Assembly: GCA_008360955.1 (NCBI GenBank)
Contig: LUCM01008935.1
Coordinates: forward strand, 48,775 to 112,774
Reading direction: 5' to 3'
DNA length: 64,000 nucleotides
From: Fasciolopsis buskii
Taxonomy: Eukaryota; Platyhelminthes; Trematoda; Plagiorchiida; Fasciolidae
Positions within the stretch are counted from its first letter, which is position 1; each line of letters begins with the position of its first letter. The notes under the pieces were generated by a model. The model ran no database searches, was not told where the DNA came from, and saw only the letters and a program-made list of their open reading frames with translations. Positions 1-64,000 of this stretch are shown piece by piece. The position numbers and the translations under genes were made by a program.

Positions 1-2139
1 TTTCTTGAAATCTGAAGCTTTTGCAGTTTGACCTTCCACGTAGAAGTTGAGCAAACAATGAAAGAGAGCCCGGCTGTTGTTGCCCTTGTTGGTGATGGTA
101 CAACGAACTCCCGTTGCTACAATCCCAACTGCGAAAACCGCCGAATCTTCCGGTTTTTCCACTTGTTCGTTGTTCATCCACTCTCGAATTTCCCAAACTT
201 GTTTTTTTCTTTTTACCCTTAATATCACAAGTGAAACAATTAAATTCAAGTCCAGCGTTTCCATGATCATTTGTGATCACCATGCTGTGAAGATACCGGA
301 CGATTGTTTGACTAGCGCTTGTTGACTATATCTTACGGTTAAATATTTTTGCTTTGTTCCTCAGCTGTGTACATATTGAATTCCCAGACAATTTCGTCGC
401 ATTCAAAGTTATTTACGTCAATTGATTTATTGGTTTTTTTTCAGGTAACATTTTTTTTATGGAACTGTAATATATATTTATCAGGCTGAATGACGTAATG
501 GGTGTGTCGAAAAGTCGATGCCTCATGTATTGGTTTCTTATTGTGAATAATATAATGTTCAAAACTGTGAACTGTGTATTGACTAAATTTGCCTTTGCTG
601 ATCAAAGTTCAAAACAAATACAGCCGCAGGAATAATATCTAGAATGGTAATGTAAAACTTTAATCGTTTTCTAAACAAGTTCATGCGTTGTTAGAACGTT
701 TGATGAGCAGCCCATATTGAAGTCGATGTTAGTAACTATTTGCGAGACGGTCTTTTCTAAGCTGGATCAAATTTGCCGAAATGTGAACTAAGCATAGCCT
801 TGTTGTTGGACAACGTTTTCATACGATTTGTAATGTGTAATTGAGCCGGAATAAAGTCGGAGAGTTCGCTAAAAAAAATCAAGGTTGGACCAAGAAATTA
901 TTTTCGTCGTTTGCTCGGGAATCTCTCTAGCTGCACAACTATGGACGAACATGTAGTGGACATACATAGGTTCTGCCAAACTTGACTAACTATAATATTT
1001 CGCTTTAAACTCGTGCACCTGACGGGTGCCTAACCGCACCTTGTAATGTAGCTTCACCTGGATCTGTGTGTTCATGTTAAGAGTCATATGGGGTTTTCAT
1101 CAGTATGCCTATGCTGATGTGCTCGGTGAATGGTGAAATGCACCGCAGTTAGATGATCTGTTATTGTACCTGGTCGGTTGTAGTACAGGTGAGTCTAATC
1201 ATTTAAGATTTCCGGCAAATTGCACAACCGGATACAGACGGAGATCAGAACATTTCGCAATCAGCATATCGACTTATGTCTGGTTTACGTTTCATTGTGA
1301 TAACCAGTGGAACTTTGCATAATTAGAGTATTGTCTGATAGATTTAAAGATCAAGGGAAATTCTACGCCATCAAGAACTACTCATTATGACCCAAACGTT
1401 GATGAAATGCATCAATTACCAACAACGCTGTCGTTAACATTCAGTTGTCCACAATAACCAACAAGTCCGTTCGTACCCAACTGATTAGTCAAAATCCGGA
1501 AATCAATAAGCCGTTGGATAAAACAACAGTTTATCGAGAAAATTCGGCTGTTTGGAAAGCGAAAACCAATGAGGAAACATTTTGTGGCAAGCTGTAAGAA
1601 ATACAAACACATTTTGCTCAAACCACCCCTCCATGTCATTTTATGTGTGCTCTTTTTCGATTAGTTTTATTGTACAAGTGTCCCCAGCATAGGTAACCAG
1701 CTGAGACAAATCCTATTCGTGCCTTGCCAACTGTGGCTGATGACCAGTATGTCGTACTCGTTGAAATGCATACCGTATATCAGAACAAACATGATTGAAA
1801 TCAATGGGCTTTATCTACACGCATGATGATTGGCTGCAATGACGTTAACGTCCAAACTATTCTGGCAATGCCATCTGACTAAATTTTCAACTGTCTGTCA
1901 AGATTTCACTTTACATATATAGGTTTGATGGATTGGTGCGGATTAGGACAGAAATAGTTCTGTACGAATACGGACACCAATTTGGAAGATTAATAAATCT
2001 GGAGTGCAGGTAACTTGGAGTTGAGGAATCCTCACCAAGTCAGTTCTAAATGTAAAATTAGAGCAGCTCGATGTCTGATCCTAAAACGGTCATACAGCTT
2101 GGGTCTGGTGTAAACTAATTCTATTGAGTTGGAACGTGT
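1..2139. other. Intergenic DNA, no gene recognised
   Basis: AT-rich sequence with only short chance reading frames. A 64-codon frame at the left edge (28-222) lacks an ATG start, contains a GDGTTN string and has a possible TTTTGCAG acceptor before it, but no family was recognised. I see no RNA gene or clear repeat here. Confidence 0.5.
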
Positions 2140-2490
2140 GCAAAAGATGCCCCTCAATGCTGAAATATTTTGTGATATCTGCCGGAATCTGGAATACAAA
2201 AGCAAAACGATTCCCAATGCTTTCGGCAAGATCGTGCTTGGATGCATCCAACATAACTCTGGGCCTGACGGTTTCGCGCAGTTCTCCGGATGTACCTCGT
2301 GTTACTATTTGAGACCCTCCGGCCGCCGGGACTCACACTGCTTGTTTATTCTAAGCCTGCTTTCGTCACGCAATAAGCTTTCATTGTGTTCAATCTGCCT
2401 TTCGAGATACGTCACCTTGAGTCTTAAAATTTGCGGTCCTCGATTTATAGCTGTGTTGGTTGCCAGAACGGAATTCCCATTTGCTTATTT
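2140..2490 (-). mobile_element. Possible remnant of a non-LTR retrotransposon (linker region)
   Basis: Read on the minus strand, two abutting frames give a charged, coil-like stretch (around LERQIEHNESLLRDESRLR) and then, after a frame change near 2310, a stretch reading DASKHDLAESIGNRFAFVFQ. The order of a basic/acidic helix, then a 'DASKADLLA..F..VF' pattern, resembles the linker between the endonuclease and reverse transcriptase of many non-LTR elements. No reverse-transcriptase core could be followed below 2140, so the identification is weak. A 139-codon plus-strand frame (2129-2548, TTG start) overlaps and is taken as its shadow. Confidence 0.3.
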
Positions 2491-4215
2491 CTTGACATTT
2501 AAGCATCCCGTAGAGGACTTCGTTGTTTGGATGAGAATATGGTCATGAACCGATGATTTTCTTGAACTTATTAGAAGTGATTAGTTTCTTGTCTCACGGC
2601 GATTAGATTCCATAGTAAAGATTCTATCCGAATGGAATTCCATTGGTCAACGCACTTGGAAAGTACGCTTTTATCACTTAAGGAGCTCCTTCTTCCATTG
2701 TGGACCACTGGACTTATCGTTCATAAACATATCAATGCTGACCACTTGGTTCCAAATTGCAAGTGGACACTTTGTTAGCGACCATTCTAATCCCCTAAAG
2801 TACACTGAATTTTCATCTCTCAACATGAGTGTTCTTTCACCGCAGTGTATTAGGGCAGATCACCGGTCGTTTATCCTATTCATTTGTACGGAATGCCCCA
2901 GGGAACAATTCAGTCATCATGCTAGGCTAGCAACATGATGGAGGGCTCCTGGACTACCAGCAGTACAACGGAGATTGGTGTTCAAATGTATACTGGAATA
3001 CGAATAAAGCTAAGCTGAGCAGGTGATGTTCAAACACAGACAGCACCGTGTATTTCGGTCTTTTGGTACGTGTGGTGGACAGTGAGCGAAATTATTGAAG
3101 TATTCAATTTCTGATTTTAATGGCAATGACGCGAGCGTAAGTCAAGTGGAAATGATACTTTCGGGAGCATGGTAGACCTTATGATGAAACCGTGTACCAC
3201 TCGATTTATTCTCACTACGACTAATTCGAGTGAAAACTGAAGGGCCATGGGATTTCAGAAAAGTAAAGAATTTGTATTTCCGCCAAACTGTTTGTTTCAT
3301 TGTTCAAATGCACTGAGCCCGATTGAGAAACCGGGTGTCAAATAATCCAGAAGCCACACGCCAGTAGACGGAATCCAACCGGATGCATTCCACTTACCGG
3401 GCAAATGCTTTGCCAATGTGTCCGGGATGTCGTACGCGGACTCAAATAGGATAATTGGCCATTTTTCAAGCGATACTTCAATCAGTCACAGGATTGGCCA
3501 CGTCGATCATTTTCTAATAGTATTAAACAACACAACCGAACAGGATCGAACATAGATTTTCATTTGTTTTCGAGGTGGTGGTGTCATGAGCCTCGTGCAT
3601 GGAATGAAAGCTCCCCATAGGCACTATGGAGTTTTTCTGTTTTGCAAGACTAAATTATCGACTCGCAAACTTAGTTCATTTGCTCCGTACACCCAGGTGA
3701 GAGTACTGCAAATTCTTAAATTGCTATGGAACACTTTTTCTCATGATATCTGTAAGAGGAAGTTTTCGGCTAACGAAGCATTGACAACTAGCAATGAGGC
3801 TTGGCAAAAATATGGCTTTTGTTCTTCCGAAAGCAAAATAGTTTTGCACCAATGGTCTTGCTGCATGTCTCCTAAGGAAACTATTCAGTATATACGATTT
3901 CCTCTTCACAATAGAACGAATCAAGCTAAGCTACGACGTGTTTAACTTCGGAAACTAAGACAAGACGTGAAAGGAAAGGTTACCCCTGAGAACGGACAAG
4001 GTGGTTCGTTCATATGTTCACGGAGAAAGCTGTGCGCTTTTAGGGCGCACCCGTTTGGAAACTTGCAGTAAAATGGCACTGGTCATAACGGATCGAAACC
4101 AAAATCGTAGGAATTTTACGAGATCCGCATTGTTGCACACTACACAAACAAACGAGGAGGAACAAAAACAACACAACCAAGTAGAACATCGACTAACAAA
4201 AGAAACAAAATTCCA
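2491..4215. other. Intergenic DNA, no gene recognised
   Basis: The region contains a 119-codon plus-strand frame with an ATG at 3586, but its product has no recognisable domain and no splice or polyadenylation context. It may include more decayed retroelement sequence upstream of the minus-strand remnant at 2140-2490. Nothing else is supportable. Confidence 0.4.
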
Positions 4216-4540
4216 AACCCTTCGTCTTACATAGGCTACCTACTGAGAATGCATCTAGCAGTAGGAGTCGATTGCTTGCGTTAGCGGCCCGTGACCACGC
4301 AAACAAATTAGTGACAGTCAGGTGCATTACCATCATGAGTTAAATTTGAACAGATGTTTGAGAGAGTAATGGCTAAGGCGTTCGACTGAAAATCGTTTGT
4401 CTCGGATTCGCGTCCCAATTCTAGCCAAATGGATATGCACTGTTGATGATTCGTAACAAAGATGAAGCAGCTGTACAGTGCTTTCTTGGTTTCTTTATGG
4501 TAATTTGTGCGGTGATATCACATGGTCAATTATCTCGCCA
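4216..4540 (+). mobile_element. SINE-like family A element, decayed copy 1
   Basis: Homologous throughout to the tandem units at 18676-19477: shared blocks include the 'CTTCGTC..ACATAGGCTACCT' head, the tRNA-like segment with AGTAATGGCTAAGGCG and GGATTCGCGTCC (about 4363-4430), the hammerhead-like segment at 4432-4485 and the tail with GGTTTCTTTATGG. Divergence from the other copies is high, so this is an old insertion. It sits on the same strand as the other full-length copies. Confidence 0.8.
4432..4485 (+). ncRNA. Inactivated hammerhead-ribozyme relic in family A copy 1
   Basis: Helix I is still paired (GCACTG 4437-4442 with CAGTGC 4476-4481), but the core is mutated. The first core block reads TTGATGA instead of CTGATGA, the second reads GAAG instead of GAAA, and stem II has a G-A mismatch. 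Loss of invariant core bases predicts no self-cleavage. Confidence 0.65.
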
Positions 4541-5387
4541 TATCAGGGACATGACACTCCGTCGAAGATCGGTAACGCGTCCCGGGAAGAGTGCTGTTCA
4601 CAATCATTAATTCTGTGGTCAAAAACAAATCTGAAATCGACGATTAGAACGCCAAGTAGCTATTGACAATCGAGCGACATCTTTGTTAATAGCTGACCGA
4701 TTTCATTTGGTCAAAGGAAATGACCTAATCTTGCCTCCCGGGAGTTCTATTTACAGCATACTATCCATTATTATTGGTTGCCCGGAGTAATAAATATGGA
4801 GTTTCGTGGTCATGCAAATGATATATGCTATCCTCGGAACAGAAACAGTATTTTTTTCTTAAAACTAACCAATAAATTTCTTTTCAGCATTGTCACATGT
4901 AAACTCACCCGAAGTTGCTGAAATACAGCAGGAGGGCAGATTTTCAACTGGAAATTTTGTTTGCCTTTCTATTTTTCCTATTGCTTTTGACCTAAGACCA
5001 AAAAATTGCAATAGAAATGCCGTTCGATTCTCTCCTTAGCACGCAAAGAAATATGCTGCACATCCTTTGAGTACTGCTCGATTGCTTTTGCAGTCCCAAT
5101 TAGACATCAGAAACAGCATGAATTTTCAAAGTAATGAACCAGGCTACTTTATCTGAGCGTGGAAAGTTGTTCGTCAAATACTCGATCTAGGTGTGGCTAG
5201 TTTAAGTTCAAGGGAGTTGGTGAAATCTTGCAGTTTGTCATCAAACTGAGTAGTAGCTGGAGAACATTGAATGACACGAAGGAATTTAACTACATTTATT
5301 GGAGTAGCATTCTTGTTATATATTTAATTGTCTGTTTTAAGTGTGAATTCAATCCTTAAAGCGATGGAAAAACTCTCACCTCCAAGT

Positions 5388-5570
5388 CATTTTATGATTT
5401 ACTTCCTTTATTAGTGAAATAACGATGTACATCATTTTTCAGGAAGGGGGCCGCGGCCAGCAGAGGGCTGCCAAGTGGGGAAGTTGACCGGCAGTGGGAG
5501 GATTCAAACCCGCGAACTTCACATCAAACGCCACGACCTTATCCGGTTGGCCACCGCCGGCCACCGTCGG
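5388..5570 (-). mobile_element. SINE family B copy, minus strand
   Basis: Read on the minus strand it has a tRNA-like head with a Pol III B-box-like GCGGGTTTGAATCC, then the family body (CGGTCAACTTCCCCACTTGGCAGCCCTCTGCTGG) in short conserved blocks. It ends in a tail reading GAAAAATGATGTACATCGTT and AATAAAGGAAGTAAA. The same order recurs at 21232, 25565, 46999 and 51621. Internal B box plus dispersed copies define a tRNA-derived SINE; no protein is encoded. Confidence 0.85.
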
Positions 5571-8500
5571 TCGCCTTCCTCTATTATCGTCAACGTGCAC
5601 TCACCTACTTTGTTCTTTCTGCCATCAATAAATGGACTATTAGTGCTAACCTAAAGAACGAAAATTTCAAAATTAGTGTTGTCTTATCAGATTAAGCGAA
5701 ATTTAGCGAAAAGCTTTTAATTCAACGAGATTTTCAATGGTGCAAAATGCACATTTTCCGATATCTTTTACGTATTTGCCTACTTCATGATTGTTCCTCT
5801 TCTGACATGGATAAGAACCCAGTGGTTTCAAATCCTCTTTGCTTGTTCTATTTCTTTGAAAGCATCATCGCAAAAATACCAGCATGCTCCTCGAGGACAT
5901 GGTGAATATGAATATATATACACTATATATGCATATATATTTATATTTGTATATACATACATACCCCGTCGTGATGATGTTCACAATCCCGTTGCTGAAT
6001 GCTAATCGATAAAACGAGTGGACTTTGTGCCCATCGCTTTTCTCAGTCCTCTTGCCAGAAAGATTGTAACACTTTTAAAATCAAATTGAAGCCACTATTC
6101 AAGTCAGTTCGATGTATTCGATACATTCTGTTCGTGGGTCCAACCAATAGACATCCTCGGGTACTTGGGATAACCCTGGTGACCAATGCTTCTCATCAGA
6201 CATACTTAGAGCTTATGTAATCCCATGCGACCTGATGTTCAAAATTCGCAATTTTTTGGCGCATTCAGTACGCTGAGTTTTTAGACAATCTGCATATATC
6301 TTGTCCATAGCACTCATTCGTCACATTTGAAACAATTGTTTGTTCACATGACACGATTTACATCATCACGGAATTTCCGTGGCGGTTCTTTGCTCACTAA
6401 TATCGAAATTAGGATTTTCTGATCTCGATTAGATCGGATCTTGGTCACCTGCGTTCGGCCGCACTCGATGACAGTGAAATCCATCGGTGATCTGGTACGG
6501 GCGGACTGCAGACATGTATCGCAAAATGACAAAACAAATGTGCGCATTTTCGTCGTAACTAGATAGAAACAGTTCAGAGCTGGCATCTAAGCGATATCAT
6601 CCGTCATTAGGGAACCTGATGTTGAGGCATCAATATGCTCAGATTTCGAAATAGCCATAAGCGATGCTTCCGGTTCATTTCTCCCCCATTATTGCTGCAT
6701 TCAGTGATGTTCTTCATCGTTCCCTTTCCGTTTAATGGTACTCGATCAGCAACTTTGACGTTTTTAGGACAAATTTTTGACCAACGAATGATAATTTTCA
6801 GTTGAGATGTGTAATCTCCATTATCCAACCTGAATCGTAATTACGTGAAAAGTAATTTGATTAATTATTTGAATTTATCATCAAATAATCGTGCAATTCT
6901 GACCAGTTGAATGGAAAACTATTCTTCGCCCAACTCGACTAGCCAGGGATAACAAACGATGGAAACACTTAGACAACTTCCTAGCCTCACCCTACACTAC
7001 AAAGAAAGCAATAACATCGTAATTTGGAATGCATTCCAGAACTAACTACGTTGCAACTGATTCGGGAGATGAACTATTTATTACCTCTCGGTATATTCTG
7101 TCTCAATTTTTTTAATATTGGCTTTACTGTTCAGGAAAACATAATTTTTAACGATTCCGATTATTTTATTTCTGTATTGTGTCGGCAAATGGTCCCGCGA
7201 AGATAAGAACCGAGAACGAGAAAGACATAAACTGTGGCTAAATATTTTGTTGAGTTGCTGCATTATTTTATATTCTATCCTGTTAGCAGGGGTAATGATG
7301 CAGCGACGACTGCAGCGATCACCATGCTCACGGGTCTCCATTGTAGACTCTGTTTTGCTTCCTAATCTCGGGGACCAGACTAGTTAACATTTTGAACGGT
7401 CATTGGCCGATTATCGGTTAGCTAACAGCGATTAGGGAAATAAAAGTATCTGTGGTCCAGCAAATATTCGCTGAACGGTCGGCTGTCCTTGAACCGAACG
7501 ATATTTTCACGTTCGTAGTTACCACATTTGTTTTCGTTTGGATTGTCCTGATAGGATTTCGTCGGGGCATTTCTCTATTTGTAGCTGTTTTATGGGATAG
7601 TATTCGAAGTAATCGGAACATAGCCTGTGAACAGAGTGACTATCAGTGTTTGCTAACCCGTACCTACGTGCCGGGAATAGTTCCCGAAATAACGCCAACT
7701 GGACAGTTTTAACGACAGCACAACGAGATTGAGCCTCAGAAATTAGTAATATGTTTGGCACATTGCCAAGCATCCTACGGCAATAATGACAACAACAGTA
7801 GAGTGTGCATCACGGTTAACAGTGCCAACAATCTAGCTTCAGACAAAAGCTGTTTTCTTCTTTAGGAAAACTCACGTTATGGTGCCAGGACACGTGACTG
7901 CACCCCTAATAATGCGCACATAATGTGGCCTTTTAAGGTATAGATTACGAATATAAATTTTACCAATTCACTTCACAATCTGTAGTCGGATTAAAGCCGC
8001 AAGTTCTTACACAAAAGCCGGGGACCGGTAGAGGACGGGAAAGCCTGAGGTAGTAACATAAACAAACACATCAAACACAAGTCTGGACGATAAAATAGTG
8101 AAGTTGGAATAGCAAACGCTTGAGAGGACAGTATGATAATTGAGAAAAAAAATCAGTGTACTGGTTTGATTAGTTCTGTTCACCAGAAAAAAATAATCTG
8201 TTGTTCACAATTTCGTGATACATCTAATCTGCATTGCTGATTTTCGGTCATACTTTTTTATCTAGCCCTTCATTCGGATTGGCCTGCCAGGAGTCTTCCT
8301 ACGAACAAAGTAATATTATTGTTTTCACTGGTGCTGACAGTGTGACAGTCATGGATAGTTTATTCGTGATAAAATTTAATATTTAATGCACTTGTTGGGA
8401 TGTATATCAGAATTATTCAAACGATTTCTTTCTACTCATAAATGATATCGAGTTTCCACGGAATTATTCATTAGGCGATAGTAACGCTCAACTCCCTTTA

Positions 8501-9738
8501 AGAAATCATGTGAGCACTATGCTTTTGTTCCACCCCTTTAGGAATCGAGCTCGGAAGCGAACTCGGTACGAAAGATTACGAGTCTAAAGTCTTATCCCCC
8601 AGGCTACTGGTTACTAATTTTCTTTGGGTTGAGATGTTGTCAGAAAAAAACGGAATAGCAAATGAATCCGGATTAGGTATCACTTTTGCAAAGGTATTTG
8701 TGGTCGGAATTGCTTTTATTTTCTCTGCAGAACTGATCTGTGTGAACGTGTTTGCAAGCTGTCCTTAAGTTGCATTAGGCATACCTGATATCAGCAGGGA
8801 TCCACGTGATACTGCGCGCAAACTCCATGAAAATCATGAAACGTGGTGCAAGCATTATCACTTGGCATACCGTCGCCCTGACGATAGGATAAATAATCAA
8901 GCGAATCAGGTTGTAACAGGAAATCGGCGATCAGTAAAAACATTCGCTCTAATGGATTTGTTTTAGTGCAGCGGATAAAGGCATCTGACAAGCAGTCTTT
9001 TTGAGAACCAGTGATGAGTGAGTGAAAAAGTTAAGACGAATATTTCTCCAGAAGCGGTAGTCAGAAAACTTCGTCATGAACCGTGTGAAAGATAAAAGGT
9101 GTATTACAAAACCAACCCTAAAAAATCAAAGATAAGCTCGCTGAAATCAGAATTCCGTCCGGAAGAGTCAGCACAACAGCTTAATTTCTGAAGAAGTTGC
9201 TGTCCACATTTGTCTACCGGTGTTTACATCCATGTACATGCAACTGTGAATAAAATTGAATGAATCAAATCCTTGGCAATTATTGGATCACTTAGGGCAA
9301 CACTACCCAGCTGATGGAATCACTAACACTTAAGGTAAGCGAAATGTGCTGTGAAAAATCAGTTTTATTTCAGTCTCAGTCACTCAACTTCTTTGTTCAC
9401 TCGGCGATGAAAAACGAGCACCGAAACGTGGAATTTGTGTCTCCCTACGGAGCGTACGAAAGTCGTATTTACCACTGCCATCACCATCCCTGAAGTCGAA
9501 CTGTTCACTCAACCGGAATTCCATGTGTCTCGGGACCGTGTACCAAAAATCTATTTATGCAATCTCTGATTACATGACTGATGTAAAACGAATGAGAAAG
9601 TAGTATAATTCTGTATAGATTCAAATTGCCTTGGAGTTTTTCTGTTTTTTTATAACCACATGCTTCGTTTGTTGTTAAGAAGGCCCAAGGCATGCAGTCT
9701 TTTTTTAAGCGCGGAAAACCCAAGCCTTCGTGACAACG

Positions 9739-9740
<2 letters not shown>
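5571..9740. other. Intergenic DNA, no gene recognised
   Basis: Contains an AT/ATAC-rich microsatellite-like tract around 5908-5965 (TATATACACTATATATGC and similar). Overlapping open frames of 60-86 codons on both strands (6344-6828, 7452-7773) show no recognisable domain. No RNA gene or complete mobile element was seen. Confidence 0.4.

Positions 9741-9770
<30 letters not shown>
9741..9770. repeat. (CA)n microsatellite
   Basis: An uninterrupted run of about 14-15 CA dinucleotides. It lies inside a minus-strand open frame (9505-9909) that reads through the repeat as alternating C and V residues, which marks that frame as non-coding. Confidence 0.97.
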
Positions 9771-9771
<1 letters not shown>

Positions 9772-10739
9772 TTGCATCATGTTGTTAGTTGCCCTAAGAA
9801 ACACTTGGATCTTTGTGTGTAACGTACTCATGAGGACAAAAAATGTCCAAATGTCCTCATTCAACACATCTAGGGGCTTACATGCACACAATTTCGTGTT
9901 TGGCGTCAAATATTGTGAATGAAGCCGTTTCCTGTCTATTGTAGATTTGCAACAGGAAACGATTTCGTTCTACGTATTGTATGAGCTGCTTTCATGTAAT
10001 CCGGCATGTCGAGTGGTCGAAAAGGAATGCTACTGTTTTAATCGCTCATTCGTATATCTTTTATCGACTGTGATAGAGAAAAATGCCTGCCACATATCAA
10101 TCCTGGTACTTTTTCGATTATAAGATGCCGGCATTCCCTTGACATCAAGAAATTGTGGTATTGTCTCACTACACGTCAAATATCGATTAGAAGAATCGAG
10201 AAAATCTACCATAATGCATTCTGCACTGAATGTGATAGCGAAATTCAACGGGGAAAATGAACAGGAAGCTCAGTGGGTTGAATTGTTACTTTGGTTTATT
10301 TATTTATTTTTTTAATTCCCCGTTATTTGGTCTGTGGTCAGGAGATCTTCACTCTAGCAGTCAAACTGATTTTGGATCCATGTTCAAGAACCATTGGGTT
10401 TCGAAACAGCTGGCGCTGTTATGGAATACATTAGAAATAAAATAATCGATTGAGAACTGTAGGATATGTTTCGTGATTGAATCACTATGAGCAAATCAAG
10501 GAAAAGCAATCAGGGAACTCAGAAATGCAGATCTGCATTGCATTTCCTCTGTGCGCGCACTACTACTGATGGAAAAAGTTTTCGCTCACCAACAGAGATT
10601 GATTGATTTCAACCGCTGTTTTGCTGAATTCCGTTTCAACGTGCCCCGTTTATTGTAATCCATTGTTCTTATTTGATAGCTGGGTCGTACTCTACGTTTT
10701 GTTGTTCCAGGGGACTGCAGTAATCGAACTTGATTTTTT
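9771..10739. other. Intergenic DNA, no gene recognised
   Basis: No feature identified beyond short chance reading frames. Confidence 0.4.
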
Positions 10740-10887
10740 GATGAAATAATAGTGTCATTTATAGGAAGGAGGCTGCCGCCAAAAGAGTTTTACCGATTAA
10801 GGGATTCGGTCGCGGGTTACACGATTCACACAGGGGACTTTCACGTTTGAACATCACGACCTCATCCGCTTGATCATCGTCGGCCAT
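10740..10887 (-). mobile_element. Degenerate SINE family B copy, minus strand
   Basis: Blocks ATAGGAAGGAGGCTGCCGCC, GGTCGCGGGTT, and CATCACGACCTCATCCGCTTG line up in order with the minus-strand family B copy at 5388-5570. Much of the body is rearranged or lost, so this is an old copy. Confidence 0.6.
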
Positions 10888-13800
10888 CAGATGCACTCAT
10901 TTAGACTCCCTAACTTGCCAAGTGAGCAAAATCAACCATCAGAAGTTTTCAAAAACCCAACTGGACAGTATTGACAGCACTTGCAAGACACGACAGGCTG
11001 GACGACCTTTTTCCGGGGCAGTCATTTTGTTTTGGCTGGCAACATAATTCGTGTGCACATTGGAGGATGAAATTACAAACAGCCAGAATTACAGCTTTAG
11101 TTGCTGTCTTCTAGAATTGCTCGCTCAAAAAGGAAAAATCGGATGGAAGAATAGTAGAAGATAGACGGTAGAACAGTAAATTGAACTGTCATGTAGAGAA
11201 GAAAATATTTCGAATACGAGAAAGCCAGTGACTGCGGCATTGGGCCATATTACCCACTGTCTTCGGCTATAGCTTGGGGAGTTGCATAGACTCCAACCGT
11301 GTGGCCTCACTGCACCTACACAGAAGAGTCTGGCAGTAAAAGCTTCCATACATTTTACCCATGTCATCGATTGAGCATGTTGATCTATTTTCCAAACATA
11401 ACTTGCCTCGAAGAATCAAAGCACAACGGATGAGGTCGGCTCAGGGCGTTAGGAATCAAATTTGGAAACCATGGAAAATAGGGATGTCGACGCAGTCATC
11501 CTCCGACAATTCAGAAGGAAAAATATTTGACTAATCGACTTATTTATCGACCAGGCATCTAACATGCTCACATGGTCAAAGCTTGAAGCTTCATTGTTCA
11601 TCAAATGTGAACCAAATGAAACTGATAAGTCTGACCGTGTCGAGCGATTGGCCGCTTTCCAAACCTTCAGTTTGACCTCGGAATGGGAGCGAGAAGTCGC
11701 TAGAACAATAATTCTTCAATTTTGTGTTCACTAAGCAGCTTTTAAACGATCGATTCCCAGGTGATCATGACTAATTTTCCTTCCTGACAGTTTGGACATA
11801 TTTACAAGCATTAATAAACAATGTCTGAAATGTGCATTGATTTTCCGTCGAGAAATTTTAGCACAGATCGCCGTATGATGACAAAAGGTGGATCACAAAA
11901 GGTGAAGAACTAACGCAGTGGCTTTCCGTGAAGGTCACGTAACGGGACAATTTGACGTCCACTTCTTAATTGTGAGCTATTACGATCAGAGAAACAACTC
12001 TAATTTTATGAACGCTACCAGCCATCCTGCACTCACACGTGACTGTCTTTGTTTCTGTCTGATGCTCGACCGGAACCGGAAGCAGATATTTAATTGGCAA
12101 AAGAACGCAGTTGATTGGCTTTTCATTTTGCACTAGATTATGGGTGGAAATAAATGAACGCTTACGGAAAAGACGAAATCTTTCTACAAAAAGGCCAAGT
12201 GCTTATATCAAACTCCAGTCTGTTCGCTTTAGATGAACAAGATCGAGTCAGGATCTCGAATACCTGGTGCTTACGGTTGGAACAGGCAGAACCTTATTAC
12301 AAAATGATTTGGAAAATGTTGCATGCCTCTTTTCCTGTGTGTATGTGTGTGTACTGGTACAACTGTTTGGATGTTTATACTCCTTGATTCCCGTGGCCCT
12401 TTCACTTCTCTCGTTTCTTCGGAAGACCACCATATTATTGGATGAGAATACCACAAGTACGGGTCTGTGAATGGATCAGCAATAGCGGCTTTTCCACAAG
12501 AATCTTTTCTCGATAATAATATTCATTCATCCAACCGACAGTTTGGGTTGCATGCAATTCGACCTAGATTTCAAGTTAGTTCCAGTTTACCCAGCTACTA
12601 CCTATGCTCCAACTTCTTATGTTCTCGGTTGCTACCTCACACCAGGAACTAGTAATAAGCGGGAAAATGAGACAGCAAAATTTCGACTGCAGAAAAATAA
12701 GTCGAACAAATATCTACTTAGGAAAAGACTTGGGAACCAAAGAAGGCAGTGAGGGCCCAATTTAGCAGCATCACCTAATGTTTTTAACCATTGCTTCGGG
12801 TTACCTTTTGGATCTCAATCCGGTAATCTAACTAAACCTACACGAGCCGATTCAATGGTTAAAGCCTTCATCTTTTTACCTATATCATCAACTGAGCATC
12901 TTGAGCCATCTCAAAATCGTTACTTGCTCATAGAACTGCTTACAACAGGTCAAGCGGTCGTTTTGTGAGCATGCGCGAAACATGTCCCGAAAACCTCAAA
13001 CCATTCTGATTCAATACCTGTTCTATAGACGGGACCTTAAGATGCAGTACCTTACTTCTAACTTCTGACATGTTGCTTGAAATCGCCCACTATGTTCCGA
13101 CAATACCACAAAGACAACCGTGTTCCGACATCGATAGTTCTCGTAATTCTTCTGTCCTACACCACCACATTTCGAAGACTCATGGCAGTACCCAACTTCT
13201 GTGTGGATTCGACCTTCGATTAATGAGTCGGCGGCACATATTCTTCAACCTGGCAGGTGTCATTCGGACAGTAAAACACCGGGTCGTTTGGATCATGTAA
13301 GTTGTTAGTTAAAATGGAACACGACTGGTTGCGTTATTTTACGCAGAAATGCAAATACAAACGTAATGCAGCATCCGGCTGGATTGATCGGATATTTAGG
13401 TGCTTTTTTTGAGCAGCTTGGTCTACGGAATGTTCGCACGGCGACGTTTATGGAGTATGACATTTACTCAACCTATCTAATACAGGTTTGTTCAGCCTAA
13501 ATCTACTGTTCTTCCCAGGCTATGTGATGTTAGACACAGATTCTTTCCCGATGCACCCAAAAACCGCAAACAGATATACGTATACTCAAAAGTTCTTATT
13601 CCATTTACGATCTGACATTCAAGCAATAAACTACCAAACTTATGCAGAATTTCTTCAATGGACGGTAAACCGGAAAAGGGGGGAGTGCACAATACAAAGG
13701 ATTATTATATGGTACCAATTAAGAAAGGGATAGAGAAAAATACCCGGGGCCTTTTGCCTGATGTGTCCACTGTGTGTCAATGAACAATCAAGCCTGGTTG

Positions 13801-14274
13801 GGATAAAATAAAATATGAGTTGATCGGTTAAATGCCAAGACTTTCCGATTTACTTCGATTAATAAGTTCCAGCGTCGACGTTATTGAGCGTAAAAATGTG
13901 CAAAGTAGATCTATTCGGGCTGTGCTTCGTTGTTAAATTCGACTTCATGCAATTTTTTTTACTATTGAATTGGTAGTTTACTGTTAGAAACAGTTTTGTT
14001 AACTCTGTCCGTGATGTCCAGTTCTACTAATTAGGTTTAAAAGTCAGCTGTGATAGAAATGACCGTGGCCCCTAATCAGCTACCAGATGCACGTGAGTCG
14101 GTCTTATCAGCTAATTGATCATGTGGAAAATTAACGTGACTTTCCTACCACGTGACCGGAATGTGTACTCGGAATTGTGGCCACATGCGTGTTTGTGTTC
14201 ACGTGTGTGTATACGACATTGAAAAAAATTGAGTGAGGCGTTGTCCTAGCCACCTGTTGCTATTAATTGAACAT
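10888..14274. other. Intergenic DNA, no gene recognised
   Basis: Holds a short GT-rich tract at about 12338-12352 and several chance frames, including 81 codons at 13488-13733 with no recognisable domain. No RNA gene, complete transposon or polyadenylated transcript structure could be supported. Confidence 0.4.
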
Positions 14275-14641
14275 AAGCAAATGTTAGTACATCAAGTAAA
14301 ATGATTCATACACATCCCGGCCTGGAATCAAATCGGGAACGCCCATCTTGAAAGGATTTACAACTTGATTTGCCTGTAATTACTGTATTCAATGCGACTT
14401 CACTGAATTTGCAGACACGACTCGGCTACACATTAACTGCAAGTTGATGTATCTGCGACAGAAAATAATCAGCTTGTGGTTAATACGTAGTCGAGTCGTT
14501 TCTGCAAGTCCAGTGAAGTTGCGTTGAATACAGTAATTAAAAGCAACTCGAGTTGTAAATCCTTTCAAGATGGGAGTTTCCGATTTGATTCCAGGCCGGG
14601 ATGTGCATGAATTATTTGACTTGATGTACTGATATTTGTTT
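14275..14641. mobile_element. Long fold-back (inverted-repeat) element, about 367 bp
   Basis: The two halves are inverted copies around a centre near 14458: AGTACATCAAG, CACATCCCGGCCTGGAATC, CATCTTGAAAGGATTTACAA, AATTACTGTATTCAA and GACTCGGCTAC in the left half each recur as reverse complements, in mirrored order, in the right half. Identity is roughly 85 percent by eye, with only about 14 bases unpaired at the centre. There is no coding capacity and no obvious target-site duplication. It is best called a MITE-like or fold-back element. The divergence between arms argues for an old insertion. Confidence 0.85.
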
Positions 14642-16720
14642 CTGGGATCAGCAGATGGTTGCCATTTCGAAAATCTCGCTAAATATTAGCGATTGATGAA
14701 AAAAGCACTTTTATTGAATAGGTAAGCTGCAGTTTTATCGGTCCCAATATGTTCGATAATTTGTTAAAGATTCGAGAAACGAGGTGGGAGTTAGGATATA
14801 AATCCTAATTGGGAAAGACGAAATAAGCCAAGCATGGATCATTTCTCATCCTATTATGGTCAGGTCAGGTTCGTGAACGAGTGAAAGCTCTTAGTTGTCT
14901 AGTTACAAGAACGACTGACTTAAACTACTGGAACTAACTTCGATCGCCAAAAAACGAATTAAACGTCCCGGAAAAATGACTACATGACGATAAATGAAGT
15001 TGCATTTGGGATTCTGTTAATAACGGGTAACCACGTAAATAATGGAACAGGTACACAACCCGATGGATGTTCGACTTCCCAACCGGTCCCATAAACATGG
15101 TCATTTTTGTAAACAGCGTTTTGTTCCCTACAAAAATCAATAACGGATAACGAGGTTAAATCACGCAATACCATTATCGAAGGAGACATTGAAGAGCTAG
15201 ATTGTTGCATTGGATCGGCCTTTTATTTCTTGTTCGTTCATCTCTGGCTGTGCCATGTTCGTCCGGATACCAGCGCGAATTTGGATGTCGATTCTAACTC
15301 ATAACACTGCAGTGGACCCCGCAGTATGCAAGCGGGACTGGAGTCATTTTTCTATTTCACGTTATCTTCAATCAACGGATTAGAGTAAAAACAAGAAATT
15401 TCTGTCAATATTTTTCTACTCATTAGTTTAATCATCCTCCATATATTTTCCAAAACGGATCATAATTCTAACGTGCAATTTGGGTTTAATCATCGCAAAA
15501 TTCGTGTGAATCTTCAAGAAATATCCCATAATCACCAATTTCGGAAACGTTGTTAAAGCGAGCGAAGGTCTGTTCCGTTGTCACATCGTCAGTTGATGGT
15601 CCAGCCTATCACAAATTAATATTCGCTCACACTCACTAATTGTGCTTGAAACTGGTTCAATTGAGAGTTGTAAAATTGATAATTCACTAACGTTGGCCTC
15701 AGACGGTCTTTTACTTCAATGTACAGGGTCATTCGTCTCAACCATCTGTGAATGTCCACTGTCGATTAACTTCGTCAGCATTTGCGGAGATCGATCAAGA
15801 AAGAAGTGGGGTTAGGGACGTCCACTCCATTTTGGACCACTGCTTTTTCTTATCCCGGTATGTTCTCGATTGCAGATAAAGAGTTCGACCTCCAGGAGTC
15901 CATGATCTGTGAGAATTGTCCCTTCGTTGAAATGACATCTCCTGTGCACGTCCACAATTAGCCATGTTCATTTTTACTTACGCAGCCCTTATTAAGTTTA
16001 ACCTTGCACTAGATACGAGTTTTTCGTTTTCCTAAATGACCTCTAGTGATTTGACATTCGATCCCAGGGCACTGACGTTAGTTGTGACTAAGTTAGCTTT
16101 TAAAGCCGTGTTTCGTCATTTCTAACAAGAGAATAGAATTTTTCATGAGTGATTTCCAAAGGTTTTCGAGCATAACGTATTCAGAATCATGATTACTGAT
16201 CTGAGTGATTTAACTCTTTGGTTTATTGGTTAGTTGAACAGTTTGTTCCCCATCCGACCATCCACATGATCCTATTCGATATGTCTATTAATTATATTAC
16301 TTAAGGAGCATTGCGTTTCTGCAGCACTGACTTTAAGCTAATGACTCTGAATACTCTCGGGTTGCATGCATTAACCTGCGAGCAGACATCATGTGAACCT
16401 TCTGACCCATACAGCATAATTTATTCTAAGCAGGTCAAACGCGATAAATGACAGACTATTTTCAACTGTTTAGTTTTCCCAGATGCATATAACTCTTATT
16501 GATCTGAACCCATTATCAATCGGTTGGCATAAAGTAATCATTTTCCTTGCACCTGTATTGCTGGTGGACTTTCGTAACGTTCGCTTAAATTACCTGCCGC
16601 GATCTCGTTAAAATTCCGGTTGAATCGTATGCAACATCAAGAAAAGCGATCCAAAATATTAGAAGCAAACGATCGCCGGTATGCCTATCGCGTAGACAGA
16701 ACTGTCTTACTTTTTACCAT
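14642..16720. other. Intergenic DNA, no gene recognised
   Basis: Only short chance reading frames; no repeat or RNA gene recognised. Confidence 0.4.
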
Positions 16721-16919
16721 GAATGATATAACGTTAATAATACATCGGATGTTGGTAGATGTAATTCGCCAATGTTTCGACTGCCGTGGGTAGTCTTTCT
16801 CAAGACAAGTTTGTTTTTGATTGTAAAACTTGCCTTGAGAAAGACTACCCACGGTAGTCGAAACGTCGGCGCATTACATCAACCAACAACGCTGTATTAT
16901 TAACATTACATCATTCACA
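16721..16919. mobile_element. Short fold-back palindrome, about 199 bp, with nested mini-hairpins
   Basis: The left arm 16721-16812 and right arm 16826-16919 are inverted copies at about 90 percent identity with a 13-base loop. Each arm holds a second, smaller hairpin: GACTACC-CAC-GGTAGTC in the right arm (about 16842-16860) and its counterpart GACTGCC-GTG-GGTAGTC in the left arm. There is no coding capacity. The structure is that of a fold-back element or a palindromic duplication of a short repeat. Confidence 0.9.
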
Positions 16920-18596
16920 ATTAAAACCAATACACGGCGCATCGATTTTTTGATATATTCCTTACTTCATGCGGTTCTGAAATTGTCTTACATTGCGTAG
17001 ATTTCATTGATTATGGGTCTACTAACAACTTAAACATGTGAAACTCCTCATCAGGAAATCACAACCAATACAAGATGTTGCAATATTTTATTCCGTTGGC
17101 ATTTTCACTCTAATCCTTTTCCACATGATGCTGGCAACCTCGCGACTAACATTTCCAGATTCACTTTATTGTAGCACCTTCTCACAGTTCATCTCTTTCT
17201 TTCCCGAAGTGCATTGGTCAACATTGAAGTTTTTGAGTAGGCAAGGAGGCGAAAATTTCTCGTAGAAAGAAAAATCGGGTTTCGTATTTCATATCAAACA
17301 AAGTTGGTTTTGCCTACGAAACAATGGTTGTTCTGATTTCTGTAGACTTCATATTTGTGGCGTTCGGCTGAAAAAACTATTGATGAGAACCTACGCCGTG
17401 ATTACTTCTGCCAACAACCTGAGAAGCGACACTGAAATTTGCTGTCTTGAGAAATGATATTCCGTCTAGTTTTGTCCGGAAAATGAAATCTGCGGTTCTA
17501 ATTTACCGCGTCCATTTCACTGAATGAATTTCCACTGATGATTCTAAGAGGAATTCCATTCGAGGTTTCTACAAATAACAACAAGGTATTCCTGGAACAA
17601 ATGAGGTCAAATCGTCCAAAACAACGAAATGTTTTCTTTGGATTTGGCTTTATCAGTCGAATAGCATTTACGTCCACTTTCCGACACCCAGCATTATGTA
17701 CAGGAATCAGAAAGAATAATCATAAAGCTACTTCCGAACAACTCGGCGATGAAGACCGCTCAGGCGAAGTAAATTCTGTCCGATGCCTCAAGAGGAGTGC
17801 ATTTTTATTCACGTAAATCTCTACTGATGTTCATGTTCCCAGGCTTGTGTCTAGAAAGCTAAAATCATGACTACGTGAAGCTAAGCGAATACAAAACTAA
17901 GTGGAGAATAAATCTTTCGTGAACGAGGGGTATTTCCGATCAAGGTGTTGCATTGCCTAGCTGCTCGTACTAATTTTACCTAACTGTTTCGTTACCGACA
18001 GAAAATTCCAAAATACCAGGTCTTTTTGTGTCTTCGGAGGTGCAGCCCTGTTCAATTGGATCAGTTTTGCGGCCGAATCTTTTTTGTATTCGAGTAAAAA
18101 TGTTTTATTGCTTCTTACTTCAAATTCATTTTTCTTTTCTTTCATGAGGGCTTTTGTGATCGAACAAATGTCATTTGTCTGGTGATTATAGGAATGTGAA
18201 AGACGATTTTTCGACAACTACGGATTATGAAAAGCCTTACCACGTATCCTATCCCAATCGTCTGTTATCCGCATTTTCAGTATCACCTTGAATACATAAT
18301 ATGCTGTTTTTTTCTACACACATTTGTCATCCGGGACTTCACCGGACCTTCAGGCCGTTCTTTATCTCTGCGGAACTCTCGGCTCTATTTTATCTTCCTC
18401 AAGCGGTTTGCTACAGATTTGTCAAGTTCAAACTTCCATCCAGTTTGACGCAGTAGTAGTAGTGGAACAACATCAATAGGAATACTTAGAGCGCGCCACT
18501 ATAAATTCTCCGCGCAAAATTAAAGTTATTATTAGGAGACTGATTGTTTTCATGGAATAATTTACCATGAGCTATCATCGCTCAAGTGACGATTAG
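16920..18596. other. Intergenic DNA, no gene recognised
   Basis: A 92-codon frame at 17538-17816 and an 86-codon minus-strand frame at 17957-18217 have no recognisable domain. Nothing else was seen. Confidence 0.4.
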
Positions 18597-18675
18597 GAAA
18601 CCATGGAAGCACTGTGCAGCTGTTACATCCTTGTTAGGAATCATCAACAGTGCATATCCACCACGCCCGAACTGG
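18597..18675 (-). mobile_element. Inverted fragment of family A abutting the tandem array
   Basis: This 79-bp stretch is the reverse complement of the 3' part of the family A unit (end of the tRNA-like region through the hammerhead segment), matching 18954-19032 with few differences. It stops exactly where the first tandem unit begins. Read on the minus strand its hammerhead segment keeps helix I and stem II, but the core reads TTGATGA and GTAAC and the cleavage triplet reads GCA, so it should be inactive. Confidence 0.9.
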
Positions 18676-18889
18676 TGAATAATTTCAAGAGAACATTCAA
18701 TCTCCTACTACTAACATCAATCAAGCTCTGTAGGTTATATCCTAAGCCTTCGTCGTACTCAGGCTACCTGCAGAGAAGTCATCTATCAGTAGGGGTCGAT
18801 CGCTGTCAGGTAACGGACAGTAACCGTGCAAACCAGTGACGGATAGGTGCAACATCATGTGGTGAAGTTCAACAAACCGTTCAGAGCCT

Positions 18890-18964
18890 GCCCGGTAGCG
18901 TAATGGCTAAGGCGTTCGACCCAGAATCGTTCGTCCTTGTTTGGGTTCGCGTCCCAGTTCGGGC
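18890..18964 (+). promoter_or_regulatory. tRNA-Arg-like domain with Pol III A and B boxes, unit 1
   Basis: Acceptor-like ends GCCCG and CGGGC pair. The A box is TAGCGTAATGG (18896-18906), followed by CTAAGGCG as in tRNA-Arg. The B box is GGTTCGCGTCC (18944-18954), matching the GGTTCGANNCC consensus except one position. The anticodon arm is degenerate, so this is a tRNA-derived promoter, not a functional tRNA. Confidence 0.85.
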
Positions 18965-18968
18965 GCGG

Positions 18969-19025
18969 TGGATATGCACTGCTGATGATTCCTAACAAGG
19001 ATGAAACAGCTGTACAATGCTTCCA
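18969..19025 (+). ncRNA. Hammerhead ribozyme motif (type I layout), unit 1
   Basis: Core block CTGATGA (18982-18988), stem II TCCT-AACA-AGGA (18990-19001), core GAAAC (19003-19007), a very short helix III closed around AGCT, and a GTA cleavage triplet predict cleavage between 19014 and 19015. Helix I is GCACTG (18976-18981) with CAATGC (19015-19020), one mismatch, extended beyond a TAT/T bulge by TGGA (18969-18972) with TCCA (19022-19025). All invariant core bases are present. Weak points are the short helix III and a T-T at the first stem II position, where natural hammerheads usually have G-C. Schistosome repeats carry active examples with the same domain order. Confidence 0.75.
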
Positions 19026-19285
19026 TGGTTTCTTTATGGCGAGTTGAGTGATGATATCACATGGTGAATTATTTCATGTAAACATTCAATCTCCTACTAC
19101 TAAAATGTATCAAGTAATCAAGCTCTGTAGGTCATATCCAAAGCCTTCGTCGTACTTAGGCTACCTGCAGAGAAGTCATCTATCAGTAGGGGTCGATCGC
19201 TTGAGCTAGCGGACAGTAATCGTGCAACTCAGTGACGGATAGGTGCAACATCATGTGGTGAAGTTCAACAAACCGTTCAGAGCCT

Positions 19286-19360
19286 GCCCGGTAGCGTAAT
19301 GGCTAAGGCGTTCGACTCAGAATCGTTCGTCCTTGTTCGGATTCGCGTCCCAGTTCGGGC
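19286..19360 (+). promoter_or_regulatory. tRNA-Arg-like domain with Pol III A and B boxes, unit 2
   Basis: Ends GCCCG and CGGGC pair as in unit 1. The A box TAGCGTAATGG (19292-19302) is intact; the B box reads GATTCGCGTCC (19340-19350), one base weaker than unit 1. The hammerhead domain starts 5 nt after its 3' end. Confidence 0.8.
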
Positions 19361-19364
19361 GCGG

Positions 19365-19421
19365 TGGACATGCAGTGCTGATGATTCCGAACACGGATGA
19401 AACAGCTGTACAGTATTTCCA
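19365..19421 (+). ncRNA. Hammerhead ribozyme motif (type I layout), unit 2
   Basis: Core CTGATGA (19378-19384) and GAAAC (19399-19403) with a GTA triplet predict cleavage between 19410 and 19411. Stem II is TCCG-AACA-CGGA (19386-19397); the loop-closing pair is G-C here but T-A in unit 1, a compensatory change. Helix I has weakened: GCAGTG (19372-19377) against CAGTAT (19411-19416) contains mismatches, although the outer TGGA/TCCA pairing remains. Core conservation suggests an ancestrally active ribozyme, with activity of this copy less certain than unit 1. Confidence 0.7.
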
Positions 19422-19615
19422 TGGTTTCCTGATGATGAGTTGAGCAATGATATTACATTGTGAATTAGTTCATGAAATTACAGTTTGAAGTAACAGCAAC
19501 AAACTGAACCATGGGCACAGCAACAGTCCCAGTATTAAACAATTGCATGCAACAGATGACTGTGTAGAATAATTTGTTTAATATTCTCCAATTCAAATAA
19601 ATTCATACAAAGCGA

Positions 19616-19620
19616 TTTTT
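19616..19620 (+). terminator. Candidate Pol III terminator (T5)
   Basis: The first run of four or more T residues downstream of the unit 1 A box on the plus strand. Pol III stops at such runs, so a transcript started at unit 1 would include both hammerhead motifs. Confidence 0.4.
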
Positions 19621-19726
19621 GCCTTCCGGATGCTTTCAGACTGAAGCTATAAAAGGACAAAATCCTTTCTCGTACGATAGTCTATTTTTAGCCATCCTAC
19701 GTAAGATGAGGAATGAATGACTAAAG

Positions 19727-19744
19727 TTGACACACACACACACA
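19727..19744. repeat. Short (CA)n tract
   Basis: About eight CA dinucleotides at 19729-19744, followed by ATACGCC. Confidence 0.85.
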
Positions 19745-20529
19745 TACGCCATTACGTCAATAGTGGACAGACAGATCAGGAAAGCAGGCGTAAAATCAGT
19801 TCACTACTCATTTCGGGGTAGGTTAGGCTGAAACAATAACAATGCCGAATTCGGTTTTGTTTGTCCCATCTGAGCGTATATTCATTAAAGTTAGGATTAT
19901 TGTTCTAAAATCAGATGTGACACTAACCTTAAAACATTATCCATACTAAAATTAACGTTAAAACATTTGAGCATAGACAGTGATCCCCATTGCCTGTCGT
20001 TCAGTCAGAAATTCTCATACAAGGAGATTCTCCCCCCGATATGTAGTTACATGTTGACGTGCAAAAGAAAACAGCACCGTATTTTCGCATTAGTGATATT
20101 GATATATCCCTTGTGATTACGGAGCTATGCATAGAAGGCTGATTAATCGTTTGATTGATTGCAGTAAGGTGACATTCCCTGATTTTATGCTAGTTCTGGC
20201 ATCCTGAACTATTCTGTTGCGTCTTCGCCAACTTGGTTGTTCTGTTTTCTTTCGGTCATTGATGTCGATTTAGTGGGATCCGGCCAGTCTGAAAATTATC
20301 CCAACCAAGGATGTTTTATAAAACACGTATCGAATTTTTTGATTCGCAATACCTGAAGGCATTTTTTCCTTGTAAACTTTTCTTTTTGCAAGCACATTGA
20401 TCTTCGGCTCAATTTTCTCACCTGTTTGAATCCTGACTCCAAAATGTATCAGTATGGTCAAAGGTAGGTCTTTCTGGCTTCCGTCGGCTACTCGCATTGG
20501 TGGCTATTTGAATGCTACTTTCCGACTCT
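19745..20529. other. Intergenic DNA, no gene recognised
   Basis: A 75-codon minus-strand frame at 20270-20497 is rich in lysine and arginine, but has no recognisable domain. Nothing else was seen. Confidence 0.4.
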
Positions 20530-20975
20530 GTTTCAAATTACCTCAGCCAGAGAAGTCCTAATTACTGACTTCTCGCGGTTGGGGTGCCTCCATTAAGGTG
20601 CGGGGACGATGACGAATGTCCGCTGCTCGTCTCGGATTGACTGATCTTTGATCGTCAGCCTAAGGGAGAGGGCTACACCCTGATTCCAAACCAATCACGA
20701 GCGGCGTGTGAAGCATACGATTGTATGCCCACCCAAATAAGTGGCTGTGTGGTACACAGGTCACCCGGAACGTCTAACCCCATCCGAAGGGAGTAAGAAA
20801 TGATCAGCCAGTCACCAGTTAACACTGGTTTACGTCCTTAAACCTTATGGGTTAGAGCGGTTCGCCAGATACTCAGGGATGGATCTGGTTAGTCAAATGT
20901 CTATGTCATTTTGATCAAGCCCGCGGTACAGTCATGGATCCCGATGAATAGTCGACGGTGTGACGAAAAAGAATG
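20530..20975. other. GC-richer block of unknown origin, possibly the end region of a transposon
   Basis: This block differs from its surroundings in composition: it is visibly richer in G and C, with runs such as GGTGCGGGGACGATGACG and CACGAGCGGCGTGTG. It contains a small perfect hairpin (CCAGT-TAAC-ACTGG, about 20813-20826) and ends in an AAAAAGAATGAAAAAC stretch followed by a T/TC-rich run near 20990-21035. No open frame of note covers it. Short length, sharp composition edges and a simple-sequence tail would fit an untranslated end of a retroelement, but I did not recognise the family. Confidence 0.35.
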
Positions 20976-21231
20976 AAAAACTAGGATCTTTTTGTTTCCT
21001 TTCTCTTTCTCATTCATTATTTTCCTTCGCTATTACAGCCCCAGAGGCACATTAGCTATACACTGACCGTTTTCTTCACAGATACATATGTATGCATAGA
21101 TTAGCGGCCAACAGACTCATTTGGCAACCCTCAGCTAGTCGAAATTATTTTCCGTGACAGTGTTTTAAACCACTGTTTCATTAATACAAGAGTCAAATTT
21201 TTGCATTATTCGTTTACAGTGAATAGCGTAG

Positions 21232-21395
21232 AACGGCTAGGGTTGTTGCATTTGCACGTGAAGTACGCGGGTTCAAATACTCTCACCGCTGATCCACTTT
21301 CGCCCTTGGCAGCCCTCTGTCGTCTGCGACCCACTTCTTGAAAAATGATGTGTATTGTTACTTTATAAATAAAGGAAGCAAAAGATAAAATGACT
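21232..21395 (+). mobile_element. SINE family B copy, plus strand
   Basis: It has a B-box-like CGCGGGTTCAAATACTC, the body blocks GGCAGCCCTCTG and CCACTTCTTGAAAAATGATG, and the tail AATAAAGGAAGCAAAAGATAAAA. These occur in the same order as in the copies at 25565 and 46999. The A-box end is degraded. Confidence 0.8.
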
Positions 21396-22504
21396 TTACT
21401 TTGCACCAAATAAATCGTCACAAGTTGAATTTTTTTCATTTGTCGCAAACCGCTTCTCATTGAATCAACTCTCAACCAACGAAAACTTTTACACTTACAA
21501 AAGTTTCTGATTTTTGTGCCTAGTCACGATTTATTTATAATTTATTTCGGCCACATGTATTCCTTACTAGCTTCGGTTTGCGAGTTAACTTTGCATTTTG
21601 CCGAATGCAGTTATGTGGTTGAATATTGCCATGTGTTTGTCTACTCAGTCGGCCATTGATTAACAGACGTGAGTACCGAGAGACAGTGAAGTGTCCTGTT
21701 GATAGACGTCAACTTAAGTTTAGAGTTTATACTGGCTGCTTCTAATGTTATTGCAAAGGAAGAAGGAAGGGAAATAACCACTAGGACTAAAACAACGGGA
21801 TGGGACCGATAACCACAACCATAAGAATGGGAAACGATATAGATCCACAAAAGATTCTGACAACTCATCAATGGTGCTCATTCACACGACATCGAAATGC
21901 CATCTAACATCGCGGTGATAGACAGATGCGAGAGTAGAACCTCCAACATTTTTGGGTGACAGCCGTTTGATCACCTTGACTACTTCGGAACGGTTTATCC
22001 GAAATGTAACTGTTCATGCGCGAAACGGGCATTTCGCCGATCCACTTATGGGGAAGTACACAAATCTTCAGATAATTGGAGTGATACAACGATGTTCATC
22101 AAGCCGAAAGAAACCTAAAATTCCAAGCTGTTATGTTAACTTTGAGTTGAACTGCCCTAGAAGACAAACAGATTCGTTTCCTTATTACGTGCTTGGCACA
22201 CCAGTGTATGGGAAGGACATGCGACCTAGTCAATAGGCCCAACTACGCAAGGGAGGGGCTGTAGAGCGGGAAACCATGAACCTGAATCTCGGAATGACAC
22301 AGAACCAGTTCCCAATGGGTGACGTGTGGTAACGCGCCGGGTGACAGGTCCATTAGCTACAGAAACGACCTGTTTTATTATTTATTTTGCCATTTGTTTG
22401 GTAGGCATTCAAAACCCATGGCTGTTATCGCTCTTTGATTTCCTTTTATAAATTTTTATCAAAGCAAATGACAATTTTTAAGAGACGCATCATAGTCGAA
22501 AAAG
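21396..22504. other. Intergenic DNA, no gene recognised
   Basis: The longest frame (21952-22236, 94 codons) does not begin with ATG and has no recognisable domain. Nothing else was seen. Confidence 0.4.
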
Positions 22505-22597
22505 AACTACCATGTGGGGAAGTTAACCGGTGGTGTGAGGATTCGAAAAAAATGCCATGAAGTTGACCGTTTGGCCGCTACCTAACGGATCGAGTGT
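22505..22597 (-). mobile_element. Partial SINE family B copy, minus strand
   Basis: CATGTGGGGAAGTTAACCGG, TGTGAGGATTCGAA and CGTTTGGCCGC match successive blocks of the minus-strand family B copies. The tail and part of the head are missing. Confidence 0.55.
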
Positions 22598-23353
22598 TCC
22601 AATACCGTGCACGTGACTTAAACTAGTACAATTTGCTCGCAATGGATCTGGTTTCGTTTGTATAAATGAATTAACTTTGTTTGAATTCCGAATTGTTTAC
22701 ACAAAAAAGGTTAGTTCAGTTTGAAATTTATTTCCGAAGTCTTAAATCATGAATGTTGCGGCGATTTAAGTGCACAATCAACGGGGAACAATCACGAGGG
22801 AGTATCAGGCAATAGTGTTCTCGAAGGATTTTGAAAAGGTTGATTTACCGTTCATTGCTATTGTGGATATTTATATTCTAAGGTCATGTGGCTTTAGTCA
22901 GTTCAACGAATGTCACCAGTTTGAAAGTAATAAGTGGGACGCGGTAATCCTGAACCGATGACAACAAGCAACTCGGACCTAAGTTTTAATAATCTACTCA
23001 TCTGCTATGGTTTATTTTTACAGAGGCGAACATGCGAACACGAGTACACACCCACATTCTAGTTGAACCCTAATCTACCTATTCAGATATCATGTTTACC
23101 TGAACTGGTTTACTCGACAGTTGAGTACTATGCACGGACAATATATGAAAGAAGCATACTCAAGAATGTCCACACAATGTTTGCTGACACATTCGCCCAA
23201 CGGGATTGGTTGTCCAGTTTGCGTGTTGAGCGTGGAATCAACTTGTCAATTTGCGTGGGTGGATCTTTAGTCGACGACGCTTGATTGGTCATAGAATTGT
23301 AAAAAAAAACTATGCACGTTAGCAACTGCGGGAATCATCCACTCCCATTTCAG

Positions 23354-23495
23354 GTTGAGCAACCTCGTGATTTCGCAGTCAGTTTTGCAAATTCTCGACG
23401 TAGAGGATCACTATGTAATACGAAACTTCAAAATCAAAAATCAAACTTTACTTCCTCGGAACCCGGTAATGAACTGATGATATTACGCAACGTTG
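23354..23495 (+). CDS. Candidate internal exon of an unrecognised gene
   Basis: A 142-nt open stretch is bounded by a pyrimidine-rich acceptor (CTCCCATTTCAG) and a consensus donor (GTAAGT at 23496). It is open from phase 0 and would leave one base in the last codon. The product contains a basic SRRRGS string and no recognised domain. I could not place a matching upstream exon. If joined to the acceptor at 25945, reading would end after a few residues. Open 140-nt stretches with passable splice sites occur by chance in this DNA, so this is a weak candidate. Confidence 0.25.
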
Positions 23496-23551
23496 GTAAG
23501 TTTCTAGCATATGCTAATAGCTTGTTGCTGACACTTTTACGTTTAAAATAG

Positions 23552-25564
23552 TTCATTATGTTTTATCTTATTAGTAAAATAAACAACCATTCCAAACACA
23601 TGTAATAATTGCTTCATGAAAAGCTAACATTAAAATTCACGAATTAAATCTGAACAAATTTTTTTACTACTTTTCTGACATTTAGATTCTTCAATCTAGT
23701 TTACTTCATGGAAGCGTAAAATATTGCCGGTTTGTAACTTAGAAGTAAATGCCTAAGGTGCGAATGCCCTAAAAAGTCGGTAATCATTCACTGGAAGCAT
23801 ACTTTATACTCGTAACAATACAATTTGTATTACTTCCACTGGGAGCCATGTTAAAATACCGCATAGCTGCGCGCTCAGTTGTTGCGTAGTTTGCGAGTCA
23901 AATTGTGTTCGTTTATTGATTCAAAAAACCCTCATTAAGTGAAACATTTATAACAACACAAATTTAAGAGTGAAAATTAAAAGCAAACAGTAACTTTAAT
24001 CGGATAGCGGGTTTGTAAAATCGTACATTTTATTTAGTCAGAGTTTCAGTCGATCAGGCTACCACTCTACAGTTGTTAACTGTCGGTAATTCATGATAGA
24101 ACAATACCGTTTGTTTTCACATACATACCTGTGTTTGTGAACACTGTGTAATGTTTCGTTTTAATAGGTTACCGTGTTGTTGTTTGTATATTGATGTCCA
24201 GTAGTCTATGGAAAATGATAACCTGTTTAAGATTGTCAGGTGGCATCATATAATCTGGTATGAGGTCTAAGGGGCTTACATGGAACTAATCCCAACAGCT
24301 GCATGCAATTATGTTCGATGTGTGCGAATTATGGCGATAAGGTAAATTGCCACCAAAATGGCTGAGTTGAAAGCAAAAAGATGTGGACAGATTGAACCTT
24401 AGCGTTCTGTCCATCCTTTGTGCGGGTATTTTAACGGAACTTCCATGAAAACGGGATTGATGTATCCCGGAGTGTCAATAATTGGTTTTCTGTCTGTCTG
24501 TCTGTCTGTCTTTCTCGCTCTCTCTCTCTCTCTCTCGACTCTGGCAGATAATTGGAAACAAATGTTTCGACCTTCGAGTTTTCTTCAGCAACTAAAAGTA
24601 GGAATGAGCTGACGCTTTTTGCTGATTGTTATTTATGCTGCTTTTAAGAGTAAACGGCTGATAGGAACATATGAGCCTAATTAGAAAGCGGCAATCTTAT
24701 TATGGTCAGAGGCAACTGCCCGACTAGTTTCTAGCATTAAACAGACCACCGTATTCCCTGCCTAATCACTGAAAACTTTTCACTCCGGTGCGGAATGATA
24801 TCAAACTAGCGATGGTCAAGCAGTCTTTCACGTGTTATTTTCTTTGAATCCGAATGTTTTGTGTGTCCGATTTTTAACAACGTCTGTCACCTACTCGCAA
24901 GGCCGCCTAATAGTAGATACTTGCGTTTGCACTAAAATTTGAAAGTTTTCGAAAAATAAATAAAAGTTTGTTAAATAGTTGCACGAATTACTGGTAATAT
25001 TATCATCACTGATGTTTAGTACATTGTTTGTTCTTTCATGTAAATCGTAAAACTTTCGAGACATTAAACTCAGTTGGTTAAATGAGCACCTGAACTTGGG
25101 AATAAGATGGATTAGGCGTATCCATAAAATCCGTGCCATATCCATGGAAATTACTCACAAACTGTATTAGTGATTTATATCATACCAAATGTGAACATAT
25201 TCCTAGAACCGCACTAGCATGTATATGTCTGCAGCTTCTTCTTACAACATGATCGAAGGGAGAGTGTAGTGATGGAGGCATAACCCATTGGCACACTGAT
25301 CTACTTCCTGAGGCAGAAGGAAGCGGGAAAGTTGCAGCCGTATTCTTGAAAATTGGATTAGCCAATAATCACTCTACGATCTGCGTAGGTCTACCACCAA
25401 GATGACCGGCAGATCAAGGATTCGAACCTCTTTCCTATTTGTTGACAGATTCTTAATTTACCAAAGCAATACGTAAAGTTTCAGACCCATGTCTGAATTT
25501 TTCTGAGCCCAAAAGTCAAACTTCCAAAACATGATATTTATGAGTACGTTGATCAGCGATTGCC
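23552..25564. other. Intergenic DNA with a compound microsatellite and a SINE-head remnant
   Basis: No gene was recognised. It holds the (TCTG)n(TC)n tract at 24491-24535. A minus-strand tRNA-like head remnant with a GAGGTTCGAATCC B box lies near 25395-25440. Confidence 0.45.
24491..24535. repeat. Compound (TCTG)n / (TC)n microsatellite
   Basis: Several TCTG repeats (TCTGTCTGTCTGTCTG) run into an interrupted TC dinucleotide tract. The 64-codon frame across it (24418-24612) is low-complexity and is not called a gene. Confidence 0.95.
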
Positions 25565-25728
25565 AATTGGAAATGGTCGTGGAGCTTAGACGTGAAGGTC
25601 GCGGGTTCGAATCCTCCCACCGCCGGTCAACTTCCCCACTTAGCGTCCCTCTGTTGGCTGCGAACCACTTCCTGAAAAATGATTAACATTGTTATTACAT
25701 TAATAAAGGAAGTAAATGATAAAAAAGC
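25565..25728 (+). mobile_element. SINE family B copy, plus strand, well preserved
   Basis: It has a clear B box (GCGGGTTCGAATCCTCCCA), the body CGCCGGTCAACTTCCCCACT and CTGTTGGCTGCG, and the tail GAAAAATGATTAACATTGTT followed by AATAAAGGAAGTAAATGATA. One of the least diverged copies in the window. It lies about 600 bp upstream of the membrane-protein gene on the same strand. Confidence 0.88.
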
Positions 25729-26289
25729 TAGAGGGGTCATTCCAACACAGCGCTCTGGACCGCTAACAATAATCTGACTGTGATATGTCTTAGGAGTAAA
25801 GCGGTTTTTTGCGGCAAATTTTCGAAAGTCAACGTTAGTGCACCGGGTTCGGGACCTCTTCCCGTGTGCCATTTTCCGATTTCGGTGCCATTTGAACGAC
25901 CGCTGTAGCCTTCCAAAAGTCCTTGTACACTCTTCTTTCTTTCAGACAGTGAAAGTAAATAATGGAGCATGCAATTAGGCTAGATCACGTGGCCTTTTAT
26001 TCCAGTGGAAAAACAGCACATTTTGTCCGCTTTTCTCAAGATTTCTTAAAAGTGAACAAATTGAACGGCGTTAATCAACGACCGATTCAATTATGGCATA
26101 TTTTTTCAGCCAGGCTTTTATTTGAGCAATTAAGTTGTTTAAATGATGATAAAATAACCAGAAGTTTTTTAAGAAATAATTTTCTACAAGTCATTCCATC
26201 ACGATATGCTTTCGTACACGTTCTCACATGATCGTTGCAACGTATTGCGCTTGAGAGTTAACGAGAATAATTTTTGTCTGGATTGATTT

Positions 26290-26291
26290 AG
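26290..26291 (+). other. Possible splice acceptor before the coding start
   Basis: GATTGATTTAG precedes the coding exon and could end a 5'-UTR intron or serve as a trans-splicing acceptor. A stronger pyrimidine-rich acceptor (TTCTTTCTTTCAG) ends at 25945. Which is used cannot be told from the sequence. Confidence 0.3.
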
Positions 26292-26325
26292 GAAATTTCA
26301 AATTGAAGTGGGAACAAACGTAAAT

Positions 26326-29300
26326 ATGCCACCTATTGAATCTGGATTACCCCAAACATATGCTGGTAGCGGATCGGACGATACAGCTACTTCGACCCCT
26401 AGCCGACAGTTGGAATTGCCGACAAGGGTTCTCACTGGTTTTTTGTTTTTTGTCCTGGGAATCATTATTCTACTTTTGCTTCTCGTGATCACTGTGGCCA
26501 CAGTTGTGACGAAATCCAATTGGTGGATTCGTCGACGGCGTACTTGTCAAAGACGAATGGATTATGCGGGTGCAAAAAAACCGATCCCATTAGAAGAGAA
26601 ACTGTTCTACTATGCTGACATTGTGTTGGATGCTATCGCGTTGCATTGGAGTGACGAAGATTCCGCAATGACTGGCAAATCGGTTGGAAAACCAAAAATT
26701 GGCGAACTGGTCGGGTCAGATGGCACCCAGCTTCCTTTACGATTTCAACCGGAAAAACTGTACGGTGCAACTAGTAATGTTCATCGGGAGAGTATGAGAA
26801 AACGCAGTTCGTCCTTCCTGTCGGTTCAGCCTCAGTCTGATGGACAGAGAAGAGCATCAATGGTTGATAGTTTGACATTTCTCAGTCCAACAAATCGCCT
26901 GAAGTTCGGAAAATCTACTAACGAGCAAACTGCCCACTTGCCAGATTACAAGTTGGCTTACCCACAGCTGGAATCTACGAAACCTGCCAAGTGGAATACG
27001 GAAGCACTTCCGTTGATCGATGTAACATTAGACAAGGATGAAACCGGTACTGGAGACGAGGCTGACGGGGTAGATGATTCACGTTCGGATCGTGAACAGG
27101 ATGCTAATTCGATTTTGTCTATCGCAGTTCCCATTAGACGTGCCTCAGCAACAAATATCCCAATGACCGAGTCCGTGTTAAATCGCCGGGCCAGCTTCGC
27201 GGACACATTAAGAAAGCCTCAAGTTCCAGTGATCAGCCTCCCTTCGACAACAGATGACGAAGAACTAGGTAAAACAGAGAACAGCGAAAAAGAGAGAAAT
27301 ACACTGTGTCCCATTCAAACCAACCTAGTTAAGAGAAACAGCATGGTTGAAAATTTGTCTAACTTTCGCAGCATGCATTTAACTTCGCAGCCAGATGCTT
27401 CGTTGACTGATACTGAACTGTCAACAGTGACGCAACTTAAGGAAGGTCAAGACAAGGCAGAACTTGAACAAGGAGAACATAGGTCGCCAATCAGTGTGGC
27501 TGAAAGTCCCAGAAAGTTGCCCCATCTACCACCTCTTCGCAATGTTGAGTCACCAGCTGGACAGATGGCATTAGCTATCAAACTCGTCGAGGACGCGAAC
27601 TCCACGAACGACAAGCTGGATATACATTTTATATCGGGGAAATTGCTGAAATCTCCACGTCCTTGGCAAAAAGGGAGCTTCATTCTAAAATGTGCATTCC
27701 ACTCGTTGCATCATGTGCAACACAGCACCCTTATTTGCAAAGATGCCGAACTGGGACGTTTGTGTTTTCCCCCAACTGCACATGTCACATTTGACTTGTG
27801 TGATCGTCAATCGAAACAGTGTGCTACCACAATGAATCAATTGAAAATCACTATCGTCGAAGGTGGCTCAAAATGGGGCTCGGGAAGAGAGTATTATCAC
27901 GGCACTGTCAGCATACAACTGTCCGGGATTCAAATTCTCACGGGCAAACCAGAATGGTATCCAATTTCTGCTGCCTATCCGGTAAGTTTTGATATCCCTT
28001 TCGGATGGCCTTCCGCAAAAAGACGATCAATTTATCTAAAAAATCGCATTTTTTCGTGGCATATTCTTCAAGAACGTTATCACTAGCCGTTTGCAGGCAT
28101 CCTCTCACGCAACGTGTGCCGGTCCTAGGAGGCAAGTTGTATTGGGTGATGTTCGCCCACCCAAAACATCTCAAAACAGGCAAATTTTTGAGATAAGATT
28201 TGGTGATTTTCTAAATGTTCCTTCAATGTACTCAGAGGTATTTAGCAAATAATGCTCGGAAAATAGCAAAAAATGCTCGTTATGAAATCTCATTCGATAC
28301 TCCCCGGAAGGAGTCATGCATCGGTTGGAAAATTATCCGAGACCGGGCACAGTATGAGCGATAAATAAATTGTCTGTACGTATCCCACAAACAAAACCCA
28401 GACAGGCAATCTAAATCGACCGTAATCGCACGTTCCAAGTACCCTCACCAGACCGTAAAATATGATTTCAGTCTGTTTTGAGGTTTTGTCGATCAAAGGA
28501 TTAAAACTGCCGAAACCCGGGAAGAATTAAGTGGCCAATGAATTACGTCTGTTTATCTCTGCCCCCAAAGCTAGCGACTTCATTTGATCACATTGATTCA
28601 AATATAATCTCACTCGCTTAATCGAGCGTGAAAGAACGATCAAAATGCAGTCTAACCGGTCAACAAGACCGTTTTGTTTATTTGCCATAATCAAGAGGTT
28701 TATATTAGAACCACACAGGATCCAGCTCATTGACTGTATGTCCCATTCCCCTGACTTATTGCTTTTCCTTTGTTGCGGAATCGGAGCGGATCCACAGTTC
28801 TTCACCCGGCTTCTTGGTTCCCAGACTCTCAAGTGTTTAGTCTGTGCGTCATTGATAAGCATAAATGTGCTAGCCGGCGTGGTCCATGCTCACTCGTCAC
28901 ATCGACATAAAGCGTTCTTGGACTTTTGGCACCGTCTCATTATCCCACCTTACATCCAGTGTGTGCCCATTCTACTGTGAGCCTACCAAGGTTCACCGAA
29001 CTGTTTAACCAAACTAAAGAGTAACTTTTCATGAGGTTCTGATAGCTGAGTTTGAAGTTTGGATCGTAATCGTCTCATCACCAGTTGGGGTGAGATTTTT
29101 ACTCCAAGTCACCTCCACTGGCGCTGAAACGCCAAACTCAGCTATCAATACCCCATAAATATCCACAACCTGAGCTACGGCCAGCACAAACTTTCAAATC
29201 CATCAAAAGTAACTTCTCGGAGAACGCTTGCGGAATTGTTGAAACGGTAAAAAAGCTGTGTAGATTATGCACGCCAGAAATGAAGCGTCCACAGGTGGCA

Positions 29301-32300
29301 CTTGACTTACAGTTGCGAATTCGAAAGATGATTAATGTTCCCTGAATCAAGTTTTGATTGCACTGGCAGACAAAAAAATGACATGATACGCAGGCTACGT
29401 GGAATATAAACAAAAAGTTATGGAACATGGTTATCATTTAATAAAATTAATTCAGACTAATCTGAGATTGTTCTCAGTTCTAACTGTTCAATGCTTATTC
29501 CACGCTCAAATAAACTTTTTCCGCAGTGGAAGATGTCGATTGTGTCACTATTAATCCGAATACCTGGTCCACAGCCTCAATCAACAAGACATTCTGAATT
29601 TATAATCCACGGGAATAAAAATGTAAGGCATCAAAAAACGCCCCAATGGGATCTTACGATGACCATTGGTTTTCGTTGGTTGACAAAATTTCCGGTGAAT
29701 TCACCTGCACAGTTTGTCTTTTTGTAAAACCGAAATGCCTATTTATTTTTATTCGTCCTTTCTCAACTACCACTCGACCGACGAATTCCATCTGGAGAGC
29801 ACTTCACCAGTTGAAGCGTTTGCCAACTATTTTAGTTAATAGAGTTCACGCGGGAAAAAGCGGGAATAACCCAACACTGAAGTACAGTTCTGTTTATTTT
29901 GTTCACGAAATATGAAATAACGTCAATGAACAAGAATTATTAGAAGATCGACAATTGTCTTCGTTTGCGCACTAGGTCTGTCAGTAAACATTTTAGGTTG
30001 AGCGTTACAGGTAAGTTTGTTTGCTAGAATTCTATTGAAAAAAGATAATGTCAGGTACCAAAATGCCGGAAAACTAATCTGGCAACCAGTAGCGTTGTTT
30101 CCTCGCAACGCACCACTTTGTTTATGCCACTGCAGACTCCAACTAATCTGGGCATACACGATTTCCTCGCTTTTCGGTTCCCTGAAATTATTAGCTAATC
30201 AGAAGATAAGAAAAACGAGCAATCCACAGTACCAACAAGTAATGAGTGGATTCTTCAGAAAACTTAGGCTTTTCGCTATCCTGAGGGTTTATGTCTTGTA
30301 CGATATGAACAAGCTAGGTCATACTTTTGTAGACAATGCGTATAGCTGGTAACAGACCCTTTCGATATAACGTTCACCACTTCGTGTTAGTCCCCGATAA
30401 CGAGGTCGACGGATGTGGTTGGGACAGAGATGTTTCTGGTCATATTCATCAAATACATTAAGCTCATTTTTCTGAGTCCTGACCGCACCTAACTGATAGC
30501 GGGAGAATGACTTGCTAGCTAAGTATTTGGTCATTTTAGACCGTAGGATGTCCTTGCAAAGTCCGAACAGAAAAGAGGGAAATGATTAGAGAAAAAAGTA
30601 CTGAAATAAATCATACGCTTTGGAGATTCCCTAAATTTGGAAATAACGTACTTTCTTTAAACTCCTGCCCTTCTAGGGGTTTATAAGATCCGTCACCAAA
30701 TCTTGAATGTATATGGCAATCGCCACCTATGCATCAATTCTCGCTTCAACCTTCCCCCACCACTGTGCTCTTTCTGTTTAACCAGGTGATTCGTATCAAA
30801 GCAGACCTGTTGGTCTCACTCTGTCAACGTCAGTGGGAAGGATTTGTCAGTCTCGGAGTGCACGAGATACGGAATATCGAGTTGCAAAAGAAGGGACACT
30901 ACAGCCTTGACGATTTGGACTCGTTGACCGGCATTGAGCAAAGTAAGCGTTCCGTTCTAAAAAAAACAGACCCGAGGAGACAGTAACACGTTTGCAGTTC
31001 CTTTGGATTCTCATTTCTCATCACGAAACGCGGCTAAAAGTCAAACTAAAATAAATATGCTTTGTATGAGGGCCGCGCAATCCACGTAGTTTCGCGATGA
31101 GTTGCATCAAGATTTTGTGGTTCCCAAAAACCTCATCCAGAATACCTTATAGGTAACAATTGTTTGTATGGCATACTCCAAACTTTACGTGAAATTTTGT
31201 GGACTGAATTAATTGAAATACTGTGGGCTGTCATTCTCAATCCACAATAGATGATGGGGTCAAATCTTTGTGTGCTGGATTAGCCCTTTTTTATTCCAAC
31301 TCACTAGTTACAATTGGAAGGTACAGAGATCTATTTGGAATAAACAAACGTCAAACCTGTTATGCTTTATGCTTGATAAAGCTCATGAATCCCATAGTGA
31401 TTAACTGTAATACAGGTTTATTGTATACTGAAGAATCCTGTTAAGTACCACACATCCACAAACTGACGCCACGAGCAGGAGTCGGACTTGCTAACCTCCA
31501 TCCAGAGGACGGATTATCCACCTCTGAGCTACGATCGACAGAGATCTCGAGAAAAATATATTCAAATGAGAATACAAATAACAACTGTAACCCTTGGATA
31601 CAAGAAGACAACACCTTACTGCAAAGCAAACTTAGTTTACTCCCTCGGACTGGTTGTTATAGTAGGCTCAGTGTCCGTAGCGTGTTCTTTTAAAGCTCAA
31701 AAGTCACAAGCAACTAACTATGCAGTAAATGCCATATCGATCGAAATATTTGTCACCATGCAAGTAACAATGGTAAGTGTCAAATGACATGAGTCGCTCA
31801 GTGGATTTATCCGTTTACAAGGTCGATGATCATACAAATGATAGATCACGTACGTGGACAAACCCATGAGAGATATCGCATTGTAAACAAAATAGTATGG
31901 ATGCCCAACACATCATATTCACATGAATCGGCAAATTATGGGGCCTGTGCACCAATTCACTTATCCAGATCTAATCGTCAAACAGTCCGGCCAGGGAAAA
32001 TGTTCAACTTCGTGTAGTCTGCGTAGGACTGGGTCGATCTTAAAACTCCGTACAGCATTCTAATCCCGCCTGTGAAATGAGATTCCACACAGAGTTCCGC
32101 ATTTTACAGCCATATGAAAGATGATCGTCGACAGTAAAAAACAAAATAGGTTTTAATCTTTGAAAACGATTGCTCGTGTTGTGTAGTCAAAATTAAATGG
32201 TAACGCCTTGTCCCAAATCAGGCACATCGCGCAACGTTCTACAAAAATATGGGGAATTTCCTTGCTTTCTTTCAACGATGCGGTCTACCGTGGTTCTGCC

Positions 32301-35300
32301 ATATCATCCGTCGAATCACGATGGAACTTGAGAAAAAACGCGCATTGTTACCACCTGAATCAGGCTGAAACCTTTGGCTGGGGTAAAGAAATAGTGCTTA
32401 AAGAGATGAAATCTGATAATTTGTGTTCATGTCGTTGAGCTTATCTATAAGCCTTCATCGTAATTTATTCGGTAACTGCTGTCTGTTGGTTCACTATTCT
32501 TCTGAACCAACGGTTCGCGTCGATGCAACATTGACAACTGTAAAATATGAAAGGAATTCATCAAGATTCTTTGGAAGTTCAGGAAAACTCTACTGTTCGT
32601 GTGCGAATTCGGAAATGATTGTCCGTGTTGCTCAGTTGAAAATATTTGTTGTCCTAGCTCGAAATTTGCAGCAATTTCTGTTCACATTTTTTACGGGGTT
32701 AAGAAATTGCGCGATATTTCTGTTGTTTAGTCTAACGGTGCACATCATTTGACGGCTTTTTGCGAAGTGGAATTCGCTGCGCTTTAGTTCGTCTTTGGAA
32801 ATGAACGTCCGTTTAACTTAGAATGCATGAAGGGAAAAAAAACGTACCAATGTTCTCTATAACCTCAGTTCCTTTATCCTATTTTTTTATTCTATTTAAT
32901 CGACCAAGTTGCGATGAGACGTTTCTTTCGTAAGCATGAATTTGGGCAAAGATTGCAACTTAGAGACAAATTAAAAAGTTGCTAACAGCTACTGTTTGCT
33001 CGTGCAATCACTAATTACCACTTTTCAATTAAGAGTTATGGCGAATGTTTTATAGATTATAGCGAGACTATTAAAAAATACCCAATAGATTGACAATCGA
33101 ATATCTTGGGAACGTGACTCGGTTATTGCGTGCTTACAATCAAATCAAAATGGAAAAACAGAAGGTCCCAGTTGTCCAGAAGAATATATTTTCCTTAGCT
33201 AATATTATTGATTGGTGGGCAAATAGTTAGGTATTTGCGCGTCCTACTCGATCGATCGAACGAGGTTTTCGTTTTGCTATCATGGAAGGCATTTATAAGT
33301 CCATGCAATAGGGATGGGTACTAGACGTATACTAACTAGTGTAATCGAGTTTTACTAAAAGGGATAGGAAGAACGTTGTAGCCGAACAGTGTTTTTCACC
33401 CAAAGTCCCAAGTGGACCATCTCTAATGGGAAGCGAAATCCTGTGAATGAATTACCGCAGATTACATAAATCCGGCAATATTTCGGAATTTAATGAGTGT
33501 CAGGACCGGGAGCCTTACAAGAGTGGTTGAAATTCACTCCCCTCATGTTCCACATTCCCAAATGTGCGTAAACACTCATGTGAAAGCTCACAAAGTAGAA
33601 ATAAGAGGAGGTGAAAAAAGTACTATCTTAAAATCAGTGTGGTAACAAATTCGACTTGTCTTATCGGGATCAAGTTCGTGAACCCGAATTGCTATAGCCT
33701 CGTTATTGCCGTGCATAGTTCGGACGATTCATGACCCCTCCCCCACCCCTCGGGAGGCTTGGCCCTGATCGACATAAATTACACGGTCCGGTCGGTGACG
33801 GCCAAGAAAAGTGCGAAATACGTTGCACCGTTTGGTTGTTTTCCAGACAATAAGCTGAAATTTCAGTAGGCGTAAAAGTGTGCATGCGATTGTGACGACG
33901 GTGTCAAGCACTTGAATCTAACCTGTTCGGGAATGATGTTTACCTGTGTGTTGAAATTATTTCAACAGTCGTGTGCATGCAAGTGATTATGGTTTGATTT
34001 GGTTTGCGTCGACATACGTAAATAAGATATGGATTAGTAATGATAAGGGGGAAAGTTTTGTTCGGGAAGAGTTCACACCGGTCGATACGATGACCACAAG
34101 CCTACGGGATGAGAACAGATCATAGTTTGAAGGAACGGTAAAATTCAACCGATGACGTTTCTTTGAAACTGGAAGGTCAAACAAGAGAGAAAAGCAGCGA
34201 GCTTTGTATTGAACGCTGGTGCACGAGACAGTTAATTAGCACTCTGTATGTCGACTGGATGTTTTGAATCTCCGAGGGAAATGGGAAAATTCTGTTCACT
34301 GTAGTAATCATTTAAGTTACAAATGATGCTTTTCAGGTCACGGCATATGTTCATCGTAATACCGGGATCCTAAGAGACAGAGAACGTAATTATCGTTCTG
34401 GGACGTATCAAGGCGTAGGATGAATTGGCCTAAAATGACTGTAGGTCACAGAACTAAGCAGGATACCAGGCGAGTTTGTCAGAGGACGCAAAAATGGAAG
34501 TCGATTTTCTGAACACCGGTAAACAAATATTTTCATTTCGTTTTGAAATAAACTACTCAGAATTGGACATATCATTCTTCAGATGTGTAAGAATTTGCCA
34601 TTGGAGGAAGTTGCAGTCATAGGTAATCAAATGCTCCTAAAAGGTTGCACTAAACAAGACCCCATGGACGAATCCATTCGGGTCATCCAATAATGGCTCT
34701 TGCCGATGAGAAATCCTAAAATTATTTATTACCAGACAAGAAATTCTTAGTTCAAAAACAAAAAAAACGGATTTATTAATAAATGCATTTTCGATTGAAT
34801 TCATCGAATGGAGTTTCATTTGGAGGGTGGATGGTTTTGAGAGTGGTATTATTCTCATACAGACAAAAAAAGAATAAAGTAAGCACGTTCATATCACCGT
34901 GAATTCCTAATCAACGGTGACAGGTGGAACGTGATCCAAAAGTATTCTAGCATATTCCCGGTATACTGCTCCCTCGATAGTCTGACAGACAGACTACTGA
35001 ACACTGTGCTCAAAGCTACACATCCAGTATGACTAATTACTGTTTAACGAATCCGCTGGTTAGCTGAACCAATTGTTATCATTGGTTTTCATTTCCCATT
35101 TGTTGCCTAATATAGGTGGCTTTGAAATTCATGCTTGTCTAACCTACGATTGTCGATTGGTCAAATCGAAAAAAAGCGTCTTTCTCCAGCAGCCCAGACA
35201 TGCCCCGAAATCGGAGAAATCTCATTCTGGATTGGAAAAACGGTTGTCTGTGGCTAGCACCAGTCGACGCATGTCGTTTAGTAGAACAGTGAGCGGTGAA

Positions 35301-35633
35301 CATTATTTGCAATTTTCCGTGCCACAGGCAAAAACGAATGTGGGAAAATCAATCTTTGCCAACTACGGGATTGTTTTGTTTGTCACTACCAAATTGCCCC
35401 TGGTCGAACAATTGCCTGCCGATTTTGTGAACCAACTCAGATTGATAGGGGCTCCGGATCCGAAGAGTCTTCAGGCTGTCGGCGAGTGTTTCATTGCGGA
35501 TGAGCCAACCCAATCGGCCTACTGGAGTACAATGAGCTTTAAAGCAAAATGTGATACACCGTGTACGTCTTTGTGGAACGAAGCAGCGAACAACGGTTCG
35601 GCTCGAGCTTATCAATGGTTGACCACAACCTAA
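26326..35633 (+). CDS. Synaptotagmin-like single-pass membrane protein, three exons
   Basis: Exons 26326-27981, 30786-30942 and 35116-35633 join in frame (phases 0 and 1) to a 776-residue protein. The first ATG is at 26326; the upstream in-frame GTG is discounted in a eukaryote, and a TGA lies further up. Residues 35-61 form one strongly hydrophobic helix, followed by RRRR, giving an outside-N, cytoplasmic-C topology. A long polar linker (about 70-425) follows, then a beta-rich region (about 430-550) resembling a degenerate C2 domain. The C-terminal exon ends with a YW (740-741) and LW (757-758) spacing like the HW...WH end of synaptotagmin C2B domains. I see no clear aspartate clusters for calcium binding, so a calcium-independent member (Syt14/16-like) is possible. 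The family call is tentative; the gene itself is well supported by frame continuity across both junctions. Confidence 0.75.
27982..30785 (+). other. Intron 1 of the membrane-protein gene (2804 bp)
   Basis: Donor GGTAAGTTTT at the end of exon 1 and acceptor TCTGTTTAACCAG before exon 2. The reading frame is preserved with no split codon. The intron contains a short inverted-repeat element at 29040-29147 and no recognised gene. Several open frames of about 100 codons on both strands are taken as chance. Confidence 0.75.
29040..29147. mobile_element. Small inverted-repeat (MITE-like) element within intron 1
   Basis: Perfect 15-bp terminal inverted repeats, TGATAGCTGAGTTTG at the left and CAAACTCAGCTATCA at the right, flank a 78-bp interior. 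No coding capacity and no clear target-site duplication. Confidence 0.7.
30943..35115 (+). other. Intron 2 of the membrane-protein gene (4173 bp)
   Basis: The donor AA-GTAAGC follows exon 2, and the acceptor CCTAATATAG precedes exon 3. The split codon A/GT rebuilds a serine and the frame continues. A tRNA-like repeat head lies at 31466-31545. No other gene is recognised. An additional in-frame exon cannot be excluded, because the intron is long and the predicted C2B-like region is shorter than usual. Confidence 0.7.
31466..31545 (-). repeat. tRNA-like repeat head, minus strand
   Basis: Read on the minus strand: GTAGCTCAGAGGTGG resembles an A box, a TCC...GGA anticodon-like stem follows, and AAGTCCGACTCC resembles a degenerate B box. 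The spacing suits a tRNA. The ends do not form a clean acceptor stem, so it is a tRNA-derived repeat or pseudogene. It does not look like the family A or B heads. Confidence 0.5.
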
Positions 35634-35708
35634 TTCACTATCAGCACAAACAGTGTGACATAACTCAAATTCATCGTTCATGTCATTCAACATCGATTTC
35701 TGCATATA

Positions 35709-35714
35709 AATAAA
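35709..35714 (+). terminator. Polyadenylation signal of the membrane-protein gene
   Basis: AATAAA, 76 bp past the TAA stop, on the coding strand. Further AATAAA hexamers at about 35887, 36053 and 36124 could serve as alternatives. Confidence 0.6.
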
Positions 35715-38700
35715 CTCCACAATAGCCAGAATTTGCATCAGTTATTTGAAACACATCAACAAATACATATATATGCCTTCATCTATCATGATTGTTACAG
35801 AAGACAACTTGTGCGAATATTTATTCTAGTAATCTCAAATCCAAGCGAACCAGCGTAACGTCGGATCAGATCAATTTGTTCTCGTCAAATAAACATAAAA
35901 TGGTTTACTTTGTCTATTTGCCTAAGAATTGCAAAATGAGCATGATTTTACAACTCATCACGAGCATTCATATTAGTATGTTGTTTCGTGCAATGTGACC
36001 TAGACAAATAGCAGTGTTTTTTCGTACTCCTTCCTGATGTGTTGTGTTCATGAAAATAAACCGACACAAGTAATGCACGGTCTAGTGTCTTTTATCGTGA
36101 TTTGATCGTCACCTTAAGAATACCAATAAATATAACTCTATTGATTATTGTTCTGTGATACTTGGACAGTAAATAGATGATTGTGCATGAAGTTATTCGA
36201 TAAATTTGGGTAGGAACTCAGCCGCAAATGGGAACGTGTCGTGTGCATACATTAAATAGCTCACTATTAGTTTGTGACGTTTGATAGACAGAACAGTTGA
36301 CTGCTATGGTACAGACATGCATAATCCGCTTTATAGTACATTGTAAAAATTCCAACAGATCCAATGACAACAATCAAAAATGCGTTTCAAAAATGCGACA
36401 ACAAAAAGCTTATTGTTGGTTGAATGTTTTCAACATACTTTATGCAGATCTATGCAAACAAAGCCATCCGAATTGAGGGGCTTGCATCACGCTTGTCCCA
36501 TTTCGGAAGCACCAAAAAACGCGGAAGTTGTCGTTTTAATCAATCCCTTTGCTAGTCGTTGATTGCTTAACACATTCCATATTATGAAACTATCATTCAA
36601 TGGGGTTTGATACAATTCCAAAATATTTGAATATCATCCTGACTGCAAGAACCGCCGTGAGCAGAAGAGAGGTTAAATTCCGTTGGTATCCGAACCGTGC
36701 CTTAAATATCTGAATGATGCTTCAGTCACGAGAGTGTTGACATCACTTTGATAATCAGAAGCCACATATTAGAAAAAGCCTAGATCATTGGTGATAGTCG
36801 ATTCGGGCCGACGGACAAGTTGATGGGAACGATGAACTTGCAAAATACCGGAGACGAGCACCTGAGTGGGACAAAATCCACCACGTTTCATGTAATCGAG
36901 AAAAAATCATATAAATGTTTTTATGCAATAGCAAACATGAGTACATTTGGTTACCTGGCACCAAATAAAGGGATGACCGTTGGCCTGGGAATTGGAGCTC
37001 AACAGACTTACGATCAGAATATTGGGCCCTTCATAACCGATTGTATATCCGAATGTAACGTTCGCAATTTGCGACAGGAAACAAAGTGAACAGATGTTTC
37101 AGTCATTTGATGAAGACGCAATCAATCACATACCACCGATCAACTTGTTCATTCTTATCACTCATTGTTTTACTTCCGGCAATGATGAAACGAAATCGCA
37201 CATCATTTGTTATGAGGGAGCTGCGATCAGTGGAGTGGTGCCAGTTTGCGATTATGTATGTCGGTGGGGAGGCTCGAACCCCAAGCCCTTACATTCAAAC
37301 TCCACGATTGTGTCTCTTTGACCACCGCAAGTCTGAATTTTTGTAAAAAGATTGATTTATATTAGTAAAAATGGAAAGATGTCCACTCTTATCAGGCAGC
37401 AACTTCGCGATCGGTTCTGTTTTGCGGTTCTTATCTTCAGTCCATATTGACACTAGTGAGAAAAAACCAAGTCTAGCAGACAAAAAATATTCTTTTACTA
37501 ACGAAACCCGAATCACTTCTTCTAGTTTTCAATGACCAACAATCAGTGACCAACAAGTTCGCTGTCTAATCCGGTCCATCGTGTTCAAATACCGTCTTAA
37601 GGCGGCTCTTTTACTCAACTGATCGATTGAAATAACCAGCGCCATGTCTCCACAATTGTCCTGACCTTCAATCAAGATAGTCGGTATGATGTCTCAGCAT
37701 TCTTACAAGGATATCGTTCATCGAAGGAGTTTCACTCACTTCTTAGGGAAAGCTACCAACGAGGTGATCCAAATGACGAATTCCTTTGTTACTAGTGTCT
37801 CGATTTCTACTCAGAACCAATTGGTCCGGACAACGCTGGTTTCACGTGCAATGACTTCGTTTGCGAAATGGATTCACAGACTAGAACTACCGACCGGACG
37901 TTTTCTCACGAAGCGTTAGACTAGGCCTCATCAGTGCTGTATAGCGGCTATCGCGTCGAGAGGTTGAAACATGCCATTCGAACTGGAGAACTTGTGAGAC
38001 ATCCCTGAACCATTGGCTCTCGTCCATTCATATCTGTGCAGATTTTGCCATCAACTTTTGAAAAGTTCACTTGAGCAAACCCCATAATCTTTAATTTGTA
38101 TGCTCATAAATTATAAATGAACAAAATTCTTTCAAGGGCACACGACCGTTGTAGCGCTTGTGCACACAGAGCGTCACGAGTTGAAAAAAAATTTACCTTG
38201 ACATCAAGGTCATCGAGGTTGTCCTCCACGTTTGGTAAACAGATTCCGCTTCTTTATTTCCAAAGATGGCAACGGGTACGTGCGTGGCTGATCAAAACCC
38301 CCAATGTATTCATGCTTTACTTGACATCCTAGGTGATTCTTGGTCCAGTGTACCTGTGGTCAACGAGGAACTCATATTACTAATAAATGGGCTCGCAAAT
38401 ATTCTTTTTCTAGTCAGCTTGAATAGGTTCTGCTGCACAATCACAATTAAGCATCCCTGTTCCATGGGATATACTAACTCTAATTTTGTTTCACGGGCCT
38501 AATCAGCACGGATTACATTAGAATGTCGTTTTCCATTTAGGGGTTCATGCATTCCACCTCTTGGAATGAGTCGCCGATTTGAAATGGATTATTTTCTTCT
38601 GGTTGGGAATTTAGCGAAGCTAATTGAACACTACACCGTTATCGTTTGGATTATGTGTACTTCCTGTAACTAATTCGCTGTCAACTATTCCTAAATCAAT

Positions 38701-39560
38701 GAAAAAGACGGAGTACTCTGGATCTAATCAAAGAGAAACGCCGACTCAAAGTCTATGGACAATACCTCAAATTTGCAAGATCAGTCCGAGAATTACGTCA
38801 GTGGATAGAGATAATTGGCCACCTGAAAGTATCATCTTATGACTACTCGAAACTTGACAAAGTTATACGATAAAGGCAATAATGAGTTCTCATATCTGAG
38901 AAAACTCACCATTCAAGAAAGAGAGCACTCATACCACAATGATACGAATAGTATGCACGGATTAACCCGTGAAAGACGGACGAATATCCGACCGCGACAA
39001 AAGCATGTTAAGAAGCTTGATTGTGACGATAAAAAGGCCAATTGCGTTCCTCTAGATAATTTTCAAACCGCTTGGAACAAATTCTGAAATCTACCGTCTC
39101 GAGAATGTAGTCTTGTAGTTTTGATGAGGTTTGGCTGACTAAGTGAAACAAAATCTTCGATATCTGAATGAGGGTCTGACGTTTCAATTGAAACTAATCG
39201 ACGACGGGTGTAGATTAGCCATTTATCAGCTTGTTTGGCAGAAGAATAACTGTTTACTTTGACCGTCTTTTGTTGCTTACAATGGTAAATATTCTGTGAA
39301 AGTGTGTCAAGCCAATCCAAACACACTGACTGGAGCAAGTACTTTCCGGGAGATTTCATCAAGTCACATGACCATATTTGGGCAAGTTTCATACTGACGC
39401 GTGATCCTGACTTCACAAAGTAAGTCTAGTGAAACGGGTGTTAAATTTGTCAAAAATAATTCACATAGGAAGTTGGCACCAAGAACACTGACTGATGTTT
39501 GGTAATCAGTCGTTGCTTTCCAAAGGCATACGTTTTGATTGCGCAATCAGTTAATGATTC
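35715..39560. other. Intergenic DNA with one SINE-head fragment
   Basis: Beyond possible alternative 3' ends of the upstream gene, I see a minus-strand tRNA-like head at 37252-37335. Chance frames of up to 117 codons have no recognisable domain. Confidence 0.45.
37252..37335 (-). repeat. tRNA-like SINE head fragment, minus strand
   Basis: On the minus strand it reads GCGGTGGTCAAAGAGACACA, an A-box-like start, then GGGGTTCGAGCCTCCCCACCGAC, a B box with the family B style ending. No body or tail of family B follows. Confidence 0.6.
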
Positions 39561-41800
39561 GTGTACCTAAGGGGTTCACAAATTTGTCGCCGGTACCTAC
39601 CCTGCTCACTACTACGTCTGCTTGATTGGACCCTTAAATGGTTCACCACCATTCACCTCCGGATAACCGTTTCCAGTTTTCGCTTGAATAGTCCAAGAGA
39701 TTACCCACCCAGGCTCGCTGCCAATCTCTGGCTCTCTCTACGCAGTTACACGGTCATCACATGCTCACCAGCCTTACTAACGTTCGCCGACTGGAATGCA
39801 GCTTTGATTCGGCTCACTAGTTTCTGCAGTCATCTTCTCCCCTTGGTTTATTTTCGAGTAAAATGCAAAATCGAGGCTCATCGAATTTCATCCAACACTT
39901 TTGATTTCCCTTTTGTGCCTAAAGGAGGCGTGCATGCTTTTTGTCCATCAGCGAGTTGCAACTTGGCCCATACCATACCTTGGCTTTTCGAACCTCGAGT
40001 TAAAACTACGACCACCTTCCCTCGGTCTTGGCTTTCTTTTCGTATAGTGTCACTCAATGGAGTCGATTTCTTGATGTTTTTGATTTCTTACCCTTAATTA
40101 CTGAACGCTTGCTTGCTACAGACCAGAAAGAATAATATTATATTGGGTAAGTGCAATGCTCACATCCGGAAACGGTTAATGCTATCGTCTGGTACCTTAG
40201 CCATCAGATACGAAGGCGAACAATCAGCTGTTATCAACAGTTTACCTCGACTAATTGAGTTGCCAATACACGCATCCTCCATCGATTTGGCTACAGTAAG
40301 CGCACTGTCGATTTTACCCTCTCTTTCCGTCCTTTGATCCACTCAAATATTCCCATTCTTCCTATCAATGGCCCTTTACGAAATTGTATTATTACGCGCT
40401 TCATTCAATTTGCCCTTGAAAACCCCGACATAGGCTAACTTTGTAATTCAATTAACTGGAACTATTCTCGTAATTTCCTGGCCTCTTATCATTTGAATGA
40501 TTGTCACTTCGTCCATAGTGTTGCCTTAGCTGTCTCTAGTTTCACTAAAACTATTCTTCACCATAGGAACCGTTAATCCACACTTTTCCAAAATCGATCC
40601 TTGTGTCGTTTGGTCAATCCTATAGTGATCACCATTTCGATGCCGAAGATAATGATCCAATTCCGCCTCTCATCACTGCTTTGTGAAAGAGTGGAGAATA
40701 TCCTGGTTAGTCATATTGCCGTGTAAAGAACGATTTGACCGTTGCAAAAACGAACGCTGAATCTCATTTGTCACTCGTTGCCCAATATTTTGGTTCCTTC
40801 TCAAGCTTATCTCCTGGAATTTTTGGCGTTTCAAATCGCCCCCCCTTTTGTAATGCATTTTACTTATGAGTCATTCGAGATTGCAGAGAATTTTCCTCCG
40901 CGTTATGCTCCGGTTATGTTCCTCTTTCGTCTACCTCTATCTCTGCTTTTTATTATCGTCATGATGATTTGGCAGGCTCTGGATGTCCGAAAACCAAGCA
41001 GTTCGGACGGTATTCCACCTGTTGTCCTTAAATAATGTGTCCCACTGAGCTGACCCTTCTGGGGCTCTGTTGTTTCAAGATTCCCCTCATCACCTTACCT
41101 TACCTACCGCTAGGAAACAACTCGAGAATTTCTAGATTTCCGAACGCGGCAATCTCTCTGATCCAAAAAACCACAGCCCGATTTCTGCAACATGTTTTTA
41201 ATGATCGATCCCGTTATCCCAGACAAAGTGATCACTTTGTGAATGTGAAGCGCTACTGATCAACGCCAATATAAATTTCAACAACGCCTTCCACTGGTGA
41301 TCTGATGGCCCTTCGTAAACCTACTGGTGGTTAGAAGTCGATAACGGCACTGAAATACACCTAGTTTTGCTGGTTAGCTTCAAAAGCTTCTACCGAGACT
41401 GGCATGAAGTCTAACTGGCCAGACTTTACAATTTCCCGTTACCGGTATCGTCAAAATCAAGTTTCTTTACCAAGCAATCCATTTCATTCCGGATCGATTG
41501 GGTTCTATCTCTACCGTTCCGTACTCACACCCATCCTTTTCTGTCTGTTTGTTAATGAAAATCTAAGAAGTAAAACCAATACAATTTAGTCTTTTTCTGC
41601 ATATTATACAATATTCTATTGTTCTCTTGGTTATCGCACCCTTTGTCTTGTAAAGACGAACAAACATCGCGGTCGCTTAAAGTTGAGCTCAAATATTGGA
41701 TCTCTCTGCTCTTTGGATAGCAGTAACCATGATGATTTCATTGTTTCCGGTAAAAACGCATTCACTCACTTGGATTCAACAGATATTCAATGTACAAACT
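39561..41800 (+). mobile_element. Decayed non-LTR retrotransposon, Jockey-type reverse transcriptase
   Basis: Broken plus-strand frames carry successive reverse-transcriptase landmarks. Near 40990-41040 comes VRKPSSSDGIPPVVLK, matching the 'kssGpDGIPp.vLk' block. Then 'CPTELT' follows the stop. Near 41350-41410 is SFKSFYRDWHEV, a degraded 'SKAFDRVWH'. Near 41490-41560 comes SVLTPILFCLFVNENL, matching 'GSVLSPiLFllFINDL'. Stops and frame changes separate these, so the copy is dead. A linker-like segment (NSINWNYSRNFLASYHLN) lies near 40450-40500; the endonuclease to its left could not be followed with confidence. These elements encode their own endonuclease and reverse transcriptase and could have mobilised the SINEs here. 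Confidence 0.8.
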
Positions 41801-41944
41801 TTGTCTGTCTTCTTGACCTATGTTTACTTTCTTTGTTACAACGATCGACTTGATATCTCATCCAACTTATCCTGAAGCATGCTAAGCATTGTATTGTGTT
41901 GCATTGCGTACAAGAAATAATGCTCCATTTCAGTCTTGACATAT

Positions 41945-44660
41945 GAGGGTGCATAATAAAATTAGGAAGAAATTAACGCTCATTACCTTGCAAAAACGTG
42001 AGGAACAATCAGAGAACATTATGATAGACTGCGCAGGAATTCAGTTAAAACACGGTCACAGTTTGTCAAAGTGCGTGCTAAATACGGGACGGTGGAATTC
42101 GTTGAGATATTGATTCTCGAGGGTATGGAACGAAAAACGGATCATGCTGAAATACGAGAGCGGGATTTCGAAAGATCGGTGTGCAAAGGATAGGTGGGAT
42201 CTGAATGAATTTTGTGAGCAAATTTCTCGCATGCTGGTAGATTGAATGGCAACTCACTTAATGGTATGAAAGGCACGGCTGCCGCTTGATAGCCCCCGGG
42301 CAAAGAGTGTTAAAGTCATTTCTAAGAAAATTGGGAAAAAATAAGAGAACAGTAAAGAAGGATTGAAACAGTACATTGGCTTACGAATCGGGAGAAGGTG
42401 CTGTGTTTCACCTTGTATTGTCGAATCTTCCTGAGTTGAAATGACAAAAGTCGGAGATTTTTTAAGCAGGTAGAAATGGGTGAAGTCCACCTCATAGCTT
42501 ATCAATAGTAACTCCTAGATATTTCGCAGAATCCCTGGAAGACGTTTTCGATGGGTGGGCCGGCCGAGAGAGAGAACAGATATTGGAAACATTTAGATGT
42601 GTTGAGATTCAAACCAACTCGTGCAGGAAAATCGTAAGNAGAAGATAGATTGTTAGAAAAACTTTGAAAATCATCGTTGTTCGAAAGGGCTTGCGAGAGG
42701 GCAAAATCATCAGCATCCTTTAACAGATGACAGGCTGAGCTGGGTGATAAGTCGTTGATTTAAGTAGAAAAGAGAAACGGCAAAAGAACGGCACCCTGAA
42801 GCACTCCTGAGTTGCTGACCACCAGTTTCAAAGTTTACCGTCCATTCGTGTGCATTGGGTTCGGATAGAAAAGTAATCCGACAGCCACGCTAAGGAAGGC
42901 GGGGACAACCAAATGTTTCCAGTTTGTGAAGTAGAAGAGACCGTGGGACAGAATCCAATGCCGGCGAATAGTCTAGAAAGGAGCAACGAACAGATTTCGT
43001 TGATATGTTAAAGAACTTAGAAATGAGCTGAATATTAAATTTATAGGCAAACTGAAGGGGGTTGCCAGGACGATACATAGAGGAATGCAGCAGTTTAAGT
43101 ATATCATGCTTCGTCAGTTCAAGACCAGAAGATGTTAAGCCGATGAAGTGAAAACGTTTTGCCAATGCAGTATAATTGCTAGATTTTCGGATGAGAATAA
43201 TAGTGACGGATATCCAATAGTCTGGGATAGAAGACGAGCTTAATGATGGGTTAGTTACAGAAGTAAATGCATCGGTCAGAGCCACAGCACTATGTCTTAA
43301 AAGAGCTGAGGACAACCTGTCGGGACCAACCTCTGTGGTAAATTTAGTGGTGCGGAGAAGGTCGAACACCCCTTTCCTGGATAAACTTGTAGCTGTCATA
43401 CCACCACATTGTCCAAATATGGTCGGGTGTCAGTGGAAGGATGGGCGGAGGCACGATTAATGCCGTTGACATCGGCGGAAGTTTTCGTATGATTCTTCTT
43501 CCCACACAACAGTCTAACGACTTGCCACGGGAACCGATTGTTGTTACCGCTCAGGATTTGGCTGGCGAATGTAGTGTCGATGCGTCGGAATTCAGTTTTA
43601 TGATAAGATTTGTGGATGTGCTCCTTGCAACAGTTTCTAGGTAGGGATCTGGCCATTTGAGATGAATCGTGTTTCTGAGGGGCAGCAAATATCAAAAATT
43701 GCGCTAGCCATCTCTGAAAAGTTTGACATTGTCATTGAACAGATTTTCAAAAGAGAAAGGTGGATACCAGCGAAATAGGATTTCTGAAAAAGATTAAAGT
43801 TGCTTTTATGAAAAGCTACGGAGGCTAACTTGGATTTGATTTGTTTGCCTGAAGGAATTGAAAGCTGACCTACAGTACATCTTGAACCTTAACAAAAGCA
43901 GACAATAATCATTACTTGAAATCGGAGCACGCCTGTTCAAGGAAAATAAATCAGGGTGGTTGGTAATGACTCTATCTAAAATGGAGTGGCCTGTGGTGGG
44001 AAAAGGCAGAGATCAGTCAAATCAAACAGTCAGTGGTAAGGTAGATGTATGATTTAAAACACCCACAATATTAGACAGACAATCCTCAGGAATACTAGAA
44101 AAGAGTAGAAAAAAGATGCAATATTTTGTTGCGAGCTAAAGAGGGCAATGTATAAAGTGGTTATGATAGTGTTGTTATGACGAGAAAACCTAGGATGACA
44201 CTGCGTCACGGATATTCAATTCCATTGAGAGAGCACGTATAAACAACTTCGGACTTGCCAGACCAGAAGGAGTTTATGTATGTTGCCACACCGCATCCAG
44301 TCTCCTTCTTGTTCGAAATTCTGTCCTGCCGATGGAGTCTGAAGCTATCTATTGACACGAGCAAATCAGAGATATCCGGGTTCAGCTACGATTGTTGTAT
44401 GCAGATGTCACACGTATGAACATGGATCGTTGGTTGAAGTAAATAGAGGGCGGATATTGGTATTCAACAGTGCCGGAATTGACATCTTGGTTGGAAGGGT
44501 GTATTTAAGAGATGCCTGCCAGTCAGTGCGAGTGCCACTTTTAGATGGATAAGAGGAATTTAGGGGTTCAGCAATGCGTGATCCCAGTTCATGGTGAGAA
44601 AGGAAACGGTTTTAAACAACAATAATTTCGATCGATTTTATCCGCGAACGGAGAACATAA
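41945..44660 (-). mobile_element. Decayed non-LTR retrotransposon, CR1-like, endonuclease to 3'-UTR
   Basis: The minus-strand order is endonuclease, linker, reverse transcriptase, 3'-UTR. Endonuclease fragments near 44380-44240 read DISDLLVSIDSFRLHRQD and TGCGVATYINSFWSGKSE. The linker at 43695-43396 has a WQVVRLLCGKKNHTKTSADVN block. The reverse transcriptase at 43399-42890 holds VGPDRLSSALLRHSAVALTD, IGLTSSGLEL and FLDYSPALDSVPRSLLLHKL (normally FxxY/F-S-x-A-F-D/N). Later blocks are broken by frameshifts to about 42250. The tail 42240-41945 matches, inverted, the 3' ends at 53295 and 63690. The longest retroelement copy here, about 2.7 kb, and not functional. The plus-strand frame at 43441-43644 is its shadow. 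Confidence 0.88.
42639..42639. other. Single ambiguous base (N)
   Basis: One unresolved base inside the decayed retrotransposon. Confidence 0.99.
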
Positions 44661-46603
44661 TGGAACCAAATATCTGACAAAAACCAGCGAAATAGAATGA
44701 CGCAGAATTGTAGCGCAACCAGTCAAAGGGCACATGCAAAAAGAGTATATTTCCAATTTCGTGCCTTACGTTATTTTACTCCCATTCATATGTTCCCATT
44801 ACCAACAGCTCAAGTGCAACCAAGTGTGGGGCATTTTCTGCTCTACTTTCTTTAACCGATCGAATTCAACGCGAAACATCTGGCTAATCTGTGGGCCTTT
44901 CCCAACATTGAATCGCTAATCATTGGCCGATCATGTGACAGCTGTTTCCTTATCCCGGTTACTGTTTTGGCATTTGTTTTTCTTAGCATGATTCGCCAAT
45001 TTCTCTAGCTTTAATCTTCGTATATTCATCCTCCCATCAGACTTTCAGTTGTTAATAACACGCTTTTTTGTTAAAGTTTCCCACCTCTGTCTTCCAATCT
45101 GCTTTTCTACGCAGAAATGGAAGTCTATGGGGAATGTTTTCTTTATCTTCTTTGCAACCCACCGACAACTTTTGTGCTTAAGAACAGAATCAGAATACTG
45201 GTTCTCTGGTGAATGTTTTTCCGAAACCCTCTTACAAATAGCTCATCTAAGTGTGAGGTTTTCCTTTTTTAATTTGACTAACCTTCACGTGCAAAACAAA
45301 AAGAAGCAATCTTTCTCAAGCAGTTGAGGCCAAATCACTTCGGTTTCTACTCGTTCCCTTTCTGATTTCGCGTACAATGTCCAAGCAGAAATCCAGAAAA
45401 CCGTGAAGTGAACCGTACTAGACCATGTGTTTTGATACTCCGATAGCTTTTTAAAATCGCGACGTAACAATAGACTATGCTATATTGTGCTCGTTTTATA
45501 AACGATATCAAGGAAGGCAAGATTTAGACGTGCTGACTAAAAACTGCTTGTGACTTGCACTTCAAAGGAAACCACGGAATTATCACTGATCTCGCCTAAA
45601 CGAGGATCCTCAGTAGGGATAATCAAAACTGATCAAGACTGATTGGCTAGAAACAATTTTTACCCTCCTGATATTTTGTGCTTTTATAAAACATTTACCT
45701 TCTTGCGCCTATGAGAATGAACAAGTGAGCATCGACATCTTTGACGAGAGTCTGCGTGAGTGGAGATTCATATGACGAGCAATATGAATTCACCATTATC
45801 ATCATACAACCAATAGCGCAAGTGCCAATGACCGCAGCATTTCGTAAATAGTTACAAGTGGTCTCCGAAAGAAATAACCTGAAAAAGTGATAGGGAGTGA
45901 ACGTAGGCGCACGAGAAAAGAAAGAATGCCGCGGTAGCCAACACACGGAACACAGTAACAAAAATAAAAGCCAATCTATTGCTGTTCATAGTTGGCTGCC
46001 TTAACCGTCATTGTCTACAGCCAGCTGGCTAACGGGTCTTTTGGAACCTAATCATGGAGACGTGAAACATCTGTACACGTTTTTCTCCCACAACACTAAT
46101 TCATGTTTTGACCCCCACTTGGCCGCTTCTTCTCCATGAGAGCAAAGAAAAATAAGTTGGCCGTGCGCAACAGGTGGTCCAAACAACATAGTATACCAGG
46201 CTTGGTAAGCTGTGATAGGTTTCAAACTTTCATATTCCCCAACTGGTCAGACCATTCAAATTCAACGAGACTATACAAAATGATGTCAAAAACTTCTAAG
46301 CGACAAACATTATCGGCACGCAAACGACATGTCTCGCAAATGTATCTCAGAACTGAGCGCAATGCTGCGCAGTATACATAAATTTTCGACATCAGTGAAA
46401 AATCTAGCCGATGCCATAGGTGCTTCATTCCAGCCTATTCAGCTCAAGCCATGAATATGCGCGTGCTAACGTATAATGTTTTTTTACCATCCTTCGCCAC
46501 TCGGTCGTCGAGGTAAATGAAAGGAGTGATATTCGTTAGTTCCTATCTATCCAATATCATGGTCGGCACCTTATCAACCTCTCTTGCAACGGGCCTTCAC
46601 ACT
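44661..46603. other. Intergenic DNA, no gene recognised
   Basis: It may include more of the 5' part of the adjacent minus-strand retrotransposon, but I could not follow the endonuclease past 44660. Short chance frames only. Confidence 0.4.
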
Positions 46604-46735
46604 TCTAGGGTGCAAAGCGGTGGATATGCACTGCTGATGATCCCTAACAAGGGTGAGACGGCTGCACAGTGCTTCCATGATTTCTTTATGATGAATTGAG
46701 CGAAGATGTCACATGGTGAATTATTTCATAATATG
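46604..46735 (+). mobile_element. SINE-like family A element, 5'-truncated copy
   Basis: Begins at AGGGTGCAAAGCGGTGGATATG, just after the tRNA-like domain, and runs through the hammerhead-like segment to the GGTGAATTATTTCAT tail. With no Pol III boxes it should be silent. 5' truncation suits reverse transcription from the 3' end. Confidence 0.85.
46622..46677 (+). ncRNA. Inactivated hammerhead-ribozyme relic, truncated copy
   Basis: Helix I is perfect (GCACTG 46628-46633 with CAGTGC 46667-46672) and stem II is strong (CCCT-AACA-AGGG). The first core block CTGATGA is intact, but GAAA has become GAGA and the cleavage triplet GTA has become GCA. Changing the T of the triplet should abolish cleavage. 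Confidence 0.7.
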
Positions 46736-46998
46736 AATTAGTGTGAATTCACTTCTCCTCGAGGCACCCGAACCAATACAGATACGAATCGCAGAGGCAG
46801 TCTAAACGGGATGGTGAAGCAATGCCTGCTAATTTAAATAATGTAGGCCAAAAAAATAAATATGGACTTTTCGTTTTCGCACCAACACGGCATTGGTGCA
46901 TTGTACTTCGTGTGTGGCACGTGAAACAACGGGACGCTGCAAATGAATGCATCGATTGCTGAGCAGAAATTAGTGATGACGGATTCTTGAATAAGGAA

Positions 46999-47180
46999 TG
47001 TCGTCCAGCGGTGCCAAGCGGATAAAGTCGTGGTGATCGGACGTGAGAGTCGTGGGTTCGAATCCACCCACCGACGGCCAACTTTCCCACTTGGCGGCTG
47101 TTTGTTGGCCGCAACAACCTTCCGGAAAATTGATGTACATTGTTATATCATAGAAAAAGGGAATGGAAGATAAAATATAA
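46999..47180 (+). mobile_element. SINE family B copy, plus strand, full-length
   Basis: The head reads GTGCCAAGCGGATAAAGTCG (A-box region) and GTGGGTTCGAATCCACCCA (B box). The body reads CGGCCAACTTTCCCACTTGG, with TGTTGGCCGC, and the tail has TGATGTACATTGTTATATCA. This is the most complete tRNA-like head of the family. The minus-strand 122-codon frame at 46749-47117 is its antisense translation. Confidence 0.88.
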
Positions 47181-47469
47181 TGGATAAAAAGACTAATCGC
47201 AAGCTTAAAGATCAGTACAATACATTTCATGCGTGCTAGTTGCCCCCAAAGGAAATAACTTGTTCCAATAGCCCTTTTTCTCGAATCATGGGTTATCACT
47301 TCTTTGTTGCTCATGCGAACCCAGTCACAAAATTCTGAGTGAGCACGGCAATTCCTTCGCCTAAGGGGCCCTCGCAGTCGTTTATTGAGATGTTATTTAA
47401 TTTGTTCGGGACTACACAGAAAAGTATCACTAAAACACAATATCCTACTACAAAATACCTACCAAAGAT

Positions 47470-47494
47470 NNNNNNNNNNNNNNNNNNNNNNNNN
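47470..47494. other. Assembly gap (25 Ns)
   Basis: Run of 25 undetermined bases; true length is unknown. Confidence 0.99.
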
Positions 47495-50264
47495 CTAAAT
47501 TGGTCTCTCCTGATGTGAGATTATTGGTTGTGTAACACCTAGCTGGAGTGATTCACTGCTTTTGTCAGTTGTATTATGAAGAAGGATGTACTAGCAAGTA
47601 GTGACAAATAAAGTGTTGGACAAATGTTCAGTTTTCTCTCAAACCTAGGTTTTATCGGATAAGGGTTGATGGAGCCGAAATGGAGTCGTCGCTGGGACTT
47701 CGGATGACAGAAATATTTGTCGCCAAAATGGAAAACACGGAACTTTAGAAGGGGATAGAAACACTGCCCACTTAGTGTCGTTATCCAGACCAAATAGTAG
47801 TTTGAAAAGTAGAACTACGTGCCCAGGAACGTAGTTGACAAAATTTGTCGACGCTCAAATAGCATTTTGCTTTGCATCTGTGATGGAAGTATAAAATTCA
47901 TTTTATTTTCTGGATCTGAGCTTCAGGAGGACAACGGACGTAAAGCTTATACGTCACACATGTTCAAAGCCGAAAAAAAGAAGCTGTCAAGCCCATTTTT
48001 CTGCATTTGTTCCTTCTTTAAATTTGAAAATATTCTAACATCTGGCCAATATCTGTTTCAGGGAAACTTATGAGAAGAAATACGATCAGATCAGCTGGAA
48101 ATTGTAAAATTACAAGCAACCGGTATTCCTAAATTTTGGGAATATATTTAAAATACCGAAGTTGCAACGGAAACAGAGAGGGTAATTTAAGCTCTTTGGT
48201 CATGGGATCAGAAATTATTTAACCAGCACTATCGAAGCTCTCCTGGCGTAGGTAAGACAGCAGAAAACGGTACCGGCGATTTCTTTGGACGCTTCATATT
48301 GCATCACAGAATCGATAGCAAGTTGGGTTAGTAAACCCATTGCTGTGTTCCTTAGCCACAATCCGCGAATGCGAGTCAAACCATATTTGTCCTCGACCGT
48401 AACTTTTTGTATGTGTCAGGAAGAAGTTTATTTCATGTGCGCTTTGCTCAATGGACCTGTCTAAACCAAAACTGATCAATAATTTGCGCACCTCTAATTT
48501 CCACATCTCAGCGAGCAAAAATCAATTTGTTTAACCATTTTCGTTTTATTACTATGAACAGTATTCTTAAAACGCAGCCCACCACCTACATGCAGCGATA
48601 TCTGCCGAAGAATGTAGACAACGATTGTCCACTACCATGGTCTGTCCGGTATTCTTGTGACCTGTGCACGTATTGGGGCACACCGAATCGGACTCAACGG
48701 TGTTCAGTTTTATAATACCTTGATATATTTACACTTTGCAGTGAAATGGCGTCGGTCCTAAAACAGGCAGCTTAATGAATGAAGGTTTATTCACATCGGT
48801 CGACGTTGGCTACATTGTTTCTCGGGCAAATAATGAATCTGATTTCAGCTTGACTACGCTGAAGAGAAATTACGATATCCATGAATGAAACACGACCCCT
48901 GCTGGAAACGAAAGAAACCGATGAACCGCTACCGAACAAATCGGCCTTCATCTCCACTTATTTTCTCTAGAATCGTTCACTATTTTGTAAACGAAATCAA
49001 CCTGTAAGAGTGCAAGTGTCATGGAGACGGTTTTCATTTACGCAAGTTTGTCGTCACACAACCCGTAATTGGATTGCATGTGCATCTGCGTGAACTCCGT
49101 AAGCAATTACTGACACGTTTGAAGAGCCTGTGAATTACGACGACCTCTGTTACGTTGGAAAAAATGCCCAACTGAAACCTGAGGTATCATTTTACGGGAT
49201 ACAAACAAGAAAAGCGAAGCCTGATCAACCATGTCTACAGGAAAGAGGGTAAACAAAATTTTTTCCCAGACAGTTCAATGATTGGTCAGTGTTCGACGTG
49301 ACCTTCAGAATCGTGTGGCGGTGAGAAGTAGACACGCGTAACATTTGCCGCGGTGATGACGATCGCAAATTGCCAGATACTAAATAACAGCTGTAAACTA
49401 GGTCATACAAAATAAGATTTCCTAAAACATTGGTGTGGAATTGGTTTGATGTGTTTTAAACCATGTATTCGATTGTGATAATGTCAGATTTTCAAGCCAT
49501 TGAAACCTACAAATTGGCCGGTTTTTTCAGCTTAATTCAGGATGTTGAAAAGTAGATTAGCGATTCAAACAGAGTTGTCAATTTTGTTCCTATGTGAGTC
49601 AACGAAACTTGACTGTATTCTTTGGGACCTGTTTTTGATAGCGGTACAGGGCATACCCCTGCAAATGGAATTCGAAGTTGTGATGTGACACTGTGTTGTC
49701 CAACTTCGCATACACTGGCGTTTATTTCAGTTTCATCATTTTTTTCACTTTACGGCCATTGTGGATGTTGGGTTCAATGAACCGAAAACAGTGTCCCACC
49801 TTACCTCTGTCCTTCTTCGAATCGGTCGGTCCCTGTGTTAGGTCACACGAAAGTGTGCTGTCGACCACAACGATCACTGTTAGTCATGCGTAAAAGTTGT
49901 CCGATCTCCTAATGTCCATTGTGGATTGCGGAATCCCTTGGTTTCAAACAACCATATGCATCGTCGGGAACCGGAGCAACAACAGACCAGGTGGAGGTAG
50001 TTGGTTGAAGGTCAATAGGCAAAATTTCCAAATAACTACTTCAGCCTATTCATTCATATGTTTCCGACCGGTCAGCGAGTACAAACATTGCTTTTCTTGA
50101 AAATTATTTCACTACCACTGTTCACAACATGAAACCTAATAATTATCCTAAAAAAAGCATACTATCATTTAATTACCACTAACTACTGAGTTTTCAAATT
50201 ATCTGTACTCTTCTGAGCATTGGCACAAGTGATTCACTCACCGGCTAAGTGTATGATTCACTGA
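47495..50264. other. Intergenic DNA, no gene recognised
   Basis: Short chance reading frames only; nothing repeated within the window was recognised. Confidence 0.4.
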
Positions 50265-50400
50265 GTCTCGACTGATCAGGCGGTTAACGTCAGGGCACTG
50301 CAATTCGAAGGTGGTGGGTTCGAATCCTGTCGATGTGGATCAGCTTTCCTAGCTGACACCTCTGGTCAGCACGAGATCGCCTTTGTGAAACACATGTGGT
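50265..50400 (+). mobile_element. tRNA-derived SINE copy, distinct or divergent from family B
   Basis: The head CAGGCGGTTAACGTCAGGGCA leads to a strong B box, GGTGGGTTCGAATCCTGTCG. The following body, GATCAGCTTTCCTAGCTGACACCTCTGGTCAGCACGAG in pieces, echoes the family B order (B box, TCAxCTTTCC, CCTCTGGx) but differs in sequence. It may be a related subfamily. Confidence 0.65.
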
Positions 50401-51620
50401 TTTTGATTCATTGACGAGGAAGGTGAATGGTAAAATGATTCTCGTGAGAAACATTAACCTGAATCTTGCATTTTTCGTCAACTACTTATTTCGCGTTGTT
50501 TTCTTGGGAATGATTATCACATTAGTTGACCTAGGACATCACTTTACTAAATATATTAGAAGTAATTCTGATATGACCAGTCCAGTTCACAGTGACAATT
50601 TTATTGAAACTATTTTACAGTGGTAGTACCATTTGCAATATTCGTACGAATATTGTCACATTTGCTATAGGCCATTGGAACTTTTGATATGCAAGGCAGA
50701 CCATATCACGGGGCACTGTTAGATCTCGGACATCGAAGCAAGACACGAAGCCCGAGGAATATGAAATAGTATTAAAAGGCACAAAGAACAAGCTTTGTCA
50801 GGCCTGAATAATCGAGAAGCAAGGGTATTTGACAAAAACCAAATAAAGTTATGCTTACAGTCATCCACTTGATGAAATTGACCATTTGACTCTTGGATTG
50901 TCTCATATCACATATCAAGATAAATAAACGTGTCTTCGACTTTCAAAATCCGAATTGGTCAACCTTTTTGATACTTAAAGGTCAGTCGATGTTCTCCGGT
51001 TCTTTATCACGCTTGGCCTATTGGAACACTACATGATTTGTGGCATATCCCGTATTGGTTACAGGGTACTCTATTTTTCATGCAGCCTGAGACCCTTACT
51101 TCCGCTATACTCACGCAGACAGCATTTCTTATCGTATTTGTATCTGTACGATGCCCAAAACTTGCTCAAAGTATGACAATTAGGCACGAGTGGTTCTAAG
51201 CGGCAAAGAAAGTGAAAACAAAAGCAAGCCACTTGAGAAACTGAGTTGTCGTTAGTTTTTTCCATTGCTCATCAATGTTTATGCTGAATAGGACATAGAG
51301 TCTTGTAATTTGCTAATTCTAAAAGAATTGTCCTCCAGTTCAGATGACTTGTCGGTATGTGAGAATGATAAAGAGAATATAAACTGTTGTTGATGGTCCC
51401 GAATTGTCTGATATCACGTGCGATTCGGCTATGCCAGACAAGTTACTTCGAACCAAATTCGTCGAGAAGGGAAAAGATGTGACCAGCGATTGTTAGTTCA
51501 AAATAACGAGTTTTGATTTTCTGTTCCAGAAGATTGGATGTCACAATTTTTTTGAAGAATACTATAACGAACGAAGTTGGAAACAGTGAGCGATGGATCG
51601 CCCAACTGTCTGAGATTTTA
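50401..51620. other. Intergenic DNA, no gene recognised
   Basis: Chance reading frames only. Confidence 0.4.
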
Positions 51621-51792
51621 TTTTTTATCTTTTACTTCATTTATTGATGAAATAACAATGGACATCATTTTTCAGGAAGCAGGCCCCGGCCAACAGAGGG
51701 CTGCCAAATGGAGACGTTGACCGGCCATAAACGGGTTCGAACCCGCGACCTTCACGTTCAAACGCCACGACCTCATCCACTTGGCCAATTCC
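51621..51792 (-). mobile_element. SINE family B copy, minus strand, full-length
   Basis: On the minus strand: head TTGGCCAAGTGGATGAGGTC, B box CGCGGGTTCGAACCCG, body GGTCAACGTCTCCATTTGGC and CAGCCCTCTGTTGGCC, and a tail with TGATGTCCATTGTTATTTCA and AATAAATGAAGTAAAAG. Good preservation of both promoter boxes. Confidence 0.88.
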
Positions 51793-51879
51793 TGCTTTCG
51801 TATTCGAAAGAATACAGGTCCAGGTTTTCCGGCGCAGTATCCATTTTAGGTTAGTATCCTAGCAAATACCCAAACCCCT

Positions 51880-52960
51880 GTTGGACTCTAATCTGGATGG
51901 AGATTCGGAAATGCATATATCGAGATTCGCAGCAGAAACTGAAGGAAACGGAGAAAAAGTACGGTACTAGGAAGAGGAGTATTCAATTCAAGGTAACTTC
52001 TCATAAGATTTCCTGGAATACAAGTATACGATGAAAATTTGACGAAAGGCAGTGCCACTCGTATTCTCAAGTGACTTAGATAAAAAAAAAACTGAGAAGA
52101 AAGACTAAGAGCGCACCCAATCACTTCCAACGTGTTTTCTGACCCTCAAAAGTGCTGTCAAAGGGTTGCGGAAGTTTCGAGCTAACATAGATTGCTGAAT
52201 TCGGTTAAAAGTACATTTGATAGCCATGTGTTGAGTTGTACGGAACAGTCAAAACTGTTCAGCTCTGAACTAGACAATGCCATCAAAGTGAATTCAAGAT
52301 GACACAGTAATCGAGAAACACCTAGCGAGCAGGTCGCATGGAGTTGTTATTCAATGCCTGATTAGAAGAATAAACAAGGTCCATGGTAAAATGTTTAAGT
52401 AACGCGGAACGTTGGAAATGAGTTTAGAAAAGGTCGCTTACAGTCAAAACCCCAACCTTAGCCATCAGAACCAGTGAAATTACAAGCAACGTAAGGTGCA
52501 GCAGACACAAATGTTCAAATCTACTGAGTTTTCTTGGTAAATTTAGGGTCAGTGCATTGAAGACATTATGGAGAAATTGATTAAATCCTCGAAACGGAGT
52601 TAGCGCTGTTGACAATTTAAATGACGAAAACTGGAAGGTATGGATCAGGAATAAAACGCTCGAAAAAAATTGTTATTCTAAGTAGTGAATAGAAAAAAAG
52701 CTGGGCAGCATCAAACCTGAGAATCACTAGAGCGAGTTATCGTAACCAGCGGATGGCGGCGTTTCAGATTCAGAGAGAGTTTTTGTAGTGTTCTACGGAG
52801 AACAGTTTGCAATCTGCCGAAACATCGGGAGATAAGCCCACGGAATGCTTTCTTTCGGTCGACGTGTTATCACCCGAGTGTGAAGTCCATGGCGAATGGC
52901 TTTGCTGTCCACCGAGTTGGTTGAGCTTTCAAGTCAGTCTTGTGTAGAAAGCTAAACTCT
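51880..52960 (-). other. Possible decayed retroelement, low confidence
   Basis: On the minus strand, broken frames of moderate length follow one another (52930-52740, 52615-52424, 52130-51888), as in the neighbouring dead retrotransposons. I found no diagnostic reverse-transcriptase block, so the identity is open. Confidence 0.2.
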
Positions 52961-53294
52961 GATTCCAAATTAAACTACGATTTATGTGAGGGGATGATAT
53001 TTCTCGGGCTCCTTTCCCAAATTCGGATGTATCCTGCTCAGTGTCAGTTCGTTGGTAGCTGTTTCCGCTTATCAGACAATTAGTAAAGATACAAGACAGT
53101 GGGACCATGGAGATGCTAGTGGTTTATATGGGATGGATTTCAGATATTTAGTTAAGGATTTCCATGGCGACATCACCAAGAAATGGGCTTTTCATTTGTC
53201 AGATGTGTCATGTGTTCCGTTGTCTGTCACATTTTGCAGTGATCGGCGATACTCGAAATTTTGGCAGTTCATAGATCATCCTGATGTTCCACTC

Positions 53295-53590
53295 TAGTTT
53301 TGTTCAAATTCGCTCACAAAATACGTTCTGATTACACGCATCCTCCGCACTAGGATTTTTCAAAGTGCCGCTCGCATATTTCTACACGATCCGCTTTTCG
53401 TTCCATACCGTCCAGAATAAATATCTATAGGAACTCTACTGTCCCAATATTTAGCACTCATTTTGACAAACCATGACCGGGTTTCAGCCGAATTCCTGAG
53501 CAGCCTGTTATGATACGTTATGGTTATTCATGAATGAGTTCTTTTACATTCTTTACTAGGCGATGAGTGTATTTTCATTTTATTTATTAA
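53295..53590 (+). mobile_element. 5'-truncated CR1-like retrotransposon, 3' end only
   Basis: The end of the reverse-transcriptase frame (FSKCRSHISTRSAFR-like, near 53355-53405) is followed by a 3'-UTR closely matching 63760-63990, including ATAGGAACTC, CTGTCCCA, ATTTAGCAC and AGGCGATGAG or close variants. Sequence upstream of 53295 is unrelated. 5' truncation is the usual result of incomplete target-primed reverse transcription. Confidence 0.8.
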
Positions 53591-56422
53591 TTTCCCCCTA
53601 TGTTATTTATACTGTCACATTTTTTGACTGAAATGCGACATTATTTATTGTACACAAAAGTTTATGTAGTACAATACGGTCATCAGATTGACTTCAGCTC
53701 AGTGACTGTGCTTGTAGTACTGCTCAAATCTCCATTGCAGCAGTTCGAAGCGGCGTAATTATCAAACTTGGATAATCTGCTTAGGAAGCAGGAAATTATC
53801 TGATTTAGACGCATATTATTTAACTTTCTCAGTCTAGTCATTTTCCATGTTCTTCTTAGCAAAATTTTCGAATCACAATGACAGGGTTTCCGCAAAGGAG
53901 CGTTTGCTTGGCAAAAATATTTTATTTGTATGCATTATGACTAGAAGGGAATCAAATGATTTGGGGACGAAATACCATGTATATCTTTATGTTGAAATCA
54001 CCATCCTATAAACGCACAGGTTCATCTGATTGAGTGAGTGCTACCATTGAATGAAAGACAACAAGGGCGCGTTGTGTTCGGCAGTTGGTGCGTTTGGAAA
54101 TAGGCAGAAGGTTTCTTGCATATGTGGAATGAAACTCAGCGGAAAAGTGTGGTCTGCTTTACAGAATGTGGCAGGTGATTTTTCGGTTGCCTATTCATGA
54201 ATCATGAAGGTCGACTGGCTTCAACGCCCGGGCCTTGATTACGGGAACCAAAAGGTCGATTGGGCCGTTATGACTAGAACCCATTCGGAAGCATGACTTT
54301 ATTGGTAGCTTTCCTTTGCAAATAAGACTGTTGCAGAGTTGATGACCTTCACGCGATTTTACTACTCCCTATATCATATGTAGTATTTTACTGATGTTTC
54401 CGAACGAGTAATAGTAATTGTAATTCATGTCTAAAGATGCTATCAATATGTCACTGAAACATGTCCCGCAGCATGTTGCCATATTCGACGAAATGCACCG
54501 TTTTTGTGACGACATTTGACAAGCGTCAGTTTGAGCATAACTTCGTTTTGCACAGAGTCAAACTGTCCTCGGGATTCATCACTCGTCGCCTGTTGGACCG
54601 TAATCACTGACCGAATTGTTCCTGGGTTTTTAGGCAACCTCGAAATCCGAGTATGCTACGACTTCAGGAGTCCATGATCACCGGTAGATTTTCATCAAAC
54701 CGCTGTTTGTTGCACAAGTTTCTGATCTAACTTCTATTGTCACGGCAATTATCAATTAACCCCCTTACTTTCTGGTTCTCATACACCTCATAGAAACAAC
54801 AATTAAAATTAACCCTTTAACAGTAAGGTTCACTGTCATTACTACAGTAACAGCAGTTGTCTTGGACGTCCCATCTTTTGGTTCGATTTACAACGATCAG
54901 GTTTGAGATTACCATTCCCGTCGAAGCTTTGGTTATTCGAACTGCTAATTGATTGTAGTCATCAGGAAATATTCATTCATTTATGCGTCGCCAGACGATG
55001 GAAACTACACGTACTTGATGGTCAGTCTCAATCGTGTTCATCACTCTTGTTTTTGTTTTTCTGAAGTGAATCAACTCTGTCGGATCCGTTAATATTTCTT
55101 ATGCCATAATTCAACAGGTCCATGATATTAATTAATAAATAAAATCACAAATAGCCCAGGAAAGCTTCAGTGTTTACACGCGTTGCTTTGAACCTCGTTT
55201 CGCTCTACTGCCTTGCCAAACGCTCTTGTTTGAGATAAACTAGGAAGTTCAGTATTACAAAGACCACAGAGATAACACGGATGCAGCCGACAGTCGATCA
55301 TGTAGAATAGAAGTGACGAACAGAACACAAAATTTGAGAAAACATAGGTCCAGTAAACTCTTCTTCCAGGTTGTGCAAGCACGCATATCAACGACGGAAT
55401 GTGGCTTGGTTGTTTGATGACACAGATATCGGTTTAACTCATTACGATTGGTGACTGTAGACTAGCTAGTTTCTGTAAGACAGGCATTTGGATTAGCTAA
55501 ATGGTCTAGAGATATTGACTCGCAGAATCTGCATCATGTGAGCATTTCTTCTAACTTCCCCGTTAACTGGCAATGCTTCTCGTTTTCCCTTGATTTAGAG
55601 GACACCAAAATCGTCAGTAGACTCGTGGAAATGCATGATATATATGTATATATATTGACATGAATTGGAATAACGGAAAACAAGTTCGTTCGTCAGACAT
55701 GGTGCTACGGAAACATTTGTGAAGTGCCAAAATCAATTTTCCTCAGGAAACATGATAAGCGGAAAGGGAACAGTGTGGAATAAAAGGTTGAACATCTTTT
55801 TCACTAGTGTAACTGACAACGTGCGCAGAACGAATCTGCCGTGGACGTGTGATCCTGTGCGGCAGATGCCACGAGGGTTCCTGCTGCGATTATGACAAGA
55901 AAAAAACCAGTGTAGGGTAACATACTAGGTTAGACGAGGCAATTTTGAGCGATTTGCATGAGTGAGAAGAATAGGGTTGTCGAGGGAAGTTTTTCTCATG
56001 AACCGGTAGCTAGCAACAGAAAAAACGTAGTGATGATGTGTCAGAATTATTTCGTGTGATAGTTTCGGTTAAACTACCGAACGAGAAGGAATGGTTTAGT
56101 ACAAAACGTAAGCCTCGTCTGATGACGAGGAGATCCAATCACTTCCGAAGCACGTGGTCCTTTTCGCTTCTATTGCAATTCGTCAGATGTACACATCCGG
56201 AACTTCGTTTTGCAGTCACATCTTCCGGCAAACAGTTGTCTCCCATCCCGCGAAACAACACATCGCATATATTGGAACGTATAATTGCTATCGTGTTTTC
56301 GCATTAGGAAAGTCAACATTAAACACAAGTTCGAATATCGTGGGGAAAACAGGGTTGTTTCTGAAAGCTTATGGAACACCGTTAGTAAAAAGACAAACAA
56401 AATGGGAATCCAAATTATATGA
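53591..56422. other. Intergenic DNA, no gene recognised
   Basis: Contains a short AT microsatellite near 55637-55658. A 168-codon minus-strand frame (56170-56676) overlaps open plus-strand frames and has no recognisable domain. Confidence 0.4.
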
Positions 56423-56617
56423 ATGCTCTTACCGGTATTAGTATTATCTTTAGTAATACTTGAAGCAACATTTGCATCATACATGGCCTTCCACATAACA
56501 TTAAAACGATCTGTTCCAAATAGTCGCAAAATTAGAACTACGGAGGAAACCTGCATCCCCACAATGGTGAATCTGTACAAACACAACCCGGATGAGGAAA
56601 GTCTGCCACTAACTTTT
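56423..56617 (+). CDS. Candidate first exon of a small secreted protein
   Basis: ATG at 56423 opens 65 codons ending exactly at a consensus donor (GTAAGT at 56618). Residues 1-18 are hydrophobic (LLPVLVLSLVILEATFA), like a signal peptide with a plausible cleavage near ATFAS; the rest is polar and basic, with one cysteine. No family was recognised and no second exon could be assigned. Small secreted proteins with short exons are common in trematodes, but a chance open frame is equally possible. Confidence 0.25.
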
Positions 56618-57149
56618 GTAAGTGTCAGACACTCCATACTGGGAATTTCCCACGGAGGTTTTGCACTCCATCTCACCGAGATCGACGTAACACATTTGGT
56701 TTAATTATTTCAAGACAAACGGCCTGCCCTCAGCGATTTGACAACCATCTTTGACATCCTCATCTAGGATACATGTTATCTTTAGACTCAAATGCTTTTT
56801 TCTGAGGAAGCCGATATGACCCTGATCACCTCTGAGATCAGCCAATGTAATATGTCCATAGAGAAACATTCGCGGCTGATCAGCACCAACACAACAGTTC
56901 AACTACCAAGTCTTCTAAAGATTCATCGATAAAACAAGCACAGCTATCAAAGAAAACATAAAATTTGCATGCATCGGATAGCTGGTGCTCAGCATCTTTA
57001 CTCTAGGTAATCAAACTTAAATTAACTCACTTTTGCAACATCTTCTGTAGATAATATCCGTTAGTTGAATGGATTTAGTTCTGAGTATAACATCCAACAG
57101 CCAACGATGAGAGACCGAATGCACCCGACAAAAAAGTTGTTTGAGGAGC

Positions 57150-57166
57150 ATAATAATAATAATAAT
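57150..57166. repeat. Short (AAT)n tract
   Basis: About five AAT/ATA repeats (AATAATAATAATAATA). Confidence 0.85.
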
Positions 57167-57321
57167 ACTAAGATCATAATTTGTTTAGTTAGCTTGTGGT
57201 AAACGTGAAGCGATTTCACTGGAAAGCTTCCGAATGCGGAAGGTGAGATTTCGAACTCGCAAAGTGTGACCATACTCCTATCCGTCTGATGAACACTTAA
57301 AGCTATCAGTTATCTGGAACG

Positions 57322-57573
57322 ATGCAATTCATGTTGGTCCAAACTTGGTTAGTGACAAGCATTATTCTGGAATGCATTTATCGTACAAAATCACCAACAA
57401 ACGAATCCACAGTAAATCCAAATATTACAGATGCAGTTGTTCCAAAAAATAATCTCAACACCAAGCCCACCGGAAAAACTAATGCGATGATCAAAAATGT
57501 TAGGCCTGTTTTTAGCCAAGAGGGATGGTTCGAGCTGGAAACAAGACAAACTTACTGGAAAGATAATGAGTAG
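57322..57573 (+). CDS. Candidate small open frame with hydrophobic N-terminus
   Basis: An 83-codon frame with ATG at 57322 and a second ATG three codons later starts hydrophobic (MLVQTWLVTSIILECIY) and continues polar, with NES and NIT glycosylation-type sites and a terminal KDNE. It lies 700 bp past the candidate exon at 56423 on the same strand. The two products are not obviously related. No family recognised; this may be chance. Confidence 0.2.
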   Translation: MQFMLVQTWLVTSIILECIYRTKSPTNESTVNPNITDAVVPKNNLNTKPTGKTNAMIKNVRPVFSQEGWFELETRQTYWKDNE

Positions 57574-58689
57574 TAAATTTCTATCCACAAGAAGACCGAT
57601 CAAAAGCATACTGACGAATACGAAGATTAGTTAGTTTCCGTTTGCTTGGCGAAGGTGTGATTATTTTTGAATTACTTTTTGCAATATGCTCAATGATAAT
57701 TAATGGTCTACCAATTGCTTCACAATACATTTCAGTGTCGTAAGATGAACTACGATACCGGCTAGCTAACATCCGCCAACAGTCAAAATTAATCCTACTA
57801 TATGAACAATAAGTGTATGGAAAATATTTGGTAAGTTGACCAGCACACGTCTTTGATAGGTTTTTGAAGACTGCGTTGTGAAATTATTTTCAGTCGATAA
57901 AACAGACAAAGAAAACTCGAGTCAGCGGCCCGGCGCAAAAATTTCCTGATTTATGTTGTGTCCTCAAATAGCACCCATACGACAGCATGCGTGATAGTAA
58001 ACTAAAAAGAAAACAAACAGTAGTATTTGCCATGTGAAAGTGAAACATTTCGAGAATGTGAAACGAGCGGAACCGTTCAGTTGTGATCGCGAAAAGTAGC
58101 GCAATCAAACAAATTTCGAGGAAATTAATTTTGGGCATCAAAACAAACAACGGAAAAATAATGTTCAAAAGAAAATCAATTTCCCCCAACATTTGGTTGC
58201 CACTGGAAATGAGTGGGAAATTTTCGAGACAAAATTCACCTTTCTGTTCATAACGCGATTCCGTCAGGGGCTTTCAGGCATTCGCATTTGGATTTGCGAA
58301 TGATGATCGCTGCTTACTAACGTGTTCATACAAAATATTGACTTTTCCAGATTCTTCGGGAGTAAGCGACAGTAGTTTTTTTACAAATATTTGAAAGTTA
58401 AATTAAGTGACAGCACTTGACAAATGGAAGCGCTGATTAAGTCCGTACAGAGCCTACATTAGCCAGTTTATCTGGAGCATTGTGGCAGAAAATTGTCCAT
58501 CAAAGAATGCAATGTAGGCACGTGATAATCAGCAAAGGGAGATTTAGGCACGTAATTACGTTCTGTTAGTTTACGATGCTCGATTGCCAAACACCGATTT
58601 TGGAGAACCCCAAATCTAAGTTATCTGTTGCGTTTTATTTATTATGTATTAAGTGAACTATAATATAAGGAGTAACGCCCGTGGGCAAT
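57574..58689. other. Intergenic DNA, no gene recognised
   Basis: A 100-codon minus-strand hydrophobic frame at 57890-58192 has no recognisable domain. Nothing else was seen. Confidence 0.4.
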
Positions 58690-60640
58690 ATAATCACAGT
58701 AGTGGGGAAAGTGAGGGGAACGGCCACGTAGGAATCGGTTTATTGATCTTGCTCTTGGAAACCGAAAGGTTGTACCTGGGAGGAGTAGAGAGTGTGGGAG
58801 AGTTTTCCACAGTTTCGAAATCCCAGCAACGGGAGCCTGACAGAAGTGACTACTTGTCTGTGTGAAGTAAGAATGCGAAAACGGAACAGGCGGAGAAGCT
58901 CCTGAGACACGCTCCGAAGCGCGAAAACCAAAATAATAGCAGGCAGAAAAGGGATGATGAAGCAGTCGACTGATGATGGGCTAGTTATCGTCAGTCGGCC
59001 GGATGGTATTTCCCTGAACCTAATCAAGAAGGGGGAGAAAAATAGACAAAGCTCCGGTCCACAAATGAATTCATCATTCAAATATGTGGTGAATGTGAGC
59101 ATTTTACAATAAAAGATGAGTGCATGTGAAGGAACGTCTGTCACGGAACAGAAAACCAACTTTGCGCCTGGCGCGAGATTCAAAATAAAACCAGAATAAT
59201 GAAAAACTAATGCATAAGCCAAGAAGAGAAATACAGACTTTGGGAACTCAGAATAAACAAGGCAAATGAGAGATATAGGAAGAATGAATGGAGTTTTACG
59301 GAGTTTGAAAAAGTGTTACTTTGGAAGCTTTGAATATGACTTGACTATTGGAGACCCTAGAAGTGGAGTCTCCGGGGTCATGATTCCCACGTTGGGAGAT
59401 AAAAAGAGAATCCGAACATAGTTAGTTTCGATAGACAACCTCCGTACCCAACTCAGTCGGAAACCCTAGAAATGGCGAGCGAGACCAGGCGTATTGTCAA
59501 GTGAGGTCTACCAAGGTTCTGAGACGACGGTCAATGGATCACCTTCTGAACGGAAAGATCGTAAATCGTAATAGTTAGTCTCTCAACGGTCAGAGATGAA
59601 AGTTTCAAACACCTCTGAAATAACAGCTGAGAGAAAAATCAGACGACAGGTGTCAAGATCAGCGAAATGGCCTCATTTATGGGTGATGTAGGTTGCTGCA
59701 TGTTTCCAAGTGGCCGGAAAGATAAAATGTTCGAGGAAAGATAGAAGAGACGATATCGCAGGGGAGCCAACTCAGCGAGAAACATTTTAAGAGTGATAAG
59801 TGGGATGCTGCTCGTAGTGAGTGGTTTCAAAATGTTCAGAGGACGCCGTGCTTCGCGGATCTCAGTAATGCTAATACGAGGTAAAAAATAACAGCAATGA
59901 GAGAGGAAGAAGCCGGAAATGTAGAAGAATTGAGTAAACTGGATTTGCAAGCAAATAGGGAAGTAAAAACTTCAGCTTTTCTGCATGGTTCGCAAAAAAA
60001 TCACCAGCGGAATTACATAGAAGAGGAAAATTCGAAGGCCAGAAACTGTAGGATACTACATTACCAAGAGACCAAAACGTTCGGCTACCGGTTGCGGAAG
60101 ATAGTAGGCATCCTATTTTGCTATGAACGGAGCGTTATTTAGTCACCAGCTTGCACGAAGCAGTGATAGAAGACGGGATTGTGCGACCGGTGCCAGCGGC
60201 GAAAAAGTTGGTCACTTCAGGCGTACACCACGATCGCAAATATGATCAAAACACTCGGGAGATTCGGGTTCCCCTGATTTGGAAAAGTTTGAAATAAAAT
60301 ATTTATGCACTGAAGAACACCATCGGTAAATTCGGAAACGGACGTGGAATCGCTAGGAGTAAAACAACAGTCATTATAACTGTGCGGAGCTCAAAATTGG
60401 ACGAAACCATTCCAGTCGGCTGAACTGTAGTTCCAGAATGTGTCTTGAGGAAGGTGGGGGCTTGTGGCTGGAGACATTGATGAATGATGTAAGAACACAA
60501 TAGTCCGATAAGACAAGAAGGGGAAGAATAGAAATTTTTGCGTGAAGAGAAGGGACTGAAGTCACGATAAGATCAAGAGTATGTACTTATTCGCCATTTG
60601 GAGTGGGTATGCCTGTGGGGAGGTCATTTAGCTGAGATAA
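58690..60640 (-). mobile_element. Decayed non-LTR retrotransposon, third family
   Basis: On the minus strand the linker region (about 60580-60300) shows PLLVLSDYCVLTSFINVSS and QFSRLEWFRPILSS, like the 'LSDHxxL..FxxDW..F...LS' junction after the endonuclease. The reverse-transcriptase start at 59950-59639 shows ITEIREARRPLNILKP, LKMFLAELAPLRYRLFYLS and ISLILTPVV (normally 'RPISLTPVVSK'). Downstream frames are broken by many stops. The sequence differs from the families at 39.6 and 42 kb. The 160-codon frame at 58740-59222 falls inside and is not a separate gene. Confidence 0.75.
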
Positions 60641-63484
60641 ATTGTTTAACACAACGATTTGTGGATAATTTTGTGTGCATTGTAACAGTGAAAATAAGTG
60701 TGCATGTAATCAAGTACCTTCACGGTTAGAGGAAGAGAGGCAGCCATTAGCCTCAGATTTAAGGTGTCGTACCACATAAGGTCTTAGTGCATCAGGCCTG
60801 GTAGTTAGTCGGGTGTCTGCATAGTTGTCTACCACCTGGACCAACTATTGCTCCTTGACTTGGCTTATTGTGCTATTCGATTTTCTAAGCGCATACGAGT
60901 TACCTTGGGAACGAACATCATTTTCACTGTCCAGTACGCTGCAGATGATGCAAATTCGGAGCGGTATTGAAAGCATCGCGGCTGGTTGGTGTTGTTTTAC
61001 TTTCCGGTCTTACCGAAAATAACGCCACAGGCGTTTGATGAATGTCTCGATCCATTACGTTACATGATGAAAAATAACGACGTCCGTTTTTCCTTCTCAC
61101 TAGTAAGCTCCACGTATGATTGGATGAACACAATTTCTCCGGGAAGCACGACCGATTTCGTGGTTACTGTAGCTTGTCAGGCTCATGGAGACTTGTGTTC
61201 TCTTTCTGAAAGTTCGCTCTGCTTGACCGACGAATCACCATGTGGTTCATAAATGCATGTGTTATCCATTCATGCTCCAAACGATTCAAACTGGGTTCTA
61301 GCGAGAAATGTCTATTTGTATTCTCATTAAACAGTTGGAACCGCAAATATTTCCTTGGTGAAGTTCAGGTGGTTTGGACACAACTTAGCAGTTAAACTAC
61401 TTCAAAGGCTGGTCAGCTGTACAATCTAGCCACTACCCTGATCTATTAAAGCCTTCTAGGGTAAATGGAGTAAGAAATACAGCATGGTCTGAGGAGCCCA
61501 CCGATGTTCTCCAGCAGTCTTTGTGTGGTCATTTTAAGTTGACGTTCAGAAGCCGGAGCGCGGAATACTTTTTACCCAAGACTCCAATTTTTAAAACATA
61601 AATAATAACTCTGACAGGCATCCCGAGGTCCATTCATCGGAATTCATGGTGACGACAGTTATTGCTTCCCAAAGGGAAGACGAGTTAGTTGATAATTCGG
61701 CAATTGTCAACAATCTTGGACACAAATTACAAAGACTTCTTAATTCACAATCCATTCATTATTCGCGATCTGATGAATTCATCATTTTCCGGCAAAATAA
61801 ACCATGTTTGACCGACCGCAACATTGTCCACAAATTGGTTCAATAATCGAAGCCTGTGAATAAATTCATAGTAGTTGCGACTAATGTAAATCCACGTTTT
61901 CCCAGTAAATCCTATTTTAGCATAGTTGGGAAATCTGAGCACTTGTGTTCATTTGCTTTGCGCATCTAGTACTTCCATGTGGGCGAATTTGTTCTCGCAT
62001 TCATAGAACGTGCAACGACAATCAAATTCTGCTGGTGTTAGAACTCACTTTATCCACTCGTTCGTGCTGTATTTTTTACCTCAGAAATTCTAAACGGTTT
62101 ATTACTTTCTTCAGCTCAATTCCATTCGGTCAATGGATCGCAGAGTGAATCAGCATGAGGTTACAAACCCCGTCGTTGTTACGGTTTCATTCAGACAGTG
62201 TTTGGTCCATCATTGAAAGCCTGATCGTGATGAAAATACCTCCAGTGTTTCTAGCCCCAGTTTGCGTTGTCTAGCGAAAAAACCTGTTCCCAGATTTTGT
62301 GGTAAGTCGAAATTGGCGGAATCTTGCGGTTGATGACATGCAACTGAGCACATGAGGTTGTCTGACCGTTGCTGTAGCTGACAATTTTGGCTCGTAAGGA
62401 TATGAAGTTTCACCCTTCGAAAACTGATCACGTCTCCCGGAAAGAATGGGAACGATTTTGTTTCTCAGACCTGCGTGTATCAATCCAAGAGAAAAAGAAA
62501 TTGATAAATGTATCACATTTTAATGGGGGAGGAATATTTATGTTGTATTGTTCGCACAGTTTTCGGCAACAAGCCAAATTTAGACACGCTAACTAGTTAG
62601 ACGAACATTCACTCTAACGGAAATAGTCGAAACAAAAGCAACTATTTTGTTCGGAGAATAAAATCGCCTCCTGTTAAACATTCTCAGTTGCCTGATAAAC
62701 TTCTTATTGGTTGACTTGCGCAACAGAGCAGCACATTTGTTTGCATACCTCCAATTACGCTCCCCGGGTAGATGGAGGGGGGAAATTAGTTAACTTAAAT
62801 GACAAAAATCAAATGAACTTCACTGTGTTGCGGATACTAGTCACATTGAATGATTGATTTCGATCTCTTTTCATGCATGAACCAGTTCGAAATGTTATTG
62901 CTCATAGCTGAATTTATTGGGGATGTGAGTTGAACTCACGTGTGTTCATGTTGATCTGATTTGTAAAATCAAACTTCGGGAATCAGATCTGTCGGATTTG
63001 TTCACATTAGCAAACGACATCATTTGCCCCGTCCCTCGACCGAAGGACAGTCCGTGGTGATTTTCCCTTCGAACATCATAATGAAATAAGCGATAAAATA
63101 AACAAATTATCCGTGCACTAATTTATTCTACTTCGTTGCAAGCATTTTGTTTTTTCGTTCGCACAAGCATCATCAGCAACTGGCGTTCAGCGTTTGACAG
63201 TATGGCAACCCTCACTGACGGTTGCTTTTCTCCCAGAATTTCAATTCCCAAAGAGTTCAAGGGAGCAAACTTATGCTGGTGGATACACAAAAGAAAGCTG
63301 TAGTAGCCATCGTATGGAAAACAGTCAAACTCTACCGAACCTCGGGTTTATTCATTTCTATTTGGCACAAAATGAAAACGCGATCATCGCCGTTCATAAT
63401 GTGATGTCAGGCTAGTCAGCATATCACATTTCTAACAGTGGAAAGAATATTCGACGGTCGTCAATTCAAATCAAGAGGTTTCAT
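60641..63484. other. Intergenic DNA, no gene recognised
   Basis: An 88-codon frame at 60986-61252 has no recognised domain. The left part could contain more of the endonuclease of the minus-strand element. No RNA gene seen. Confidence 0.4.
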
Positions 63485-64000
63485 CACTACAATTTGAGGC
63501 AAAACACCATCTCCCGATTTGTATACCAATGTAATTTTCCAATCCTTTTTTACCGTTTTCCTGTTATTTTTATGGGTTTACTTAAAAAAGAATTTAAAAT
63601 TCTCCTCCGGCGACTGTTAATTATTAGCCGTGTGTCCTTCATATCACTAACTGAATTGTCCTTCAATCTTTGTGATCAACACTTATCAGTATGTGAGAAA
63701 TTTGCTCACTTATTTCTTTCAGATCGCGCGCATCCTGTGCACAATGATCTTTCGAAGTCCCGCTCTCACATTTCAACACGACCCGTTGTTCGTTTCTACC
63801 CTCTAGAATAAGCATCTATAGGAACTCCACTGTCCCATATTTAGCACGCATTTGATAAACCATGATCGTGTTTTAGCCTAATTTCTGAACGGCCTACCGT
63901 AATGAGCTCTGATTATTCTTCGATGACTTTTTCATATTTGCAAAAGGTGATGAGTTGAAATTATTTGCTATTTTCATTCGCCTTTTCAAGAATTTTGACT
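63485..64000 (+). mobile_element. 5'-truncated CR1-like retrotransposon, C-terminus and 3'-UTR, cut by the window end
   Basis: The frame to 63811 reads through the last part of the reverse transcriptase with no stop: VIFMGLLKKEFKILLRR, then LCDQHLSVCEKFAHLFLSD and HPVHNDLSKSRSHISTR, matching the 'FPGLLKKDFKLLRR...CDxHxxxCxxFAxxVLSDxxHPLHxxL' end of these elements. The 3'-UTR from 63812 matches 53410-53590 and, inverted, 41945-42150. The copy is 5'-truncated near 63485 but is the best-preserved C-terminus in the window. Confidence 0.85.

Follow-up and report, generated by a model that had tools for sequence, protein, structure and literature searches.

Hammerhead elements of flukes and other animals

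Sm-alpha and Sj-alpha are described, in the available part of the source, as SINE-like schistosome elements with hammerheads (PMC2770079). The hammerheads of the S. mansoni W element have an extremely short stem III, and three of five candidates cleaved in vitro; the two non-cleaving candidates showed damage in the core or at the cleavage site, according to the accessible sections of the report (PMC8490949). Non-LTR retrozymes contain type I hammerheads in tandem repeats of 150-450 bp. Circles were shown in some animals, and platyhelminths are named as hosts of analogous repeats in the portion of that paper at hand (Cervera and de la Pena 2020, PMC7229834).

At 18969-19421 the window (the whole stretch of DNA that was analysed, 64 kb) contained the type I hammerhead layout twice, in the same orientation and with a spacing of 396 bp. 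We consider it quite probable that this locus is a tRNA-derived fluke SINE in decay, present as a copy of two units made from a hammerhead-encoding source; broadly taken, such an element is a non-LTR retrozyme. As part of the same reading, the source copies would have carried a type I hammerhead immediately 3' of the tRNA-like region. The element most likely belongs with the schistosome-like hammerhead elements already described; its kind is known, and what it adds is another lineage of flukes and the details of the variant.

Like Sm-alpha and Sj-alpha, it is a SINE-like repeat with a tRNA-like part and a type I hammerhead motif in a fluke genome, which is a likeness of layout only (PMC2770079, PMC8490949). 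The earlier note had named Sm-alpha repeats and animal retrozymes as using the same layout and had said that the family looks like a divergent relative; the likeness in layout is the part of that claim which found support. Compared with Rfam Hammerhead_1, whose consensus has a G-C pair, a six-base loop, and GUC, the present motif has a T.T mismatch closing stem II, a four-base AACA loop, and GUA. Its tandem period of 396 bp lies inside the 150-450 bp range of metazoan non-LTR retrozymes, and the type I hammerhead, the low GC (local GC 0.42), and the platyhelminth host are also shared with them, as these are described in the accessible text (PMC7229834). Unlike those retrozymes, the element has a tRNA-like part and only two direct units, and it is known here from DNA. 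The hammerheads of Penelope-like elements share the minimal helix III, the tandem arrangement, and a possible dimeric action, but the tRNA-like part and a helix I prolonged across an internal loop set the present element apart from them in the part of the source available (PMC7761336).

Unlike the host of Sm-alpha and Sj-alpha, the host here most likely lies outside Schistosoma and nearer to Fasciola and Echinostoma, as judged from one protein. The protein search of positions 26287-28083, from the open frame at 26287-28086, gave six hits, the window's own entry included. Identity to FGIG_10629 of Fasciola gigantica was 65% over 93%, and a protein of Echinostoma caproni was 59% identical over 53%; the values for proteins of Clonorchis, Opisthorchis, and Schistosoma japonicum were 32%, 34%, and 25%, respectively. 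Another open frame, 35064-35633, resembled by eye the later part of the FGIG_10629 alignment, which suggests an intron between both frames. By eye, two overlapping minus-strand frames at 42890-43731 had the look of a disrupted LINE reverse transcriptase. Pfam gave no match in five window proteins, which included the frames at 26287-28086, 35064-35633, and 42890-43731. Marked strand asymmetry was seen at 40001-44000 (GC skew −0.17, then +0.22) and at 58001-60000 (GC skew +0.19, AT skew +0.18).

Among the literature matches listed, none joined Fasciola with a hammerhead SINE, and most subscription journals were outside the coverage; publications naming Fasciola, SINE, and hammerhead together concern schistosomes in the text available from them.

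The two-unit array and its tRNA-like part

Tandem Repeats Finder detected a direct array of two units with a period of 396 at 18673-19477 on the plus strand, in agreement with the head-to-tail arrangement which the earlier note had proposed. The type I hammerhead motif of the first unit (U1) occupied 18969-19025 and that of the second (U2) 19365-19421, both on the plus strand, with predicted cleavage at 19014/19015 and 19410/19411, respectively. The predicted monomer between both cleavage sites, 19015-19410 on the plus strand, is 396 nt long, as that note had stated. Within a unit, the body is followed by the tRNA-like part, this by the hammerhead, and the hammerhead by a tail of some 50 nt that ends near TTATTTCATG. 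Identity between U1 and U2 was 95-96% in the body and tRNA-like part, 89% in the hammerhead, and 82% in the tail, and this unequal identity along the unit suggests a mosaic origin.

All U1 elements lie on the plus strand. The outer helix I is formed by TGGA (18969-18972) and TCCA (19022-19025), the inner helix I by GCACTG (18976-18981) and CAATGC (19015-19020). The core consists of CTGATGA (18982-18988) and GAAA (19003-19006). Stem II, TCCT/AGGA at 18990-18993/18998-19001 with an AACA loop, is opened by a T.T mismatch at 18989/19002. CAGCTG (19007-19012) makes up helix III, and the GTA triplet is at 19012-19014. The U2 elements were found at the U1 positions plus 396, with TCCG/CGGA as stem II. 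Between the inner and outer helix I there is an internal loop of TAT against T in U1 and CAT against T in U2. The inner helix I of U1 kept 5/6 pairs and had one mismatch (C.A); in U2 it showed two mismatches (G.G and C.A) and one G.T wobble. For both units, the earlier note had described an intact CTGATGA core, a stem II of 4 bp capped by AACA, a minimal helix III with a GTA triplet, and helix I prolonged beyond a bulge by TGGA/TCCA, and it had listed the helix I mismatches and a T-T first stem II pair as caveats; each of these features was found again at matching coordinates.

The window was scanned on both strands with a hammerhead descriptor composed after the site was known. Its matches were U1 and U2 only, and it gave one match across 200 dinucleotide shuffles of the window.

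A tRNA-like stretch was present directly upstream of the hammerhead, which supports the SINE-like setting named in the earlier note. In unit 1 it spanned 18890-18965 on the plus strand and scored 17.7 bits with the Rfam tRNA family (E 1.3), below the gathering score of 29. In unit 2 it was placed at 19286-19361 (plus strand) by homology to unit 1, with 74/77 positions identical over 18890-18966, and it had no Rfam tRNA row of its own in the 1.1-kb search. An A-box-like TAGCGTAATGG was recognised by eye at 18896-18906 on the plus strand; the best A-box match of the script lay elsewhere, at 18961 (7/9). The B-box-like GGTTCGCGTCC at 18944-18954, also on the plus strand, agreed with 8/9 consensus letters, and the unit 2 B box agreed with 7/9. 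ARAGORN found no tRNA. From 18670 to 19615 the plus strand never shows four T in succession, therefore no simple Pol III stop is present within the array, and a Pol III transcript begun there could pass both hammerheads.

The proposed route for the array runs through transcription, cleavage, circularisation, and mobility. RNA polymerase III would begin at the internal boxes and read across the tandem units. Each hammerhead would then cut after GUA and release the 396-nt monomer with a 5'-OH and a 2',3'-cyclic phosphate, which a host ligase could circularise. LINE machinery would copy the RNA, whether circular or still uncleaved, into DNA again. The circle of the 396-nt monomer showed no unusual stability (z −1.3 against 60 mononucleotide shuffles).

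Family copies and the state of their hammerhead segments

Copies of the unit were sought in the 64-kb window by BLAST and nhmmer. Six family copies were found, five with the hammerhead segment and one damaged (U6); U3 to U6, like the tRNA-like region, go beyond what the earlier note had described. Outside the direct array, U3 is a short copy at 46617-46729 on the plus strand (hammerhead segment 46619-46679), and U5 is a single-unit copy at 4205-4540, also on the plus strand (hammerhead segment 4428-4488). U4 is an inverted partial copy at 18526-18675 on the minus strand (hammerhead segment 18602-18662), and it contains the 3' end of the tRNA-like part, the hammerhead segment, the tail, and the beginning of the next unit. 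U6, at 8455-8607 on the minus strand, is a diverged copy (nhmmer 37.6 bits) whose hammerhead segment lacks its 5' half. The divergence of the other copies from the array units was about 11-27%. A covariance model built from the five copies recovered the same five in the window with E <0.01, and its next match had E 0.2.

U4 lies head-on to the direct array. Positions 18526-18675 and 18954-19103 form a 150-nt inverted repeat with 86% complementarity, therefore a read-through transcript of U4 and unit 1 could make a long double strand. No target-site duplication above chance was found at the composite, the direct array, U3, U5, or U6; AAATTA at 18517/19475 was unconvincing as such a duplication, being equalled by 143/500 random pairs.

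The state of the hammerhead differed among the copies. U1 had a complete core with a single helix I mismatch, and U2 a complete core with two. In U3 the helix I and stem II pairs were perfect (stem II CCCT/AGGG) and CTGATGA was kept, with GAGA and GCA altered. U4 also had perfect helix I and stem II pairs, with TTGATGA, GTAA, and GCA as altered elements. U5 showed a perfect inner helix I and the triplet GTA, with altered TTGATGA and GAAG and with one stem II pair and one outer helix I pair broken. Flawless copies were thus 0/5: an intact core goes with helix I mismatches and vice versa, and CUGANGA, GAAA, and the NUH triplet occurred together only in U1 and U2 (2/5 copies). Decay is visible in every copy. 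In the majority sequence of the five copies, the core was intact and helices I and II were perfect save for the U.U pair, which is expected if an intact source decayed independently in each copy. If activity remains in any of them, U1 is the likeliest to have it.

Four stem II pairs followed the T.T mismatch in U1-U4. They read U-A/C-G/C-G/U-A in U1 and U4; two-sided changes turned the last pair from U-A to G-C in U2 and the first from U-A to C-G in U3. Two such changes were equalled by 23/500 shuffles. The T.T pair itself (U10.1-U11.1) was present in 5/5 copies. Natural hammerheads with a U10.1-U11.1 mismatch have been reported, and this mispair is cited as allowing more cleavage than any other, in the available text of Perreault and others (PMC3088659). 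The same text describes weak stem III as common in natural hammerheads and palindromic stem III sequences as fitting dimers (PMC3088659).

The Rfam search covered 4227 families. The earlier note had set a covariance-model match above threshold beforehand as a test, and 0/5 copies gave one in the 64-kb window: the search returned 0 rows at gathering score, and the best hammerhead copy reached 22.1 bits against the Hammerhead_1 (RF00163) gathering score of 34 bits. This best copy was U1, for which Hammerhead_1 (E 0.016, 1.1-kb search) stood at the top of the 4227 families. U2 scored 13.4 bits with Hammerhead_1 (E 1.1, 101-base search), the lowest E and second by bits; its rival match in that search was a microRNA family with 14.0 bits and E 1.8. 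Hammerhead_HH9 was the top family for U3 (19.6 bits, E 0.0094, 151-base search) and for U4 (14.6 bits, E 0.23, 91-base search). U5 had no Rfam match up to E 5. With E values up to 10 allowed, the 1.1-kb search named neither U2 nor U4 as a hammerhead. The scan of the whole window, taken to E 5, had U3 as its sole hammerhead and did not list U1. Membership of RF00163 is therefore not what we claim; the claim is that the segment probably 'works like a type I hammerhead', the reading which the earlier note had made and which gains from a hammerhead family as the best Rfam match in 3/5 copies and from the two compensatory stem II changes.

Two other Rfam matches in the window were below cut-off. 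At 16775-16863, mir-3938 matched with 54.9 bits (cut-off 94) and another family matched on the opposite strand, so that this is probably a palindromic or repeat hairpin. At 14401-14515, mir-5879 matched on both strands with 34.6 and 32.6 bits (cut-off 97), and this site is perhaps palindromic. Scanning bacterial and archaeal genomes for a 20-base stretch gave eight loci, all Bacteroidota by title, which we took as unrelated, and two pattern scans of viral contigs gave 0 matches.

Competing explanations and biological meaning

One rival explanation is that the hammerhead was functional in the source and that U1 and U2 are both dead, which would make the array a fossil and perhaps the family extinct. 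It overlaps the decaying-SINE reading, differs from it only on present activity, and has about an even chance of being right. Each of the five copies has at least one damaging feature, the copies stand about 11-27% from the array units, and no target-site duplications remain. However, the full core and stem II remain in U1, as do 5/6 pairs of the inner helix I and the TGGA/TCCA beyond them, and a U.U at 10.1-11.1 is tolerated in other hammerheads according to the accessible text of PMC3088659.

The array could also be an ordinary satellite that arose by unequal crossing-over rather than from RNA circles or multimers that were copied. There are just two direct units with a partial inverted one, and their identity is mosaic along the unit, as this explanation would have it. 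The 3' ends of the copies point the other way: U3 ended at the equivalent of 19077 and U5 at that of 19075, close to the end of the array's last unit at the equivalent of 19081. The query in this comparison extended into the next unit, yet U3 and U5 stop there, which is what one would expect of copies made from an RNA whose 3' end is fixed. U4 qualifies this result, and because it extends beyond the common 3' end point it derives from a multimer. Taken together, we regard a satellite origin as rather unlikely.

The hammerhead fold was not the minimum-energy fold in any of the five copies. In U1 it had −5.1 kcal/mol against −15.2 kcal/mol for the best fold, and in U2 −0.5 kcal/mol against −18.4 kcal/mol. 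The energy model leaves the hammerhead core and loop contacts unscored, so the lower-energy alternative fold is a caution and not a refutation. In U1, U2, and U3 the minimum-energy fold paired GCTG, core letters included, with CAGC. Over the five copies, a plain long hairpin kept 95.7% of pair cells and the hammerhead 93.3%, with two two-sided changes each, so the pair counts show no preference for the hammerhead. That the locus is a plain tRNA-derived SINE whose 61-nt segment is an extended hairpin with a coincidental core that never cleaved RNA is nevertheless very unlikely, despite this equal conservation and the lack of an Rfam match above cut-off, since the core agrees with stem II, helix I, and the cleavage triplet, hammerhead models are best in 3/5 copies, the descriptor is almost silent in shuffled sequence, and a tRNA-like part adjoins, as in the known schistosome SINEs.

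For the decaying SINE copy with a hammerhead-encoding source we counted the observed motif, present twice in tandem, its Rfam ranks, the stem II changes, the majority sequence of the family, and the upstream tRNA-like part. The lack of a T4+ run, the U10.1-U11.1 precedents, and the known schistosome and animal type I repeats were also counted for it. Against it we counted that no copy reached the gathering score, the lack of any U5 match up to E 5, the absence of U2 and U4 from the 1.1-kb search and of U1 from that of the whole window, that no copy was flawless, the lower-energy alternative folds, the hairpin-equal pair counts, the missing target-site duplications, the ordinary circle stability, and the ARAGORN result.

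Helix III is minimal, yet ACAGCUGU is self-complementary, and neighbouring units could form a double hammerhead. It is doubtful that a SINE family on the Fasciola/Echinostoma side fixed the U.U pair, which sits at a highly conserved position of stem II, together with the fully self-complementary ACAGCUGU helix III, so that its hammerhead works mainly as a double one between neighbouring units. The longer ACAGCTGT is self-complementary in U1 and U2, and the same eight positions are not so in U3, U4, and U5. The U1-U2 double hammerhead was estimated at −28.3 kcal/mol against −38.7 kcal/mol for the best two-strand fold, and that of the majority sequence at −41.7 kcal/mol against −44.9 kcal/mol. 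If this reading is true, cleavage would depend on the tandem arrangement, and pairing of helix I between units could compensate in part for the mismatches within U1 and U2.

If the decaying SINE copy is what we take it to be, hammerhead-bearing SINEs would be present in a fluke lineage beside the schistosomes. Its natural variants, the U10.1-U11.1 pair found in all five hammerhead-bearing copies, GUA, and the palindromic helix III, would be directly assayable. The Rfam cut-off misses 5/5 copies, and such families may therefore be undercounted in fluke genomes.
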